Below are positions 1-64,000 of a DNA stretch of 64,000 nt, piece after piece. Source of the stretch: Acidimicrobiaceae bacterium (GTDB lineage Bacteria > Actinomycetota > Acidimicrobiia > Acidimicrobiales > RAAP-2); the NCBI GenBank assembly GCA_003153575.1, contig PLZW01000016.1, positions 65,895 through 129,894 on the forward strand, given 5' to 3'. The notes below the pieces were generated by a model. That model saw nothing but the letters and a program-made list of their open reading frames with translations. It had not been told where the DNA came from and made no database searches. The position numbers and the translations under genes are program-made. Every line of letters begins with the position of its first letter. Within the stretch, counting starts at the first letter, position 1.

Positions 1-7
1 GCGCCCG

Positions 8-757
8 CTAGTCCCCCGCTCCCGCCGCCACGGTGGGGCGCGGATGCTCCGCCTCGCCCAGATACCGGTCGAGGACCTCCCGGCCGGCGTCCGTGGCCGG
101 CCCGGCCCAGCCGACCCGGCCGCGGGTCAGGATGACGCAGCTGTCCGCCATGGCGAGCGCCCGGTGGACGAACTGTTCGCTCAGCACAACTGTGATCCCG
201 GATCTTCGTGCCTCGTCGAGGCTCTGGAACACCGACTCGGTCACGGCCGGCGCCAGGCCGAGAGACAGCTCGTCGGCGATGATCAGTTTCGGAGAGACAG
301 CGAAAGCGCGAGCAAGCGCCAGCATCTGCTGCTCACCACCGGACAGGCTGCCGGCACGCTGGGCGGGGCGATTGCCCAAGATGGGGAATTGCTCGATGGC
401 CCGGTCGATGGCTGCGGCCCGCACGTTGCGCGGCTCCTGGGCGACCGCCATGCGCAGGTTGTCGGTCACCGAGAGTCCCGGGAAGATCCCACGTCCTTCG
501 GGGATGTACGTGAGACCCAATCGGCGGATGCGATGGGCCGGCAGGCCGGTGATGTCCTGCCCGTCGAACGTGATCCGGCCGGCGGCCGGTGCCACCAGGC
601 CCGACACGGCCCGGGCGAAGGTGCTCTTGCCCGCACCGTTCACTCCCAAGACAGCCAGGACGGAACCGGGTTCCACGGCGACCGACACACCGAACAATGC
701 CTGGGACGGACCGTAGCGTACGTCGAGTCCCGCCACGTCGAGTAGTGGTGCCGTCAT
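8..757 (-). CDS. livF: Branched-chain amino-acid-type ABC transporter, ATPase LivF
   Basis: This is a 249-residue cytoplasmic ATPase of the LivF family, which drives uptake of amino acids or small carboxylates through the LivHM permease. Walker A (GVNGAGKST) lies at residues 38-46, the signature LSGGEQQ near 137, and a Walker B stretch reading LIIADELSLGLAP instead of the usual DEP form. The ATG was chosen because it overlaps the stop of livG by four bases (ATGA at 754-757); the longer open frame upstream has no LivF-like sequence. The true substrate is unknown. The surrounding catabolic genes suggest it may feed them, but this is inference. Confidence 0.93.
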   Translation of the reverse strand: MTAPLLDVAGLDVRYGPSQALFGVSVAVEPGSVLAVLGVNGAGKSTFARAVSGLVAPAAGRITFDGQDITGLPAHRIRRLGLTYIPEGRGIFPGLSVTDNLRMAVAQEPRNVRAAAIDRAIEQFPILGNRPAQRAGSLSGGEQQMLALARAFAVSPKLIIADELSLGLAPAVTESVFQSLDEARRSGITVVLSEQFVHRALAMADSCVILTRGRVGWAGPATDAGREVLDRYLGEAEHPRPTVAAGAGD

Positions 758-1656
758 GCCCCGCCGACTTCCGGTCGTGATCCGGGTACGGCAGGGGCTG
801 CCGTCTGACCGGTTGCTGTGCGCTGTGGAGGCTCGACGTCCCCGAGGTAGGCGGCGCGCACCGCCGCGTCGCTGCGGACCTTGTCGGGGGTCCCGACCGC
901 GATCCTCTCGCCGAAGTCGAGGACCACGACCATATCCGACAGTGCCAACACGGCGGCGACATCGTGTTCGACGATGACGAGGGCGAGCCCGTCGTCGCTC
1001 CGGTCGACGATCTCCCGGAAGACGGAGATCAGGTTCTCCGACCCGTGGAGGTCGAGTCCGGAGAGCGGCTCGTCGAGCAGGAGGACACGCGGCTGGCTGG
1101 CCAAGGCCCGACCTACCTCGACCAGGCGGATGACACCGAGGGGCAGAGCCGCCACGGGAGCCTTGGCCACATGGGTCAGATGGAGGAGCTCGAGCAGGCC
1201 GTCGACCTTCTCGACTTCGCCCGGCGAGGTCCGGAACAGGGCCCGGGGATCGAGCATGTCCCGCCACATGCGATGGGGGACGACACGGGCCCGGTAGGCC
1301 AGCACGAGGTGCTCGCGGACCGTCAGTCCCATGAACAGCTCCGGCTGTTGGAACGTCCGGGCCAGGCCCCGGGTCGCCCGGTGCCGGGCGGACACGTCGG
1401 TCACGTCATCACCCCGGAGGAGGACCTTCCCGGCGTCAGGGCTCAACAGTCCGGACAGCACGGCGAGCAGCGTCGACTTCCCGGCGCCATTGGGCCCGAC
1501 CAGGCCGACGATGTTCCCGCGCCGGACCTCCAGCGAGACTCCCGACAGCGCGGTCAAGCCTCCGAAGTGGACGGTGATGTCGTCCGCCGCCAGTGCGACC
1601 GGATCCTGATCGGCGGTGGCGTCGATCGTGCCGGCGTCGGTCGCGGTCGTCATCAT
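754..1656 (-). CDS. livG: Branched-chain amino-acid-type ABC transporter, ATPase LivG
   Basis: A 300-residue ATPase, partner of LivF. Walker A (GPNGAGKST) is near residues 48-56 and Walker B LLLDEPLSGLD lies in the second half. The C-signature is degenerate (LPLGVIRLVEVGRAL instead of an LSGGQ form), as in part of the LivG family. About 20 residues precede the conserved ATPase start. The ATG at 1654-1656 overlaps the stop of the permease gene (ATGA), so translation is probably coupled. A second ATG directly follows, so the start could be one codon later. Confidence 0.92.
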   Translation of the reverse strand: MMTTATDAGTIDATADQDPVALAADDITVHFGGLTALSGVSLEVRRGNIVGLVGPNGAGKSTLLAVLSGLLSPDAGKVLLRGDDVTDVSARHRATRGLARTFQQPELFMGLTVREHLVLAYRARVVPHRMWRDMLDPRALFRTSPGEVEKVDGLLELLHLTHVAKAPVAALPLGVIRLVEVGRALASQPRVLLLDEPLSGLDLHGSENLISVFREIVDRSDDGLALVIVEHDVAAVLALSDMVVVLDFGERIAVGTPDKVRSDAAVRAAYLGDVEPPQRTATGQTAAPAVPGSRPEVGGA

Positions 1657-3677
1657 GACAGCTGTCCCGCGACCTCGGGGGCCATCCCGACCGCTTCCGT
1701 GTCGACCACACCGGCCTCCACCTCTTCGGCGAAGTGCTCGTCGGCGAGTGCGTCGGGCGCCACGCGCTGCAGGAGGTGCCGCAGTCGTCGACTCTGCTCG
1801 GCCAGGACGCCGTCGGGGTACTTGGCCGCCGAGATGGCGCCGAGTCCGAAGATCACCGGCAGCAAGTTCCCCGTCCATGTGGGCAGGTAGGCCTGGGAGA
1901 TGGCCGGGAGCATCACGAACGCGAGCGCGGCCACCAGTGCCGCCGCCGTCGAGCGGATGCCGATCGTCACCAGTGCAGCGAACCAGACGATCCCCGCGAA
2001 TGTGGCGAAGGAGCTGGGTGAGACGGTCGTCTGGGCGACCGCCAGCAGACCGCCCCCGATACCGGCGATGAATGCCGCAGTCGCCCCGGCCAGGACTTTC
2101 ATCTGGACCACGCTGATGCCGGACGTCCGGGCGCCGGCTTGGCTCCAACGAGCTGCGTTGAGGGCGAGGCCCGTGGTGGACCGACGAAGGTTGACGATGA
2201 AGAGCGACACGATCACGAAGGCCACCAGGCACAGGTAGGAATAGCTGATGTCGGATGACGCGAAACTCGGTCGGTTGAGGGTCAGGCCGAGGCCCTGGTT
2301 GACGAAGCGGGGCAGGGTGAACACCAGGTTCTCGATGAGCAACCCGAACGTCAGGGTCACCAGGGCGACGTACAGGTCGCCCAGTCGGATGCTCAGGAAG
2401 CCGATGAGTGCGCCCAGTCCCAGAGCGACGAATCCCCCGACGGCCACCGATGCCAGGACGGGCCACCCGAGGTGGCCGGCGAACTGCGATGTCGTCAGCG
2501 CGCCGACCCCGGCGAAGGTGATCTGGCAGAGCCAGAGCATGCCCCCTTCACCCGTGACCAACGTCCACGAGAGAAAGATCACGCCGAAGGCGAAGGCCTG
2601 GGCCGTAAGGCCCACCCAGTAGCCGCCGAGGACGAGTGGAAGGGCGACGGCGAGGGCGACGAGCACGAGTGGGCCGGCATACCGGCCGAAGAAGTTGAGG
2701 GAGGCGGTCTCGACCACGGTGGACGTGGATGCCGCCAGCTTGCTCTCACCCTGCGGCGTGATGGCCCGGTCAAGCGCCCCGCCCCACGCTTCGGTTTCGC
2801 CCACCCGGCCCCGACGGACGAGATTGTAGACGAGCACGATTGTGATGACGATGAAGGGCACGGCGTCGATGATCTCGGTGGTCCAGGCACTGGCGGGTGG
2901 GAGATAGCGCTGGATGAGCGAGGTGGCCACCCCCATGAGGAGGCCGACCCCTACCGCCACCGGAAGGTTCCGGAGTTTGGCTGCGATGACGGCAGCGAAC
3001 GATGCGGCGATGAGCAGCGTGAAGTTGATCGGGTCGAGCCCGATGATCGGTGCGGCGAGCACGCCGGTGAGTCCGGCCAGGAAGGTGCTGACCGCCCAGA
3101 CGCCGATCGAGATGGCCGTCGGATTGGTGCCCGAGAGGTCGGTCATCGCCGTGGAGTCGACCATGGCCCGCACCTTGAGGCCGACGTCGCTGTACTTCAG
3201 TACCAGGGCGCCCGCGACGACGATCACCACGACGGAGGCGTAGACGATGATCTGGTCGAGCGTCACCGGCACGCCGATGAAGTGGAACACCTTGACCGGC
3301 TCCGGGGCCAGGCCCGGCGCCTGCTGGATGGCCCCGGTCCCGAAGATGATGGTGGCCAGCGCCGGAAGGGCGACCGACAGCCCGATGGTCGCCACCACCT
3401 TGGTCAGCGGGGAGGACAGCTTGAGGTAACGGAAGAGGACGGCGTACAGCACGATCCCGAGTGCCGGCGCGGCGATCAGGATGGCGACTGCGGCGGCGGC
3501 CAGGATGCTCCAGCTCTCCTGGGTGTGGAGGTAGTAGTAGAAGCGGGCGATGAAGAAGGCCATGGCGCCGAAGGCGAAGTTGAGGATACCGGAAGAGGTG
3601 TAGGTGATCACCAGGCCCGCGGACGCGATCGCGTAGATGCCGCCGAGCACCAGTCCCGCGATCACGAATTGAAGCAC
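1653..3677 (-). CDS. Fused LivH-LivM ABC transporter permease
   Basis: A 674-residue inner-membrane protein that joins two permeases usually made separately. Residues 1-300 resemble LivH (many hydrophobic helices, beginning MLQFVIAGLVLGGIYA) and residues about 335-640 resemble LivM. A charged linker and a charged C-terminal tail separate and end the domains. The GTG start has a GGGGGAG ribosome-binding site a few bases upstream. It is the first gene of a livHM-livG-livF operon. No solute-binding protein gene adjoins it; the nearest LivK-like lipoprotein is at 34,891. Fused LivHM permeases are known in actinobacteria. Confidence 0.92.
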   Translation of the reverse strand: MLQFVIAGLVLGGIYAIASAGLVITYTSSGILNFAFGAMAFFIARFYYYLHTQESWSILAAAAVAILIAAPALGIVLYAVLFRYLKLSSPLTKVVATIGLSVALPALATIIFGTGAIQQAPGLAPEPVKVFHFIGVPVTLDQIIVYASVVVIVVAGALVLKYSDVGLKVRAMVDSTAMTDLSGTNPTAISIGVWAVSTFLAGLTGVLAAPIIGLDPINFTLLIAASFAAVIAAKLRNLPVAVGVGLLMGVATSLIQRYLPPASAWTTEIIDAVPFIVITIVLVYNLVRRGRVGETEAWGGALDRAITPQGESKLAASTSTVVETASLNFFGRYAGPLVLVALAVALPLVLGGYWVGLTAQAFAFGVIFLSWTLVTGEGGMLWLCQITFAGVGALTTSQFAGHLGWPVLASVAVGGFVALGLGALIGFLSIRLGDLYVALVTLTFGLLIENLVFTLPRFVNQGLGLTLNRPSFASSDISYSYLCLVAFVIVSLFIVNLRRSTTGLALNAARWSQAGARTSGISVVQMKVLAGATAAFIAGIGGGLLAVAQTTVSPSSFATFAGIVWFAALVTIGIRSTAAALVAALAFVMLPAISQAYLPTWTGNLLPVIFGLGAISAAKYPDGVLAEQSRRLRHLLQRVAPDALADEHFAEEVEAGVVDTEAVGMAPEVAGQLS

Positions 3678-3978
3678 CCCGAGCTCCCCCTTTTTGCCGC
3701 TCGACTCCCCGTTCTAGGTGACGGACAGACGGCTACTCCTTCATCCCGCCGGCCTTCAGATCGGCTCGACCGACGACGAGCTTCTCATGCGTTCTTTCTG
3801 CGACAGAACACCGTATACCAAATATGGGAAACCCACTTGCTGGCAGTAGGCGGCTCCGTTTCCGTCTCTCATCGGCCCAAAGCACAGCCTCCTGGGCTCG
3901 GCTCATCAGCCTCGGGGGTCCCTCTGTCGGATATTCCGAGAACGTTGATTCCGCAAACGATCCATTCCGCCGGTGGCC
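3678..3978. other. Intergenic leader of the liv operon
   Basis: Between the flavin oxidoreductase stop and the livHM start, both on the minus strand, lie about 300 bases without a credible gene. The stretch around 3,805-3,830 is much more AT-rich than its surroundings and reads TTTGGTATACGG on the minus strand, a plausible -10 region for livHM. No good -35 partner or inverted repeat stands out. The run of T at 3,690-3,695 is part of the purine-rich ribosome-binding region on the minus strand, not a terminator. Confidence 0.5.
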
Positions 3979-4947
3979 TCAGCCGGCCACGGCAGGCATC
4001 ACCTGGTCGACCACGGTCCGCAGGTATCCCCAGGCGACTTCGGGGGGAAGGCCGCCGATCAGCGGATGGAGCTGCAGCATCTGGCCTGAGCGGACCAGGG
4101 CGACCGCCTCGTCCACCGAGACGATCCGGTGGCTGGCGTCTTCTGTTCGCAGCTCTTCGGCGGAGGTGGCGGTGGACAACGATGCGCTGTGCGGCGCCCC
4201 TTCGTTGAGCTGGGCGTACATCGTCACGTCGTGCATCAGGTAGGGACCGAGTTCCTCCCAGGCGCGATCGACGTCGTCGGCGACGAACAGGGCCGTCGTG
4301 GCATCGTCCTCCGGGAGCATGCACATGCCGGGTCGGTGCCCGTGGGCTGCCGCCTCGTCGCGGTAGGCGGGCTCCAGCGCCGGATCGCCGCGTTGGGCGA
4401 GGAAGTCGAGTCCGTGGCGGCCGGCCCGGCGGGCCGCGGCGATGCTCCCGCCACCCCATGCGATGCGGGGTCCGCCCGGCGTGAAGGGGGGCGGCGTGAC
4501 CTGGATGGTCCGGTGCTCGTACTCGAAGGGGTCGCCTGACGTTGCCTTGAGCAGCACGCCGAGATGCTCCTCGGCGATGGCACCGCGCCGGTGGAAGTCG
4601 ACCGCGTGCATGTCGTACTCCTCGGGCCGGTACCCGATGGCCGCCACGTAACTCACCCGGCCCTGGCTGAGGATGTCCAGGACCACCATGTCCTCGGCCA
4701 ACCGGATCGGGTGGTAGAGCGGCAGGACGACAGCCGCCACCATGATCGGCAAGGTGGTCGTGCGGGCGGCCATGGCCGTGGCCAGGATCAACGGGGATGG
4801 CAGGTAGCCGTCGGACATGCCGTGGTGCTCGCACACGATGGCCAGGAGGGCCCCGCGGTCCTCGGTCCAGTGCGCCATCTCGAGGGCGGCCCGGTACAGC
4901 TGGGTGGTCGACACACCGGTCGCCGGTGCCCGCATGTCGAAGCGCAT
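3979..4947 (-). CDS. LLM-class flavin-dependent oxidoreductase
   Basis: A 322-residue luciferase-like monooxygenase-fold protein, expected to use FMN or F420. Family features include the N-terminal strand ending in EHHG, the SQGRVSYVAAIGYRPEEY loop and the WGGGS segment. These enzymes oxidise or reduce small organic substrates with reduced flavin; the substrate cannot be told from sequence. The start at ATG 4947 follows family length. A TTG nine bases upstream (4956) lies closer to an AGGAGG and is a real alternative. The gene reads in the same direction as the liv operon, 300 bases upstream of it. Confidence 0.85.
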   Translation of the reverse strand: MRFDMRAPATGVSTTQLYRAALEMAHWTEDRGALLAIVCEHHGMSDGYLPSPLILATAMAARTTTLPIMVAAVVLPLYHPIRLAEDMVVLDILSQGRVSYVAAIGYRPEEYDMHAVDFHRRGAIAEEHLGVLLKATSGDPFEYEHRTIQVTPPPFTPGGPRIAWGGGSIAAARRAGRHGLDFLAQRGDPALEPAYRDEAAAHGHRPGMCMLPEDDATTALFVADDVDRAWEELGPYLMHDVTMYAQLNEGAPHSASLSTATSAEELRTEDASHRIVSVDEAVALVRSGQMLQLHPLIGGLPPEVAWGYLRTVVDQVMPAVAG

Positions 4948-5133
4948 GGTGAACAAGGTGCCTCCTCGGATCGTCGGGCGGAAGGGACGGCGGCGGCGGC
5001 CCGTCCGGACCACCTGTCGCCGACTGCGAGTTCTACACCAGGGAGCAACGGTGCACACGGACGGGGTTCATCCGGTGAGGCCCGGGTCTACACTCCGGAC
5101 GTTCATGAATCGAGCTCTCGGAGGGATACCGCA

Positions 5134-5442
5134 GTGATCTTCATCGTCGTCAAGCAGAAAGTTCGGGCCAAGTACGCCGACGACTGGGTCGATCTGGTCG
5201 CGGACTTCACCGCGGCCACCAGGGCGGAGCCCGGGAACATCTGCTTCGAATGGTCCAGGAGCGTCGACGACCCCACCGTCTACGTCCTGGTCGAGGCGTT
5301 CAAGGATGCCGCCGCAGGCGAGGCGCACGTCCAGTCGGAGCACTTCAAGACGGCCAGCGCCCAGCTCGCCACCTGGCTGGCCGCCGTCCCGGACATCGTG
5401 CACGTCGAGGCACCGGGCGACGGCTTCGCCCCGATGACTTGA
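5134..5442 (+). CDS. Antibiotic-biosynthesis-monooxygenase (ABM) family protein
   Basis: A 102-residue single-domain dimeric alpha-beta barrel of the ABM/YgiN family, often small cofactor-free quinol or aromatic monooxygenases. The domain fills the whole protein: a strand near the start (VIFIVVKQKV), TRAEPGNICFEWSRS in the middle and the conserved LVEAFKDAAAGEAHVQSEHF. The GTG start has GGAGGG eight bases upstream. It is divergent from the flavin oxidoreductase and convergent (7-base gap) with the next gene. It may oxidise a catechol or quinol from the neighbouring pathway; the exact role is unknown. Confidence 0.85.
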   Translation: MIFIVVKQKVRAKYADDWVDLVADFTAATRAEPGNICFEWSRSVDDPTVYVLVEAFKDAAAGEAHVQSEHFKTASAQLATWLAAVPDIVHVEAPGDGFAPMT

Positions 5443-5449
5443 GGCGTCG

Positions 5450-6067
5450 CTACGTCGGACGCACTGGGGCCGAAGGATCCGTCGACGCCGGGGCCCGGTC
5501 CTGGAGGTCGTCGTCGAGCTTGACATCGAAGGTGCGGAACGCCATGGCGAGGAGGTCGTAGGCGCCGACCGTGAACACCACGTCCATGAGCTGCTGGACG
5601 TCCAACTCGCCGGCCAATGTCGTCCAGGTGGCCTCGGAGAGCCGGGCGTCGCCCACGAGCTCGTCGGCGGCCATGAGCATGGCGGCCTCGAACGGTGACC
5701 AGCCCGCGGCCCCGGGTCCGGACCTGATGGCCTCGAGCTCGGCGTCGGAAATGTCGGCGTCGCCGGCCAGTACCGCGTGCTGCGCCCATTCGTAGGCCGC
5801 ATCGCGCAGGACTGCCACCCGCAGCACGAGCAGCTCGCGCTGACGCGGGGTGATCGTCGACGCAAACAGCACATGACCGTTGAAGTGGTTGTAGGCGGTG
5901 GAGAGCTCGGGATGATGGGCCAGCAGACCCAGCGCATTCAGTCCCTTCGGCCGCGACGGGTCGCGGGACGGAAACGGGACACGGGGGTTCGGGGGCCGGA
6001 GGGCGGCCAAGGCGTCGGTCATCCCCGGCGGCCACTCGCCGGGCGGGATCGGATCGACTCGACCCAT
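5450..6067 (-). CDS. Carboxymuconolactone decarboxylase family protein
   Basis: A 205-residue all-helical protein of the CMD/AhpD family. The conserved core includes ITPRQRELLVLRVAVLRDAAY followed by EWAQH, where the AhpD CxxC motif is absent, so it is closer to the lactone decarboxylase branch than to peroxidase helpers. It is the last gene of an operon with the SDR, TauD-like, SnoaL-like and Rieske oxygenase genes; the gap to the SDR is one base. The ATG ends next to the SDR stop. A role in opening or decarboxylating a ring product is inferred from context. Confidence 0.87.
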   Translation of the reverse strand: MGRVDPIPPGEWPPGMTDALAALRPPNPRVPFPSRDPSRPKGLNALGLLAHHPELSTAYNHFNGHVLFASTITPRQRELLVLRVAVLRDAAYEWAQHAVLAGDADISDAELEAIRSGPGAAGWSPFEAAMLMAADELVGDARLSEATWTTLAGELDVQQLMDVVFTVGAYDLLAMAFRTFDVKLDDDLQDRAPASTDPSAPVRPT

Positions 6068-6068
6068 G

Positions 6069-6854
6069 TCAGGTGTTGCGTCCGCCGTTGACGCCGATCA
6101 CCTGGCCGGTGATGTACGAGGCCTCCTCGGTCACCAGAAACGCCGTGGCCGCGGCGATGTCCTCGGGACGCCCGATCCGACGCACCGGAGTCCTGCCTTC
6201 GTGCTCCTCGACCGGTCCGCCGAGCCGGCCTTTGGCCTCGCTGGCGCGGAGCATCGGTGTGTCGATGAATCCGGGAGGGATGGTGTTGACGGTGATGCCC
6301 TTGGGTCCGAACTCGAGGGCGAGGGACTTCGTGAGCCCGATGACACCGGCCTTCGACGACACATAGGCGGCCATGTAGGGCTGGCCGCCCTGGGCGCTCG
6401 ACGACGAGATGTTGACGATGCGGCCCCAGCCGGCCTGCAGCATGTGGGGAAGCACCACCTGGCAGCAGTGGAAGGCACCTGTCAGGTTCACCCCGATCAC
6501 CCGCTGCCATGTGTCGAGGTCGATCTTGAGGAATGGCCCGAACTGCTCGAGTCCGGCGTTGTTCACGAGGATGGTGGGGGCTCCGAGGCTCTGTGCCACC
6601 TGGGCGACAGCCGCCTCCACCGCGGTCCGGTCCGTGACGTCGGCCTCGACGCCGATCGCCGTCCCCCCGTCGGCGTCGATCTTGGCGGCGGCCTCGTCCG
6701 CCGATGCGGCGTTGCGGTCCACCACGGCCACGGCGGCACCGTCGGCGGCCAGTCGCTCGCTGATGGCCAGCCCGATCCCCGAGCCACCGCCGGTGACGAC
6801 GGCAACCTTGCCGTGCAGGTCGCGTGATGTCGCCGGGCCGCCCACCCCGCTCAC
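6069..6854 (-). CDS. SDR family NAD(P)-dependent oxidoreductase
   Basis: A 261-residue classical short-chain dehydrogenase. The Rossmann glycine motif GGGSGIG lies near residues 18-24, NNAG near 95, and catalytic Ser plus Tyr-x3-Lys in SSSSAQ and YVSSK. The GTG start overlaps the stop of the TauD-like gene (GTGA at 6851-6854). The protein is notably similar to the SDR at 24124 across the segment from SSSSAQ to NTIPP, so the two are paralogues in different catabolic modules. It probably oxidises a hydroxyl made by an upstream oxygenase. Confidence 0.93.
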   Translation of the reverse strand: MSGVGGPATSRDLHGKVAVVTGGGSGIGLAISERLAADGAAVAVVDRNAASADEAAAKIDADGGTAIGVEADVTDRTAVEAAVAQVAQSLGAPTILVNNAGLEQFGPFLKIDLDTWQRVIGVNLTGAFHCCQVVLPHMLQAGWGRIVNISSSSAQGGQPYMAAYVSSKAGVIGLTKSLALEFGPKGITVNTIPPGFIDTPMLRASEAKGRLGGPVEEHEGRTPVRRIGRPEDIAAATAFLVTEEASYITGQVIGVNGGRNT

Positions 6855-7681
6855 TGGATCGGCTCGTCGCCGGCAAAGGTCGTGCGGTGCATGTCCCGGG
6901 GCGATCCCGGGTCGTACGGCAGGGCACGGTGGAGTACGCCGCGGTTGTCCCAGACCACCACGTCGCCGACCTGCCAAACGTGGCGATAGACCCGGTCGGG
7001 AGTGGTGGCCCGGGCGAGCAGGTCGTCGAGCAGGGCCCGGCTCGCCTCGGGGTCCAGGCCCACGACGTAGTCCGCGGTGGCGCCCAGTACGAGGGACTTG
7101 CGACCCGAGCGGTGGGTCCATACCAGCGGGTGCTCCTTGGCCGGCCGCTGGCGCATCATCTCGAGCGCCTCGGGGGACGGATCGGGATTCAGCAGGCGCT
7201 GGGATGCCTCGATGGTGTGGACCACCCGGAGCGACTCGCAGTGTTGTTTGTCCTGGTCGGACAAGTGCTCGTAGGCCTGGTACGAGCTGGCGAACTCGGT
7301 CTCGCCTCCCGACTCGGCCACGGCGTGGGCGCTGAGCATGGTGGCCATGATGGGGATGTCGTCGGTACACCCGTCGATGTGCCAGTGGAAGGTCCCCTTC
7401 AGGTAGGTCGCCGCCGGGTTCCTCGTCGGGTCGAGCGTCACGAGGAAGATCTCGGGGTACTCCCCCTGCCCGAGCTTCTCCAACGTGCCGAGCTTGCGAC
7501 TGAATGCCACCTGGGTTTCGTCGTCGAGGTGCAGGTCCCGGAAGACGAGCGCCCCGTTCGCCTCCAAGGCATCGAGCGTCCAGGCCGGCAAGGCGTCGTC
7601 GTGCAGGAGCTGGTCGCGGTCCACCCCCTCCACCAATGCACCCACGGTGGGAGTGAGCTTGTCGGTCGTGATCACTGCCAT
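6851..7681 (-). CDS. TauD/TfdA family Fe(II)/2-oxoglutarate dioxygenase
   Basis: A 276-residue non-haem iron dioxygenase. The facial triad is visible: HWHIDG supplies the first His and Asp, and WDNRGVLHRAL the distal His; an Arg binding 2-oxoglutarate follows in RTTF. TauD-family enzymes hydroxylate carbons and often release sulfite, phenols or amines. The ATG has a GGGGG-rich site upstream. It lies between the SnoaL-like and SDR genes, all on the minus strand. A gap of 109 bases (7682-7790) separates it from the SnoaL-like gene and may carry an internal promoter, though none is clear. Confidence 0.93.
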   Translation of the reverse strand: MAVITTDKLTPTVGALVEGVDRDQLLHDDALPAWTLDALEANGALVFRDLHLDDETQVAFSRKLGTLEKLGQGEYPEIFLVTLDPTRNPAATYLKGTFHWHIDGCTDDIPIMATMLSAHAVAESGGETEFASSYQAYEHLSDQDKQHCESLRVVHTIEASQRLLNPDPSPEALEMMRQRPAKEHPLVWTHRSGRKSLVLGATADYVVGLDPEASRALLDDLLARATTPDRVYRHVWQVGDVVVWDNRGVLHRALPYDPGSPRDMHRTTFAGDEPIQ

Positions 7682-7790
7682 GGGTGATCCCCCTTCGTCT
7701 CCAAGTGCTGAATCTAAGTGATACGGACACTCTACTCAGGCGTGAACGTCATTTCCGCCGTGGTCGGAGGACGGCGCCGGCGCCGCTCCG

Positions 7791-8180
7791 TCAGGTGACG
7801 AACTCCGCCGTGCGCCGATGGAAGCGCCACGTCCCGTCCGAGTGGTGGAGGACGTCGTGGTACCTGCCGACGAGCTGGATCGACCAGCCTTCCCTGCCCT
7901 TCAGGAGGAAGAGCACGTCGCTACTGGCCCGGGCCTCGTCGCCGTCCCAGTCGGTCACATGGGTGTTCACGACAACATGGCGCTGGGGCCGCACGGGCGT
8001 CCACTCGGCGAATGCCTTGCGGAGCGAGTCGTGGCCCTCGTGGGTCCCGAGGCCCGGGATCTCGCAGGCGCCATCCGGGCAGAAGGTGGCGACGATGTCG
8101 TCGGTCCGGCCGTCGTCGAGCGCCTGGGCGTAGGCGGCCAGAGTGGCGCGGATGCCCTCTGCCGCATCAGCGAAGGTCAT
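7791..8180 (-). CDS. SnoaL-like / NTF2-fold protein
   Basis: A 129-residue NTF2-fold protein, the fold of SnoaL cyclases, ketosteroid isomerases and small subunits of ring-hydroxylating oxygenases. Typical features are the N-terminal helix ending in ALDDGRTDDIVATF and C-terminal strands with W-x-x-RRTAEFV. The chosen ATG has GGGAGG about 11 bases upstream; an in-frame TTG at 8222 would overlap the oxygenase stop. Because it follows the Rieske alpha-subunit gene by 31 bases and no classical beta subunit is present, it could act as that subunit. This is inference. Confidence 0.85.
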   Translation of the reverse strand: MTFADAAEGIRATLAAYAQALDDGRTDDIVATFCPDGACEIPGLGTHEGHDSLRKAFAEWTPVRPQRHVVVNTHVTDWDGDEARASSDVLFLLKGREGWSIQLVGRYHDVLHHSDGTWRFHRRTAEFVT

Positions 8181-8211
8181 CGTGGTGCTCGCCTCCCGTT
8201 CCCAACGGCGC

Positions 8212-9576
8212 TCAGAGGTCAAGATCGACGACCGGTCGCTCGAGGGGGTTGAGGTTGATCTGGCGCAGTGCCGGAAGCAGCTTCTCGTACGGGAGGCCGG
8301 CGAGGAAGCCGTCGACAGTCCGCTCGAAGTTGGCGACTCCCCCCTCGATCCCCTCGGACAGGCGCATGTACTCGAAGCTCCTGGCGTGCAGGCCCCGCTG
8401 CTGGCGGGGGAGGTTGGAGAAGTCCTGGATGGGAATCGGCGGCACCCTCGGGTCGTCGTAGTCCCACGGCTCCGGCGGCGTGGGCCTCTCCGCCGTGCTC
8501 CCCACGGGGAACCGGGTGAGTGACCAGATGTCCATCAGTGTCTCCTCCGGTCCGAGCGGGCGGAACCGGTAGGACGAAGCGCTGGAGTACATCGGGAGCA
8601 CGTAGAAGTGCGGGAAGCAGTAGCCCATCGGCTCGTTCAGCCCGGCAACCTCGAGTTCGTTGAGGTCGGGGATGACACTGCCCCGGTCGCGGTGCCACCG
8701 CACCACCGCGTCGTTCAGGGTGTGCTGCCAGGTCGCGAGGGCCGACGTGGGGTCGGAAGGCAGCTGCATGTGCCGGAGCGCCTCGGCGACACGCACGTCG
8801 TCGGCGTGGACCATGCCGGCCATGCCGTCGCTCATGGTCCGCAAGTAGTGGAGCTCCGACTCGACGAACGTCCGCGGATCGAACGTCGTGGGATCGCGGG
8901 GCGGAAACCTGCCGGGTATGACCAGTTGGGGGTGCGTCTCGATCACGTGGTACTGCTCGAGGAACGCCTCTTCGGCGAGTTTCCAGTTCACGGGGAGACG
9001 GAACGAGTACCACCACTCGGCCCGGAACGACTCCATCTTCCAGGCGTCGAAGGTGGTGGCGAACGGCTCGATGCACTGGCGCAGCGGCGGTGCCCCGTCA
9101 TCCAGGTTGATCCACGCGCACCCGCCCCACACCTCGCACCGGACCGGGGTCAGATCCAGGTCGTCCGGATGCAAGTTGTGCTCGGCGAACGTCCGGGCCT
9201 TCGAGACGAAGGTGTTGGCGCCGTCTGCGGCGTAGCACCACCCGTGGAACGGGCAGGTGAACCCGCTGTCGCAGTTCCCGCCGCCCTCGACGACCCGCAC
9301 GCCGCGGTGTCGACAGACGTTCTGCAACGCCCGGGCGCCCCCGTCCTCGGTGCGGACCACGATGACCGACTGGTCGAGGATCTGGTACTCGGTGAAGTCG
9401 TTCGGCCGCGGGATCTCCTCCAGCCTGCACGCCATCTGCCAGGTCCGCGACCAGAGCTGATCGACCTCCAACCGGTAGAAGTCCGGATCGAAGTACCGCT
9501 CCTTCGGGACCCGGTCCGCGCGCTCCATCGCGAACGGCACCGGCAGTGCCGACCACTTCTGATCCACGATCGCCAT
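8212..9576 (-). CDS. Rieske ring-hydroxylating oxygenase, large subunit
   Basis: A 454-residue oxygenase alpha subunit. The Rieske [2Fe-2S] ligands are C88, H90, C108 and H111 (CRHRG and CPFHGW). The mononuclear iron ligands His210 and His215 lie in EQYHVIETHPQ, with an acidic third ligand expected in the C-terminal half. Such enzymes hydroxylate or demethylate cyclic and aromatic compounds using electrons from a reductase, which is not encoded nearby. The ATG has AAAGGAG upstream. It heads a five-gene minus-strand operon and shares its promoter region, including the operator-like site at 9615-9630, with the divergent Baeyer-Villiger monooxygenase. Confidence 0.95.
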   Translation of the reverse strand: MAIVDQKWSALPVPFAMERADRVPKERYFDPDFYRLEVDQLWSRTWQMACRLEEIPRPNDFTEYQILDQSVIVVRTEDGGARALQNVCRHRGVRVVEGGGNCDSGFTCPFHGWCYAADGANTFVSKARTFAEHNLHPDDLDLTPVRCEVWGGCAWINLDDGAPPLRQCIEPFATTFDAWKMESFRAEWWYSFRLPVNWKLAEEAFLEQYHVIETHPQLVIPGRFPPRDPTTFDPRTFVESELHYLRTMSDGMAGMVHADDVRVAEALRHMQLPSDPTSALATWQHTLNDAVVRWHRDRGSVIPDLNELEVAGLNEPMGYCFPHFYVLPMYSSASSYRFRPLGPEETLMDIWSLTRFPVGSTAERPTPPEPWDYDDPRVPPIPIQDFSNLPRQQRGLHARSFEYMRLSEGIEGGVANFERTVDGFLAGLPYEKLLPALRQINLNPLERPVVDLDL

Positions 9577-9608
9577 GCGGTCCGCACTCCTTTCCGAAAG
9601 TTCAGCAA

Positions 9609-9632
9609 AGTATACTAACCGGTCGGTACAGT
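9609..9632. promoter_or_regulatory. Divergent promoter with shared TetR-type operator (site 1)
   Basis: The 16-mer at 9615-9630 reads CTAACCGGTCGGTACA and fits the consensus TGTACCGNNCGGTACA found at several promoters here. A consensus-like -10 box TATACT lies on the minus strand at 9609-9614 (toward the Rieske gene), and TACAGT on the plus strand at 9627-9632 (toward the monooxygenase), partly inside the repeat. A bound repressor would cover both boxes. Confidence 0.65.
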
Positions 9633-9699
9633 TTTCAGAGGACGCATCTGGCGGGACCGAAGCCGCGGATGACACAGTGACGGAACGACGCCCGGCTCC

Positions 9700-11358
9700 A
9701 TGATGAACCATCCCGAACCCACACACGAGCACGACCCGGGACCGCTGGACGCAGACGTGCTCATCGTGGGTGCCGGGGTGACCGGCATCCACCAGCTGTA
9801 CCTGGCCCGTGAAGCCGGCTTCTCCGTGCGGCTGCTCGAAGCCGGCGACGGCGTGGGCGGCACGTGGTACTGGAACCGGTATCCCGGGTGCCGGTTCGAC
9901 TCCGAGAGCTACACCTACGCCTACCTGTTCTCGAAAGAGCTCTTCGACGAGTGGGAGTGGCGCGAGCAGTTCGCCGAACAGCCCGAGACCGAGCGCTACC
10001 TCAACCACGTTGTCGACCGCTTCGACCTCCGTCGCCACATGCGGTTCGACGCCAGGGTCACATCCGCCACCTTCGACGAGCCCACGGCGACATGGACGGT
10101 GGTGACCGACGATGGTACGAAGTCCAGGTCGCGGTACCTGATCGCCGCCACCGGCGTCCTCTCGGTGCCGTTCTACCCGGATGTGCCGGGCCGCGCCGAC
10201 TTCCGGGGCCAGTCAATGCACACGGGGCGGTGGCCGGCGGCCCCGGTCGACCTCACGGCCAAGCGCGTCGCCGTCATCGGCACCGGGTCGAGCGGCGTCC
10301 AGATCGCCCCCGTCATCGTCGACGAGGTCGCCTCGCTCACGGTGTACCAGCGCAGCGCCAACTGGTGCACCCCCCTCAACAACGCCCCCATCACGTCCGA
10401 CGAGCAGAAGCAGCTGAGGGTCGGGTTCGAGGCCATGAGCGAGGTGCTGAATACCTCGACGGCCGGGTTCCTGCACCCCGCCAACGACCGTTCCGCCTTC
10501 GACGATACCGAGGAGGAGCGGCAGGCGTTCTTCGAGACGATGTGGAGGAGTCCGGGCTTCTCCAAGCTGTCCAGCAACTATGCCGACGTCCTGTTCGACG
10601 ACGGCGCCAACGCCGAGTGGTGCGAGTTCATCACCAGGAAGATCCGGGGCATCGTCCAGGATCCCGGGACGGCGGACAAGCTCATCCCGAAGGACCACGG
10701 CTTCGGGGAGAAGCGCCCACCGTTCGTGACCGGCTACTACGAGATGTTCAATGACCCGAAAGTCTCGCTCGTCGATCTCAAGCAGACGCCGATCGAGCGG
10801 ATCACCGAACGCGGCATCGAGACGGCCGATGGGGTCCAGGAGTTCGACGTCATCGTGTGGGCAACCGGGTTCGACTTCGGCACCGGTGCCTTGTTGCGAA
10901 TGGGGGTACGGGGTCGGGACGGCCTCGCCCTCGTCGACCACTGGGCCGAGGGTCCGACGACGTTCCTCGGGGTGCAGACGACCGGCTTCCCCAACTTCTT
11001 CTTCCCCGGTGGGCCGCACGCCGCGGCCGGCAACAACCCGCGGTACAACGGCGATCAGGTCGAGTTCATCACCCGAGCGCTCGCGTCGTTGCGCGATGAC
11101 GGGTTCGACACCATCGAAGTGGGTCCGGAGGCAGAAGAATCGTGGACCGCCATGGTCGACCGGGGTGCGGGACAGTCCCCGTTCGGCGAGGCCAGCTACT
11201 TCTTCGGCACGAATATCCCCGGCAAGCCCCGGAAGTACCTCCTGAACTCGGGCGGGCGGCCGAAGCTCTTCAAGGAAATTGCCAAGGTCGAGGCCAACGA
11301 CTACCAGGCCTTCCGCCGGACGCGCACGTCAGACGGTGGCAACCGGGGTCAACGGTGA
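9700..11358 (+). CDS. Flavin-containing Baeyer-Villiger monooxygenase
   Basis: A 552-residue FAD- and NADPH-dependent monooxygenase. The FAD-binding GAGVTG lies at residues 24-29, the Baeyer-Villiger fingerprint FRGQSMHTGRWP at 168-179, the NADPH-binding GTGSSG at 194-199, and an ATGFD segment in the C-terminal half. These enzymes insert oxygen next to a ketone, turning cyclic ketones into lactones. The start is one of two adjacent ATGs, without a strong ribosome-binding site. Its 3' end overlaps the convergent cyclase gene by 30 bases. It is the plus-strand partner of operator site 1. Confidence 0.95.
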   Translation: MMNHPEPTHEHDPGPLDADVLIVGAGVTGIHQLYLAREAGFSVRLLEAGDGVGGTWYWNRYPGCRFDSESYTYAYLFSKELFDEWEWREQFAEQPETERYLNHVVDRFDLRRHMRFDARVTSATFDEPTATWTVVTDDGTKSRSRYLIAATGVLSVPFYPDVPGRADFRGQSMHTGRWPAAPVDLTAKRVAVIGTGSSGVQIAPVIVDEVASLTVYQRSANWCTPLNNAPITSDEQKQLRVGFEAMSEVLNTSTAGFLHPANDRSAFDDTEEERQAFFETMWRSPGFSKLSSNYADVLFDDGANAEWCEFITRKIRGIVQDPGTADKLIPKDHGFGEKRPPFVTGYYEMFNDPKVSLVDLKQTPIERITERGIETADGVQEFDVIVWATGFDFGTGALLRMGVRGRDGLALVDHWAEGPTTFLGVQTTGFPNFFFPGGPHAAAGNNPRYNGDQVEFITRALASLRDDGFDTIEVGPEAEESWTAMVDRGAGQSPFGEASYFFGTNIPGKPRKYLLNSGGRPKLFKEIAKVEANDYQAFRRTRTSDGGNRGQR

Positions 11359-12387
11359 GCCGACGATTCCGGGCATCCGTAGTGGCGGTGCGGTGAGCAG
11401 GAACCGGCTCCGCTTGTGGTCGCGCAGCCAGGTTGCCAGCTCGTGCAGGTACCACATCTCGCCCAGCGGGACGCCCAGCTTGAACAGGCAGAGGTTGTGG
11501 ATCGGGAGGAACGAGTGGCGGCTCTCGTCACGGTCCCGGCCGGTCAGACCCTCGACCGCGTAGTTGTCCGCCACCAGCGCCGAGATCTTCGAGTCGGCGA
11601 TCCATTCCAGAAGCGACTGGTCGCGGGCATCGAGGTAGGTGCACAGCGTGTGGATCTTCGCCGGGTCGGGGTCGCGGTCGTACTCCAGGATCTTGGTGGC
11701 GAACCCGGTGTGGAGCAGGAGCATGTCCCCGGGCTCGACGACGACATCGTCCGCCGCCATGATCCCCTCGAGCGTCTCGCGGTCGACCCCTCGCCAGTCA
11801 TGGCCCAGGTGGTGGGCCAGGTCGACGAGCACCCCCCGGCCCTGGACACCGTGGTACGCCATGTGCTCGAGTCCGAGGTGGTGGGCGAAGCAGCGGTGGG
11901 CACCGCCGTCGCCGGCGGCGTCGGCCCGCGGCCCGACCAGGTCGGTGCCGGCGCGGTAGCCGTTGTAGTACACGGGCTCTTCGACCCCGTCGTCGTCGGC
12001 GTCGAATTCGGCGCCGACGTGGGCCAGGGAGTCCCACTGGGTCGAGTACTGGAGCGACAGGGTGACCACATCGTCCGCCCACACGTCGACGTAGCGGGGG
12101 TCGCCGTACTGGTCCATCTCGCTCATGTGGATGTTGTAGAAGGTGCCGGCGTTGCCGTCCATGTCCTCGGTCGGTGCCAGGACCGGCGGGTGGCGCCGCT
12201 GGTTGAGTGCGGTCCCCCCGGGGTAGTCGAGCGGCAGACTCAGGCAGAAGCTGATGCCCGCCTCGACCTCGCGGACCCCTTCGAGGACCTTGGCGGGGGT
12301 GACCAGGTTGATGCGGCCGAGTTCGTCGTCGTCGCCCCAGTCGCCCCAGGTCGAGCCGGGCGGGCGCTGCTTCCACCGTTTCGTCAT
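11329..12387 (-). CDS. Cyclase family protein (kynurenine-formamidase-like hydrolase)
   Basis: A 352-residue member of the cyclase family (PF04199), metal-dependent hydrolases related to bacterial kynurenine formamidase and isatin hydrolase. The metal-binding region resembles the family in WDSLAHVGAEF and the later AHHLGLEHMAYHGVQGRGVLVD. The ATG has AAGGAG upstream. Next to a Baeyer-Villiger enzyme it could open a lactone or amide ring; no direct evidence of the substrate exists in the sequence. It is transcribed divergently from the amidohydrolase gene across operator site 2. Confidence 0.88.
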   Translation of the reverse strand: MTKRWKQRPPGSTWGDWGDDDELGRINLVTPAKVLEGVREVEAGISFCLSLPLDYPGGTALNQRRHPPVLAPTEDMDGNAGTFYNIHMSEMDQYGDPRYVDVWADDVVTLSLQYSTQWDSLAHVGAEFDADDDGVEEPVYYNGYRAGTDLVGPRADAAGDGGAHRCFAHHLGLEHMAYHGVQGRGVLVDLAHHLGHDWRGVDRETLEGIMAADDVVVEPGDMLLLHTGFATKILEYDRDPDPAKIHTLCTYLDARDQSLLEWIADSKISALVADNYAVEGLTGRDRDESRHSFLPIHNLCLFKLGVPLGEMWYLHELATWLRDHKRSRFLLTAPPLRMPGIVGSPLTPVATV

Positions 12388-12441
12388 GGTTCCTGCTCCT
12401 TCCGGGCGTGTCGGTCTACCCTGGTCATCCGGACGCGTTGC

Positions 12442-12461
12442 ACTGTACCGACCGGTTGGAT
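12442..12461. promoter_or_regulatory. Divergent promoter with shared TetR-type operator (site 2)
   Basis: The 16-mer at 12444-12459 reads TGTACCGACCGGTTGG. Read on the minus strand it shares ACCGGTCGGTACAGT exactly with the right half of site 1. That strand carries a -10-like TACAGT (12442-12447) directed at the cyclase gene; the plus strand shows an AT-rich GGATTAAG toward the amidohydrolase gene. Confidence 0.65.
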
Positions 12462-12549
12462 TAAGTTGCGAACGCGGTTCGCGTAGGCCGCGAAGTAGCG
12501 TTCCGGTCCTGGCCAGCGATCCCGGGACCGCCGCGAGGAGGCAGCCATC

Positions 12550-13794
12550 ATGTCGCAGAGCGAACTCGTCGTCTCGGCCGACGGACACATGCTCGAACCG
12601 ATCGACTTGTTCCGCACCCGGCTCCCGAAGCACCTGCGGGAGCGGGGGGTCTGGGAAGAGGACTTCGAGATCGAGCCGCTCGTCGAAGGCGGCGCCCGCA
12701 TCTTCCGCCGCCTGCACACCCCAGGTTATGAGGGCTGGACGATCTCCCGGTACCGCCAGACAGGCGGGCGGATGCCCGAAGGCACCCCCGAGATCATCCT
12801 CGACGACATGCGGCTCGACGGGGTCGACGTCCAGGTCATGCACCCGAACCTGTCGCTCTTCGGGCTCTACTCGGACGATCACGAGCTGTCCATGGCCCAC
12901 GCCCGTGTGTACAACGACTTCATCATCGAGCGGTTCGCGCCCTACTTCTCCCGGATCGCCCCGACCGCCCCGATCCCGCTGACCGACATCGACGACGCCG
13001 TCGCCGAGATCGAGCGGGTCGCCGCCGCAGGATTCCGGGCCATCCTGCTCCCGGCGATCGCGCCGAAGCCCTATTACTCGCGGGACTTCGACCCGGTGTG
13101 GGATGCGGCCGTGGCCAACGGCGTCCACGTCTTCATCCACACCCAGACCGGCGGCGTGAAGGTCAACGATCCGGCGTCAACGACGCTCAAAGTGGTCATG
13201 GAGTCGGCGGCTCAGGTCAATCAGCCGATGACCGAGAAGTCGGCCTCGAAACGGATGATCACCCAGTGCGTCTACAGCACGATGGTCCCCCAGCAGATCA
13301 TGTGCGAGCTCATCGGTGGTGGTGTCCCCGAACGGTACCCTGACCTGCATTTCGCCCTGATCGAGTTCAACGCCCACTGGCTGGCGTCGCTGGTCGGCTC
13401 CATGGACAAGTGCTGGGTGACCGGCATCGGCCAGGACGCCGACTGGTGGCTCGGGTACTGGGACGAGAACCGCCCCGACGACGACCAGCCGAGCATGGCC
13501 CAACTGTTCCGTCTCAACGAGAAGTGGCCCTACCCGCTGAAGCCGAGCGAGTACGTGAAGCGCCAGTTCCACATTTCCTTCCAGGACGACCCCGTCGCCA
13601 TCGCCTGCCGGCACGTGACCGGGCTGTCGACCATCGTGTGGGGCAACGACTACCCGCACGCCGAGGGGACGTTCCGCGGGAGTCGGGAAGTGATCGCCAC
13701 CCAACTGGGCGGCCTCCCCGCCGAGGAGCGTGCCGCCATCGTCGGCGGCACGCTGGGCCGACTCCTCGGGTTTGAGGCTCCGGTGCCGGTCTGA
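12550..13794 (+). CDS. Amidohydrolase-2 family metal-dependent hydrolase/decarboxylase
   Basis: A 414-residue TIM-barrel amidohydrolase of the ACMSD-like branch. Probable metal ligands are Asp11 and His13 (ADGHM), the His of FIHTQTG, the His of EFNAHW and the Asp of WGNDYPHAEG. The branch contains decarboxylases and C-C or C-N hydrolases of catabolic pathways. A strong GAGGAGG lies just before the ATG. The gene shares operator site 2 with the cyclase gene. Its stop overlaps the CTG proposed as start of the following SDR, so the two are co-transcribed. Confidence 0.92.
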   Translation: MSQSELVVSADGHMLEPIDLFRTRLPKHLRERGVWEEDFEIEPLVEGGARIFRRLHTPGYEGWTISRYRQTGGRMPEGTPEIILDDMRLDGVDVQVMHPNLSLFGLYSDDHELSMAHARVYNDFIIERFAPYFSRIAPTAPIPLTDIDDAVAEIERVAAAGFRAILLPAIAPKPYYSRDFDPVWDAAVANGVHVFIHTQTGGVKVNDPASTTLKVVMESAAQVNQPMTEKSASKRMITQCVYSTMVPQQIMCELIGGGVPERYPDLHFALIEFNAHWLASLVGSMDKCWVTGIGQDADWWLGYWDENRPDDDQPSMAQLFRLNEKWPYPLKPSEYVKRQFHISFQDDPVAIACRHVTGLSTIVWGNDYPHAEGTFRGSREVIATQLGGLPAEERAAIVGGTLGRLLGFEAPVPV

Positions 13795-14705
13795 GCCAGC
13801 TCGACTTCAAGGGACGCGTCGCTGTCGTCACCGGGGCCGGACGCGGTATCGGCCAGGCCTACGCGCGCCTGCTCGCCGAACGGGGGGCCAACGTCGTCGT
13901 CAACGACCTCGGCGGTTCGATGGACGGCGTCGGAACCGATGGCGCACCGGCGGCCACCACGGTCGCCGGCATCGTCGAGGCAGGTGGGGTTGCGGTCGCC
14001 GACACGAGCGACGTGTCCACCGTGGCCGGTGCCGACGCCCTCGTGGCCAACGCGGTCGGACAGTACGGCCGCATCGACATCGTCATCAACAACGCCGGGG
14101 TGATCCGCTGGGCGGGATTCCCGGATGCCGACGCCGACAACCTGGCCCTCCACCTGGCTGTCCATGTCGGAGGCTCGTTCAACACGACGCGCGCCGCCTG
14201 GTCCCACATGGTCGACCAGAGGTACGGCCGCATCGTCATGACCACCTCCACCGGCATGCTCGGACTGCCCACCAATACCTCGTACGCCACCGCCAAGGGC
14301 GGTGTCGTGGGGCTCACCCGCAGCCTCAGCACGGCAGGTGCCGCCCACGGCATCAGGGCCAACTGCATCGCGCCGGCGGCGATGACCCGGATGGCCGGGC
14401 CGGGTTCCGACGACCTCCGGATGGCGCCCGAACTCGTCGCCCCGATGGCGGCCTTCCTCGCCCACGAGAGCTGCCCCGTCAGCGGGGAGATCTTCACCGC
14501 CGGCTTCGGCCGGTTCGCCCGCCTGTTCATCGCCTCCACCGTGGGGTACGTCCACACCGGCCCGGTGCCGACGATGGAGGACGTGGCCGAGCATTGGGAG
14601 ACCATCAACGACGAGACCGGCTATTTCGTGCCCGGCGACCTCATGGCCTGGTCGACCGCCTTCATGTCCCACCTCGGCGACGACGGTGCGTCCTCTGGAT
14701 CCTGA
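13791..14705 (+). CDS. SDR family dehydrogenase, MFE-2-like, with a CTG start
   Basis: A 304-residue SDR resembling the (3R)-hydroxyacyl-CoA dehydrogenase domain of peroxisomal multifunctional enzyme 2: GAGRGIG near residue 14, a long insertion after the second strand (VVNDLGGS), NNAG, and YATAK. The frame is closed by a TGA at 13773-13775, and no ATG, GTG or TTG occurs before the Rossmann motif. The only near-start codon is CTG at 13791, overlapping the amidohydrolase stop as CTGA. The next ATG, 13920, would delete the cofactor site. The predicted role is oxidation of a beta-hydroxyacyl-CoA in the same pathway. Confidence 0.85.
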   Translation: MSQLDFKGRVAVVTGAGRGIGQAYARLLAERGANVVVNDLGGSMDGVGTDGAPAATTVAGIVEAGGVAVADTSDVSTVAGADALVANAVGQYGRIDIVINNAGVIRWAGFPDADADNLALHLAVHVGGSFNTTRAAWSHMVDQRYGRIVMTTSTGMLGLPTNTSYATAKGGVVGLTRSLSTAGAAHGIRANCIAPAAMTRMAGPGSDDLRMAPELVAPMAAFLAHESCPVSGEIFTAGFGRFARLFIASTVGYVHTGPVPTMEDVAEHWETINDETGYFVPGDLMAWSTAFMSHLGDDGASSGS

Positions 14706-14719
14706 GGGGTGCGGCGGAC

Positions 14720-15487
14720 CTACTCGTCGAGCAGGTCGGGGTGCTGTTCGACGATCCAGTCGTAGAGGGGTTGGAACTGCCGCCAGCCGGTGCGATGGCC
14801 CCCGGTCTGGCCCGCGGTCAACTCGGCCACGTCCGGTTCGATCAGGACAGGGGTGCCGGCCGCTTCGGCGGCCAGTTGGGCCTGGCACGTACGTTCCATC
14901 GTGACGAACCACCAGGCCGCCTCGTCGACGGTGCGGCCGACGGTGAGCAGACCGTGGTTCGCCAGGATGGCCGCCTTGCAGTCCCCGAGGGCCTGGGCGA
15001 TGCGCTTGCCCTCGTCGGGATCGAGCACCGCGCCGTCGTAGTCGCCGAAGACCACGTGATCGTCGTAGAACGCACAGGCGTCCTGGGTGAGCGGGTCGAG
15101 GGGCCGCTTCAGTGACGACCACGCTTTTCCGAACACCGAGTGCGAGTGGGCGGCGGAGACCACGTCCGGGCGCGCCGCATGGATCTGCGAGTGGATCACG
15201 AAGGCCGCCTCGTTGACCGGCCAGGTGCCGTCCACGACTTCGCCACGGTGATTGACGAGCAGGAGGTCCTTCACCCGGATCTGCTTGAAGTTCATGCCCA
15301 GGGGGTTGACCCAGAACTGATCGGGAAACTCGGGGTCGCGTGCCGTGATGTGCCCGGCGGTGCCCTCGTCGAAGCCGAAATGCCCGAAGATCCGGAAGGC
15401 GGCGGCCAGTCGTTGCTTGCGGTGGGTGCGCTCCTCCTGCACGGTGTCGAACTCCGGGAACACATGCGGTGTGCGGTCGGACGCCAT
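14720..15487 (-). CDS. Class II aldolase/adducin family protein
   Basis: A 255-residue zinc-dependent class II aldolase-fold protein. The metal ligands appear in AAHSHSVFG and LANHGLLTVG, and the N-terminal segment with GTAGHITARDP is family-typical. It may cleave or decarboxylate a hydroxy-acid intermediate; adducin-like members have varied functions. The ATG at 15487 is used here; a TTG at 15514 is also possible and would place the start against the operator. It is divergent from the acyl-CoA dehydrogenase gene across operator site 3 and convergent with the SDR gene. Confidence 0.88.
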   Translation of the reverse strand: MASDRTPHVFPEFDTVQEERTHRKQRLAAAFRIFGHFGFDEGTAGHITARDPEFPDQFWVNPLGMNFKQIRVKDLLLVNHRGEVVDGTWPVNEAAFVIHSQIHAARPDVVSAAHSHSVFGKAWSSLKRPLDPLTQDACAFYDDHVVFGDYDGAVLDPDEGKRIAQALGDCKAAILANHGLLTVGRTVDEAAWWFVTMERTCQAQLAAEAAGTPVLIEPDVAELTAGQTGGHRTGWRQFQPLYDWIVEQHPDLLDE

Positions 15488-15515
15488 CTGCCGATCGTAC
15501 CGCCGCCGTGCCAAG

Positions 15516-15540
15516 GTTGTACCGCTCGGTCCAATAGGAT
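15516..15540. promoter_or_regulatory. Divergent promoter with shared TetR-type operator (site 3)
   Basis: The 16-mer at 15518-15533 reads TGTACCGCTCGGTCCA, an inverted repeat fitting the shared consensus with one arm nearly perfect. A -10-like TACAAC lies on the minus strand (15516-15521) toward the aldolase gene. TAGGAT at 15535-15540 on the plus strand sits only six bases before the dehydrogenase ATG, suggesting a leaderless transcript. Confidence 0.62.
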
Positions 15541-15546
15541 CGTGCC

Positions 15547-16695
<1,149 letters not shown>

Positions 16696-16714
16696 GCCAG
16701 ACGGCCCTGCCGAG

Positions 16715-18706
16715 TCAGACGGCGGCGAGGCGGCGGACGGCGGCGGCGATGTCGTCGCGGTCCGGGAGCCAGGCCTGCTCGAGGCCGGGAGCGTACGGTG
16801 CCGGACTGGTCGCCGCCCCGACCCGTTGGATCGGTGCGTCGAGATCCCAGAACGCTTCGTTGACCACGGTGGCGGCGATCTCGGCCCCGATGCCGAACGG
16901 GACGACCGCTTCGTGGGCGATCAGGAGGCGACTGGTCCGGTGCACCGACTCGAGGATCGGCGCCATGTCGAGGGGAGCCACCGTCCGGAGGTCGATCACC
17001 TCCACGGAGATCCCTTCGGTGTCCAGCCGATCGGCGGCGGCCACCGCCTCGTGGACCATCCGTGACACCGAGACGACGGTCACATCGGTTCCGGGTCGGA
17101 CCACCGCCGACACGCCGATGGGGAGTACGTAGTCGGCCGGCGGCTGCGGTCCCTTCATGCCGTAGAGGAGACGGTTCTCGATGAACACCACCGGATTCGG
17201 GTCTTGGATGGCCGCGCGCAGCAGGCCGTAGGTATCGGCCGGTGTCGAGGGCATCACCACGGTGAGACCCGGGACGTGAGCCAGCAGCGCCTCGAGGCTC
17301 TGCGAGTGCTGACTGCCCGAAGAACGGCCCGCTCCGAACTGGGTTCGGACGGTCAGCGCCATCTCGGCGGCCCCGCCGGTCATGAACGGCAGTTTGGCGG
17401 CCTGGTTGAGCAGTTGATCGAAGCAGACGCCGACGAAGTCGAGGTACATCAGCTCGACGACCGGGTGCATGCCAGCCATGGCCGCACCGACGCCCAACCC
17501 CATGATGGCCGTCTCCGAGATCGGCGTGTCCCGCACCCGGTCGCCGAACCGGTCGCGCAGGCCCCGCATGAGTCCGAATACGTTGCCGCCATCACCGACG
17601 TCGATCCCGGCGACGAACACCCGGTCATCGTCGGCGAGTTCGGCTTCAAGCGCGTCATGGACCGCGTCCATCATGCGGAACACCGGTGCATCCGAATGGG
17701 GCGGCTGCGGCTCGGCCCGCACCGGTCTCGCCCGCAGAACGAAGTCGGTGACGGTGGCCACATCCGGCTCGGCCAGCCGCCGGGCTGCCTCGACGGCGGT
17801 GTCCAGGTCGTCGGCCACCGACGACTCCAGCGCCTTCAGCTCGTCGTCGCCAGCGCCCACTGCGCGGAGCCGGGCCTCGTGCACCAGCAGCGGGTCACGC
17901 GCTTTCCACTCCTGGACCTCCTCCGCGGACCGGTAGCGCTCGGGATCGCCCTCGTAGTGTCCGTGCCACCGGAAGGTCGCCGCCTCGATCACGGCGGGAC
18001 CACCTCCGGCCCGTACCGCGTCGACGACAGTCTCCATTGCCGCAGCCGTCGCCAGGACGTCGTTCCCGTCGACGGCTATGTAGGGCATGCCGTAGCCTTC
18101 TGCCCGCCGCTCGAGAGGCGCCCCGTGCTGCGTCGATGCCGGTGAGAACTCGGCGTAGCCGTTGTTCTCGCAGAAGAAGACAACCGGTAGTTGCCATACG
18201 GCGGCGAGGTTCATGGCCTCGTGGAAGGCGCCCTGAGCCGGCGCGCCGTCGCCGAAGAACGCCACCGCGACACCGCCGTCGGCGCGGAGCTGCGAGGCGG
18301 TCGCCGCTCCGACGGCGATCGGCACACCGGCGGCCACGATCCCGTTGGCCCCGAAGATCCCGAGCGTCGGGTCAGCGATGTGCATGGAGCCGCCCCGGCC
18401 CCGGTTCGTCCCCTGGTCCTTGCCCATCAGCTCGGCGAACATCCCGAGCGGGTCGAGGCCCTTGGCCAGGCAGTGCCCATGGCCCCGGTGGGTCGAGGTG
18501 ATGACATCGGACAGGCGGAGGGGCCAGCACGCCCCCACGGCCGCCGCCTCCTGCCCGATCGAGAGGTGGACGAAACCGGGGACCTCGCCGTCGCGGTAGA
18601 GCGCGGACACCCGCTCCTCGAAGCCGCGGATCACGAGCATCCGGCGGTACATCTCGAGGAGATCGCCGGACGGGTGCCCGGAAGGCGAGGACGGGCCGGC
18701 AGTCAC
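16715..18706 (-). CDS. Thiamine-dependent dehydrogenase E1, fused alpha and beta subunits
   Basis: A 663-residue fusion of the two E1 subunits of 2-oxoacid or acetoin dehydrogenase complexes. The alpha part (about 1-330) has the thiamine diphosphate motif from GDG at 152-154 to NN at 181-182; the beta part (about 345-663) has PISETAIMGLGVGAAMAGMHP and the C-terminal transketolase domain. No E2 or E3 gene is nearby, so those must be elsewhere if needed. The GTG start is only about ten bases from operator site 4 and has no ribosome-binding site. A -10-like TACACT at 18714-18719 places transcription start close to the GTG, consistent with a leaderless message. Confidence 0.92.
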   Translation of the reverse strand: MTAGPSSPSGHPSGDLLEMYRRMLVIRGFEERVSALYRDGEVPGFVHLSIGQEAAAVGACWPLRLSDVITSTHRGHGHCLAKGLDPLGMFAELMGKDQGTNRGRGGSMHIADPTLGIFGANGIVAAGVPIAVGAATASQLRADGGVAVAFFGDGAPAQGAFHEAMNLAAVWQLPVVFFCENNGYAEFSPASTQHGAPLERRAEGYGMPYIAVDGNDVLATAAAMETVVDAVRAGGGPAVIEAATFRWHGHYEGDPERYRSAEEVQEWKARDPLLVHEARLRAVGAGDDELKALESSVADDLDTAVEAARRLAEPDVATVTDFVLRARPVRAEPQPPHSDAPVFRMMDAVHDALEAELADDDRVFVAGIDVGDGGNVFGLMRGLRDRFGDRVRDTPISETAIMGLGVGAAMAGMHPVVELMYLDFVGVCFDQLLNQAAKLPFMTGGAAEMALTVRTQFGAGRSSGSQHSQSLEALLAHVPGLTVVMPSTPADTYGLLRAAIQDPNPVVFIENRLLYGMKGPQPPADYVLPIGVSAVVRPGTDVTVVSVSRMVHEAVAAADRLDTEGISVEVIDLRTVAPLDMAPILESVHRTSRLLIAHEAVVPFGIGAEIAATVVNEAFWDLDAPIQRVGAATSPAPYAPGLEQAWLPDRDDIAAAVRRLAAV

Positions 18707-18713
18707 GGTTTGT

Positions 18714-18733
18714 AGTGTACTGGTCGGTACAAT
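18714..18733. promoter_or_regulatory. Divergent promoter with shared TetR-type operator (site 4)
   Basis: The 16-mer at 18716-18731 reads TGTACTGGTCGGTACA, with five-base outer arms (TGTAC/GTACA) that match perfectly. A plus-strand -10 box TACAAT at 18728-18733 faces the SDR gene; a minus-strand TACACT at 18714-18719 faces the E1 gene. Both overlap the repeat. Confidence 0.68.
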
Positions 18734-18790
18734 GAGCGCCAGAGTGATGTCACCTCCGATGCGGAGTACCCGGTCGCGACGAGGACCCGC

Positions 18791-19537
18791 ATGACCACGC
18801 CACGCCGGGTGGTGGCGATCACCGGGGCGGGCGGAGCCCTCGGCGCGGCGGTAGCCCGCCAGCTGGCAGCCGAGCCCCGCACCGACCTGGTCCTGAGCGA
18901 CATCAGTGCGCCGTCGCTCGACGCCACCGTCGAAGGACTGCCTGACACGGGCGGCGGTGTCGCGACCGAGTTGGCCGACGTCAGCGACTTCGCCCAGGTC
19001 GACACGGTCGTGGCGTTGGCGGTCGAGCGGTTCGGGCGCCTCGACGTGCTCATCAGCAACGCCGGGGTGCTCTCGGCCAATGGACGGATCCACAACCTCG
19101 CCGACGAGGAGTGGGAACGGGCCTTCCGGATCAACGTGCTCGGCGCCGTCCACGGGATCCGTGCCGCCGTCGGGGTCATGCGCCCGCAGCATGCCGGCTC
19201 GATCGTGCTCACAGCATCGGTCTCGGGACTGACGGCGTGGTCGCACGCCGCGCCGTACTGCGCGACGAAGGCGGCGGTGATCCAGCTCGCCAAGGTCGCC
19301 GCCGTCGAATACGCCCGCGACGGGATCCGCGTCAACTGCGTGTGCCCGGGATCGTTCCGATCCGCCATCCACGCCGACCTTCCCCAGGAGGCGGTGGACG
19401 CCATCGCCGAACGGCATCCGCTCGGACTCGGCTCGGCGGACGACCTGGTCGGCGCCTACTCCTACCTGGCCGGCGACGCCTCGCGTTGGACCACCGGCTC
19501 GGCCATGGTCGTCGACGGCGGGTACTCGGCGCCTTGA
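18791..19537 (+). CDS. SDR family NAD(P)-dependent oxidoreductase
   Basis: A 248-residue classical SDR. The cofactor motif is GAGGALG near residues 12-18, SNAG stands in place of NNAG, and the catalytic Tyr-x3-Lys is YCATK. A C-terminal VVDGGYSAP is typical. GAGGA lies upstream of the ATG. It is transcribed from operator site 4 and ends four bases from the convergent TetR gene, so regulator and target lie tail to tail. It probably handles one hydroxyl/ketone step of the island's pathway. Confidence 0.92.
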   Translation: MTTPRRVVAITGAGGALGAAVARQLAAEPRTDLVLSDISAPSLDATVEGLPDTGGGVATELADVSDFAQVDTVVALAVERFGRLDVLISNAGVLSANGRIHNLADEEWERAFRINVLGAVHGIRAAVGVMRPQHAGSIVLTASVSGLTAWSHAAPYCATKAAVIQLAKVAAVEYARDGIRVNCVCPGSFRSAIHADLPQEAVDAIAERHPLGLGSADDLVGAYSYLAGDASRWTTGSAMVVDGGYSAP

Positions 19538-19541
19538 GGAT

Positions 19542-20177
19542 CTACCCCTTGTCGTGTCCCTCGGCGGGACCGGCAACCCCCCGGATGAAGATGTCGGCGA
19601 ACGGCTTGGCCACGTCCCGGGCCGAGAGGGTTCCGCCCGCCTTGAGCCACAGGTACGTGTAGTTGTGCATCCCGAGCCACGCCAGTGCGGTCAGCCTCGG
19701 GTCCAAGGCACGGAACTCGCCCGTATCGACGCCCGCCCGGAAGACCGCCTCGACGCGGCGCTCGTACTCCCGACGGCGCCCCTGGAACTGCTCGGCCCGC
19801 TCACCGGTCAGCGCCGGGAACTCGTGGAGGAAGACCCAGACATGGTCCGGGTAGCGGTGGATGACGTCGAGGAGCTCCTCGCCGAGCATGGCCAGCTGCT
19901 GCGACGGCGTGCCGCCCGCCTCGGCGACGCGGTCGGCCCCGAGCATCACCTCATCCATGACCCGGTCGTGGATGGCGGCGAGGAGCGCCTCCTTGGAGCC
20001 GATGTAGTGGTAGAGCGCGCCTTTGCCGAGATCGTTGGCGACACAGAGTTCGGTGATGCCCGTGGCGTGGTAGCCGCGCCGGGCGAAGACGCTGGCGGCC
20101 GTGTCGACGATCGCCTGGCGGCGCAATTCCCGCTTGCTCGGGCCTGGGGATTCGCTGGTCGCCTGAGCCCGTGCCAT
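19542..20177 (-). CDS. TetR family regulator, KstR2-like
   Basis: A 211-residue TetR repressor. The N-terminal helix-turn-helix spans about residues 18-65 (ELRRQAIVDTAASVFARRGY, then GALYHYIGSKEALL). The C-terminal half, with WLGMHNYTYLWLKAGGTLSA and a closing ADIFIRG, resembles the KstR2 ligand-binding domain. KstR2 senses a CoA thioester of steroid ring breakdown. By position it is the best candidate for the protein binding sites 1-4, but this is inference. Its ATG follows a weak ribosome-binding region. Confidence 0.9.
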   Translation of the reverse strand: MARAQATSESPGPSKRELRRQAIVDTAASVFARRGYHATGITELCVANDLGKGALYHYIGSKEALLAAIHDRVMDEVMLGADRVAEAGGTPSQQLAMLGEELLDVIHRYPDHVWVFLHEFPALTGERAEQFQGRRREYERRVEAVFRAGVDTGEFRALDPRLTALAWLGMHNYTYLWLKAGGTLSARDVAKPFADIFIRGVAGPAEGHDKG

Positions 20178-20496
20178 TCACAGGGACGCTAGCAAGGGTC
20201 ACCTGGGTGGGCCATTTACCGATCATGACGACGATCCCCATCGACCTGCCCCAACGCACCCCGGACCGGTCCGCCGAGGACCGTCGCAACTGGCCCGCCG
20301 TCGGTATGCTGATGCGCCGCGGCGGGTCCCCCTCGCGGCACGGAGCGCCAGATGTCGGGCGGGCGGGAGATGCGGAGCACATGATGACCACCCGCAACGG
20401 AGGAGCCCCGGCGCGCCGAGGGTGTCCGTCCCCCCGCTCGACGCTGACCGGCCACTTCAGTCCCTCCGGACCCTCTGATCCCACCGGATCCAGGAC
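20178..20496. other. Intergenic region between TetR and acyl-CoA ligase genes
   Basis: About 320 bases between divergent genes. Open frames here have no recognisable protein character. A perfect 12-bp palindrome, CGGACCGGTCCG, lies at 20262-20273 and shares the central ACCGGT with the operator motif, so it may be an autoregulatory site. No convincing -10 box is centred on it. Confidence 0.4.
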
Positions 20497-22035
20497 GTGA
20501 CGGCCGGCACGGCGATGCCGGCCGACATGAACTGGTTCGCCGTCCTCGACCACCACGCAGTCCGCACGCCCGCCAAGGCACTCACGGTCTTCGAAGGCCG
20601 TACCACCACCTACGGCGAGATGGCCGGACGGGCGAGGTCGCTGGCCGCCGGCCTCCGCGCCCGCGGCGTCCGGCGCGGTGACGTGGTCGGGCTCCTGGCC
20701 TTCAACTGCCCAGAGTTCCTGGAGACGATCTTCGCCGCCAACTACCTCGGTGCCGTGGCCATGCCGATCAACTGGAGGCTCGCCGCCCCGGAGGTGCGCT
20801 ACATCCTCGAGCACTCGGAGTCCCGGGTGCTCGTGTGCGACGAGGCGCTCGTCGACCTGGGCGCCGAGGCGACGGTGGGCCTCGAAGGCACCGTGGTCCG
20901 TGCGTGCCTGTCGTCCGAGGCCCGCGACGGATGGACGGCGTTCGACGACCTCCACGGATCCCCCGACGGGCTCGTGCCGGCCTCGGTGGCCGCCGAGGAC
21001 GTGCACCGCCTCATGTACACGTCGGGCACCACGGGTCGCCCGAAAGGCGTCATGATCACCCACGCCAATCTGGCGTGGAAGAACATGGCCCATGTCATCG
21101 AATTCGGTTTCACCGGTGCCGATCTGGGGCTCGCCTGCGGGCCGCTGTACCACGTCGGCGCGCTCGATCTCACGACCACGTCGCTCATCGCCACCGGGGC
21201 CACGGTGATCATCCACCGGTCGTTCGACGCGGCCGCCGTCGTCGACGAGCTCGAGCGGTCGCGGGTGACCACCGTGTGGCTGGCACCCGCCATGGTCAAT
21301 GCGATCATGGCTCTGCCCGACATCGAAGGTAGGGACCTGTCGTCCGTGCGGCTGATCGTCAACGGCGGCGAGAAGATGCCCATCCCGCTCATCGAGCGGA
21401 TCCAACGGACATTCCCCTCGGCTTGGTTTGCCGACGCGTACGGGCTCACCGAGACGGTCTCCGGAGACACCTTCCTCGACCGGGACAGCATCGTCGCCAA
21501 ACTCGGGAGCGTCGGCCGGCCGTGCCTCTACCTGGACCTCGACATCTGGGACGAGGAGGGACGATCGGTACCAGCCGACGTACGTGGGGAGATCGTCATG
21601 CGGGGCCCCAAGGTGTTCCCGGGTTACTGGCGGGATCCGGAAGCGACCGCCACGGCATTCGCCGGCGGCTGGTTCCATACCGGTGACATCGGCGTCCGCG
21701 ACGAGGACGGTTACCTGTTCATCGTCGACCGTCTCAAGGACATGATCGTGTCGGGCGGCGAGAACATCGCCGGCTCGGAGGTCGAGCGGGTGCTCTACGA
21801 GCACGCATCGGTCGGCGAGGCCGCCGTCGTGGGACGACCCGACGACCGGTGGGGCGAAGTGCCGGTGGCCTTCGTGGTCCTGCGGGCCGGAACGACCGTG
21901 ACGACGGACGAGCTCCTCGAGCACTGCCGCGCCAGGCTGGCGCGCTACAAGGTCCCGAAGGACATCACCTTTCTCGACGCACTACCCCGCAATCCGTCAG
22001 GCAAGGTGCTGAAGCGGGAGCTCCGGGGCGGATGA
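20497..22035 (+). CDS. AMP-dependent acyl-CoA synthetase/ligase
   Basis: A 512-residue ANL-superfamily enzyme that activates a carboxylic acid to its CoA thioester through an acyl-AMP. The P-loop-like motif YTSGTTGRPKGVM lies near residue 175, then AYGLTE, GWFHTGDIG, DRLKDMIVSGGENI, and the C-terminal lysine in NPSGKVLKREL. The GTG start is the longest option; ATG at 20515 or 20527 is also possible because no ribosome-binding site is clear. It is divergent from the KstR2-like gene and is a natural entry step for the beta-oxidation enzymes around it. Confidence 0.93.
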   Translation: MTAGTAMPADMNWFAVLDHHAVRTPAKALTVFEGRTTTYGEMAGRARSLAAGLRARGVRRGDVVGLLAFNCPEFLETIFAANYLGAVAMPINWRLAAPEVRYILEHSESRVLVCDEALVDLGAEATVGLEGTVVRACLSSEARDGWTAFDDLHGSPDGLVPASVAAEDVHRLMYTSGTTGRPKGVMITHANLAWKNMAHVIEFGFTGADLGLACGPLYHVGALDLTTTSLIATGATVIIHRSFDAAAVVDELERSRVTTVWLAPAMVNAIMALPDIEGRDLSSVRLIVNGGEKMPIPLIERIQRTFPSAWFADAYGLTETVSGDTFLDRDSIVAKLGSVGRPCLYLDLDIWDEEGRSVPADVRGEIVMRGPKVFPGYWRDPEATATAFAGGWFHTGDIGVRDEDGYLFIVDRLKDMIVSGGENIAGSEVERVLYEHASVGEAAVVGRPDDRWGEVPVAFVVLRAGTTVTTDELLEHCRARLARYKVPKDITFLDALPRNPSGKVLKRELRGG

Positions 22036-22068
22036 GCCGGCCGGCCGGTGGGTGCCACGCCGGAACGC

Positions 22069-22659
22069 CTATGACGTGCCGCCCCGCCCGAAGTCGTCCA
22101 GCAGACCCGCCACCAGTGCCCGCGTCTCGGCATGGCCGGTGGCCATCCCCAAGGACTCCTCCAGCACCAGGATCTGCGAGATGCTCGTCATGACGGTCAT
22201 GACGGCGACCGGGGGAAAGCGATCGGTGTCGATCCCCCGCTCGGCCATCACGGTGGCCAGCACTTCCGTCTGCTTGAGGCGGAACAGCTCGGCGTAGCGG
22301 GCGATCTCCGACCGGATCACCTTGCGGTGGTTGGCCAGCGCCACGAACTCCATGGTGAGGGCGGTGCTCGCCGGATCGTCGCCGAACGCCCAGATGGCGT
22401 GCAAGGGTCGTCCCGAGGTCAGTACCATCGACAGGTGTTCGAGGCCGATTTCGGCCCGCCGTCGGAATGCCGCGAGGAACAGGTCGTCCATCGTCCGGAA
22501 GTAGTAGTGCACCAGCGGCGGCTTCAACTCGGCCCGCTGGGCGATGCGCCGGGAGCTCACCGCGGCGTAGCCCTCCTCCACCATGATCTGTTCTGTGGCG
22601 TCCAGGAGCGCGGCGCGACTCTTCGAGTCCTCGGCACCGATCCTGCGGTTCGAAACCAT
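22069..22659 (-). CDS. TetR/AcrR family transcriptional regulator
   Basis: A 196-residue TetR repressor. The helix-turn-helix is at about residues 15-60 (RAALLDATEQIMVEEGYAAV, RRIAQRAELKPPLVHYYF). The C-terminal half, not assigned to a named subfamily, should bind a small hydrophobic ligand. It is divergent from the P450-SDR operon, and the 28-bp palindrome at 22776-22803 between them is its probable operator. A related palindrome at 36536-36559 suggests a second target. Confidence 0.92.
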   Translation of the reverse strand: MVSNRRIGAEDSKSRAALLDATEQIMVEEGYAAVSSRRIAQRAELKPPLVHYYFRTMDDLFLAAFRRRAEIGLEHLSMVLTSGRPLHAIWAFGDDPASTALTMEFVALANHRKVIRSEIARYAELFRLKQTEVLATVMAERGIDTDRFPPVAVMTVMTSISQILVLEESLGMATGHAETRALVAGLLDDFGRGGTS

Positions 22660-22775
22660 GGGTTGTCACCTGTGACTCGTCCGGAGGGGCCGCGCTCGAC
22701 CCCCACTCAGCATTCCAGAGCGCCGACCGGGCACTCGCCCAGTCGGCGCTCGGGGCCTGTTGACCCGTCTCCGTG

Positions 22776-22803
22776 CCAATGCTAAGCAATCGCTCAGCAT
22801 TGG
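22776..22803. promoter_or_regulatory. Palindromic operator before the P450 operon
   Basis: A 28-bp inverted repeat with 12-base arms, one mismatch and the 4-base centre AATC: CCAATGCTAAGC then GCTCAGCATTGG. It lies 16 bases before the P450 ATG and about 120 bases before the TetR start. It shares the 20-base pattern TGCTAAGCARTCGCWCAGCA with the site at 36536-36559. Confidence 0.75.
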
Positions 22804-22819
22804 CGACGAGGGAGTAGGG

Positions 22820-24127
22820 ATGAGCAACTACGAGACGGTCGACTTCTTCATGGACGAGTCCCTGATCGAGGATCCGTACCCGTACTTCGAGTATCTCCGT
22901 TCGAAGTGCCCGGTGGTGGCGACGCCGCACTACGGCGTGGTGGCAGTGTCCGGCTACGACGAGGCCACGGAGGTCTACCGGAATCTCGAGACGTTCTCGT
23001 CCTGTATCTCGGTGATCGGTCCCTTCGCCCAGTTCCCCGAGCCGCTCGTGGGGGACGATGTCAGCGCCATCATCGACCGTCATCGTGACCAGCTCCCGAT
23101 GAATGAGCACATGGTCACCATGGATCCGCCGATGCACACCAAGGAGCGGGCATTGGTGATGCGCCTGCTGACCCCGAAGCGGCTCAAGGAGAACGAGGCG
23201 TTCATGTGGCGCGCCGCGGACCGTCAACTCGACGAGTTTCTCGCCGACGGCCACTGCGAATTCATCAGTGCCTATGCCCAGCCCTTCGCCATGCTGGCCG
23301 TCGCTGATGTCCTGGGCGTGCCCGAGGAGGACCATCCCGCGTTCCGCAAGATCTTCGGATTGAGCGCGCCGCCCGGAGGGATCGGTGCCGCGCACGACCA
23401 GTCGGGTGTGGAAGTCGATGACCCGGCGTCTCTCAATGCGCTCTCGTCGCTGGACGACTGGTTCGCCAATTACATCGAGGATCGCCGATCGGAGCCCCGC
23501 CACGACGTACTGACCGATCTGGCCCTGGCGAAGTACCCCGATGACTCGACCCCCGAAATGGCCGCAGTGGTTCGGACAGCCACCTTCCTGTTTGCCGCTG
23601 GCCAGGAGACGACCGCTCGCCTGCTCGCCGTGGGGCTCAAGTACCTCGCCGAGTACCCGGAGCTGCAGGACGAGTTGCGGGCCCACCGCGAGCGGATCCC
23701 GGACTTCGTCGAGGAGGCCCTCCGGATCGAGAGCCCGGTGAAGGCCGACTTCCGGCTCGCCCGCCGGGCGGTCACGGTCGGCGGAGTCGAAATCGCACCG
23801 GGGACCCCCGTCATGCTGCTGAACGGCGCGGCCAACCGCGACCCCCGGCGGTTCGAGGACCCGGACGAGTTCCGCGTCGACCGGCGGAACGCCAAGGAGC
23901 ACCTCGCCTTCGGGCGCGGGGCCCACTCCTGTCCGGGAGGGCCTCTGGCCCGGGCCGAAGGCCGCATCAGCATCGAGCGCATCCTGGACCGGACACGGGA
24001 CATCCGGCTCTCCGAGGAGCACCACGGCCCGCCCGGGGCCCACCGGTTCGCGTACGAGCCCACCTGGGTGCTGCGCGGGCTCCACGCCCTCCACATCGAG
24101 TTCACCCCGACCGAGGCACCGGCATGA
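22820..24127 (+). CDS. Cytochrome P450
   Basis: A 435-residue soluble bacterial P450. The I-helix oxygen-binding motif AGQETT lies at about 260-265, the K-helix ExxR in EALRIE near 300, and the haem-binding Cys371 in FGRGAHSCPGG. It hydroxylates an unknown substrate with electrons from a ferredoxin, probably the one at 27199. The ATG at 22820 follows GGAG; an upstream in-frame start would run through the palindromic operator. It overlaps the next SDR by four bases (ATGA). Confidence 0.96.
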   Translation: MSNYETVDFFMDESLIEDPYPYFEYLRSKCPVVATPHYGVVAVSGYDEATEVYRNLETFSSCISVIGPFAQFPEPLVGDDVSAIIDRHRDQLPMNEHMVTMDPPMHTKERALVMRLLTPKRLKENEAFMWRAADRQLDEFLADGHCEFISAYAQPFAMLAVADVLGVPEEDHPAFRKIFGLSAPPGGIGAAHDQSGVEVDDPASLNALSSLDDWFANYIEDRRSEPRHDVLTDLALAKYPDDSTPEMAAVVRTATFLFAAGQETTARLLAVGLKYLAEYPELQDELRAHRERIPDFVEEALRIESPVKADFRLARRAVTVGGVEIAPGTPVMLLNGAANRDPRRFEDPDEFRVDRRNAKEHLAFGRGAHSCPGGPLARAEGRISIERILDRTRDIRLSEEHHGPPGAHRFAYEPTWVLRGLHALHIEFTPTEAPA

Positions 24128-24870
24128 GCGCCCGCGTGGCGGTCGTGACCGGGGCGGCGTCGGGCATCGGTCTGGGCGTCGCCCTCCGGCTCGCCGAGGC
24201 CGGGCATGCCGTGGCCCTGCTCGACCGCGACGGTCCCGGAGCCGAGGCGGCGGCGGCCGACCTGACCGCACGAGGGTCCCGTGCCGTCGCTTACGAGGTC
24301 GACGTCGCCGACCGGGGAGCGCTCGAGCGGACGTTCGCCGAGGTGCGGACGCGGTTCGGTCCGATCACCATCCTCGTGACCAGTGCGGGCATCGAATCCT
24401 TCGACGCCGTGGCCGACATCACCCCCGAGAAATGGGACCACATCCTGGCCGTGAACCTGACGGGCACCTTCGTCTGCATGCAGTTGGCGGTACCGGACAT
24501 GCTCGCCGAGGGTTGGGGCCGTATGGTGACGATCTCGTCGTCGAGCGCCCAGTCCGGAGCGCCCCACATGGCGCACTACGTGGCATCCAAGGGCGGCGTC
24601 ATCGGGCTCACCAAGGCCTTCGCCAGGGAGTTCGCTTCCGCCGGCATTACCGTCAACACCATTCCCCCGACCATCGTGGACACCCCGATGGCGAGGCATG
24701 CCGGCGAGAAGGGGGACGTGCCGAGCATCGACGTCCTCGGGGCCATGGTCCCCGTCGGGCGGGCCGCCGTGCCGGACGACATCGCCGCCACCACCGCGTT
24801 CCTCTGCTCCGACGATGCGGGCTACATCACCGGGCAGATCATCGGCGTGAACGGCGGGATGTACATCTGA
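24124..24870 (+). CDS. SDR family NAD(P)-dependent oxidoreductase
   Basis: A 248-residue classical SDR: GAASGIG near residues 10-16, TSAG for NNAG, catalytic YVASK, and GQIIGVNGGMYI at the end. It is translationally coupled to the P450 through an ATGA overlap and probably oxidises the alcohol the P450 makes. From SSSSAQ onward it closely resembles the SDR at 6069. Confidence 0.94.
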   Translation: MSARVAVVTGAASGIGLGVALRLAEAGHAVALLDRDGPGAEAAAADLTARGSRAVAYEVDVADRGALERTFAEVRTRFGPITILVTSAGIESFDAVADITPEKWDHILAVNLTGTFVCMQLAVPDMLAEGWGRMVTISSSSAQSGAPHMAHYVASKGGVIGLTKAFAREFASAGITVNTIPPTIVDTPMARHAGEKGDVPSIDVLGAMVPVGRAAVPDDIAATTAFLCSDDAGYITGQIIGVNGGMYI

Positions 24871-24886
24871 CCGGTCCGGCGGCCCG

Positions 24887-25741
24887 TCAGTGGGCCGACT
24901 TCGTCCCCGGGGCCGGTGCCTGGCCCTCGCCGAACGCACGGATCATGTTCTCCTGTACATACGAGGCGACGAGCTCCCCCGCCTCGGAGTAGACGTGCGC
25001 CCGCCCGTAGCTGCGTCCCTGCCCGGCCTGCGGGCTCTCGTGCGACAGCAGCATCCACCGGCCGGCGGCGACCGGGTGGTGGAAGGTCAGCGTGTGGGTG
25101 ATCACGCTGGTGGAGATGGACCGATGGGCCAAGGACTGGCCCACACCCGGGTGGGGTCGCATGGCCGTCCCGATCAGGAACCCGTCGGTGGCGAAGGCGA
25201 GGAGGGCCTGGTTGAGGGCCGGGTCCACCGGTGCATCCTCGAAGCGTGTCCAGACGTCGAGCACGCCCGGCCCGACGGCGTCGGGGTCGGCGATGTCGAC
25301 ACCACCCACGGTGCGGATCTCCCAGAATCCGTTCGAGTGTTCGGAGGCCACGGCATCCTCCGGCGATCCCACCGCCGGCGCGTCCGGCTGGTGCTCGATG
25401 AGGTCGGGGTCCGGAGCGTGGAGCAGCACGAGCGACCGCGTGCACAGCCGTTCGCCCTGTCGGGCCGTGACAGCGGCGCTGGCGAACGAACGTCCCGACT
25501 GCATCACGTCGACGTCGAATTCGAGCGGCACATCAGTCGACGCGCCCCGGGCGAAGATCGTGTGGATCGACTTGATCTCCTTGGTCGGGTCAGCCGTCGC
25601 GCCGGCCAGCATCGACTGGCCCAGGAGCTGACCGCCGAAGACGACCGACCCGCCGCCGAAGACGATGCTCGAGCCCGTGAACGTCCCCGGACCCGTCGGC
25701 TCGAGGTCGAAGGCGGCGAGCAGGTCGGCGAGCTCGGGCAT
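24887..25741 (-). CDS. TesB-type acyl-CoA thioesterase (double hot-dog)
   Basis: A 284-residue protein with two tandem hot-dog domains, as in thioesterase II (TesB). The N-terminal domain carries VFGGQLLGQS and the helix region IKSIHTIFARGAS; the second contains SLAHRSISTSVITHTLTFHHP. It hydrolyses acyl-CoA to acid plus CoA or acts on a pathway-specific thioester. The ATG has a GAGGAGG site upstream. It is convergent with the P450 operon and divergent from the second acyl-CoA dehydrogenase gene. Confidence 0.88.
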   Translation of the reverse strand: MPELADLLAAFDLEPTGPGTFTGSSIVFGGGSVVFGGQLLGQSMLAGATADPTKEIKSIHTIFARGASTDVPLEFDVDVMQSGRSFASAAVTARQGERLCTRSLVLLHAPDPDLIEHQPDAPAVGSPEDAVASEHSNGFWEIRTVGGVDIADPDAVGPGVLDVWTRFEDAPVDPALNQALLAFATDGFLIGTAMRPHPGVGQSLAHRSISTSVITHTLTFHHPVAAGRWMLLSHESPQAGQGRSYGRAHVYSEAGELVASYVQENMIRAFGEGQAPAPGTKSAH

Positions 25742-25970
25742 GGTGGTCCTCCTCGGGATCCGTCGGCGGGAGGCCGAGCATACCGTCGGCGGCCCGTCCC
25801 AACTGGCCCACGCCGCTGGCCCCTCGGCTCCGTCTCCCCTCTCCGGGAAGCCCGTGGTGTCGTGACGACACGCTCATGGCTACTGTGTTCGGGTGCCGTG
25901 GCCGTCCACGCGCCGACGCCGCCCGGTGCGACCGACACCGTGGACTTCCGGCACCAGGAGACCCGACGCC

Positions 25971-27158
25971 ATGATCGACACCGCACCTGCCCCGGATGAG
26001 CGGGGAGCACCCCCTGACGGAACGGAATCCGCCTCCGAGTTGCGCAGTGCGTTGCGGGCCTGGCTGCACGACCACCTGACGCCGGAAGTGGCCCGGGCCG
26101 CACAGCGGTCGCCGGACGAGGAGGAACTGGAGCTGCTCCGCGAGTGGAACCGTCGCCTGGCCGACGCCGGGTGGGCCGCACCGGCCTGGCCGGTCGAGCA
26201 CGGCGGTCGGGGCGCCGACATCGACGGGCAGCTCGCCTACCTGGAGGAGATGAGCGGGGCGTCGGCGCCGGGACCCGTCAACGTGATCGGCGTCTCCAAC
26301 ATCGCCCCGGCCATCATGACCTACGGGACGGACGAGCAGAAGGCCCGCTTCCTGGAGCCGATGCTGCGGGGCGACGAGATCTGGTCGCAGGGCATGTCCG
26401 AGCCCGATGCAGGCTCGGACCTCGCCTCGTTGCGGGCGAGCGCAGTCCTCGACGGGAACGAGTTCGTGATCAACGGGCAGAAGACGTGGAACAGCATGGG
26501 GCATCTCGCCGACTGGTGTCAGCTGTATGTGCGCACCGATCCTGCGGTGGCCAAGCACAAGGGCATCAGCTGCCTCCTCGTCGATCTCCGGACCCCGGGC
26601 ATCGAGGTGCGCCCGCTGCGGACGATCACCGGGGAGCAGCCGTTCGCCGAGCTGTTCTTTGCCGACGTCCGGGTGCCGGTCACGACCCTCCTGGGCCCGC
26701 TGAACGAGGGCTGGAAGGTGGCGATGACGACGCTCAGCTTCGAGCGGGCCGGCGTGGCCCGTCTCCACCTCGGCCTGTCCAAGAAGCTCGCCCACCTGCT
26801 CGCCGAACCGGAATCGGCGCGGGCCCTCACCGATCCGCGCATCCGCCAGCGCGTGGCGGGCATCTATGCGGACATCGCGTGCATGCGGTGGATGACGAAC
26901 CGGTCACTCGAGCAGATGCGCCATGGCCAGCCGACGGGGGCCACCGGCAGCATGGCCAAGCTGTCCTGGGGTCGCACGGAGCAGAAGTTGGCCGACCTGG
27001 CCATGGACGTCCTGGGCGAGGCGTCCCTCCTGGGGTCTTGGTCCTACAACCTCGTAGCTGCCCGCCAGGCGACCATCGCCGGCGGCACCACCGAGATCAA
27101 TCTCAACATCCTGGGCGAGATGGGCCTGGGTCTTCCCCGCGAGCCCAAGCCGGCGTGA
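25971..27158 (+). CDS. Acyl-CoA dehydrogenase family protein
   Basis: A 395-residue flavin-dependent acyl-CoA dehydrogenase. Family motifs are GMSEPDAGSDLAS, INGQKTWNS, the substrate-side TTLSFERAGV helix and the C-terminal AGGTTEINLNILGEMGLGLPR. This branch is common in actinobacterial steroid and branched-chain catabolism. The ATG at 25971 follows AGGAG; an earlier in-frame GTG gives an Arg-rich extension unlike the family. It is divergent from the thioesterase gene with 229 bases between them in which I see no clear regulatory site. Confidence 0.93.
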   Translation: MIDTAPAPDERGAPPDGTESASELRSALRAWLHDHLTPEVARAAQRSPDEEELELLREWNRRLADAGWAAPAWPVEHGGRGADIDGQLAYLEEMSGASAPGPVNVIGVSNIAPAIMTYGTDEQKARFLEPMLRGDEIWSQGMSEPDAGSDLASLRASAVLDGNEFVINGQKTWNSMGHLADWCQLYVRTDPAVAKHKGISCLLVDLRTPGIEVRPLRTITGEQPFAELFFADVRVPVTTLLGPLNEGWKVAMTTLSFERAGVARLHLGLSKKLAHLLAEPESARALTDPRIRQRVAGIYADIACMRWMTNRSLEQMRHGQPTGATGSMAKLSWGRTEQKLADLAMDVLGEASLLGSWSYNLVAARQATIAGGTTEINLNILGEMGLGLPREPKPA

Positions 27159-27198
27159 CGCACCGGGACCTCGGATCGGGACGACGGCATCGCCGTGC

Positions 27199-27393
27199 CT
27201 ACTCGTCGACGATGACCGCCTGTTCGGGGCAGTTCCCCTCGGCCAGCTTGGCTTCACGGACCAGATCGGGCTCGACCTCGCCGTCGGACCGGACCTGTCC
27301 GAAGCCGCTGTCGTCGCAGCCGAACACGCCCGGGGCCAGCGTGTAGCACCGGCCGTGCCCCGTGCACCGGTCGTAGTCGATCCGTATCCGCAT
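27199..27393 (-). CDS. P450-type ferredoxin
   Basis: A 64-residue single-cluster ferredoxin. The binding motif reads CTGHGRC with a distal GNCPEQAV, so a His occupies the position where the second Cys of a [4Fe-4S] ferredoxin would be. Proteins of this pattern are usual electron donors of actinobacterial P450s and carry a [3Fe-4S] or variant cluster. GGAG lies five bases before the ATG. It is the likely partner of the P450 at 22820; no ferredoxin reductase gene is seen in this window. Confidence 0.9.
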   Translation of the reverse strand: MRIRIDYDRCTGHGRCYTLAPGVFGCDDSGFGQVRSDGEVEPDLVREAKLAEGNCPEQAVIVDE

Positions 27394-27485
27394 GGGCTCT
27401 CCACATCTCCGTGCTCGTCCGCCCGGTCGGGGACGGCTTCCGGGAACGACTCTATGGGCATCGGCACGACACGATGCGGCAACCG

Positions 27486-27857
27486 CTAGTCCAGCTGCTC
27501 CATGAATTCGAGCCGCATCCCGCCCGGTGCGGTCACGAAGGCGATCCGGCGCCGGCCGAACGCCCCTTCGACCACCTCGGGGCCCCAGACCACGTCGTGA
27601 CCCTCGAGTTCGGCGTCGAGGTCGTCGGTGAAAAGCGCAGGGTGCAGGAAACACTCATCGGGCAGGTCGACCGCGTCCTCATAGATGGCGTGCGTGAACA
27701 AGGTGATCACCACCGGACCGAGGTGGACGTCGGCCCGTTCGCCGTTCCTCCACGTCATGCGGTCCCGGATCCGGGCCCCGGCGGCGTCGTAGAACGCGCA
27801 CGCCGCATCGAGATCGGCCACTTTCACCGCCAGGTTGGCAAGCGCCGTAACCGCCAT
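27486..27857 (-). CDS. VOC (glyoxalase/bleomycin-resistance) family protein
   Basis: A 123-residue vicinal-oxygen-chelate protein with two beta-alpha-beta-beta-beta modules: an N-terminal VKVADLDAACAFYDAAGA and a C-terminal AFVTAPGGMRLEFME, where the terminal Glu is a usual metal ligand. Family members are metal-dependent isomerases, epimerases or dioxygenases. The ATG follows GGGAGG; a GTG five codons upstream is possible. It lies upstream of the ferredoxin gene on the same strand. Confidence 0.87.
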   Translation of the reverse strand: MAVTALANLAVKVADLDAACAFYDAAGARIRDRMTWRNGERADVHLGPVVITLFTHAIYEDAVDLPDECFLHPALFTDDLDAELEGHDVVWGPEVVEGAFGRRRIAFVTAPGGMRLEFMEQLD

Positions 27858-28090
27858 CGTCGACCTCCCCACTTCCAGGTTCTCGTGCCGGCATCCGGTT
27901 CGTTCTCCCCATAGGGGATCATCGGGGTGCCGGCGTCCTGATCACAGTAGGGGTATACGGCTTCGATCCGCCGGCATGCCCGTCGACTGCTCCGTGACAT
28001 GACCTCGGGACTTTCTGCCCTGCCCCGGGCCACCGAACGGCGCGACCATGCTGTTGGGGACCATGGGGACCCGCGACGGAGGTGGACGAC
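27858..28090. other. Divergent intergenic region, no gene
   Basis: About 230 bases between the VOC gene and the ferritin-like gene. No open frame with protein character and no operator-type repeat of the two kinds seen elsewhere were found. An AT-richer patch lies near 27,895-27,955. Confidence 0.4.
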
Positions 28091-28567
28091 ATGGCAGTGG
28101 CAGCGGCCAGCATCTGGGAGTCGGAGCTCTACGAGCACCTCACCTCCCATGAGGAGAACGAACGCCGGCTGCTCGTCGACTACCACGAAGCGGCCGCAGC
28201 TGCGGGGTCGGCGGCCTTCTCCTACCTTGCCGACCTGATCATGGAGGACGAGATCCGCCACCATCGGCTGTTCCGGGAGCTGGCGTCGGCCCTGCGGTCC
28301 GATTTCGAGCTGCGGTCCGAGGAGCCCGCCGTGCCCCGTCCCGCCAACTGGGGTTCGGATCCGGAGCGGGTGCTGGCGGTCACCGAGCGGCTGCTCGCCC
28401 AGGAGCGCCTGGATGCCGCCGAGCTGAAGCGACTGGCCAAGTCGGTGGAGGAGCTGAAGGACGTCACCCTGTGGCCGCTGCTGGTGCGGCTGATGGAGAT
28501 GGACACGGCCAAGCACATCGCCGTCCTGGAGTTCGTCCGGCGTGGGACCCGGTCCGCCCTGAAGTAG
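28091..28567 (+). CDS. Ferritin-like four-helix protein
   Basis: A 158-residue, almost wholly helical protein. Acidic metal-type positions recur: HEENERRLL, then EDEIRHHRLF and EMDTAKHIAVLEF, matching the ExxH pairs of ferritin-like di-iron proteins. The function (iron storage, oxidase or structural relative) cannot be chosen. The ATG follows GGAGG by eight bases; an in-frame GTG nine bases earlier overlaps that site. It is convergent with the redoxin gene. Confidence 0.75.
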   Translation: MAVAAASIWESELYEHLTSHEENERRLLVDYHEAAAAAGSAAFSYLADLIMEDEIRHHRLFRELASALRSDFELRSEEPAVPRPANWGSDPERVLAVTERLLAQERLDAAELKRLAKSVEELKDVTLWPLLVRLMEMDTAKHIAVLEFVRRGTRSALK

Positions 28568-28582
28568 TTCTGCTCGGCCGGT

Positions 28583-29638
28583 TCAGTCCACCGGCACGGC
28601 GGCATCCACCGACGGCAGGGCATGGGTACGGCTCCCCCGCCGCTTCCACTCGTCGAAGCGGTCGAGGAAGTCCTGCCCGAACGGATCCTCGCCGATCAGC
28701 GGCATGCCGGCCCGCCACGCCGTGAGGTCGTCGGGAGCCAACTGGCCGGCCCGGAGCACGTGGCTCCGGGTCGTCTCGGCATCCCCCCTCCGGTGGGCCT
28801 CGGCGGCGATGCGGAAGTGCAGCCGGGCCAGTACTTCGTCCTCGGACAGGTCGTCGACCGCCTCCTTGGCTTCCGTCTCGTCCAGGGGCAGCTCGTCGTG
28901 GCGGACCCAGCGCCGCACGAGGTCCAGGTGGGGACCGGCCAAGGCTCCGGTGAACTCGGCGAAGAGGTCGGTCCCGAAGGCCTCGCCGATGGGTCGGGCG
29001 ATCCGACCGACCTCATCGATCCAGACCACGGTGGGCACGTTCGAGATGGCGTAGAGCTCGGTCAACAGGTGCTGGGGGTCGTAGAGCACCGGCAACGTGA
29101 GGCCCTCGGTGAAGGGGCGCACGTCGTCGGCGTCCTGGTCCATGGCCACCGCGATGACCGTGAATCCCCCGTCGGCGAGCTCATCGTGGAGGACCTGCCA
29201 GCCCGGCAGGTCGTAGCGGCAGCCGCACCAGCTCGAGAACGCCACGACGAGACGCTTGCGCCCCGCCCAGTCCGACAGCGAGTGGGAGTGACCGTCGAGG
29301 CCCGGCAAGGTGAAGTCCGGGGCGTCGAGGTCGCGCAGCGCCCGGCGTCGCAGCTCGGCCGGAAGGGCCACGGCCATGATCCCGGCGTCGAGGTCGGTGA
29401 CCGACGGCCGGCCGAGGGCATCGGCCACCGCCGCCACGTCGAGCCGCTCCCCCACGCGGACAGCGTCCATGTCCCGGATAGGCACGCACACGTCGCCCCG
29501 GCACAGGCCGTCCGCCTTGAGCTCCCACCCGAGGACGGTCGTGAGGTCGGCGGGCTCCACCAGGAACCTCCCCCGACCCGGGTCGGCCTCGGCGTCCACG
29601 GTGGCCACCCCGTCGGTGATGATGGTGATCTGGCGCAT
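28583..29638 (-). CDS. Redoxin/TlpA-like protein with extra N- and C-terminal parts
   Basis: A 351-residue cytoplasmic-looking protein. The thioredoxin-like redoxin domain spans about residues 105-230, with SSWCGCRYDLPGW where a CxxC would be, giving a Cys-Gly-Cys pair. The cis-Pro region NVPTVVWIDEVG is present. The first 100 residues contain WELKADGLCRGDVCVP, a further Cys pair that I cannot assign. The C-terminal 100 residues are helical and TPR-like. No signal peptide is seen. A thiol peroxidase or reductase role is likely but unproven. Confidence 0.8.
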   Translation of the reverse strand: MRQITIITDGVATVDAEADPGRGRFLVEPADLTTVLGWELKADGLCRGDVCVPIRDMDAVRVGERLDVAAVADALGRPSVTDLDAGIMAVALPAELRRRALRDLDAPDFTLPGLDGHSHSLSDWAGRKRLVVAFSSWCGCRYDLPGWQVLHDELADGGFTVIAVAMDQDADDVRPFTEGLTLPVLYDPQHLLTELYAISNVPTVVWIDEVGRIARPIGEAFGTDLFAEFTGALAGPHLDLVRRWVRHDELPLDETEAKEAVDDLSEDEVLARLHFRIAAEAHRRGDAETTRSHVLRAGQLAPDDLTAWRAGMPLIGEDPFGQDFLDRFDEWKRRGSRTHALPSVDAAVPVD

Positions 29639-29706
29639 GTCGTCCTCCCCGGTCGGTGACCCACCGTTGCCGGGCCGGTGCCGTCTGTCAATCGGGCCTG
29701 ACCCGT

Positions 29707-31050
29707 TCACTCCTCCACGAATCCCGCCGCCCGGGCGAACTGCCGGCTCCGTTCCCGGTAGCCCCCGCCGCCTTCCGGGGTGGGTGCCCCAGGGGAGAAG
29801 AGGATCACGCCGCCCGGCGGTGTGAGTCCCACGGCCAGGACCACCGCCTCGTCGAGGTCGGCCGCCGGTACCACCCGGGTCACCGTGTCCACCAGGGCCG
29901 AGCCGAGCCGAGCCGGGTCCGGCGGGAGCACCACCGCCGCCGCGGACGGCCGGTGGGCGCCGAGGGCGGCCACCAGGAGTCCGGGGTCGACACCCCGGTC
30001 GGCCCCGCCCACGATGACGGTCAGCGGCCGGCCGGCGAACGACTCCACGGACGTCGCCGAGGCGAACGGATTGGAGGCCAGCGCGTCGTCCACGTAGGTG
30101 CGCCCGTCCCGCTCGCCGAGGACGTGGCACCGTGACGGCAGGCCCGCGAAGCCGTCCACGGCCGCCTCCACGGCGGCCACCGACGGCGGCGCGCCGGTCA
30201 GCAGTAGGATCCCGGCGATCGCCCCGCACAGGTTCCAGACGTTGTGGCGGCCCGGCACCCGGAGGCGCGCGCTGTCGACGAGTCGCTCGCCGTCCGCCTC
30301 CACCCAGCCGTCATCGTCGACCCGGACCCGGCCCTGCGGGCCGAACAGCGTGCGGTCGGGGTGCCCGGCCGTGCGGCGAAGCGCCTCCTCGTTGCCCGCA
30401 TACACCGCCAGCCGCCCCGGTGGTCCGGCGTCGACCAGGTGGAGCTTGTCCCGGTAGTAGGTCTCGGCGTCGCCGTGCCAGTCCAGGTGATCAGGAGCGA
30501 GACTGGTCAGTACGACGACGCCCGGCGACCGCGTGACGTCGGCGGCCTGGAACGACGACACCTCCACCACGAAGGCGTCGGGCATGGGTCGCCCGTATGT
30601 GTCGAGGACCGGCACCCCGATGTTCCCGATGAGTTCGACACTGCGGCGGTCGGCCTCGAGGATGTCCGCCGCCAACGCCGCCGTCGTGCTCTTGCCCTTG
30701 GTCCCGGTGATGGCCAGCACCGGTTGTTCGGCGTGGTCCTCCAGCCACAGGGCCATCGCCGTGGTCACGACGGCACCCGCGGTTCCGGCGGCGGCCAACT
30801 CCGGCCGGTACCGGCTGACGCCCGGCGCCCGGACCACCACGGCCACTGTCGACCAGTCGACGTCACCCGGCGCCACCACCGCCCGATGGCCGCCGAGGGC
30901 CGCGGACAGGCGCCCGGCCGCCTCGTCCGGTCGGTCGTCCACCATCACCGGTTCCACCCCGCGCCGCACGGCCAGGTCGGCGAATGCCAGGCCCTCCGCC
31001 CCCAGTCCCCACACGGCCACCCGGCGGGCGAGCACCTCGTCGAGGTTCAC
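29707..31050 (-). CDS. murD2: MurD2-like UDP-MurNAc-L-Ala:L-glutamate ligase
   Basis: A 447-residue Mur ligase. The N-terminal Rossmann part (AVWGLGAEG) precedes the ATP loop TGTKGKST at 115-122; the central domain has VVEVSSFQA and SLAPDHLDWHGD, and the C-terminal domain VDDALASNP. The GTG start overlaps the stop of the MurL gene (GTGA at 31047-31050). Standard MurD adds D-Glu; the coupled murL gene indicates the MurD2 variant, described in Xanthomonas, which adds L-Glu that MurL then epimerises. The assignment to MurD2 rather than MurD rests mainly on that neighbour. Confidence 0.88.
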   Translation of the reverse strand: MNLDEVLARRVAVWGLGAEGLAFADLAVRRGVEPVMVDDRPDEAAGRLSAALGGHRAVVAPGDVDWSTVAVVVRAPGVSRYRPELAAAGTAGAVVTTAMALWLEDHAEQPVLAITGTKGKSTTAALAADILEADRRSVELIGNIGVPVLDTYGRPMPDAFVVEVSSFQAADVTRSPGVVVLTSLAPDHLDWHGDAETYYRDKLHLVDAGPPGRLAVYAGNEEALRRTAGHPDRTLFGPQGRVRVDDDGWVEADGERLVDSARLRVPGRHNVWNLCGAIAGILLLTGAPPSVAAVEAAVDGFAGLPSRCHVLGERDGRTYVDDALASNPFASATSVESFAGRPLTVIVGGADRGVDPGLLVAALGAHRPSAAAVVLPPDPARLGSALVDTVTRVVPAADLDEAVVLAVGLTPPGGVILFSPGAPTPEGGGGYRERSRQFARAAGFVEE

Positions 31051-32423
31051 CCGGCCCCGTCCAACATGGCGGCCACGGCCGCGGCCACCACCGGGTCGGG
31101 AAAGGAGAGGTCCGCCTCGGCGGTCAGCAGTGCGACGACGTCGCGGTCGTCCACCAGGCCGGCGGCAACGGGCGCCAGGGTGGCCACCACGATCGAGTCG
31201 CGCCACGCCGGCTGGTCGGCCAGCATCCGGAGCGCCACGGCCGATTCGCGTCGCTCCCCAACGCACTCGAAGGGCTTGTCGGCGTCGCTCATCAACGCGG
31301 CGAACCCGTCGACCTGATCCGGGTCGGCGAACATGTCGACCCCGATAATGGCGGTGAGCTCAGCCGGCACCAGGAACGGGGCCAGCATCAGTCCGACGAA
31401 GCGGCACTTCGGGCAGTGGCCGCACCACCGGTCGTTGGTGTCGGCGTGCTGCCGGAACGCCGCGTTGCAGCTGCAGAAGGTCCCGTGGTAGCGATCGACG
31501 CGGGCGAAGGACCGCGAGATGGCCAGCTCGGAGTAGGGACGCAGGGCCGAGGCGTAGGTCAGCTCGGGGGCGATCGAGGTGCGGAGCAGGTCGTCCAGCA
31601 GCAGTTCGAACGCCCGGCCCTTCGAGTACTGGTGGTTGACCGGCACCCCGTCGACGGTCACCGTCTCCTCGCTCGCCGACCGCTCGACGGCCATGGCCAC
31701 CGTGTCGTACCCGTAGACGAAGGCGCCCGCTACGACGATGAGCGACACGATGGCGGTGATGGGCACATGCCCGTTCATCGCCCCGGCCCGGTGGAGGTCG
31801 GCGAGGCCGGGGTCCAGATGGCGACGGACGACCAGGAGTTCGAGTCCGGCTTCGGCGGCCAGTTCGTAGACCAGCGGGTGGGGGTTGACAGCGATGAGGC
31901 GCGGGGCGAGATGGCGCGGGGCGAGATGGCGCACGGCTTCGATGAGGACCATCGAGTCCTTGCCGCCACCGATGGGGACGACCAGACCGGGGCGCAACGC
32001 TCCCTCGGCAGGCCGCGGGTGTCCGGCCACGCCGCGTCCCGGCACCACAGTTACCGGGCGGGGCACGGGTAGCCCGTTGGTGACGGCGAACTCGCGCAGG
32101 CCGTCGTCGTAGAGATGGTGATGGAAGTCGAGTTCGGCCTGGCTGAGGGACTCACCCTCGACGACCACCTCGGCCGGGGCCGCCGTCTTGTAGTAGCTGG
32201 TGCCGGCGGCCACGTGGAGGTGGAGCAGGGCCCGCTCGAACCCTGGACCGACCGGGTCGACCGCCTGTTCCGGGGGCGTCTCGAACGTCACCGACTCGGT
32301 GAAGGTCACCCGGTCGTCGAGGGCATACCGGAAGGTGATGGTGCGGGTGTCGGGCTCGTAGGCCCGGCCGACGATACGGAAGGCACGGAACGAGTCCGGT
32401 TCGAATCGGTCGGGGGCACTCAT
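31047..32423 (-). CDS. murL: MurL-like UDP-MurNAc-L-Ala-L-Glu epimerase
   Basis: A 458-residue protein with an ATP-binding PP-loop IGGGKDS at 151-157 and a Cys-rich region (FCSCNAAF, WCGHCPKCR) in the second half, as in MurL. MurL uses ATP to invert the terminal L-Glu of UDP-MurNAc-L-Ala-L-Glu to D-Glu in the cytoplasm. The ATG at 32423 is preferred to an upstream start with an unconserved extension. The PP-loop domain carries a small in-frame duplication (RHLAPRHLAP) from a 15-bp tandem repeat. Confidence 0.88.
   Translation of the reverse strand: MSAPDRFEPDSFRAFRIVGRAYEPDTRTITFRYALDDRVTFTESVTFETPPEQAVDPVGPGFERALLHLHVAAGTSYYKTAAPAEVVVEGESLSQAELDFHHHLYDDGLREFAVTNGLPVPRPVTVVPGRGVAGHPRPAEGALRPGLVVPIGGGKDSMVLIEAVRHLAPRHLAPRLIAVNPHPLVYELAAEAGLELLVVRRHLDPGLADLHRAGAMNGHVPITAIVSLIVVAGAFVYGYDTVAMAVERSASEETVTVDGVPVNHQYSKGRAFELLLDDLLRTSIAPELTYASALRPYSELAISRSFARVDRYHGTFCSCNAAFRQHADTNDRWCGHCPKCRFVGLMLAPFLVPAELTAIIGVDMFADPDQVDGFAALMSDADKPFECVGERRESAVALRMLADQPAWRDSIVVATLAPVAAGLVDDRDVVALLTAEADLSFPDPVVAAAVAAMLDGAG
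31901..31930. repeat. 15-bp tandem repeat inside murL
   Basis: Two perfect copies of GCGGGGCGAGATGGC lie head to tail. The repeat keeps frame and adds five residues (RHLAP) to MurL near the nucleotide-binding domain. Confidence 0.9.
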
Positions 32424-32492
32424 CGGGCGGTCAGCGTAGTGGTCGCCGACCCGGGCCCCTGTCGGCAGGGATGCGCCTTCCCGTCCGACCAC

Positions 32493-32960
32493 TCACCTCC
32501 GGGGTTCCTGGCGGAGGTGGTCGACGATCTCCATGGTCTCGCCGGTCGACTGGATGACCCAGACCTCCCCTTTGAGCAGACGCAGCTTGTAGCGGGACTT
32601 GGCCGTCAGTCCCGGGGTCAGGGCCTCGAGGACGTCGGCGGCGATGTCGCCGTGGGTGCTGAGGACGGCGCCCTCTCCTGCCATGCGTCCGAGCAGGCGC
32701 AGGGCGGCGGGGCCATTCCCCTCGGCCAGCTCCCCCACCGATTCGATGGGGAGGCCCAGGGCGTCGGCCAGGGGCCGGACCGTCTCGAAGCAACGCACCG
32801 CTGGGCTGGCCAGGATCCGGCGGGGCCGGTACCCGGAGAGCAGGGGCACCAGGGCCTCGGCCTGGGCCCGGCCCCGGGACGAGAGCGGTCGCTCGAGGTC
32901 GTCCCCATCCCAGGCGCTCCGGCGACCGGCGCGCGCATGTCGGACCACGAGGAGCGGCAT
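32493..32960 (-). CDS. SixA-like histidine phosphatase
   Basis: A 155-residue phosphoglycerate-mutase-fold phosphatase. The catalytic RHA at the N-terminus (LLVVRHARAG), the second basic residue in LASPAVRCFETVRPLA and the second His in STHGDIAADVLEAL are visible. The length matches SixA, which removes phosphate from histidine phosphotransfer proteins; other small-molecule substrates are possible. The gene lies upstream of murL on the same strand with a 69-base gap. Confidence 0.88.
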   Translation of the reverse strand: MPLLVVRHARAGRRSAWDGDDLERPLSSRGRAQAEALVPLLSGYRPRRILASPAVRCFETVRPLADALGLPIESVGELAEGNGPAALRLLGRMAGEGAVLSTHGDIAADVLEALTPGLTAKSRYKLRLLKGEVWVIQSTGETMEIVDHLRQEPRR

Positions 32961-33085
32961 GTCCTCGATGCTCCCACGCCAGCCGGTCGGCGCGCCTGAT
33001 ACGGCCCGCCCGTCCGGCGTCGCCGGGTGCCCCCCGGGGACCTCGGGAACCCCGGATGCCCCGGGAGGTGATGGGGGTCGGACGC

Positions 33086-33577
33086 TCAGGACCCGGCGCC
33101 GGGAACATCGATGCCGGGCTCGGTCGGCAGACCGAAGACGTCGAGCACCGCACCGTGGCGGGCGAGCGAGTGGTAGGCCCGCTGCGCGAACCACCACCGT
33201 CCCCCCTCCAGCACGTAGCGATCGTGGTATAGACCGAAGGCCGACGTGAACTGCCCGGTGTCGCCGTCCTGGCGGAGCTCGCACATGAACAGCCGGCACG
33301 TGGACGTCCCGCTGTCGACCCCGTCCGGAAAGGCGATGTGGGCGTTCAGGATCACGAACTCGAAGAACGAGAAGTGGGCGATCGCCGTCCCGATGAAGTC
33401 GCCGACCTCGGTCCCACCGATCAGCCGCAGGGGTTCGCCGGCCCGCCGGTCGATGACCACCTCGGCGTCCGAGCGGAACAGCTGTTCGAGCTCGGGCCAG
33501 GCCCTGCGGTTGACGACGTCGGCGTAGGCGTGCTGGAGCCGGCGGACACCCGTGTCGTGGACGGCCTCGGCGGTCAT
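33086..33577 (-). CDS. SnoaL-like / NTF2-fold protein
   Basis: A 163-residue NTF2-fold protein with the usual N-terminal helix (HAYADVVNRRAWPELEQLF) and C-terminal GGRWWFAQRAYHS. Related proteins act as isomerases, dehydratases or oxygenase subunits. The ATG at 33577 is used; a GTG at 33592 is equally plausible because neither has a good ribosome-binding site. It is divergent from the aldo/keto reductase gene. No specific function can be given. Confidence 0.8.
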   Translation of the reverse strand: MTAEAVHDTGVRRLQHAYADVVNRRAWPELEQLFRSDAEVVIDRRAGEPLRLIGGTEVGDFIGTAIAHFSFFEFVILNAHIAFPDGVDSGTSTCRLFMCELRQDGDTGQFTSAFGLYHDRYVLEGGRWWFAQRAYHSLARHGAVLDVFGLPTEPGIDVPGAGS

Positions 33578-33695
33578 CTGCTCGTCGATCACCCCGGGGA
33601 CGCTACCCGCGAGCACGGGTGCGGCACCCGGGACCGGGTCGGGCCGTTCGCCCTAGTGTGAGTCCGTCCACGGCTTCACGATCCCGGAGGTACCC

Positions 33696-34676
33696 ATGCA
33701 GTATGTGAATTTCGGCCGCACCGGTCTGCGTGTCTCCCGAGTGTGCCTCGGCATGATGAGCTTCGGGAACGACTCCGACCGTCCCTGGGTGCTCGACGAG
33801 GATGCGGCCGAGCCGATCGTCCGGGCCGCCGTAGAGGGCGGGATCACGTTCTTCGATACCGCCGACGTCTACTCGGGCGGGGCCAGCGAGGTGGCGACCG
33901 GCCGGCTGCTCCCGAAGTTCCTGACACGAGACGAGCTGGTGGTGGCCACGAAGGTCCGCATGCCGGTGTCGCCGGGTGAGAACGGCGGGGGCCTGTCCCG
34001 CAAGCACATCCTGTCCGGCATCGACGCCTCGCTCACCCGATTGGGCATGGAGTACGTCGACCTCTACCAGATCCACCGGTGGGACGACCGCACGCCGATC
34101 GAGGAGACCATGGAAGCCCTCCATGACGTCGTCCGCGCCGGCAAGGCCCGGTACATCGGCGCCTCCAGCATGCATGCCTGGCAGTTCGCCAAGGCCCAGC
34201 ACGTGGCCGATGCCCACGGGTGGACCCGATTCGTCTCGATGCAGAACCACTACAACCTCATCTACCGCGAAGAGGAGCGGGAGATGATCCCGCTCTGTCT
34301 CGACCAGGGCGTCGGGGTCATCCCGTGGAGCCCGCTGGCCCGGGGCGTCCTGGCCGGAAACCGCACCCGAAGCGGCGACAGACTGACCACCCGGTCCGAC
34401 ACCGACGACTTCACCAACTACCTCTACAACCAGCCCACCGACTTCGACGTGGTCGAGCGGGTGGCCGAGGTGGCAGCCGGGCGAGCGGTGCCTGCCGCCC
34501 AGGTGGCACTGGCCTGGCTGCTCCACAAGCGGGGTGTCACCGCGCCGATCGTCGGGGCTACGAAGCCGGGTCACCTGTCGGACGCCCTGGCCGCCGAAGC
34601 CCTCACCCTCGACGAAACCGAGATCGCCCAGCTCGAGGAGCCCTACGTTCCCCACCCGGTGCTCGGGCACTTCTGA
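33696..34676 (+). CDS. Aldo/keto reductase
   Basis: A 326-residue NADPH-dependent reductase of the AKR fold. Catalytic tetrad positions are seen: Asp and Tyr in FFDTADVYS, Lys in VVATKV, His in YQIHRWDD. The late SPLARGVLAG and the C-terminal cofactor segment VGATKPGHL are typical of the YhdN/Kvbeta-like branch. GGAGG precedes the ATG. It reduces aldehydes or ketones; the substrate is not known. Confidence 0.93.
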   Translation: MQYVNFGRTGLRVSRVCLGMMSFGNDSDRPWVLDEDAAEPIVRAAVEGGITFFDTADVYSGGASEVATGRLLPKFLTRDELVVATKVRMPVSPGENGGGLSRKHILSGIDASLTRLGMEYVDLYQIHRWDDRTPIEETMEALHDVVRAGKARYIGASSMHAWQFAKAQHVADAHGWTRFVSMQNHYNLIYREEEREMIPLCLDQGVGVIPWSPLARGVLAGNRTRSGDRLTTRSDTDDFTNYLYNQPTDFDVVERVAEVAAGRAVPAAQVALAWLLHKRGVTAPIVGATKPGHLSDALAAEALTLDETEIAQLEEPYVPHPVLGHF

Positions 34677-34757
34677 GCCACGCTCCGGCGGTGTCGGGGC
34701 GCCTCCGACCGAGGGACGGGGTTCGCCGCCCGGACCTCTGGATGCACCGTTTTTGGA

Positions 34758-34777
34758 ACGACCGGTCGGACTATTAA
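34758..34777 (+). promoter_or_regulatory. Possible shared operator before the binding-protein gene (site 5)
   Basis: The sequence ACGACCGGTCGGACTA at 34758-34773 keeps the CCGNNCGG core of sites 1-4 but has weaker outer arms; it also contains the perfect palindrome CGACCGGTCG at 34759-34768. TATTAA-like sequence directly follows and could be the -10 region of the lipoprotein gene. Weaker support than sites 1-4. Confidence 0.4.
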
Positions 34778-34890
34778 CGGGTGTTCTTCTGGTATGGTGA
34801 CCAGCTAATTGGAAGCGGCATGCAGGCACCGTCTCAGAGTGGCAATGGTGACTTGTGCCCGGCGGACTGCTGTCTCAATGCGGAGGATGG

Positions 34891-36216
34891 ATGAACATCA
34901 CAACATCGCGCCAAACCTGGCTAACGCGGCGAAGCACGGCTGGGGACGGTCAGCCGGCGGGATATCGACGAGTGCGTCGCGTCCGGGTGCTCGGTGCGGT
35001 GAGCGTCGGTGCGGTGTTGGTTCTCGCCGGCTGCTCGTCGAATTCGGCGACGTCTTCGTCGACCACCGCCTCGACGGGCGGGTCGGCCGCTGGGAAGACT
35101 CCCATCACGATCGCGTTGGTGACCTCGTTGACCGGGCCGGGAGCGGATCAGTTCGTGCCTGGTCCTGATGCGTTCAATGCACGGATCGCCGAGCAGAATG
35201 CCATGGGCGGGGTCAACGGTCACATGATCAACGGAATCGTCATCGACGACCAGACCGTCCAGCCGACCCTGGCCATCCAGAACGCGCTATCGAAGGGCGC
35301 GTTCGGAATCGTGGCGGAGAGCCCGCTGTTCTTCATCGGTGCCAAGATCCCACAGCAACAGGGCGTCCCCGTCACCGGGGGATCTGTCGATGGACCTGAG
35401 TGGGGTGAGCAGCCGTACACCAATATGTTCGCCGCCGACACCGGCAGCGTCGATCCTGCGCAGCCGGCGAGCACCTTGCCCGGCAAGTTCATGAAGGAGC
35501 ACGGGGGCGCGATTCTCGGCTCGTACGGCTATCCGATCGGCGGCACGTCGAAGGTCGGTGCGGTCAACGCGTCGAAGTCGTTCGAGCATGCGGGCGGCAC
35601 CACCGGCGTGCTGAACACGACCGTTCCCCTTTCCTCAGTCGATTTCACGGGCGATGCGATCGTGGCAAAGCAGAAAAACGTCGATGCCGTGTATCCCGAC
35701 ATGGGCAACCAGTCCAACAACGCGCTCGTCACGGCATTCCAGCAGGAAGGTGTCAACCCGAAGGTCACGCTCCTTCCGGTCGGGTACCAGCAGGACGTCG
35801 TGTCGTCGCCTGCGTGGCACAGTCTCCAGGGGACGTACTACGCCTCGATGTTCCGGCCGTTCTCTGCGCCCAACGCGGGTACCCAGGCCATGGATGCCGC
35901 CATGAAGAAGTATGCCCACTGGACGAATGGCCAGTTTCCGAACTTCGCCGAATACGAGGCGTGGGTCGGGGCCGACCTGATGATCCAGGGCCTGGAGCTA
36001 GCTGGAAGCAATCCGACACGGTCCAACGTCATCAAGGATCTGCGGGCCACCAAGGCCTACAGCGCGAGCGGGATCGATCCGGTGCCGATCAACTACTCGA
36101 CGGTGTTCGGGCATTCGGCATCCCCGGACTGCAGATGGTTCCTGCGGGCGGAGACCTCCGGATTCAAGCTCATCTCCCCGACTCCCGAGTGCGGGACGTG
36201 GATGACAGGAAGCTGA
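34891..36216 (+). CDS. LivK-like ABC solute-binding lipoprotein
   Basis: A 441-residue exported lipoprotein. A long basic N-region leads into a hydrophobic segment ending in the lipobox LAGC, then a Ser/Thr-rich linker. The mature part begins ITIALVTSLTGPGADQ, the type I periplasmic-binding fold used by LivK and related receptors. GGAGG lies four bases before the ATG. It stands alone without permease or ATPase genes, while the liv operon at 8-3677 lacks a receptor, so the two may form one transporter. Flanking sequence is visibly less GC-rich. Confidence 0.9.
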   Translation: MNITTSRQTWLTRRSTAGDGQPAGYRRVRRVRVLGAVSVGAVLVLAGCSSNSATSSSTTASTGGSAAGKTPITIALVTSLTGPGADQFVPGPDAFNARIAEQNAMGGVNGHMINGIVIDDQTVQPTLAIQNALSKGAFGIVAESPLFFIGAKIPQQQGVPVTGGSVDGPEWGEQPYTNMFAADTGSVDPAQPASTLPGKFMKEHGGAILGSYGYPIGGTSKVGAVNASKSFEHAGGTTGVLNTTVPLSSVDFTGDAIVAKQKNVDAVYPDMGNQSNNALVTAFQQEGVNPKVTLLPVGYQQDVVSSPAWHSLQGTYYASMFRPFSAPNAGTQAMDAAMKKYAHWTNGQFPNFAEYEAWVGADLMIQGLELAGSNPTRSNVIKDLRATKAYSASGIDPVPINYSTVFGHSASPDCRWFLRAETSGFKLISPTPECGTWMTGS

Positions 36217-36608
36217 TCGACACCGCGATCGCATCCGACCACCGGGCCATCGACTGTGTGGGTGCCACGTACATCATCTGGGACGCTGAACTCGGACGTA
36301 CCGGAGTAGCTGACAACAACGTGGGATCTGAGCCGCGCGGGAGCTGCCTTCGATCGGTGACACGTTCGCCAAGGTCGAGCGGGTTCTGTCGGCAGCCCGG
36401 GTGCCAGCCCTGGCACTCTCCATCAGCGTCTCGACCACCTCCGGCTCGAAGTCGGCACAGTGTGCCAATCGCGCCAGAGCAAGTCACCTGACTTCGGCTG
36501 AGGCCGAGATCGTGGCGGGCCAAGGTGACAGGCGCCGTGCTAAGCAGTCGCACAGCACGTTTGACCGACACCGTTGCATCTGCCGGCACGCCCAGGGAGG
36601 CCGATCTG
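36217..36608. other. Intergenic region with a possible decayed coding remnant
   Basis: About 390 bases between the lipoprotein and reductase genes. On the minus strand, 36274-36468 reads AHCADFEPEVVETLME and onward like coding sequence, but it is short, lacks a good start and is cut from a similar-looking upstream stretch (LARHDLGLSRSQV) in another frame. It could be a frameshifted remnant of an unidentified gene. The right end contains the palindrome at 36536-36559. Confidence 0.35.
36536..36559 (+). promoter_or_regulatory. Palindromic operator before the reductase operon
   Basis: A 24-bp imperfect palindrome (CGTGCT ... AGCACG arms) sharing TGCTAAGCARTCGCWCAGCA with the site before the P450 at 22776-22803. 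It lies about 50 bases before the next ATG and probably binds the same TetR protein. Confidence 0.7.
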
Positions 36609-37661
36609 ATGTCCATCCGCATCGTCCAGTGGACCACCGGCAACGTGGGACAGCGTTCGGTGCGGGCCGTCGTCGCCCAGCCCGACCTCGAGTTGGTCGG
36701 CTGCTACGCCTGGTCGGCCGACAAGGTCGGCCGCGACGTGGGCGAGCTCTGCGGCATCGATCCGATCGGCGTCGTCGCCACCGACGATGTCGACACTTTG
36801 CTGGCCTTACGGCCTGACTGTGTCGTCTACAACCCGATGTGGCAGAACCCCGACGAGCTCGTTCGCATCCTCGAGTCCGGCGTGAATGTGGTGAGCACGG
36901 CAGCCTTCATCAACGGGAACGGGCTCGGTTCCGACCAACGTCGCATTGCCGACGCGTGCCTGCGCGGCGGGTCGTCCATGTTCGGCTCCGGCATCAGCCC
37001 CGGTTGGGTCGAACTGATGGCCATCGTCAGCGCCGGCATCTGTGAACGCGTCGACAAGATCACCATCCACGAGGCATCCGACACCACGCTGTACGACTCG
37101 CCGGCCACCGAGCTCCCGGCCGGATTCGGCCGGCCGATCGACGACCCCGAACTGCCTGGGATGGCGGCCAAGGGTACGGCGGTATTCGGCGAGGCCGTGG
37201 CGCTGCTCGCCGATGCCTTGGGGGTCGAGCTCGACGAGATCGTCTGCGAGGCCGAGTACGCACAGACCACGGAGGACCTGGTGATGGATTCGTGGACCAT
37301 CGCCGCGGGGTGCGTTGCCGGAGTTGCCGCCAGCTGGCAGGGCAGGGTTGGTGACCGCACCGTCGTCGAGCTCACGGTCCGCTGGAAGAAGGGTCAGACC
37401 TTGGAGCCCGATTGGCAGATCACCGAAGGCCACGTGATCCAGATCGATGGTCTCCCGACCGTGCGCACGACGCTCGAGTACCTCCCGCCGCCGGACTTCG
37501 AAGCCACCACATTCGCCGATTTCATGGTCCTGGGCATGATCATGACGGCGATGCCGGCGATCCACGCCATTCCCGCCGTGGTCGCAGCAGATCCCGGCAT
37601 CGTGACCTACATCGACCTTCCCCTCCCGCTGCCCAAAGGGACATCACATGCCCGACAGTGA
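36609..37661 (+). CDS. DapB-fold NAD(P)-dependent dehydrogenase
   Basis: A 350-residue protein of the dihydrodipicolinate-reductase-like family that includes 2,4-diaminopentanoate dehydrogenase. The N-terminal cofactor fold begins IVQWTTGNVGQRSVRAV; SGISPGWVELMA and the C-terminal domain follow. Actinobacterial members often sit in lipid or steroid gene clusters with unknown substrates. The ATG has GGAGG upstream and is preferred to an upstream start that crosses the palindrome. It overlaps the next gene by 14 bases. Confidence 0.88.
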   Translation: MSIRIVQWTTGNVGQRSVRAVVAQPDLELVGCYAWSADKVGRDVGELCGIDPIGVVATDDVDTLLALRPDCVVYNPMWQNPDELVRILESGVNVVSTAAFINGNGLGSDQRRIADACLRGGSSMFGSGISPGWVELMAIVSAGICERVDKITIHEASDTTLYDSPATELPAGFGRPIDDPELPGMAAKGTAVFGEAVALLADALGVELDEIVCEAEYAQTTEDLVMDSWTIAAGCVAGVAASWQGRVGDRTVVELTVRWKKGQTLEPDWQITEGHVIQIDGLPTVRTTLEYLPPPDFEATTFADFMVLGMIMTAMPAIHAIPAVVAADPGIVTYIDLPLPLPKGTSHARQ

Positions 37662-38070
37662 CGACATCGAGGCGATCAAGCGACTGAAGGCCCGGTACTT
37701 CCGGACCATGGATACCAAGGACTGGAAGGGTATGCGTGCAGTCTTCACCGATGGGGTGGTGATCGACACCACCGACTCCGGTGGCGGGCTGGTCAGCGGC
37801 GGTGACGAGTTCATGGCCTTCCTCACCGAAACCTTGGCCGACGCCCGCACGACGCACCACGGGCATATGCCGGAGATCGTCGTCACCTCGCCGACAACCG
37901 CGACGGGCATCTGGGCCATGGAGGACAGGATCCGGTGGCCGGACGGCTCGACGCTGCACGGCTCCGGTCACTACCACGACACCTACGAGCGCACCGACGG
38001 GGTCTGGCGCATCGCCAGCTCGACGCTCACGCGGCTCCATATGGACTTCGTTCCCGCGGGTGACGTGTGA
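37648..38070 (+). CDS. SnoaL-like / NTF2-fold protein
   Basis: A 140-residue NTF2-fold protein: KARYFRTMDTKDWKGMRAVF at the start, GHYHDTYERTDGVWRIAS near the end. It is co-translated with the flanking genes through overlaps on both sides (14 bases with the reductase, GTGA with the SDR). It may be an isomerase or dehydratase acting between the two redox enzymes. Confidence 0.87.
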   Translation: MPDSDDIEAIKRLKARYFRTMDTKDWKGMRAVFTDGVVIDTTDSGGGLVSGGDEFMAFLTETLADARTTHHGHMPEIVVTSPTTATGIWAMEDRIRWPDGSTLHGSGHYHDTYERTDGVWRIASSTLTRLHMDFVPAGDV

Positions 38071-38894
38071 GCTACGAGGGCGAAGTCGTCGTGATCACCG
38101 GGGGCGCCTCCGGCTTCGGTCTCGGTCTCGCCGACGAGTGCGCGCAGCGCGGCATGCGCGTGGTGGTGCTCGACCGGGACGGCGCACGCGCCGAGCGCGA
38201 GGCCGGCGCCCTGGGCGCGGCCCACGGCATCGCTACCTTCTCGATGGCGGTGGATGTGGCCGTGGACGACCAGGTCCGGCAGGCCGCACAGGAGGTTGCC
38301 GAGCGGTTCGAACGCGTCGACGTGCTCGTCTCCAACGTGGGGGTGCAGCTGTTCGGCGAAGTCGAGCGCTTCACCGACGCCGAATGGCAGTGGATGCTGG
38401 ACGTCAACGTGGTGGGCGCGGCGCGTACCGTCCGCGCCTTCCTGCCGTATCTGCGTCGAGCTGACCGGCCGCGCCTGGCCTTCACCACGTCGTCGTCGGT
38501 GCTTTCGCCGGCCAGCCGGCTCGGTGCGTACCAGGCGACCAAGTTCGCCGTGTGGGGTCTGGCCGAGACCTTGCGTCTCGAACTCGCCGGTGAGGTGGCG
38601 GTGTCCGTGATCTTCCCGTCCGGGATGACGTCGCGGCACCTCGAATCCAGCACCGAGGCCCAACCCGAGCACGTCCGGCGCGTCATCGGCCAGCCCGAGG
38701 ATTTCGAACAGATGATGGCGAGCAACCCCGACATGACGACCGCGCTCTTGACCCCCGAAGAGGCAGCGCAACGCGCCGTCGAGGCGATCCTTGCCGGCGA
38801 ACCCTACGTCGTCACCCACGGCGATCTCGTCGGTGCCGTATCCACCCGGGCCGACGCTCTGCGCCGTGCGGCCGAGGCGGCACGTACCGGGTAA
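38067..38894 (+). CDS. SDR family oxidoreductase
   Basis: A 275-residue SDR: GGASGFG near residues 12-18, SNVG in place of NNAG, catalytic Ser in TSSSV and YQATK. A C-terminal extension of about 50 residues follows the core. The GTG start overlaps the SnoaL-like stop. It is the last gene of the three-gene operon behind the palindrome at 36536. Confidence 0.92.
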
Positions 38895-39064
38895 CGGGCT
38901 GCGCAGGGGGGCGATCGATCGACCGCGTCGACGGCGAACGCCCTGTCGGTGGAGGCGCCCATCGACCGCACCCCGTGATGCGAGTGTACGGTTCGAAGGA
39001 CGGTCCGGCACCGCTAGACCGGAGGGCGGTGCACGAGCGCCGAGCCCAGCACCTGGGGGATGCC

Positions 39065-39754
39065 ATGAGCAGCGAGAGCCCGAACCGCCCGCCGGCGGTC
39101 GACTTCCACTTCGACATCATGTGCCCGTACGCCTACCAGACCTCCCTCTGGATCCGGAACGTGCGGGACGAGACCGGGCTCGACATCCGCTGGAAGTTCT
39201 TCAGCCTCGAGGAGATCAACCGCCAGGAGGGCAAGAAGCACCCGTGGGAGCGGGACTGGTCCTACGGCTGGTCGATGATGCGCATCGGGGCCCTGCTGCG
39301 CCGCAAGGACATGGATCTCCTGGACCGCTGGTACGCCGATGCCGGCAAAGCCCTCCACGAGGACGGACGCAAGCCGCACCGGCCCGAGGTGGCCGAGGAC
39401 ATCCTGGGCGAGATGGGCCTCGACCCGGGGCTGGTGACCGAGGCCATCGGGGATCCGACCACGGGCGACGAGGTGAAGGCCGAGCACGACATGGTGGTGT
39501 CCCGGGGCGGCTTCGGGGTGCCGACCCTGGTCTTCGACGACGGCCAGATGCTGTTCGGCCCGGTCCTGGTGAACCCCCCGGCGGGCGAGGCCGCGGTGCG
39601 CCTCTGGGACCTGACGGTCGGATGGCTCGAGTTCCCCCACGTCTACGAGGTCCAGCGCCCGAAGTCGGCACAGGACATCGACGCCATCGCCACCGCCTTC
39701 AGCTCCTACTTCGAAGCCCGGGACTGGTTCTCGGTGCAGAATCCGACGCCGTGA
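39065..39754 (+). CDS. DsbA-family thioredoxin-fold oxidoreductase
   Basis: A 229-residue DsbA-like protein. The active site reads DIMCPYAYQ, a CPYA form with a single Cys, followed by a helical insertion and the cis-Pro region [18 protein letters not shown]. Relatives include 2-hydroxychromene-2-carboxylate isomerase and actinobacterial mycothiol-dependent reductases. No signal peptide is present. The ATG follows a GGGGGA site. It lies 34 bases before the deacetylase-like gene. Confidence 0.88.
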
Positions 39755-39788
39755 CCGGCGCACCGACGGGTCGGAACGGGCCGTCACG

Positions 39789-40835
39789 GTGCTGATCGTC
39801 GTCGAGCCGCTCGAGGCGGCCGATCACAGCCGACCCGGACATCCCGAGCGCCCCGCCCGGGTGGGAGCGGCCATGCGGGGCGTCGAGGACCTCGACCTCG
39901 GGTCCGACCTCCTGTACGTGGCGGCCACCCCGGCTCCGGCCGAACGCCTGGTCCGCGTGCACACCCCGGCGCACCTCCAACGACTGGAGCAGTTCAGCGC
40001 GGCGGGCGGCGGGGCCCTCGACCCCGACACCTACGCCGGGCCCACGTCCTGGGAGGATGCCCGCATGGCGGCCGGCGCCGGTCTGGTGGCCATCGAGGCG
40101 GCCCGCACCCACCGGGCCCCGGTGTTCGTGCCGGCCCGACCACCGGGCCACCATGCGCCGGCCGACCGGGCCATGGGATTCTGCCTGCTCAACAACGTGG
40201 CCGTGGCTGCATCCGCTCTCACCGACGCGGGCGAGCGGGTGCTCATCGTCGACTGGGACGTCCACCACGGCAACGGGACTCAGGACCTGTTCTGGGACGA
40301 CCCCTCGGTCCTCTACGTCTCCACGCACCAATGGCCCTGCTATCCGGGCACCGGCAGAGCGGGTGAGATCGGCGGACCCGCGGCCCGGGGCACCACCGTC
40401 AACGTCCCCCTGCCCCCCGGGGCGACCGGCGATGTGCTCCGCGCCGCCTTCGAACGCATCGTCACCCCGGCGGTGGAGGCCTTCTCCCCCACCTGGGTGC
40501 TGGTGTCGGCCGGATTCGACGCCCACCGGGACGATCCGCTGGCCGAGCTCGCCCTGTCGGCGGGCGACTTCGCCGAGCTGGCCGGCACGGTGGCCGGCTA
40601 TGCGCCCGAGCCCGGTCGCCTCATCGTCTTCCTTGAGGGCGGCTACGACGTCGACGCCCTGCGGGCCTCGGTGTCGGCCGCCCTCGGGCGCCTGGTGGGA
40701 GCATCCGGTCGGGGGGTCACCGAGGGCCCGACCAGTGGCGGTCCCGGATCCGAGCACATCACGGCCGCCCTGGCCCGTCGCCACGCCGCACTGTGGGGGG
40801 ACGATCACGTCCACGGGCAGGATCAGCAGCCGTGA
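39789..40835 (+). CDS. Histone deacetylase-like (acetoin utilisation/polyamine) hydrolase
   Basis: A 348-residue zinc amidohydrolase of the HDAC/AcuC/APAH family. Active-site motifs are RPPGHHA, GFCLLNNVAVA and VDWDVHHGNGTQD, with the metal Asp and His in the last one and a second Asp in SAGFDAH. Bacterial members deacetylate polyamines or proteins such as acetyl-CoA synthetase. The GTG start lacks a strong ribosome-binding site. Confidence 0.93.
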   Translation: MLIVVEPLEAADHSRPGHPERPARVGAAMRGVEDLDLGSDLLYVAATPAPAERLVRVHTPAHLQRLEQFSAAGGGALDPDTYAGPTSWEDARMAAGAGLVAIEAARTHRAPVFVPARPPGHHAPADRAMGFCLLNNVAVAASALTDAGERVLIVDWDVHHGNGTQDLFWDDPSVLYVSTHQWPCYPGTGRAGEIGGPAARGTTVNVPLPPGATGDVLRAAFERIVTPAVEAFSPTWVLVSAGFDAHRDDPLAELALSAGDFAELAGTVAGYAPEPGRLIVFLEGGYDVDALRASVSAALGRLVGASGRGVTEGPTSGGPGSEHITAALARRHAALWGDDHVHGQDQQP

Positions 40836-40924
40836 CCCCGTCCGGCCACAGCCCGGTGGTCCCCGGACGGTACGCTCGGAGCCGCAGCTCCCGCGCCGCG
40901 GGCGATGCAGTCTGGAGGGACACC

Positions 40925-41377
40925 TTGACCGATGCCCAGGATCATGTGGCCGACGCCGTGGTGGTCGGCTTCGACGGCTCAGAGGCGGCCACCGCCGCCG
41001 TCGACTGGGCGGCGGCCCAGGCGGAGCGGAGCGGGGAACGACTCGAGTTGGTGAGCGCCTGGGAGTACCCGACGAGCTGGGGCAACGTGATCCCGCTGCC
41101 GAGCGACTTCGATCCGGCGGCCGATGCCCAGGCGATGCTCGACCCGGTCGTCGACCGGCTGGCCGCCGAGCATCCCGGGCTCCGGGTCCACGCCCACGTC
41201 ATCGAGGGCCGCCCGGCCGAAGTGCTGGTCGAAGCCTCGCACCACGCCGCCCTGCTCGTCGTGGCGAGTCGTGGCCACGGTTCCTTCTCGGGCCTGCTCC
41301 TCGGCTCGGTCAGCCTGCACTGCGTGACCCACGCCGCCTGTCCGGTGGTCGTCTACCGCAGGCCGACCGACGACTGA
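40925..41377 (+). CDS. Universal stress protein (UspA family)
   Basis: A 150-residue single-domain UspA protein. The N-terminal VVVGFDGSEAATAAVDWAA and the C-terminal nucleotide-binding loop ASRGHGSFSGLLLGSVS match ATP-binding members. A TTG start is chosen because GGAGGG lies five bases upstream; the longer frame upstream overlaps the deacetylase gene. Confidence 0.92.
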   Translation: MTDAQDHVADAVVVGFDGSEAATAAVDWAAAQAERSGERLELVSAWEYPTSWGNVIPLPSDFDPAADAQAMLDPVVDRLAAEHPGLRVHAHVIEGRPAEVLVEASHHAALLVVASRGHGSFSGLLLGSVSLHCVTHAACPVVVYRRPTDD

Positions 41378-41442
41378 GACCACCGGCCACCGCGGCCCCT
41401 GCCGACCGCTCCCCACCCGCCCCCGGCACCCCGCGAGTCCGC

Positions 41443-43305
41443 CTACCAGGTGTCGATGCAGCTGCGCTTCTTGCCCGTCCGCTGGGCGGGTGCCGGCGAC
41501 GCCCGGAGCGCCTCGACGATTCTGGACCTCGACTCGGCCGGATCGATCACGTCGTCGATCTCGAAGGCGGTGGCCACATTCAGGGCCTTGCCATGTTGGT
41601 AGGCCGATGCGACCATCGAGGCGAAGAGGGCCTCCCGCTGGTCGGGGTCCTCGACGGCTTCGAGCTCCCGGCGGAACCCGAGGCGCACCGCGCCTTCGAG
41701 GCCCATCCCGCCGAGCTCGCCGCTCGGCCAGGCCACGATGGTGACCGGTGACCGGAAGCTGCCCCCGGCCATGGCCTGGGCGCCGAGCCCGTAGCCCTTG
41801 CGGAGCACGATGGTGCAGAACGGGACGGTCAAGCTGGCGCCCGTCACGAACATGCGGCTGACATGGCGTACCAGGCCGGTCCGCTCGGCCTCCGGCCCGA
41901 CCATGAAGCCGGGGGTGTCGCACAGGTAGACGACGGGCAGATCATGGGCGTCGCACAACTGGAGGAAGCGGGACGCCTTGTCGGCGCCGTCGGCGTCGAT
42001 GGCCCCGCCCAGGTGCGTCGGGTCGTTGGCCACGATCCCGACGGGACGGCCCTCGATGCGGGCCAGGGCGGTGACCATCCCCGGGCCGAACCCATGGCGG
42101 AGCTCCAGGACCGTGCCGGTGTCGGCCAGGATCTCGACCAGGGAGCGGACGTCGTAGGCGCGCAGGCGCTGCTCAGGCACGGCCGAGCGCAACAGCCGCT
42201 GGTCGGCGGCGCTCCAGTCGTCGACCGGGCCCTGGAAGTACGACAGGTAGCGACGGGCCAGGTCCACGCCCTCGGCGTCGTCTGCCGCCACCAGGTCCAC
42301 CACCCCGTTGGGCACCTGCACGTCGAGCGGACCCACCTCTTCGGGACGGTAGGTCCCGAGACCACCACCTTCGATCATGGCCGGGCCGCCCATCCCGATC
42401 GACGAGCCCTCGGTGGCGATGATGACGTCGCAGCATCCGAGCAGGGCGGCGTTCCCGGCGAAGCACCACCCCGAGGCGATCCCCACCAGCGGCACCAGTC
42501 CGCTCAACCCCCCGAAGAGCGCGAAAGCCTGGGTGTCGAGGCCGGTGATGACCGCGTAGTCGGTGTCGCCGGGCCGGCCGCCTCCCCCCTCGGCGAACAG
42601 CACCACCGGGAGGCGCAACCGTTCGACCAGCTCGAACAGGCGGTCCTTCTTGCGGTGGTTCTGCTGGCCCTGGGTACCGGCCAGCACCGTGTAGTCGTAG
42701 GACACCACGGCGCAACGGGCCCGCTCGTCATCGAACCGGGCCCCGTTGACCCGGGCCGTCCCGCCGACCAGCCCGTCGGCCGGCGTGCGCTCGATCAGCT
42801 CGTCGACGTCGCGTCGACGGCGCTGGGCGGCGATGGCGAAGCCGCCGTACTCGGTGAACGAGCCGGGGTCGCACAGGTCGTCGATGTTCTCCCGGGCGGT
42901 GCGCCGGCCCTGGGCGTGCCGTCGGGCCACCACCTCGGGGCGGCCGGCGTCACTCAGCAGGACCCGGCGGGCGAGGACTTCGGCCAGGTCGGGACGCACG
43001 TGGTCGAGGTCGACCTCGTCGGCGACGACGACCGCGCCGTCCGCCTCCTCGCCGGCCTCCACCACGGCCAGCGGCGTCCCTTCGGCAACCACGCCCCCGA
43101 CATCGACGTCCAGGTAGGCCAACGTGCCGGCCACCGGACTGCGCACCACGTGCTCCATCTTCATCGACTCGAGCACCACCACGATCGTGCCGGCCGACAC
43201 AGCGCCACCCACGGGCACGGGCAGGAGCACCACCGTCCCCTGCAGCGGTGCGGTCAGGCGCACCTCCTCGCCGGGACCGACGTCGTTCCCCTCATCCACC
43301 CCCAT
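41443..43305 (-). CDS. Biotin carrier-carboxyltransferase fusion
   Basis: A 620-residue fusion. Residues about 15-82 form a biotinyl domain with the biotin lysine K49 in ESMKMEH; the remainder is an acyl-CoA carboxylase beta-type carboxyltransferase, with halves around NHRKKDRLFELVERL and VYLCDTPGFMVGPEAE. It should transfer carboxyl from biotin to an acyl-CoA or related acceptor. No biotin carboxylase gene is near, so one must be supplied from elsewhere. The ATG starts six bases after the stop of the aldo/keto reductase. Confidence 0.9.
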   Translation of the reverse strand: MGVDEGNDVGPGEEVRLTAPLQGTVVLLPVPVGGAVSAGTIVVVLESMKMEHVVRSPVAGTLAYLDVDVGGVVAEGTPLAVVEAGEEADGAVVVADEVDLDHVRPDLAEVLARRVLLSDAGRPEVVARRHAQGRRTARENIDDLCDPGSFTEYGGFAIAAQRRRRDVDELIERTPADGLVGGTARVNGARFDDERARCAVVSYDYTVLAGTQGQQNHRKKDRLFELVERLRLPVVLFAEGGGGRPGDTDYAVITGLDTQAFALFGGLSGLVPLVGIASGWCFAGNAALLGCCDVIIATEGSSIGMGGPAMIEGGGLGTYRPEEVGPLDVQVPNGVVDLVAADDAEGVDLARRYLSYFQGPVDDWSAADQRLLRSAVPEQRLRAYDVRSLVEILADTGTVLELRHGFGPGMVTALARIEGRPVGIVANDPTHLGGAIDADGADKASRFLQLCDAHDLPVVYLCDTPGFMVGPEAERTGLVRHVSRMFVTGASLTVPFCTIVLRKGYGLGAQAMAGGSFRSPVTIVAWPSGELGGMGLEGAVRLGFRRELEAVEDPDQREALFASMVASAYQHGKALNVATAFEIDDVIDPAESRSRIVEALRASPAPAQRTGKKRSCIDTW

Positions 43306-43310
43306 CCGGT

Positions 43311-44180
43311 TCAGGTGGGGACCATCGGGTAGATGGATGCCTCGTCGGCCATGGCCGCCACGGCCGCCTCCCGTTCGTCCGGCGACATCGGGTGGTACGC
43401 CTCGGCGGCGGCCAGGGCAGTGGTGAGGACGCGGGTGTCGCCGGGGGTGCAGAAGGCATGGACACCGGGGGTCGACAGGGCGAACCGGACGCCGCGGCTC
43501 ACATCGTCGGTCGCTGTCTGCGGCTCGTACCAGGTGTCGGCCGTGGTCTCCCGGCCGGCCCATGGGCGGGCGGCGGCGGCCTTGATGGCCATCACCCCGA
43601 CGTCGTGCTCGGCGGCGTGGGTGAGCAGTGCCTCTGCATCCCGGCGGTAGTCGGGATCGGCCCACAGGCGCGGGTAGACGGGGAACATCACCGTGTCGAG
43701 GTCGTAGCGCCGGAGGGCCTCCAGGTGGGCGGCCGGCGCGGTGTGCTCGTGACCGGTGATCCCGACCCAGGCCGTCAACCCCTCGTCACGGGCGGCCAGG
43801 ATGGCCCGGACGGCCCCGTCCCGGGCGTCGAGGTCGGCCAGGTCGGTCACGCCGTGGAGCTGGTACAGGTCGAACGAGTCACATCCCAACAGGTTCAAGG
43901 AGTCCTCGAGTTGGGCCCGCACGCCGTCGGGATTGTGGCGCAGTGTCTTGCAGGCCACGAAGAGCCGGTCCCGCACCGGCGGGATGAGCGGGCCGAGCAG
44001 CTCCTGGGCCCGTCCGTACTGGGGCGCCACGTCGAGATGGTTGACCCCGGCGGCGAGTGCCTCGTGGAAGGAGGCAGCCGTCGTGTCGGGGTCGGAGCGG
44101 GCGTAGGCGGCAGCCCCCAGGATGGCCACCGACGAGTCGTGCCCCGTCCGTCCGAGTCTGCGTCGCTCCACCCGGCCCAC
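43311..44180 (-). CDS. Aldo/keto reductase family protein
   Basis: A 289-residue AKR-fold protein. NHLDVAPQYG carries the Asp/Tyr pair, VACKTLR the Lys and YQLHGV the His of the catalytic tetrad. The C-terminal cofactor region is shorter than usual (STPGVHAFCTPGD). The GTG start has no clear ribosome-binding site and a second GTG follows three codons later. It is co-oriented with the carboxyltransferase fusion. Confidence 0.87.
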   Translation of the reverse strand: MGRVERRRLGRTGHDSSVAILGAAAYARSDPDTTAASFHEALAAGVNHLDVAPQYGRAQELLGPLIPPVRDRLFVACKTLRHNPDGVRAQLEDSLNLLGCDSFDLYQLHGVTDLADLDARDGAVRAILAARDEGLTAWVGITGHEHTAPAAHLEALRRYDLDTVMFPVYPRLWADPDYRRDAEALLTHAAEHDVGVMAIKAAAARPWAGRETTADTWYEPQTATDDVSRGVRFALSTPGVHAFCTPGDTRVLTTALAAAEAYHPMSPDEREAAVAAMADEASIYPMVPT

Positions 44181-44213
44181 CGTAGTGCGACCGGGCCCCG
44201 CCGGTCGGGTGGC

Positions 44214-44669
44214 TCAGGCGCCGACTGCGGCGTCGCGGGCCGCCTCCCAGGCCTTCACCATGGTGCCGAAGCGCAGCGGGTTGTAGATGTCCTCCTCGGA
44301 GGACCACAGACCGTCGCCGGCGTACTTCAGGATGGTGATGTTGTACTCCTGGTGGAGGGTGCCGTCGCCCGGGTCGCGCATGCGGTTCCACACCTGGCAG
44401 ATCACCCAGCCCTTGTCCTCGTCGACGGTGTACCACTCGATCGGGAACTCCGGCATGTCGCTGCCCGGGTACTCGGACATGGTCTGTTGGATCCACCGGT
44501 AGATCTCGTCGCGGCCGTGCATCGTGCCGTAGAGATGTTCGATGTAGTCGGCATCCTCCGTGAACAGGTCGGCCCACGGCCGCCAGTCGCCGCTGGCCCC
44601 TGAAGCGGCCGCCCGTCGCTGGTACTCGTCGAACGCCTCTTCGATCTCGGATCTGGGCCACGTACCCAC
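44214..44669 (-). CDS. NTF2-fold protein
   Basis: A 151-residue NTF2/SnoaL-fold protein rich in aromatic residues, with DYIEHLYGTMHGRDEIYRWI and a central NRMRDPGDGT. Its GTG start follows GAGGAG. Related proteins occur with fatty-acid and steroid catabolism genes, but no catalytic residues can be fixed here. It is divergent from the GNAT-AAA+ gene. Confidence 0.83.
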   Translation of the reverse strand: MGTWPRSEIEEAFDEYQRRAAASGASGDWRPWADLFTEDADYIEHLYGTMHGRDEIYRWIQQTMSEYPGSDMPEFPIEWYTVDEDKGWVICQVWNRMRDPGDGTLHQEYNITILKYAGDGLWSSEEDIYNPLRFGTMVKAWEAARDAAVGA

Positions 44670-44784
44670 GATGTCTCCTCACCGGCCCGACGGGCCTCGC
44701 CCACAGTGTGGGCCGCACCGGGAGCCCCGGTCAACGATCCCCCGGCCGTAGCATGGCGGACACCCCGTACGAGAGGCGACGACC

Positions 44785-46050
44785 ATGCCCACCACCTGGC
44801 GAGTGCTGACCCTGGGCGACCGTGATCCGGTCGCCCCGTTCGAGGACGTCGTCCGTCTCGTCGAGATGGCCGGCACGGCGATGGGCGCCGCCTATAGCCG
44901 CAGCGATGTGGTCGAGGCCCTCCACGAGCACCAGCCCGCCGTCGTCGCCCTGACCCCGGCCGGCGAGCTGGTCGGAGCCGTCGTCGCCCGGGTGGCGGGT
45001 CCCGACGCCCATGTCGTGGCCTTCGCCCTGCACCCCGAGTGGCGCCGTAAGGGAATCGGGTCGGCCCTGCTCCGCCAGCTCGACCAGGAGGTGATCCACC
45101 GGGGGGCGGGCCGACTGCTGGCCGTGATCCAGGCCGGCCAGGTCGGCGAGGACGCGTTCGTCCACCAGGGGTTCACCCACCTGGAGGGGCTGCACCTCTA
45201 CGCCCGCGACGCGTCGATGGTGCCCGAGGAGCTGGCCATCGTCGAGCGGTTCGGCGGCTCCGTCCCGCCGGCCGGCCTGTGGCAGTCGATGAAGGGTTTC
45301 TCGGCGGCCAAAGAGCTGCTGGACCGCCGGGTCGTGGCCCCGTTGGCCCACTCCGAACTGGCCGACCAGCTCGGCCTGCGGCCGCCATCGGCCGTCCTGC
45401 TCTTCGGTCCACCGGGAACCGGGAAGACATCGTTCGCCCGGGCCATTGCCTCCCGCTTGTCCTGGGCGTTCGTCGAGCTCCACCCGTCACTGCTCGGCCA
45501 GGGGGTCGACGGGGCCCGCGCCCTACGCGACTCGCTGGCCGAGCTCGGCGGGGTCGACCGGTTGGTGACGTTCATCGACGAGGCCGACGAGATCGCGTCG
45601 GACCGTGCCGAGCGTCCCGACAGCCAGCCGCTTGTCAACGAGCTGCTGAAGGCCGTGCCGATCTTCAAGTCCCGGCCCGACCGTCTGGTCGTGATGGCCA
45701 CCAACTCCATCGCCGCCATCGATCCCGCCCTGCTCCGGCCGGGACGGTTCGACCTGATCATCCCGGTGGGGGCCCCCGACGAACGGGAACGGGCGGAGCT
45801 GGCAGCCGAGTTCCTACCTTCCGGCGACCCGGGCGACATCGCCGGCCGGACACCCGGCTTCACCCCGGCCGACTTCGCACTGGTCGCCCAACGGGCGGCC
45901 CAGCTGGCCTTCGACCGGGCCCTCGACGGCCAGGAGGCTGCGGTGACCGACGCGGACATCGTGGCCGCCGTGGCCAGGACCCGTCCCTCGGTCAGCGTCG
46001 AGTCGGCCACGAACTTCGCTCATGAGGCAGATCGGTTCTCGAGGCTCTGA
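44785..46050 (+). CDS. GNAT acetyltransferase-AAA+ ATPase fusion
   Basis: A 421-residue fusion. Residues about 1-150 form a GNAT domain with the acetyl-CoA-binding RRKGIG at 87-92. Residues about 170-410 form an AAA+ ATPase: Walker A GPPGTGKT at 208-215, Walker B VTFIDEADEI at 261-270, sensor-1 ATNS and arginine-finger region LLRPGRFD, as in the FtsH/CDC48 class. No protease domain is present. The protein may couple acetylation with remodelling of a target; that is inference. Confidence 0.9.
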   Translation: MPTTWRVLTLGDRDPVAPFEDVVRLVEMAGTAMGAAYSRSDVVEALHEHQPAVVALTPAGELVGAVVARVAGPDAHVVAFALHPEWRRKGIGSALLRQLDQEVIHRGAGRLLAVIQAGQVGEDAFVHQGFTHLEGLHLYARDASMVPEELAIVERFGGSVPPAGLWQSMKGFSAAKELLDRRVVAPLAHSELADQLGLRPPSAVLLFGPPGTGKTSFARAIASRLSWAFVELHPSLLGQGVDGARALRDSLAELGGVDRLVTFIDEADEIASDRAERPDSQPLVNELLKAVPIFKSRPDRLVVMATNSIAAIDPALLRPGRFDLIIPVGAPDERERAELAAEFLPSGDPGDIAGRTPGFTPADFALVAQRAAQLAFDRALDGQEAAVTDADIVAAVARTRPSVSVESATNFAHEADRFSRL

Positions 46051-46122
46051 CGCGCCGTCAGTGGGCCCCGAGGCCGGCCGCGTAGAGTCGGAGGACCCGC
46101 ATGCTCGTCCAGAGGAGGACCC

Positions 46123-46626
46123 GTGCGTTTCGTCGATGACCCCACCGCTGAAACAGCCGTCCACATCGAGGCCCCGCCGTCGGCGGTATGGCCTTTCGTG
46201 ACCGACTTCGACGTGCTCGCCCGGTTTTCGGACGAGTTCCAGGGTGGAGCATGGCTGGACCCGTCGACCTCCCCCGGCGTCGGGGCGCGGTTCCGCGGGC
46301 ACAACGAGAATCCGTGGGCGGCGTGGGACGTCACCTGCACGGTGACCGACTGGGAGCCGGGCCGGGCGTTCGGCTGGCTCGTCGAGAACCCCGACGCGCC
46401 GGCGGCCGACTGGCGGTTCACCCTCGATGCAGAGGAGGGAGGTACCCGCCTGGGCTACCGGGCCCGGATGGGACCAGGACCGTCCGGGGTGACATTGTTC
46501 ATCGCCGAGCATCCCGACGCCGAGGAGCGCATCGTGGACGACCGCCTGGCCACCTGGACGGCCAACATGGAGGCGACCCTGCACGGCATCCGCGGATTGG
46601 CCGAAGGCGGTCCCGGCCCCGACTGA
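46123..46626 (+). CDS. SRPBCC (START-like) family protein
   Basis: A 167-residue single helix-grip domain of the SRPBCC/polyketide cyclase family. VHIEAPPSAVWPFVTDFDVLARF at the start and TATLHGIRGLAE-like C-terminal helix are typical. The fold binds hydrophobic ligands. The GTG start has GAGGAGG five bases upstream. It follows the GNAT-AAA+ gene by 72 bases. Confidence 0.9.
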   Translation: MRFVDDPTAETAVHIEAPPSAVWPFVTDFDVLARFSDEFQGGAWLDPSTSPGVGARFRGHNENPWAAWDVTCTVTDWEPGRAFGWLVENPDAPAADWRFTLDAEEGGTRLGYRARMGPGPSGVTLFIAEHPDAEERIVDDRLATWTANMEATLHGIRGLAEGGPGPD

Positions 46627-46670
46627 CGGACCGCCCCCGGGGTCGACGGGGTACCCCGTCGACCGGACCC

Positions 46671-46940
46671 TCAGCCGCCTTCCACCAGGCGCTCCCACGC
46701 GGCGGCCAGCACCACCTCGTCGCCGTCGACCTCGATCACCTTGCGCCGGGACGACGCGCCGGCGCTGATCCTCACGTCACCCTTGGCCACCCCGAGGGCC
46801 GCCGCCACCGCTTCGACCACGCCGAGATTGGCCCGTCCGTCGGTCGCCGGCTGGCGCACCCGCACCACCAGCATGCCGTCGTGGCTCCCCCCGACCGCGG
46901 CACGCGACGATCGGGGTCGCACGAGGACGCTGCGCTTCAC
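46671..46940 (-). CDS. DUF167/YggU family protein
   Basis: An 89-residue conserved small protein. VRQPATDGRANLGVVEAVAAAL and VRISAGASSRRKVIEV contain the family signature (DGRAN, GxxSRxK). Its function is not established. The GTG start is assigned by family length; the longer frame upstream is unconserved. Confidence 0.88.
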   Translation of the reverse strand: MKRSVLVRPRSSRAAVGGSHDGMLVVRVRQPATDGRANLGVVEAVAAALGVAKGDVRISAGASSRRKVIEVDGDEVVLAAAWERLVEGG

Positions 46941-47033
46941 GCGGCCACACTGCCACGGATGCATCGGGTCCTCGATACCGACGGCCCAGTGTGTCTTGCC
47001 GACTGGTGGACGACGCGGCACTAGAACTGAGGC

Positions 47034-47948
47034 ATGCCCGCACGCGAGCTGGTGGTCCTCGGTTCGGCCAGTCAGTCCCCCACCCGGCACCGCAACCACA
47101 ACGGCTACCTGTTGCGATGGGACGACCGTTCCGTCCTCTTCGATCCGGGTGAAGGGACCCAGCGCCAGCTCCTCCTGTCCGGAGCCTCCCCGACGGGCAT
47201 CCACCACATCTGCGTGACCCACTTCCACGGCGACCACTGCCTCGGCCTACCGGGCATGCTCCAACGCCTCTCGCTGGACGGCGTGGCCCACACCGTCGAG
47301 GTGCTGTTTCCGGCCAGCGGATCCGAGTACTTCGAGCGCCTGCGCCACGCGTCGGCCTACCACGACCGCCTGGACGTGCGACCGGTGCCGGTGGCCGACG
47401 ACGGCCCGGCATCGGTGGTCGGCCCGTTCGCCATCGAGGCGGTCCGACTCGACCACGAGCCCGAGACGTTCGGCTGGCGGGTGGTGGAGCCCGACGGGAT
47501 CCGGATGCTGCCCGACCGACTGGCCGCGCTCGGGGTCGCCGGGCCCGATGTCGGACGGCTGGCCGCCGAGGGATTCCTCGAGCGCGGGGGCCGGCGGATC
47601 GCCCTCGACGAGGTCAGCGAGACCCGTCCCGGCCAACGCATGGCCTTCGTGATGGACACCGGGATGTGCGACGCCGCCGTGGACCTGGCCGCCGGTGCCG
47701 ACCTGGTGGTGTGCGAGGCCACCTTCGCCTCCGCCGACCACGATCTGGCCCGACGCTACCGCCACCTCACGGCAGCCGACGCCGGGCGGGTGGCCCGTGA
47801 CGCCGGAGCGCGCCGGCTGGTCATCACCCACTTCTCGCAGCGCTACCCGGACGTACGGGTGCTGCTCGACGAGGCCGCCGCCGAGTTCGACGACGTGGTG
47901 GCCGCCGAAGACCTGCTCCGGGTACCGGTACCTGCCCGGCGGCGCTGA
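47034..47948 (+). CDS. rnz: Ribonuclease Z
   Basis: A 304-residue metallo-beta-lactamase-fold nuclease. The metal-binding THFHGDH lies at 62-68, with ITHFSQRY late and the tRNase-specific LFDPGEGTQRQL near 35-46. RNase Z removes 3' trailers from tRNA precursors in the cytoplasm. The ATG follows GAGG. It is convergent with the AMP-ligase gene and divergent from DUF167. Confidence 0.92.
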   Translation: MPARELVVLGSASQSPTRHRNHNGYLLRWDDRSVLFDPGEGTQRQLLLSGASPTGIHHICVTHFHGDHCLGLPGMLQRLSLDGVAHTVEVLFPASGSEYFERLRHASAYHDRLDVRPVPVADDGPASVVGPFAIEAVRLDHEPETFGWRVVEPDGIRMLPDRLAALGVAGPDVGRLAAEGFLERGGRRIALDEVSETRPGQRMAFVMDTGMCDAAVDLAAGADLVVCEATFASADHDLARRYRHLTAADAGRVARDAGARRLVITHFSQRYPDVRVLLDEAAAEFDDVVAAEDLLRVPVPARRR

Positions 47949-47984
47949 CCCCGTCCAGCGTCGGACGCGCCGACGGCCCCGGCG

Positions 47985-49694
47985 TCAGGTCGGGGCGGCG
48001 AAGTAGAGGTCGCCCAATGTGCGCTTCAGGATCTTGCCCGAGGCGTTGCGGGGCAGCTGCTCGTCGGTGAAGGCGATCCGGCTCGGGATCTTGAAGGGAG
48101 CCAGCGACTCGGCCAGGAAGTCCTTCAGTTCGTCGGCGTCGAGGTCGGTGCCGGGCTGGCGCAGGATGACGCAGGCCACCTCCTCGCCCAGCCGTTCGTG
48201 GGGCACGCCGAACACGGCCGCCTCGTACACGTCGCCGTGTTCGTAGATGGCGCTCTCGACTTCGGCGCAGTACACGTTCTCGCCTGCCCGCAGGACCATG
48301 TCCTTGGCCCGGTCCTCGATGTAGAGGAACCCCTCGTCGTCGATCCGGCCCAGGTCGCCCGAGGCCAGCCAGCCGTCCACGATCGTCTCGGCGGTGGCCT
48401 CCGGCTTGTTCCAGTAGCAGCGGATGACGGCGGCGCTGCGCATCCAGATCTGGCCCCGGGTGCCGGTGGGCACCGGGCTGCCGTCCTCGTGGCGGATCTC
48501 GATGTCCATGATCGAGATCCGGGCACGACCGGTCGAGTTCGGATGGTTGACGTAGTCGTCGCCGGTGTGGCCCGGACCGAAGCCATTGGTCTCGGTCATG
48601 CCGTAGCCGATGTTGGGACGGCCCCGTTTAAAGCCCTTCTCCACCCGGGTGACGAGCTTGGCCGGTGCGGGTGCACCGCCGCCACCGATACTGGCCAGCG
48701 ACGAGGTGTCGTATTTCGAGAAGGCGGGGCTCTCGAGCAGATCCCAGCTCTGGGTGGGCACACCCACGAACGTCGTCACCCGCTCGGACTCGATGAGCCT
48801 CAGGGCGTTCTCGGGATCCCATCGGTGCATCATCACCAGCTTGAGCTTCATGCCGAAGCAGGAGAGCATCACCGGCACGCACCCGGTGACGTGGAACAGG
48901 GGGACGATGAGGATGAAGCACGGGGCGAATGCGCCCCCCGTCCCGATGAGGTCCTCGCCCTTGCGGACCCCTTGGACCGTCGTGTTGCACCAGAAGCCCA
49001 TCAGCGCGTTGACGATGGCCCGATGGGTCGAGACGGCGCCCTTCGGGAATCCGGTCGTCCCCGACGTGTACAGGATGGTGGCGTCGTCGCCGGGGGCGAC
49101 CTCGACGACGGGCAACGGGTTGCCGAGCTCCACCACCTCGTCGTAGCGGGCTACCCCGGTGGGGTTCGGGTCGAGCTGGTCGCCCCGCACCACGATCATC
49201 GGCACGCCCCGCGAGTGGGCCGGGGCATGGGCCCGCTCGATCCGCTCGGGGTCGGCGATGAGCAGCGAGAGCCCCGAGTCCTCGATGGCGTAGTCGAGCT
49301 CCGACTCGGTCCACCAGGCGTTGAGCGAGACGGACACCGCCCCGATGGACAGGATGGCGGCGAAGGACACGATCCACTCGGGGAGGTTGCGCATGGCGAT
49401 TCCCACGCGATCACCCTTGTTGATCCCGTACGTGTGGACCAGCGTGTAGGCCAGGGCGTCGGCGTTGCGCATCGTCCGGTCGAAGGTCCAGCGCTCGTCC
49501 TCGTAGACCAGGAACTCGGACTCGTCCCCCCGGGCCCCGGCGAGCATCTGCACCAGCGTGGGCGGAGCGTGCGAGAACACCCGGGTGGGGCGGCCGTCGA
49601 CCAGCTCTTCGACGACCTCGAACATCTGTCCGGGGCCGGTGACCTGAGCCAGTGCCTCCTCGTAGGTCTGCGACACAGACGCCTCCTCGCTCAC
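47985..49694 (-). CDS. AMP-dependent acyl-CoA synthetase
   Basis: A 569-residue ANL-superfamily ligase. Motifs are LYTSGTTGFPKGAV, GYGMTETNG, DGWLASGDLG, RAKDMVLRAGENVY and the C-terminal NASGKILKRTL. It activates a carboxylic acid to an acyl-CoA; the substrate is undefined. A GTG start at 49694 without a good ribosome-binding site is used; a GTG six codons later (VSQTYEE) is possible. Confidence 0.92.
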   Translation of the reverse strand: MSEEASVSQTYEEALAQVTGPGQMFEVVEELVDGRPTRVFSHAPPTLVQMLAGARGDESEFLVYEDERWTFDRTMRNADALAYTLVHTYGINKGDRVGIAMRNLPEWIVSFAAILSIGAVSVSLNAWWTESELDYAIEDSGLSLLIADPERIERAHAPAHSRGVPMIVVRGDQLDPNPTGVARYDEVVELGNPLPVVEVAPGDDATILYTSGTTGFPKGAVSTHRAIVNALMGFWCNTTVQGVRKGEDLIGTGGAFAPCFILIVPLFHVTGCVPVMLSCFGMKLKLVMMHRWDPENALRLIESERVTTFVGVPTQSWDLLESPAFSKYDTSSLASIGGGGAPAPAKLVTRVEKGFKRGRPNIGYGMTETNGFGPGHTGDDYVNHPNSTGRARISIMDIEIRHEDGSPVPTGTRGQIWMRSAAVIRCYWNKPEATAETIVDGWLASGDLGRIDDEGFLYIEDRAKDMVLRAGENVYCAEVESAIYEHGDVYEAAVFGVPHERLGEEVACVILRQPGTDLDADELKDFLAESLAPFKIPSRIAFTDEQLPRNASGKILKRTLGDLYFAAPT

Positions 49695-49784
49695 CGCGCT
49701 CGGGGCCGGAACAGTGCATCCGGCGTGGACAGAGAGTGTAGGTGGCGGTCGGCTCGACGGCCCGCGCGGGATCGGCCGGGAGCC

Positions 49785-50630
49785 TCAGCGGGGGGCCAGG
49801 TCGACCCCGCCCGGGTCGGCTGGTGCATGGACGACCGGGGCACCGAACGCCGCCCTGCGGCTGGCCCGCCGCAGGGCGGCCAGGACCGGACGTCCGAGCA
49901 GCAGGACCAGGGCCGCGTTGGTCACGGCCCGGGGGATGTCGAAGCCGAGCGACGTGGTCAGGTCGAAGAGGACGAAGGTGTGGAGGTTGTGGAGCAGCCC
50001 GGCGCCCGGCACGAACGAGAAGCTGGTGTTCGTCCCCGCCCCGAACGGCCAGAAGTACAAGTTGAGCAGCGTCCCGTACAACAGGCAGGCCACCGCGGCG
50101 TAGCCGGCCAGCAGCCAGACCTCGGCCCTGCCCCGCACCGGGGGAAGGCATCCGGCACCGAAGCCCAGCCAACCGGCCCCGAACATCTGGAAGGGCAGCC
50201 ACGGCCCCACGCCGCCGGTGATGAGGGCCGACACGGCCAGGGTGAGCACCCCCAGCACGAAGCCGAAGCCCCGTCCCATCACCCGGCCGGCCGGTATGAG
50301 CAGGAAGAAGACCGGTTCGAAACCGGCCACCCCGGGGCTCGGAATCCGCAGTGCCGCCCCGCAGGCGGCCAGGATGCCCAGGAGGGCGATGGCTTTGGCG
50401 TCGAGTGATCCCTCGGCCAGGGCACTCAGCACCACGGCCAGGAGGAGGGGCAGCACGGCCACGAAGATCCACGGGGCGTCGGCCGAGTGGGCCTGGGCGA
50501 ATGAGGAGGTCCCATGGATGAACAGCGGCCAGGCGAACCCCACGAACCCGACGACGGACGTGACGACCAGGAGGACCGAGGACCGCGACCGGAGCCGGAC
50601 GACCGAGGTGGAGCGGCGGGGTTCAGCCAC
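49785..50630 (-). CDS. ECF transporter substrate-binding (S) component
   Basis: A 281-residue membrane protein with about six to seven hydrophobic helices and the GRVMGRGFGF and NLYFWPFG segments common in actinobacterial S components next to ECF ATPases. S components confer the vitamin specificity. The riboswitch in front of the operon suggests cobalamin or a related corrinoid. The GTG start overlaps the ATPase stop by eight bases. Confidence 0.82.
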   Translation of the reverse strand: MAEPRRSTSVVRLRSRSSVLLVVTSVVGFVGFAWPLFIHGTSSFAQAHSADAPWIFVAVLPLLLAVVLSALAEGSLDAKAIALLGILAACGAALRIPSPGVAGFEPVFFLLIPAGRVMGRGFGFVLGVLTLAVSALITGGVGPWLPFQMFGAGWLGFGAGCLPPVRGRAEVWLLAGYAAVACLLYGTLLNLYFWPFGAGTNTSFSFVPGAGLLHNLHTFVLFDLTTSLGFDIPRAVTNAALVLLLGRPVLAALRRASRRAAFGAPVVHAPADPGGVDLAPR

Positions 50631-52245
50631 TGACGGACTCCGCCTCGAGTGCGTCCCGGACCTCGCCGACCGTCAGCCACGGCTCGGGGGCCAGCACCTT
50701 GGCCACCTGGGGCGCGAACACCGGAGACTGACAGACCACGTCCCGGGCCGGCCCGTCGGCCACCACTTCGCCCTCGGCCAGCACCACCGCGCGGGTGGCC
50801 ACCTGGGCCACCAGCTCCACGTCGTGGGTGGCCATGACCACGGCATGTCCGTCAGCGGCCAGCTCGGCCAGCAGCCGGACCAGTCGGGCCTTGCCCGGGT
50901 AGTCGAGCCCGCGCGTGGGCTCGTCCAACAGGAGCAACGGCGGCGCCGGGGCGAGCACCACGGCCAGGGCCAGGGCCAGGCGCTGGCCCTCGGACAGGTC
51001 GCGGGGGTGCCTGTCCCGGGGCAGACCGGGCAGGATGCGGTCGAGCACGGCGGACGTCGTCCCGGCGGCCAGCCCGGTGTCGTGGTCGACGCCCTCGCAC
51101 TCGGCGGCCACCGAGTCGCTGTAGAGGAGGAGGCCGGCGTCCTGGGGCACGAGGGCGACCCGGGCCACCAGGTCGCGCGGGGCCAGGCCGGCGGGATCGC
51201 CGCCGGACACGTCCACCCGGCCCGCCGACGGTGGGCGGACGCCGGCCAGCTGGGCCAACAGCGTCGACTTGCCCGAGCCGTTGCGGCCCATGACGGCGAC
51301 CACCTCGCCGGCCCGGAACCCGAGATCGGCACGGTCGAGGGCCGTGACGTCGCCGTAGCGGACGGACACCTTCTCCAGGCGGGCCATCACCGGTCCACCG
51401 GGCATCGGTCCGACCGGTGGCGGCTCGGCACCGGTCAGGCGTTCGCGCAGCGTCCCCGCCCGGCGGCGGGCGTCCCGCACCGACAGTGGCAGGGGCACCC
51501 AACCGGCCAGTCGGCCCAGCTCCACCAGGGGCGGTGCGACGGGAGCATCGACCATGACCTCGGCCGCCGACCCCACCGTCAACCTGCCCCCCCGTCCGGG
51601 CACCAGCACCACCGAGTCGGCGAAGGGCAGCACCCGCTCCAGGCGGTGCTCGGCGAGGAGCACGGTGAGACCGACGTCGTGGACCAGGCGGGTCAGCGAA
51701 GCGAGCACCTCCTCGGCGGCCGCCGGGTCCAGTGCCGAGGTCGGCTCGTCGAGCACCAGGACCCTGGGCGACGCGGTGAGCACCGCTCCGATGGCCACGC
51801 GTTGCTGCTGGCCTCCCGAGAGGGTGGCGAGCGGGCGGTAGCGGAGCTCGTGGAGGCCGAGCAGGTCGAGGGCGTCCTCGACCCGCCGCCGCATGACCGC
51901 CGGGGCGAGCCCGAGGTTCTCCATCGTGTAGGCGAGCTCGTCCTCCACCACGTCGGTCACGAAACTGGCGGCCGGGTTCTGCCCGACCATGCCGACCACG
52001 TCGGCCAGCTCGCGGGGCGGGAAGTCCCGGGTGGAGCGGCCGTCGACCAGGACCTCGCCCGTGAGGCGTCCACCGGTGAAGTGGGGCACCAGCCCGTTGA
52101 CGGCCCGCAGGAGGGTCGTCTTGCCCGAACCGGTCGGCCCGATCACCACGCACAGCTCGCCTTCACCCACGGTCAGGTCGACCCGGTCGAGCGTGGGCGC
52201 GTCCGCCCCGTCATAGGTGAACGACACCTCGGTGCAGCGGATCAC
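50623..52245 (-). CDS. ECF transporter double ATPase (A component)
   Basis: A 540-residue protein with two ABC ATPase domains in tandem. The first has Walker A GPTGSGKTT at 36-44, LSGGQQQRV and VLDEPTSALDP; the second GRNGSGKST, LSEGQRLALA and LLDEPTRGLDY. They power the EcfT-S complex at the membrane. The GTG start overlaps the T-component stop (GTGA at 52242-52245). Confidence 0.93.
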   Translation of the reverse strand: MIRCTEVSFTYDGADAPTLDRVDLTVGEGELCVVIGPTGSGKTTLLRAVNGLVPHFTGGRLTGEVLVDGRSTRDFPPRELADVVGMVGQNPAASFVTDVVEDELAYTMENLGLAPAVMRRRVEDALDLLGLHELRYRPLATLSGGQQQRVAIGAVLTASPRVLVLDEPTSALDPAAAEEVLASLTRLVHDVGLTVLLAEHRLERVLPFADSVVLVPGRGGRLTVGSAAEVMVDAPVAPPLVELGRLAGWVPLPLSVRDARRRAGTLRERLTGAEPPPVGPMPGGPVMARLEKVSVRYGDVTALDRADLGFRAGEVVAVMGRNGSGKSTLLAQLAGVRPPSAGRVDVSGGDPAGLAPRDLVARVALVPQDAGLLLYSDSVAAECEGVDHDTGLAAGTTSAVLDRILPGLPRDRHPRDLSEGQRLALALAVVLAPAPPLLLLDEPTRGLDYPGKARLVRLLAELAADGHAVVMATHDVELVAQVATRAVVLAEGEVVADGPARDVVCQSPVFAPQVAKVLAPEPWLTVGEVRDALEAESVSG

Positions 52246-53486
52246 GCCACGTTCCCGTCGGGCGGTACCGCCGGGGTGAGTGCCGCTGGCGCCCCGGGAC
52301 GGCCGTCGACGGCACCAACCGCCGCGGCTCCCTCCGCCGGCGCGAGGGACTCCCCGCCGGAGGCCACGCGGGCCGTGCCACCCCCCCGGACGATGGTGGA
52401 CACCTGCTCCACCGGGGCGGCCCACGCCGGCAGCAGGCCGAACAGGATGCCGACGGCGGGCAGCACCGGTAGGTCGGGGAGGCCGAGTGGGGTGGTGGCG
52501 AACTGCAGCCCGCGGACGCCGAGCAGGCCGGCGGCCACCATCGTCGCCACCACCACGAAGCCCGCACCCGACACCAGCCACTCCGGAGTCCGCCACGGGT
52601 CCGGCCGATAGCGGGTCCGATTGGTCCGCCGGCCGCCGGCGGCCAGCCCGGCACCGACCAGAACGGCCCCCACGGCCACGAACGGGATCCCGCCACCGGG
52701 CAGTGAGCCGGCCACGAGCACCCCGTACAGCCCGCCCAGGAGCAGGAGGAGACCGCCGGCCGTCGCCCCTGTGGCCGTCCGGCGGACGCCTCTGGCCACC
52801 GGGACGCGCCGTCCGTACCCACGGGCGTCCATCGACGAGGCCAGCTGCAGCGAGCGGTCGAGCGCACGCTCGAGCACCGGCACGGCCGTGCCCCGCAGGC
52901 CGGCCAGACCCCGCACGGGACGACCCCGGAGTCGCCTGGCGGCCCGCACGTCCCCGATGGCCATGACCAGTTCCGGGGCGAACGACAGCGACACGGTGAT
53001 GGCCACGCCCGCCTCGTACAGCACGGCCGGCAGGCAGCGCAGCAGCCGGTAGGGACTGGCCAACGAGTTGGCCGCCCCGAAGCAGATGAGGATCACGGCC
53101 AGGCCGAGGCCCCCCACCACTGCCACGATGACGGCCTCCGCGGTCACCGGGCCGCCGATGCTCACGCCCTCAGCCCAGGACGGCAGGGGCACGTGGGGCA
53201 AGGTGAACAGGGTGTGGCCGGGCCGCCGGTCGCCGAACACGATCACCAGGGCGACGCGCAGCACGATCACGATGAGGCCCAGGCGGAGGAAGACGACGAT
53301 CGAACGTGACCACGGGGCGTCGCTGCGGCGGGCGGCCACCACGTAGACGACCACGGCGCCGATCAGGAGGAGCAGGATCGGGTTGGTCGTCCGGGACGCG
53401 GCACCGGCCATGCAGGCGGCCCACAGCCACCAGGCGCCCGGATGGAGTCCCCGGCGTCCGGATGCGGCGACGGTCACCCGGCTCAT
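52242..53486 (-). CDS. ECF transporter transmembrane (T) component
   Basis: A 414-residue membrane protein of the EcfT/CbiQ family. The coupling-helix arginines occur in AARRLRG and SMDARGYG, the two short motifs that contact the ATPases. The C-terminal part has further hydrophobic helices, longer than most EcfT proteins. It follows the surface-protein gene by 13 bases and overlaps the ATPase gene. Confidence 0.9.
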   Translation of the reverse strand: MSRVTVAASGRRGLHPGAWWLWAACMAGAASRTTNPILLLLIGAVVVYVVAARRSDAPWSRSIVVFLRLGLIVIVLRVALVIVFGDRRPGHTLFTLPHVPLPSWAEGVSIGGPVTAEAVIVAVVGGLGLAVILICFGAANSLASPYRLLRCLPAVLYEAGVAITVSLSFAPELVMAIGDVRAARRLRGRPVRGLAGLRGTAVPVLERALDRSLQLASSMDARGYGRRVPVARGVRRTATGATAGGLLLLLGGLYGVLVAGSLPGGGIPFVAVGAVLVGAGLAAGGRRTNRTRYRPDPWRTPEWLVSGAGFVVVATMVAAGLLGVRGLQFATTPLGLPDLPVLPAVGILFGLLPAWAAPVEQVSTIVRGGGTARVASGGESLAPAEGAAAVGAVDGRPGAPAALTPAVPPDGNVA

Positions 53487-53499
53487 CGGGCGGACGGCA

Positions 53500-54498
53500 T
53501 CACGGGGTGCGCGGGCGCGCCCGCCAACGGGCCCAGGCGGCGATGGCCAGGGCGAGGATCACGAGCCCGCCGATGATCAGGGGGGCGGACCCGGTGCCCG
53601 GGTCGGCCGAGGCTCCCCGGGCGGTGGCGAGATCCGCCGGCAGGCCCCTCGGTGCGGTGAAGTTGAGGGAAGTCGTCGACGTGTCGGTCGAACCCGTCGA
53701 CGCCGTCGTGGTCGTGGTGGAGGCCGCGTCGTACGGGAGCGTCGTCGTGGTCGGCGTCCGGCCACCGGACGCCGCCGGCGTCGGGGCCACCTTGCCTGCG
53801 TGCACCCCGACAGGTGCCGATGCCTGATGGCCCGGGCCCGACGACCCACCTCCGGTCACCGGGGGCGCCGTCGTCGACGTCGTTGTCGTGGTGGTGGTAG
53901 TGGGGCTCCCCCCCGAGCAGATCGAGGTGAAGACGGCCGCGGTGCGCGGTCCCGGGTCGTTGGGCCGGCCGGTTCCCGGGTTCTGGAACCGCCACCCTTC
54001 GACGTCCCCTTTCGTGACGGTGGCGAACGCGCCGGTCGACGAGTAGATCCAGCGGCCGCCGCTCCCGGTGAAGTACGACCAGTAGATGTAGCCCCTGGCC
54101 ACGCTCTGCCCGCACCCGGGGGGGGCAGGGATCAAGTTGATGGAGCAGAGGAGGCCGCTCGGGGCGTACGTCGGCGGCACCAATCCCTTCTCAGTGGCGA
54201 AGGCGGACAGGGCGTCATAGCGGCTGTCGGTGGCCGGCACCGACACACACCCGACCACCTGACTGTTGCCCTGGCCGAAGTCGAGGACGAAGGCGACCGT
54301 CACCTCGCCGGCCGCTCCGGCGGCGTCGACGAACGGCCGGAGCGCCATTGGCCCCGCCAGGGCGAGGGCCGCCGTCCCGGCCGCGATGACCAGGGCACCT
54401 CGTGCCACCCGGCGCCAGCCGCCGGCGCGCCGCGAATCGGTGGATCGGGCAGGGCCTCCATCGATGGCTGCCGGAGCGGGGCGCCTGGTGATGGACAT
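53500..54498 (-). CDS. SCO2322-like exported, membrane-anchored protein
   Basis: A 332-residue protein with an N-terminal hydrophobic signal segment (about 33-57), a folded domain, Thr/Ser-rich linkers and a C-terminal transmembrane helix followed by a basic tail (WARWRARPRTP). The folded domain contains GYIYWSYF, GGRWIYSS and GDVEGWRFQNPG, as in the SCO2322 family found beside actinobacterial ECF transporters. A corrinoid-capture role on the cell surface is an attractive inference. The ATG follows AGAAGG; an alternative start seven codons upstream (54522) exists. Confidence 0.8.
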   Translation of the reverse strand: MSITRRPAPAAIDGGPARSTDSRRAGGWRRVARGALVIAAGTAALALAGPMALRPFVDAAGAAGEVTVAFVLDFGQGNSQVVGCVSVPATDSRYDALSAFATEKGLVPPTYAPSGLLCSINLIPAPPGCGQSVARGYIYWSYFTGSGGRWIYSSTGAFATVTKGDVEGWRFQNPGTGRPNDPGPRTAAVFTSICSGGSPTTTTTTTTSTTAPPVTGGGSSGPGHQASAPVGVHAGKVAPTPAASGGRTPTTTTLPYDAASTTTTTASTGSTDTSTTSLNFTAPRGLPADLATARGASADPGTGSAPLIIGGLVILALAIAAWARWRARPRTP

Positions 54499-54513
54499 GG
54501 GACCTTCTCGCTT

Positions 54514-54560
54514 CCGGGCCATGACCCGGGAGCACCGGGAGGGCGGACCGCTCCCCGGTG
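54514..54560 (-). promoter_or_regulatory. Hairpins in the expression platform of the riboswitch
   Basis: Two hairpins lie between aptamer and coding start: CACCGGG paired with CCCGGTG (54533-54560) and CCGGG paired with CCCGG around a CATGG loop (54514-54529). No U-run follows, so control of translation is more likely than termination. Confidence 0.5.
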
Positions 54561-54604
54561 ACCGAGTCCGTGCCGCTGTTCTCGACGGGCAGGACTCATC
54601 AAGC

Positions 54605-54750
54605 TCCAAGGCGGCATCCCGGCTCGCAGCGCCACTCCCCGAGGGGATCCGATGGGCTGCCTACGGTTGCGGACCAGCGCCGGAATTCGACCGGCTTCCC
54701 CGCCCGGGGACTTCATGCAACGACTGCCGATGGTAGCAGCCCGCCTCCTG
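54605..54750 (-). promoter_or_regulatory. Cobalamin riboswitch aptamer
   Basis: On the minus strand the sequence contains the conserved core GGGAAGCCGGTCGAATTCCG (54700-54681), then CGCTGGTCCGCAACCGTA, and the closing B12 box GAGCCGGGATGCCGCC (54625-54610). These match AdoCbl-type aptamers of actinobacteria. GGCGG near 54746 can pair with CCGCC of the box to close P1. It lies about 110 bases before the surface-protein ATG and should reduce expression of the ECF operon when corrinoid is plentiful. Confidence 0.88.
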
Positions 54751-54804
54751 CCGGGCCCCGGCCGCCCGTCCGGTCGGACGGGGCCCGACGACGACCGTTG
54801 CCGC

Positions 54805-55830
54805 TCACATGCCGCCGGGACCGAGCCAGTCGGCCGTCGCCGCCCGGATGCAGGTCACGGTGTCTGCCATGGCGGGCCGCAACCCGAACCGCTGGACCAG
54901 CGACACCACTTCGCACCCGGCCGATCGGGCCCGTTCCTTGCCATCGGGGGTGCACCGGCCGGCGACCACCAGGGTGGCCAGCCCCCGCTCTCGGGCGTCG
55001 CCAACGACCCCGCCGACGACCTTGCCCACGAAGGACGTGGCGTCAAGGGCACCCTCCCCCGTTACCACCCGGTCCGCTCCTTCCAGGGCGCCGGTCAGTC
55101 CCACCAGGTCGCGTACGAGCCCGTAGCCGGACCGCAGGCTCCCGCCCAGGACGGCGAGCCCCCCGCCGAGTCCCCCGGCGGCGCCGGCGCCGGGCACGGT
55201 ACGCACGTCGATCCCGTAGCGGGACTGGTACCGGTCGGCGACACGGTCGAGCCGGTCGCTCAACACGGCGACCTGGTCGGGACCGGCCCCCTTCTGCGGT
55301 GCGAACACCGGGGCCGCGTCCGCGAAGGCCACGTCGACGTCGTAGGCGACCACCAGGATGGCGCCGCCGAGGCCACCCGACTCCTCCACCGCCTCCAGGG
55401 CGCCGAGTCCGCCGTCGGTGGTGGCCGATCCGCCGAGTCCGACGACGACGGTGCCCGCGGGTCCGACCCGTCGGGCGGCGGCGACCAGCAACTCACCGGT
55501 ACCCCGCGACGTGGCGGCCACCGGATCGTTTCCCTCGCGGCCGCCGACCAGGGCCAGTCCCGAAGCCCGGGCCATCTCCACCACCGCGGTGGTGTCCCCC
55601 ACCCGCCACTCGGCGTCAACCGGTCTGCCGTCGGGGCCGGTCACCGTGGTCGTCTCGACGACCGGACACAGGTCGGCGCAGGCGTCGAGGAGGCCCTCGC
55701 CGCCGTCCGACAGGGGCAGGGCGGTCACCTCCCACCCGAGCCCAATGGCCGCCTCCGCCATCGCCGCGGTCACCTGTCGGGCATCGGCCGTCCCCCGGAA
55801 CTTGTCCGGGGCCAGCACGACTCGGGGCAT
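54805..55830 (-). CDS. Glycerate kinase (GarK/GlxK family)
   Basis: A 341-residue kinase of the bacterial glycerate 2-kinase family. It opens with VVLAPDKFRGTADARQV and has ALPLSDGGEGLLDA, VVGLGGSATTDGGLGAL and VVTGEGALDATSFVGK, all conserved. It phosphorylates glycerate, linking sugar-acid or glycolate breakdown to glycolysis. It lies 54 bases downstream of xylB on the same strand; the riboswitch follows its stop. Confidence 0.93.
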   Translation of the reverse strand: MPRVVLAPDKFRGTADARQVTAAMAEAAIGLGWEVTALPLSDGGEGLLDACADLCPVVETTTVTGPDGRPVDAEWRVGDTTAVVEMARASGLALVGGREGNDPVAATSRGTGELLVAAARRVGPAGTVVVGLGGSATTDGGLGALEAVEESGGLGGAILVVAYDVDVAFADAAPVFAPQKGAGPDQVAVLSDRLDRVADRYQSRYGIDVRTVPGAGAAGGLGGGLAVLGGSLRSGYGLVRDLVGLTGALEGADRVVTGEGALDATSFVGKVVGGVVGDARERGLATLVVAGRCTPDGKERARSAGCEVVSLVQRFGLRPAMADTVTCIRAATADWLGPGGM

Positions 55831-55884
55831 GCCCCGACCCTAGCGAGCGTCAGTCGTAGCCTCGGGCCTCACATCCGTGGTCGG

Positions 55885-57321
55885 TCAGCCCCGCAGGTCG
55901 GCATAGGCACCCCGGACGGCGTCGGCGTCGACCGAGGGGTCCGGCTCGATCGACGTCCCTGCACCGAGTCCCCACGCCGTCTGCACGTCGGCGAGGGACC
56001 GCCCCAGCAGCGTGGCGGCAGCCTGCACGCACGCCCCGGTGGCCACCGCCTCTGCGACCCCGGGCACCAGCACGACGCGGCCCGACAGGTCGGCCAGCAC
56101 CCGGCGATACGCCGGCGAGCGGGCACCTCCCCCAACCAAGAGGAGGGGTCCGCCGTCCACCGGCACCAGCGCGGCCAGTACGTCGAGGGCGTCGAGCAGG
56201 CCGCACACCACGCCCTCGACCGCCGCCCGGGCCAGGTCCTCCCGGGTGACCCCGGATCGGATGCCGGCCAACGTCCCGGTGGACGTCGGACGATCGGGGG
56301 TCCGCTCGCCGTCCAGGTAGGGAAGGAGCGTCAGTCCCCGGGCGCCCGCCGGGGCGGCCAGGGCGAGGTCGTCGAGCCCGGCGGCGTCGACGCCGAGGAG
56401 GCCGGCGACCGCCTGGGTCACCCGCGCCGCGTTGAGGGTGCAGGCCAGCGGGAGGAACCCGCCACTGGCGTCGGCAAACCCGGCCACCGTGCCCGTGGGG
56501 TCGGCCACGGGCCGGTCGCTGCGGGCGTAGACCGTGCCCGAGGTCCCGATGGAGAGACACGCCTGGCCCGGCGCCAGCCCGACTCCGAGCGCCGCCGCCA
56601 TGTTGTCGCCGGTGCCCGGTCCGACCACGCCCACCGGGCCGATGTCGAGTCCAGACGCTCCCGCCTCTCCCACCGGACCGACCTGCTCGGTGGGTCCGAG
56701 CACGGCGGGCAGTCGTTCCCCCCACGGCGCCGGGCCCACCACCTCGTCGAGGAGATCGACCAGCCATTTGCCGCCCACCGGGTCGAAGTAGCCGGTACCC
56801 GAGGCGTCCCCGCGGTCGGTCACCCGTCGACCCGTCAGTCGGAAGGTCAGGTAGTCGTGGGGCAAGAGGACCGACCGCACGGCCCGGGCGGTGTCGGGCT
56901 CGTGGCGGGCGAGCCACGCCAACTTGGTCACGGTGAACGCGGCCAGTGGGACCGAACCGGTCCGTGACGCCCAGACCTCCCGGCCGAGCCGGGCGACCAT
57001 CGACGTCGCTTCGGGTGCGGACTCGGTGTCGTTCCACAGCTTGGCCGGCCGGAGCACCGACCCGTCGCCGTCCAGCAGGACCATGCCGTGCTGCTGGCCG
57101 GCCACCGAGGCGGCGCCCACCGCGTGCGCCCCGTCGGCGGTGGCCTCGGCCGCGGCCAGGCACAGCGCCTCCCACCAGGCCTCGGGCCGTTGCTCGGACC
57201 GGGGAGGGTGCACGGCGGGGTGCGGCGCACGGGCCGAGCCGACCAGCCTGCCGTCCTCGGCGTCGCGCACCTCGACCTTGGTCGACTGGGTGGAGCTGTC
57301 CACCCCCAGGACCAGGGGCAC
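55885..57321 (-). CDS. xylB: Xylulokinase (FGGY family)
   Basis: A 478-residue carbohydrate kinase. The FGGY fold appears in LVLGVDSSTQSTKVEVRD, the substrate region VAGQQHGMVLLDGDG and the ATP-binding VGGGARSPAYRRVLADL. Xylulokinase makes xylulose 5-phosphate for the pentose phosphate pathway. The GTG start lies two bases after the GH3 stop. The gene order with xylA supports xylulose as substrate. Confidence 0.93.
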   Translation of the reverse strand: MPLVLGVDSSTQSTKVEVRDAEDGRLVGSARAPHPAVHPPRSEQRPEAWWEALCLAAAEATADGAHAVGAASVAGQQHGMVLLDGDGSVLRPAKLWNDTESAPEATSMVARLGREVWASRTGSVPLAAFTVTKLAWLARHEPDTARAVRSVLLPHDYLTFRLTGRRVTDRGDASGTGYFDPVGGKWLVDLLDEVVGPAPWGERLPAVLGPTEQVGPVGEAGASGLDIGPVGVVGPGTGDNMAAALGVGLAPGQACLSIGTSGTVYARSDRPVADPTGTVAGFADASGGFLPLACTLNAARVTQAVAGLLGVDAAGLDDLALAAPAGARGLTLLPYLDGERTPDRPTSTGTLAGIRSGVTREDLARAAVEGVVCGLLDALDVLAALVPVDGGPLLLVGGGARSPAYRRVLADLSGRVVLVPGVAEAVATGACVQAAATLLGRSLADVQTAWGLGAGTSIEPDPSVDADAVRGAYADLRG

Positions 57322-57323
57322 CG

Positions 57324-59522
57324 TCAGTGGGCGCCGGCCACGTCGACCTCGAGCGACGCCACGGCCGGGCCGGCGTCGGACCCGACCTCCAGCACGTACC
57401 GCCCCGGCTCCTGGTACCAGCCACCCTCCCGGCGCACGGCGAGGGTGGCCAGGTCGAACGGGAGGTCGACCGTGGCGCGGTCGCCGTCGGCCAGTGCGAC
57501 CCGGGCGAAGGCCACCAGGCGCCGCGGCGGACGGTCGAACGTCGATCCGGGCAGCGAGGCGAAGCAGAGGACGACCGTCGAGCCCGGCCGGGCTCCGGTG
57601 TTGGCCACGTCGACCTGCACGTGCCCGGAGGTGGCGGAACGGGCATCCATCCGCACCCGGGCGGAAGCCGGCTCCACCTGCCAGGTGGTGTAGCCGAGGC
57701 CGGCCCCGAAGGGTCGGTGCGCCGCACGGCCGTCGCGGTCGAGCTTCCATTGGCCGTGGAACAGGTCGTAGACCGCGGTGTCGGCGCCCGGGTCGAAGTC
57801 GACCAGGTGGGACTCGTCGATCGGCACGGCGAACGGCAGGCGGCCTCCGGGCTCCACTGCCCCGGTCAGGACGTCGCCGAAGGCCCGCCCCCCCTCCATG
57901 CCCGGGTACCACACGAGCAGCGTCGCAGGTACGTCGTCCAACCAGGGCATGACTACCGCGGAGCCGCCCATGACGGCCACCACCGTGCGGGGGCAGACGG
58001 CCACGGCTGCTGCCACCAGGGCCTCGTCGGCGGCACCGAGCCGGAGTGTCCGGCGGTCGCCGCCCGGGGCGAAGGTCTCCTGGGGCGGCGGCTCGACGCC
58101 GGCCGGCACGGCCGTGGGATCACCTACCGGATCCGGGACCGGCCCGGAGGGCGTCGGATCGGTGGGGGCGTCGGGTGCCGGTGGGAACATGGTCATCATC
58201 GACTCGCTGGTGCCGACGTCGATGAACTCCCCTTCGTCGTCCTTGGTGAAGCCCACCACCACCACGGCGAGGTCGGCACCGTCGGCCACCGTGGTGTCGG
58301 TGTCGTGGTGCACGACGTCCGCCGCCGCGAAGGCTCCCCGCACTCCGTCCAACAGGGTCGAGACGGCCGGCGGGTAGACGTCGCTGGACCCGCCGTCGCC
58401 GAGGTTGGGCACTGCGGCCAGCCGACCGAGGACCGCCACCCGTGCGATGTCGGGCGCCACCGGGAGGAGATGGCCATCGTTGCGCAGCAGGACCATCGAG
58501 GCGCCGGCCGCCTCCCGCGCCAGGGCGCGGTGCTCCGGCGAGGCGAGCACCGTGGGGTCGGGGGCGGTGGTGAAGACGTCGGCGAACCTCAGGAGCGTGG
58601 CCACCGTGGCCTCGACCCGGGCCTCGACGTCGGCGACGTCCAGCCGGCCGTCTTCCACCGCGGCCGGCAGGTGCTGGGCCCGCTGCTGGCGGAAGGGCAT
58701 CTCGATCTCCAGTCCGGCGGTCACCGACAGCACCGGATCGTGGAGCCCGGCGATGAAATCGGAGGTGACGAACCCGTCCCACCCCCACTCGGTACGCAGG
58801 ACGTCGGTCAGGAGGGCCGGGCTCTCCCCGCACCACTGCCCGTTGACCGAGTTGTAGGCCGACATGACCGAGGCCACCCCTTGGTGGGCCACCCGCCGGA
58901 AGTGGGGCAGGTAGACCTCGTGGAGAGCGCGCTCGTCGATCGACACGTCGACCCGGAAGCGGGCCTCCTCCATCGAGTTGCAGGCGAAGTGCTTCATGCA
59001 GGCCATGACGTGCTCCTGGAGGCCGCGGGTCAGTGCGGCGGCCAGTTCGCCCACGTGGTGGGGGTCTTCGCCGTACGTCTCCTGAGCCCTCCCCCATCCG
59101 GGATGGCGGAGCAGGTTCATGCACACCGCCCCGGTGTAGGTGGCGCCCACGGCCCGGAGTTCGGCCCCGATGGCCCGCCCGATCCGCTCCTCGAGGTCGG
59201 GGTCGAACGTGGCCCCGCGGGCCATCGACACGGGGAAGCAGGTGGCCGGGCCGATCACGCACCCCCGGGGGCCGTCGGAGAAGTGGATCCCGGGGATCCC
59301 GAGCCGCTCGATCACCGCTGCCGGCCAAGGGTGGCCGTGATACCCGCCCGCCACCATGTCGATGATGCCGGACCAGAACTCGGTGTCGCCGTCCAAGCAG
59401 CCGAGCTTCTCTTCCAGGGTCATCGACCCGACCAGGGCACGGGCTTCGTCGTGGTGGTCGGCACCGGCCCGCACCCGGTCGGCGGCCTCGGCGAACGGTG
59501 TGGGTTCCGGCGCTGCGGTCAT
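57324..59522 (-). CDS. Glycoside hydrolase family 3 enzyme
   Basis: A 732-residue GH3 glycosidase. The N-terminal barrel has KHFACNSME and the nucleophile Asp255 in TSDFIAG; a C-terminal alpha/beta domain and fibronectin-III-like end ([17 protein letters not shown]) follow. There is no signal peptide, so it acts on imported oligosaccharides. Between xylA and xylB a beta-xylosidase role is likely, though beta-glucosidase cannot be excluded. Its ATG overlaps the xylA stop (ATGA at 59519-59522). Confidence 0.92.
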
Positions 59523-60856
59523 CGGGCCCTTTCGATGTGGCGGCTGACGATCTGTTCGAGCAGCTCTTGGCGGCCCGAGCGGGGGGACGGGTCGATCCCG
59601 TCCTCGTCCACCCGGTCCCGGAGGTCGACCAGGGTGTGCGAACCGTCGAGAATGCGGGCGCCCAGTGGGCCGTCCCATCCGGCGTACCGCTCGTGGCGGA
59701 ACCGGGCGAGCTCCCCCGTCTCGACCAGCGAGGCGGCGGCCAGCAACGCCCGGGCCACCGTGTCGATGGCTCCGATGTGCCCGTGGAAGAGGTCGTCGCG
59801 GGCCATGGACTGGCGCCGCAGCTTGGTGTCGAAGTTGATCCCCCCGGTGGTGAATCCACCGGCCGACAGGATCTCGTACAGGGCCAGCGTGCACTCCTCG
59901 ACCGAGTTCGGGAACTGGTCGGTGTCCCACCCGTTCTGGGCGTCGCCCCGGTTGGCGTCGATCGATCCGAGGAGGCCGGCGGCCGCGGCCGTGGCCACTT
60001 CGTGGTGGAAGCTGTGGCCGGCCAGGGTGGCGTGGTTGGCCTCGAGATTGAGCCGTACCTCGCCGGCCAGGCCGTGCCGGTCGAGGAAGCCGGCGACGGT
60101 GGCGGCGTCGTGGTCGTACTGGTGCTTGGTCGGCTCGGCTGGCTTTGGTTCGATCAGGAGGGTCCCCTGGAAGCCGATCCGGTGCTTGTGCTCGACGACC
60201 ATGTGGATGAAGCGGGCCAGCTGCGCCTCCTCGCGTGCCAGGTCGGTGTTGAGCAGCGTCTCGTAGCCCTCGCGCCCGCCCCACAGGACGTAGTTGGCCC
60301 CGCCGAGGGCGTGGGTGGCCTCGAGGGCGTGGGCCACCTGGGCGGCGGCCACGGCGAAGACCTCGGGATCGGGGTTGGTCGCCGCCCCCGCCGCGTAGCG
60401 GGGATGGGAGAAGAGGTTGGCGGTGCCCCACAGCAATCTGACCCCGGTGCGGGCCATGTGGCCGGCCGCCTCGTCGACCATGGCGTCCAGCCGGGCTGCC
60501 GTCTCGGCCGGCGTGGCCCCGTCCGGAGCGATGTCACGGTCGTGGAAGCAGAAGAACGGCGTGCCCAGTTTGGCGAAGAACTCGAATGCGGCGGCCATCT
60601 TCTGGCGGGCCGCGCCGAGCGGGTCGTCCCCGACGGCGTTCCACGGACGGTCGAGGGTGCCCGCGCCGAAGACGTCCGAGCCCGACCACACGAAGCTGTG
60701 CCAGTAGCAGACGGCCAACCGCAGGTGGTCCTCCATGCGCTTACCGGCCACCACCCGGTCGGCGTCGTACCACCGGAAGGTGAGCGGGTCGTCGCTGTCC
60801 GGCCCGGCATAGGAGATCTGTCCGACGCCGGTGAAGAATTCGTCGGCGCCGGTCAC
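59519..60856 (-). CDS. xylA: Xylose isomerase
   Basis: A 445-residue cytoplasmic xylose isomerase. Catalytic His105 and Asp108 lie in FCFHDRD; metal-binding residues follow in [31 protein letters not shown] and SIDANRGD. The length matches group II enzymes. A GTG start is used. It heads a four-gene operon (xylA, GH3, xylB, glycerate kinase) and is divergent from the frameshifted membrane-protein gene. No XylR-type regulator is adjacent. Confidence 0.97.
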
Positions 60857-61006
60857 GACGGCACTCCGGCCCGATGGCTGCGCATCCCCGCATCATCGCG
60901 TCGGGCCCCTCCCGGCGCCACCAACAGCAGCGATCGGGCCTGGTCGCCCCCGCTACACACTGGTCCCGAGCGGGCCCGGGACAGTGTGAATGTGTAGGGT
61001 CGAACG

Positions 61007-61853
61007 GTGCCTGCCGAGCCCGCGCCTGTGTCGTCCGTGGCCACCGTCGGCGCTGCCCTGCTCCCGACGAGCCTGGCCCGGGCCGTCGGCCAGGAGTACC
61101 GGCGGATCTCCCGCCCGCCCTTCGAGACCCTGCTCACCGTGTCCCTCAACGCCGCCCTCATGAGCTCGGCCTGGTTCTTCCTCCCCACCGACCTGGTCAA
61201 CCAGCTGTTCGAGCTCCAGCAGCCTGGCCTTCGCCTTCGTGCTGTCGAGCTGGATGTACTCCGACGTTCCGGCGACCAACGTGCTCGGCACCGACGCCCC
61301 CCGGGCGCTGGCCGCCATCGCCCAGCCCCAGGCGCTGCGTTGCATGCTGGCCGCCCGGCGGGTGGTGCTGTGGAGCATCGTGGCCCCGGTCTGTCTGCTG
61401 ATCTCGTTCTTGATCGGCTTCGGCTCGGCCAACCCGATCGTGGCCGTCTACTCGATCGTGGCCATCGGCGTCATCCCCTACGGGGTGCTGGCCGTGTCGG
61501 CCTGGTTCGGGATCCTCCTCCCCTACCACCCGGTCCCCATCGCCTACCGGTGGCGCAACCGCCGGAGTTGGTGGCCGATGCTCGGACGCTGGGCCACCCT
61601 CGTCCTCCTCCCCTACGGCGTGGTGCCCGCCCTGTCCGTGGCGTTGATGGCCCCTACCCTCCTCATCTGGGGGCTCACCTCGAAGTCCGCCCTCACCAAG
61701 AAGCTGCCCGACAACGACGTCGGACTCGGGCTCGCCCTGGCCTGCGCCGTCGCCGTCGCCGCCGTCTACGGCGGCCAGCACGTGTCTCTCCGTCTGATCG
61801 CCCGTCGCCGCGACCGCCTGGTGAACTATCTGTCCGACCCCCGACGCGGCTGA
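61007..61853 (+). pseudogene. Polytopic membrane protein gene with apparent one-base frameshift
   Basis: The first frame (GTG at 61007) encodes a normal start and a hydrophobic helix up to LVNQLFELQ near 61219, then turns into low-quality sequence. The next frame continues with SLAFAFVLSSWMYSDVPA and further membrane helices to 61853. Dropping one base around 61217-61220 joins them into about 281 residues. The family was not recognised. It may be a sequencing error, a recent mutation, or less likely programmed frameshifting. Confidence 0.75.
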
Positions 61854-61916
61854 CGGGGCCGCCCACAGCCCTTCGGGGTCCGTCGCCCGCGACGCCCTGC
61901 CTGACAGGCTGGGGCC

Positions 61917-62513
61917 ATGGCCACGCACTCCATCACCGGGATCGGCGAGGTCGAACGCAAGGAACTCGTGACCGCCGGTCTGCGGGCCGCAGCGAGTGCC
62001 GCCGTCCTGCTGGCCGCCTACTTTCTCCTGCCGGCCCCCTCGCGGCACGTCCACGGTCACCACGTCCTGTTCGAGTTCGGTGCCATGCTCCGTCTCGGGG
62101 TGGCGTTCGCAATCTTCGTGGCGGTGCTGACCATCGAGATCCGGGCCATCACGCGAGCCAGGCACCCGATGTTGCGGGCCGGCGTGGCCATGGCCGTGGT
62201 CATCCCCCTCTTCCTGCTGTTCTTCGCCTGGATGTACCTGACCATGTCGAACACCGACCCGCACACCTTCAACATGGGCATGAGCCGGATGACCGCCCTC
62301 TACTTCACCATGACGGTCTTCTCGACCGTGGGGTTCGGCGACATCACCCCTCACACCGATCTGGCCCGGCTGGCCACCACCTTCCAGATGTTGGCCGACC
62401 TGGTCGTCATCGCCGTCGTCATCCGCCTGATCCTCGGCGCCGCCACCCGCTCGACGGCCGAGCGCCAGAGCGGGTCGGAGGGCGACGTTGGCGGGACGGT
62501 GACGGCCGACTGA
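61917..62513 (+). CDS. Two-pore-helix potassium channel-like protein
   Basis: A 198-residue membrane protein with an ion-channel domain. The selectivity filter TVGFGD is at 137-142, after a pore helix and before a final helix at about 150-172. Three further hydrophobic helices precede (about 23-40, 57-78, 90-109). The C-terminal tail is short, with no RCK domain. Potassium selectivity follows from the filter sequence; gating is unknown. Confidence 0.88.
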   Translation: MATHSITGIGEVERKELVTAGLRAAASAAVLLAAYFLLPAPSRHVHGHHVLFEFGAMLRLGVAFAIFVAVLTIEIRAITRARHPMLRAGVAMAVVIPLFLLFFAWMYLTMSNTDPHTFNMGMSRMTALYFTMTVFSTVGFGDITPHTDLARLATTFQMLADLVVIAVVIRLILGAATRSTAERQSGSEGDVGGTVTAD

Positions 62514-62567
62514 TTTGTCGGCGGCGGTCACCGGGTCGCCTTCGGTCCGGCGTGCCAAGATGCTCGG

Positions 62568-63509
62568 GTGCTGTCCAACCGGGTGACCGAGCTGCTGGGC
62601 GTCGATATCCCCATCGTGCAGGCGCCGATGGGCTGGATCGCCCGCTCGCAGTTGGCATCGGCCGTGTCCAATGCCGGGGCCATGGGCATCATCGAGACGT
62701 CGTCGGGCGAGCTCGATGTGGTCCGGGTCGAGATCGCCAAGATGAAGGACCTCACCGACAAGCCGTTCGGCGTCAACATCGCCCAGGCCTTCGTGGCCGA
62801 TCCGACGGCGATCGTGGACTTCGTCATCGCCCAAGGGGTGACGTTCGTCACCACGTCGGCGGGCAGCCCCACCAAGTACACGGCCCAGCTGAAGGACGCC
62901 GGTCTGACCGTGTTCCACGTGGTGCCGACGCTGCGCGCCGCGGCCAAGGCGGTCGAGGCCGGAGTCGACGGGCTCATCGTCGAAGGGGGCGAGGGCGGCG
63001 GGTTCAAGAATCCCCGACCGGTGTCGTCGATGGTCCTCCTTCCGTCGGTCACCTCGGCGTTCGACCTGCCGGTCATCGCCGCCGGCGGCTACCTGGACGG
63101 TCCGACCATGGCCGCCGCCTTCGCTCTCGGCGCGGAAGGGGTCCAGCTCGGCACGGCGATGGTCAGCTCGGTCGAGTCGCCGGTCCACGCCAACTGGAAG
63201 CAGACCATCGTCGACGCGGCCGAGACCGACACCGTCTTCCTCAACAGTCACGCCTCACCGGGCCTGCGGGCCTTGCGGACCGATCGGACGACAGCCCTCG
63301 AGTTCGACCACGAGCGCAACGCCATGGCGTCGTTCGGCAACGTCCGCGACCTCTACTTCGGCGGCGATCTCGAGTCCGGCATCGCCCTGTCGGGCCAGGT
63401 GGCGGGCCGCATCACGGGGAGCCGTCCCGTGGCTGACATCATCGCCGACTGCGCGGTGGGCTGCGAGGCCACCCTGGCCGATCTGGCCAAACGGTACGTG
63501 GCCCCATGA
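62568..63509 (+). CDS. Nitronate monooxygenase (2-nitropropane dioxygenase) family protein
   Basis: A 313-residue FMN-binding TIM-barrel protein. IVQAPMGWIA and SNAGAMGII at the start, VEGGEGGGF in the middle and AAGGYLDGPTMAAAFALGAEGVQLGT near the phosphate site are typical. Family members oxidise nitronates or act as enoyl reductases, so the substrate is unsure. The GTG start is used. Its stop overlaps the next ATG (ATGA). Confidence 0.9.
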   Translation: MLSNRVTELLGVDIPIVQAPMGWIARSQLASAVSNAGAMGIIETSSGELDVVRVEIAKMKDLTDKPFGVNIAQAFVADPTAIVDFVIAQGVTFVTTSAGSPTKYTAQLKDAGLTVFHVVPTLRAAAKAVEAGVDGLIVEGGEGGGFKNPRPVSSMVLLPSVTSAFDLPVIAAGGYLDGPTMAAAFALGAEGVQLGTAMVSSVESPVHANWKQTIVDAAETDTVFLNSHASPGLRALRTDRTTALEFDHERNAMASFGNVRDLYFGGDLESGIALSGQVAGRITGSRPVADIIADCAVGCEATLADLAKRYVAP

Positions 63510-63781
63510 GGCTCAGCCGCGTGATCGACGAGGCCTCGGTCGAACTCGCCACCGTGGAGTCCATCGTCGGCACCGCCCGCCACGTGCTGGACGTCGCCAC
63601 CGAGACCGAGCGGGTCGGCCACCGGATCGCCGCCCGGATGCGGACCATCGCCATCGTGCTGGCCGTCGTCGGCGTGACCGTCGGCGTGGCCTACGGGGTG
63701 AAGGTCGTCCTCGACGGTCGCCGGTCGAGTGGACCAGCCGGAATGCTCACCGACGACACCCTCCCCGACGACATCGCCTGA
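63506..63781 (+). CDS. Small membrane protein of unknown function
   Basis: A 91-residue protein with one hydrophobic helix (AIVLAVVGVTVGVAYGVKVV, about residues 49-68), a helical N-terminal half that may be cytoplasmic and an acidic C-terminus. The ATGA overlap with the upstream monooxygenase gene supports real translation. No family was recognised. Confidence 0.7.
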   Translation: MRLSRVIDEASVELATVESIVGTARHVLDVATETERVGHRIAARMRTIAIVLAVVGVTVGVAYGVKVVLDGRRSSGPAGMLTDDTLPDDIA

Positions 63782-63805
63782 CGCCTCCGATGCCCCGTCG
63801 GCCGC

Positions 63806-64000
63806 CTAGCGCTGGTGACAGGCCTTGGCCTTCCTACCGCTCCCGCACGGGCAGGGCTCGTTGCGACCGGCTAGCCGGAACACGTCGCGGACCTCGTCGG
63901 CGTAGCGGCCGCTCCGCAGCAGCTGGGCCATGAGCCGCATCGGCCCGTCGATGTGGGTGAAGAACGATTTGTAGCCGGCACACAGGTAGTTGAGCCCGTC
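63806..64000 (-). CDS. 3' end of a radical-SAM sulfatase-maturase-like gene with SEC-C tail
   Basis: Only the last 64 residues lie in the window; the 5' part is beyond the right edge. The fragment begins DGLNYLCAGYKSFFTHIDGP, as near the C-terminus of anaerobic sulfatase-maturating enzymes, and ends with a SEC-C metal-binding motif, CPCGSGRKAKACH. The stop is TAG at 63806-63808. The family call rests on this short tail and should be treated as provisional. Confidence 0.7.
   Translation of the reverse strand, partial: DGLNYLCAGYKSFFTHIDGPMRLMAQLLRSGRYADEVRDVFRLAGRNEPCPCGSGRKAKACHQR

What the first reader, a model, noticed from the sequence alone, without database searches (positions are those of the whole stretch)
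9609..18733. One operator motif embedded in four divergent promoters of a catabolic island
The sites at 9615-9630, 12444-12459, 15518-15533 and 18716-18731 all fit TGTACCGNNCGGTACA. At each, a half-site reading CGGTACARY also forms or touches a -10 box, so a bound repressor would shut both directions. The genes served are a Rieske oxygenase operon, Baeyer-Villiger monooxygenase, cyclase-family hydrolase, amidohydrolase-SDR, aldolase, acyl-CoA dehydrogenase, E1 dehydrogenase and an SDR. This set implies a co-regulated, apparently undescribed pathway for a cyclic compound, with the KstR2-like TetR at 19542 the likely regulator.
Basis: partly seen in the sequence, partly recalled or inferred. Interest (0 to 1): 0.85.

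Follow-up and report, generated by a model that had tools for sequence, protein, structure and literature searches.

The report
Shared operator of actinobacterial catabolic cluster
Four divergent promoters in this actinobacterial genome carry the same repressor-binding word, and related bacteria keep that word at the same promoters, so a neighbouring repressor gene very probably switches a whole, so far unnamed, degradation pathway on and off together.

Summary
The sites are real but the stated consensus is too strict. The four matches carry 3, 3, 1 and 1 mismatches to TGTACCGNNCGGTACA, a count that 11 of 100 shuffles also reach. The shared word is TGTACCGNYCGGT: three sites exact, the fourth with one mismatch. 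Genome-wide the word is not enriched; 51 of its 62 non-island near-matches lie inside predicted genes.

The strong evidence is comparative. With a matrix built only from the window, the operator is at the same promoters in relatives: Rieske 8 of 8, BVMO 6 of 8, ACAD 13 of 18, E1 20 of 25, TetR's own promoter 9 of 19. Sites are 72-92% identical between loci, their flanks mostly about a third. All 8 of 397 genomes with the strict E1-type site, the window's own included, hold the TetR ortholog.

Best reading: the TetR at 19542-20177, whose helix and operator resemble Thermus PfmR, represses this cluster from sites over or beside core promoters, probably relieved by a CoA ester. The pathway looks CoA-dependent, perhaps for a polycyclic isoprenoid; substrate and binding are inferred. 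Known kind of switch, apparently undescribed regulon.

The parts
9615..9630 (.). operator 1, between Rieske (-) and BVMO (+); TGTACCGACCGGTTAG on the minus strand
   Evidence: same promoter in 8 of 8 relatives for Rieske and 6 of 8 for BVMO
12444..12459 (.). operator 2, between cyclase-family hydrolase (-) and amidohydrolase (+)
   Evidence: 7 of 11 (cyclase) and 7 of 10 (amidohydrolase) relatives; 18 of 19 cyclase promoters in more distant loci
15518..15533 (.). operator 3, between class II aldolase (-) and acyl-CoA dehydrogenase (+)
   Evidence: 13 of 18 ACAD and 4 of 7 aldolase promoters
18716..18731 (.). operator 4, between E1 (-) and SDR2 (+)
   Evidence: 20 of 25 E1 promoters; mean pairwise identity 0.92 over 21 sites, the window's included
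20215..20230 (.). degenerate candidate operator 5, about 46 b upstream of the TetR start, in the TetR / AMP-ligase gap; weak
   Evidence: score 10.6 with the window matrix; 9 of 19 relatives have a site of score 13 or more at this promoter
7791..8180 (-). SnoaL-like protein
   Evidence: PF13577
8212..9576 (-). Rieske oxygenase alpha-type
   Evidence: PF00355, PF00848
9700..11358 (+). Baeyer-Villiger-type monooxygenase, nearest solved relative OTEMO
11329..12387 (-). cyclase-family (PF04199) hydrolase
12550..13794 (+). Amidohydro_2 protein, nearest solved relatives PtmU3 and DitZ
13791..14705 (+). SDR1; probable CTG start overlapping the amidohydrolase stop
14720..15487 (-). class II aldolase/adducin family protein
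   Evidence: PF00596; NF004855 over cut-off
15547..16695 (+). acyl-CoA dehydrogenase
16715..18706 (-). fused alpha/beta TPP-dependent E1 dehydrogenase
   Evidence: PF00676, PF02779, PF02780; start by alignment with relatives
18791..19537 (+). SDR2
19542..20177 (-). TetR-family regulator proposed to bind the operators
   Evidence: PF00440, PF17932 TetR_C_24; 3VPR (PfmR) E=1.4e-21
20497..22035 (+). AMP-binding CoA ligase, divergent from TetR; recurrent cluster member

Best explanation
The four sites are operators of one TetR-family repressor, the product of 19542-20177, and mark a local regulon for a CoA-dependent catabolic cluster. Steps: a dimer binds the 16-bp pseudopalindrome (shown here: the sites and their conservation; inferred: binding). 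Each operator overlaps or adjoins the -10 or -35 region of two divergent promoters, so one bound dimer can block both (inferred from sequence). A pathway intermediate, most likely the CoA thioester made by the ligase encoded divergently from the repressor, releases it (inferred by analogy with MbdR; for KstR-type relatives recalled). The enzymes would then hydroxylate (Rieske, P450, amidohydrolase-fold oxygenase), oxidise (SDRs), expand a ring (BVMO), open the lactone (cyclase-family hydrolase) and shorten the CoA ester (ACAD, E1) of a polycyclic isoprenoid (inferred).
For: Conservation at orthologous promoters with a window-only matrix in 29 non-redundant loci with close orthologs: Rieske 8/8, BVMO 6/8, cyclase 7/11, amidohydrolase 7/10, aldolase 4/7, ACAD 13/18, E1 20/25, TetR 9/19; 74 hits in 551,692 b where about 5.5 are expected from a first-order Markov simulation, 58 at island promoters. 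Mean site identity 72-92% against 32-59% in the 24 b on either side. In 5 Frankia-type loci amidohydrolase 5/5, ACAD 5/5, TetR 3/3; in 53 other, more distant loci cyclase 18/19. Strict E1-type site in 8 of 397 genomes of the order, TetR ortholog in 14 of 397, all 8 among the 14 (hypergeometric 2e-13; 6e-12 without the window's own genome). The recognition helix LGKGALY(H/Y)YIGSKE is well conserved with a few single changes and resembles PfmR's, whose measured operators include CTTACCGACCGGTTGG (KD 0.4 nM, passage of PMC7022988), equal to site 2 in 14 of 16 letters.
Against: No binding, expression or start-site data. Genome-wide the word is not enriched (17 rows against 22 reversed; 67 against 81 with one mismatch). 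Of 62 non-island one-mismatch rows 11 lie outside predicted genes, and two of these score 13 or more: C9:71323 (17.3) and C40:3584 (16.4), below the island sites (19.0-23.4) but perhaps further targets. TetR and operator share a cluster, so co-inheritance explains part of the co-occurrence. In the window the TetR promoter has only a degenerate site. Misses: cyclase 4, amidohydrolase 3, aldolase 3, ACAD 5, E1 5, BVMO 2, TetR 10; SDR1 1/16 and SDR2 0/20. In the 53 distant loci E1 4/35, ACAD 2/41, SDR1 3/19 and TetR 3/30 only. The assembly is 76% complete.
Confidence: 0.78

Rival explanations
1. The sites are true operators, but another regulator binds them: the second TetR at 22069-22659 or an unlinked TetR of the same DNA-binding class.
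For: ACCGNYCGGT is a core shared by several TetR proteins: PfmR (PMC7022988) and Burkholderia PaaR (PMC2770484). Operators are upstream of the cyclase in distant loci whose linked TetR is only about 40-44% identical, and there TetR's own promoter rarely has one (3 of 30). The window TetR promoter lacks a good site.
Against: The second TetR aligns to the first only over the HTH at 27%, its recognition helix differs, and it is present in 4 mapped regions against 24 for the first, the window counted in both (the regions were chosen by E1 or TetR matches, which favours the first). The first TetR carries the operator in its own promoter in 9 of 19 close and 3 of 3 Frankia-type loci.
Confidence: 0.13
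2. The sites are bound by this TetR, which acts as an activator or as both activator and repressor, or the words partly reflect conserved promoter elements.
For: Promoter-like bases next to the sites are conserved too: a TACANT box formed with the end of the E1 site in most loci, and TAGGAT or similar after the ACAD site.
Against: The 16 bases are more conserved than the flanks (0.72-0.92 against 0.32-0.59), and they lie over or beside the core promoter, where TTHB023-type and PaaR-type sites repress (passages of PMC7022988 and PMC2770484).
Confidence: 0.07
3. Chance resemblance of four GC-rich inverted repeats.
Against: Conservation at the same promoters across genera.
Confidence: 0.02
4. The cluster is biosynthetic, or modifies an environmental terpenoid, rather than a catabolic pathway.
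For: The BVMO also matches the pentalenolactone D synthase model below cut-off (249 against 1100 bits), and PtmU3 belongs to a biosynthetic pathway (recalled).
Against: No terpene synthase family among the 30 window proteins scanned with Pfam, of 61 predicted (count of genes). CoA ligase, ACAD, thioesterase and branched-chain-type ABC transporter genes are present; some relatives add HsaD- and KstD-like and extradiol dioxygenase genes.
Confidence: 0.12

Closest known systems
PfmR / TTHB023 of Thermus thermophilus (TetR family, 3VPR)
   Same: TetR dimer class; near-identical operator core (site 2 shares 14 of 16 letters with the TTHA0750 site); sites overlap core promoters and include bidirectional ones; similar recognition helix.
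   Different: Described as controlling phenylacetate and fatty-acid metabolism genes; its linked genes were not compared with this cluster. Outer bases differ (TG.. against (a/c)Y..). A distant relative only (80 bits).
PaaR of Burkholderia cenocepacia (TetR repressor of paa genes)
   Same: Catabolic TetR repressor; inverted repeat ACCGACCGGTCGGT between -10 and -35 of several promoters (passages of PMC2770484).
   Different: Phenylacetate pathway; longer double repeat; protein not compared here.
KstR and KstR2 (steroid regulons of mycobacteria and rhodococci)
   Same: TetR family; KstR2 is a solved relative (E=3e-11); regulon of CoA-dependent steroid degradation and CoA-ester ligand (recalled).
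   Different: Other operator (KstR2 motif AnCAAGnnCTTGnT, recalled); KstR model 27 bits against a cut-off of 280.
Camphor and diterpenoid catabolic clusters (OTEMO; dit)
   Same: BVMO nearest to OTEMO (E=6e-145), which acts on a CoA ester (recalled); amidohydrolase nearest to PtmU3 and DitZ.
   Different: As far as recalled a different gene set (no fused E1, cyclase-family hydrolase or class II aldolase); clusters and operators not compared here.

Membership tests
TetR family regulator | N-terminal TetR HTH domain PF00440 above gathering score | tested here: met
   46.6 bits, cut-off 24
TetR family regulator | binds a palindromic operator as a dimer | not testable with these tools
   pseudopalindromic sites found, no binding assay
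KstR2 | C-terminal ligand domain of the KstR2 group (TetR_C_24) | tested here: inconclusive
   PF17932 at 108 bits; that KstR2 carries this domain is recalled. Sequence match to KstR2 structures E=3e-11, 7th in rank
KstR2 | KstR2 operator AnCAAGnnCTTGnT (recalled) | tested here: not met
   the four sites have the core ACCGNYCGGT or ACTGGTCGGT
PfmR-type operator class | TTHB023 consensus (a/c)Y(g/t)A(A/C)YGryCR(g/t)T(c/a)R(g/t) | tested here: inconclusive
   compared by eye: site 2 fits 13 of 16 positions; positions 1, 2 and 14 do not fit; sites 1, 3 and 4 not counted
PfmR orthology | reciprocal best match and same regulon | not tested
   only a one-way match (E=1.4e-21)
Type I Baeyer-Villiger monooxygenase | FxGxxxHxxxW fingerprint (recalled) and full-length similarity to solved BVMOs | tested here: met
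   FRGQSMHTGRW in the translation; OTEMO E=6e-145 over residues 18-539
amidohydrolase-related dinuclear oxygenase (ARO: PtmU3, SfbO, AibH2) | PF04909 fold with metal ligands and oxygenase activity | tested here: inconclusive
   PF04909; alignment to PtmU3 keeps the ADxHxLEP and DYPHxEGTF stretches; ligand residues and activity not tested
Steroid A/B-ring degradation (HsaC) | HsaC gene in the same genome over the curated cut-off | tested here: not met
   no match at E<=0.001 in the window's genome, 0 of 14 genomes over the cut-off; assembly 76% complete

The most novel reading that the evidence does not exclude
This operator and its TetR define a third, widespread actinobacterial regulon for polycyclic isoprenoids, parallel to KstR and KstR2: a modular pathway in which a CoA-ester-sensing repressor controls ring expansion by a BVMO and ring opening by a cyclase-family hydrolase, and in some relatives also a meta-cleavage arm. 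Of 97 partly redundant stretches searched, three have an HsaD-like hydrolase gene, and in two of the three the operator stands directly before it (G174, score 21.7; L062, score 16.0, shared with a divergent SDR). On a Streptomyces plasmid the cluster shares an 80-kb region with HsaA-, HsaD-, KstD-like and extradiol dioxygenase genes. The two extradiol dioxygenases tested score slightly higher with the biphenyl-type model than with HsaC, so the arm need not be for steroids.
Probability: 0.35. Interest if true: 0.72.

Novelty: new member of a known kind. Interest (0 to 1): 0.52.

Why it matters
A conserved operator gives an objective boundary to a large, uncharacterised catabolic pathway found in Acidimicrobiia metagenome assemblies and in named Streptomyces, Frankia-type, Nocardia and other actinomycetes. 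It turns 'a BVMO near a Rieske oxygenase' into a regulon whose inducer, and so substrate, can be sought with one repressor and a gel-shift or reporter screen.

Tried and rejected
Literal consensus TGTACCGNNCGGTACA: rejected, fits with 3, 3, 1, 1 mismatches and is matched by 11 of 100 shuffles.

Genome-wide enrichment as proof: it fails. Core ACCGNNCGGTNNA gave 78 matches against 127 reversed; TGTACCGNYCGGT with up to one mismatch 67 against 81; TGKACYGNYCRGT 17 rows against 22.

First p-values were discarded because their background contained the sites; replaced. In one search only sites scoring 13 or more were compared, so the site identity is inflated by selection; the flanks are not. That the window sites rank first in the window with a matrix made from them is circular and is not used as evidence.

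Non-island copies: of the 12, 11 are inside genes predicted by my rough gene finder and one is before an AlkZ-like gene (L032). One search had looked at 21 of the 62 non-island rows, one row and the four sites. One search looked at all 62: 51 inside, 11 outside predicted genes, of which C9:71323 (L039) and C40:3584 (L222) score 13 or more. The genes next to these two that I tested on the upstream side gave no Pfam family over its cut-off; an unpredicted frame also runs over the L039 site. Whether they are operators is open.

My gene finder placed the E1 start upstream of site 4 and so called site 4 coding; the GTG at 18706 was preferred because relatives align there. One search used wrong coordinates for Rieske, cyclase, SDR1 and E1; corrected from then on.

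Regulation by KstR2 itself: rejected on operator sequence. Search for a named pathway or regulon: nothing found (asked for PtmU3/DitZ and PfmR; open-access PMC only). Structure prediction was not run.
Full report
What is in the sequence. The four words stand at the stated coordinates, each between two divergently oriented genes. Read in the same direction they are TGTACCGACCGGTTAG, TGTACCGACCGGTTGG, TGTACCGCTCGGTCCA and TGTACCGACCAGTACA. The best short description is TGTACCGNYCGGT: 5 exact copies in the 2,982,648-base assembly, 3 of them here, and site 4 with one mismatch.

Genome-wide. The word is not enriched: TGKACYGNYCRGT gives 17 rows against 22 for the reversed control. Five rows are the four island sites (site 4 is counted on both strands). 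Of the other 12, 11 fall inside genes predicted by a rough gene finder of my own and one is before an AlkZ-like gene. Of the 62 non-island rows of the one-mismatch search, 51 are inside predicted genes and 11 outside. Two of the 11 score 13 or more with the window matrix: TGTACCGGTCGTTCCA at C9:71323 (17.3; the same 16 letters as the ACAD operators of L058 and L066) and CGTACCGCTCGGTAGG at C40:3584 (16.4). The island sites score 19.0 to 23.4, though the matrix was made from them. So the island is where the operators cluster, but a few further targets are possible, and the assembly is only 76% complete.

Conservation. I built a matrix from the four window sites only and applied it to 29 non-redundant loci with close orthologs, mostly labelled as Acidimicrobiia or held without a name in the same order. 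At a score of 13, which a Markov simulation of the window's composition reaches about 10 times per Mb, the operator is upstream of Rieske 8 of 8, BVMO 6 of 8, cyclase 7 of 11, amidohydrolase 7 of 10, aldolase 4 of 7, ACAD 13 of 18, E1 20 of 25 and TetR 9 of 19; SDR1 1 of 16 and SDR2 0 of 20. In all there are 74 hits in 551,692 bases (about 5.5 expected), 58 at these promoters. Among 309 other predicted genes 25 have a hit; 15 of these share a divergent promoter with an island gene. Of the other 10, seven were identified: alpha/beta hydrolases (two), an SDR, an alcohol dehydrogenase, an enoyl-CoA hydratase family protein, a PhyH protein and an ABC transporter protein; three were not. Two of the five E1 misses (G174, G096) are explained by E1 lying directly behind a TetR gene that carries the operator. 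In L062 and L094 E1 has the same position but the TetR promoter scores only 10.8 and 8.7. L068 (10.9) is unexplained.

Site against flank. Over 21 E1 sites the mean pairwise identity is 0.92 in the 16 bases, 0.33 and 0.45 in the 24 bases on either side; ACAD 0.83 (0.33, 0.59), cyclase 0.92 (0.37, 0.32), Rieske 0.83 (0.32, 0.34), TetR 0.72 (0.32, 0.33). Promoters mostly keep their own asymmetry: CAGTACA in 19 of 21 E1 sites, CCAACCGG in 7 of 8 cyclase sites. That is what selection on individual operators looks like. Choosing sites above score 13 inflates the site values.

Depth. In five Frankia-type loci the operator is at amidohydrolase 5 of 5, ACAD 5 of 5, cyclase 3 of 3, TetR 3 of 3 and E1 4 of 5. 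In 53 other, more distant loci it is at cyclase 18 of 19, amidohydrolase 3 of 4 and BVMO 8 of 17, but rarely at E1 (4 of 35), ACAD (2 of 41), SDR1 (3 of 19) or TetR (3 of 30). Many of those are close-kin Streptomyces, so the counts are not independent.

The regulator. The TetR is present in 24 mapped regions, the window included; the regions were chosen by E1 or TetR matches, and one (G316) shows no E1 in the stretch mapped. Its own promoter has the operator in 9 of 19 close loci, often shared with a divergent AMP-ligase gene. In the window that promoter keeps only TTTACCGATCATGACG (20215-20230, score 10.6), which may be a decayed or weak site. In 397 genomes of the order the strict E1-type site TGTACCGRYCAGTACA occurs in 8 and the TetR ortholog (E<=1e-50) in 14, and all 8 are among the 14 (2e-13 if independent; 6e-12 without the window's own genome). 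The protein search scored at most 7 candidates per genome, and co-inheritance of the cluster explains part of the agreement. The TetR was not found at E<=1e-20 in the 13 other genomes of the window's genus examined; among 60 relatives it has 79-80% matches in two other genera of the family and three weak ones (33-37%) elsewhere. The cluster is thus patchy, perhaps mobile.

DNA-binding class. Pfam gives TetR_N and TetR_C_24. Among solved proteins 3VPR ranks third (E=1.4e-21) and KstR2 seventh. 3VPR is PfmR (passage of PMC10636190), also called TTHB023 (passages of PMC7022988). Its selected consensus and measured sites share the core ACCGNYCGGT; one 0.4-nM site, CTTACCGACCGGTTGG, equals window site 2 in 14 of 16 letters. 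The helix LGKGALYHYIGSKE aligns to PfmR's LSKAALYHHFGSKE. Burkholderia PaaR uses ACCGACCGGTCGGT between -10 and -35 (passages of PMC2770484). So the mechanism, repression from a site over the core promoter, is a known kind.

Promoters. TANNNT boxes overlap or adjoin the sites. At ACAD (TAGGAT, 6 b to ATG), aldolase (TACGAT, 6 b to ATG) and E1 (TACACT, 7 b to GTG) the spacing suggests leaderless transcripts.

The pathway. The BVMO is nearest to OTEMO, the amidohydrolase to PtmU3 and DitZ; PtmU3 belongs to a group of amidohydrolase-fold dinuclear oxygenases (PMC10811679, first of three parts read). An AMP-ligase, acyl-CoA dehydrogenases, a thioesterase, a P450 and SDRs surround them. In G174 and L062 the operator is directly upstream of an HsaD-like hydrolase; in G174 an extradiol dioxygenase and a KstD-like gene lie nearby. 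On a Streptomyces plasmid the cluster lies in a region with HsaA-, HsaD-, KstD-like and extradiol dioxygenase genes; there the operator is at amidohydrolase, P450 and cyclase, not at those genes. These Hsa- and KstD-type matches are all below the curated cut-offs, and both extradiol dioxygenases score slightly higher with the biphenyl-type model than with HsaC. Three of 97 partly redundant stretches have an HsaD-like gene, two of them with the operator, and the window's genome has no HsaC match. A CoA-activated polycyclic isoprenoid is thus my best guess for the substrate, not a result. By analogy with MbdR, whose inducer is 3-methylbenzoyl-CoA (passages of PMC4424350), the inducer is probably a CoA ester.

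Verdict. Observation partly confirmed (consensus corrected); interpretation partly supported, made stronger for the regulator and weaker for 'KstR2-like'. I found no paper naming this regulon or cluster in the search listings (open-access PMC text; subscription papers were not searched).

Noticed in passing
13791-13920: SDR1 has no ATG, GTG or TTG start in frame before 13920, inside the Rossmann region; a CTG at 13791 overlapping the amidohydrolase stop (CTGA) is the likely start.
   Followed up: partly
18707-18790: Several relatives have a further SDR gene (cluster c2) between E1 and SDR2 (e.g. G353, G018, L056); the window lacks it there, so SDR2 may have taken over its promoter and operator.
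   Followed up: partly
22069-24870: A second TetR with P450 and SDR; similar genes lie together near the cluster in G018 and L067.
   Followed up: no
L176:281-296; L062:4057-4072: Operator directly upstream of HsaD-like meta-cleavage hydrolase genes in two relatives.
   Followed up: partly
L039:1501-1516 (G000:C9:71323); L222 near 1501 (G000:C40:3584): Two operator-like words of the window's own genome outside predicted genes, the first identical to the ACAD operator of L058 and L066; neighbouring genes unidentified.
   Followed up: partly
L186 and L187 (NZ_CP108236.1 420000-500000): Streptomyces sp. NBC_00080 linear plasmid carries a large catabolic region with this cluster, steroid-type genes and a mycofactocin gene.
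   Followed up: partly
L127:1192-1212: Two overlapping operator-like cores in the Rieske/BVMO gap, like the double repeat of PaaR-type sites.
   Followed up: no
L090:4244-5182: LigB-type extradiol dioxygenase gene near the amidohydrolase in Frankia-type loci.
   Followed up: no
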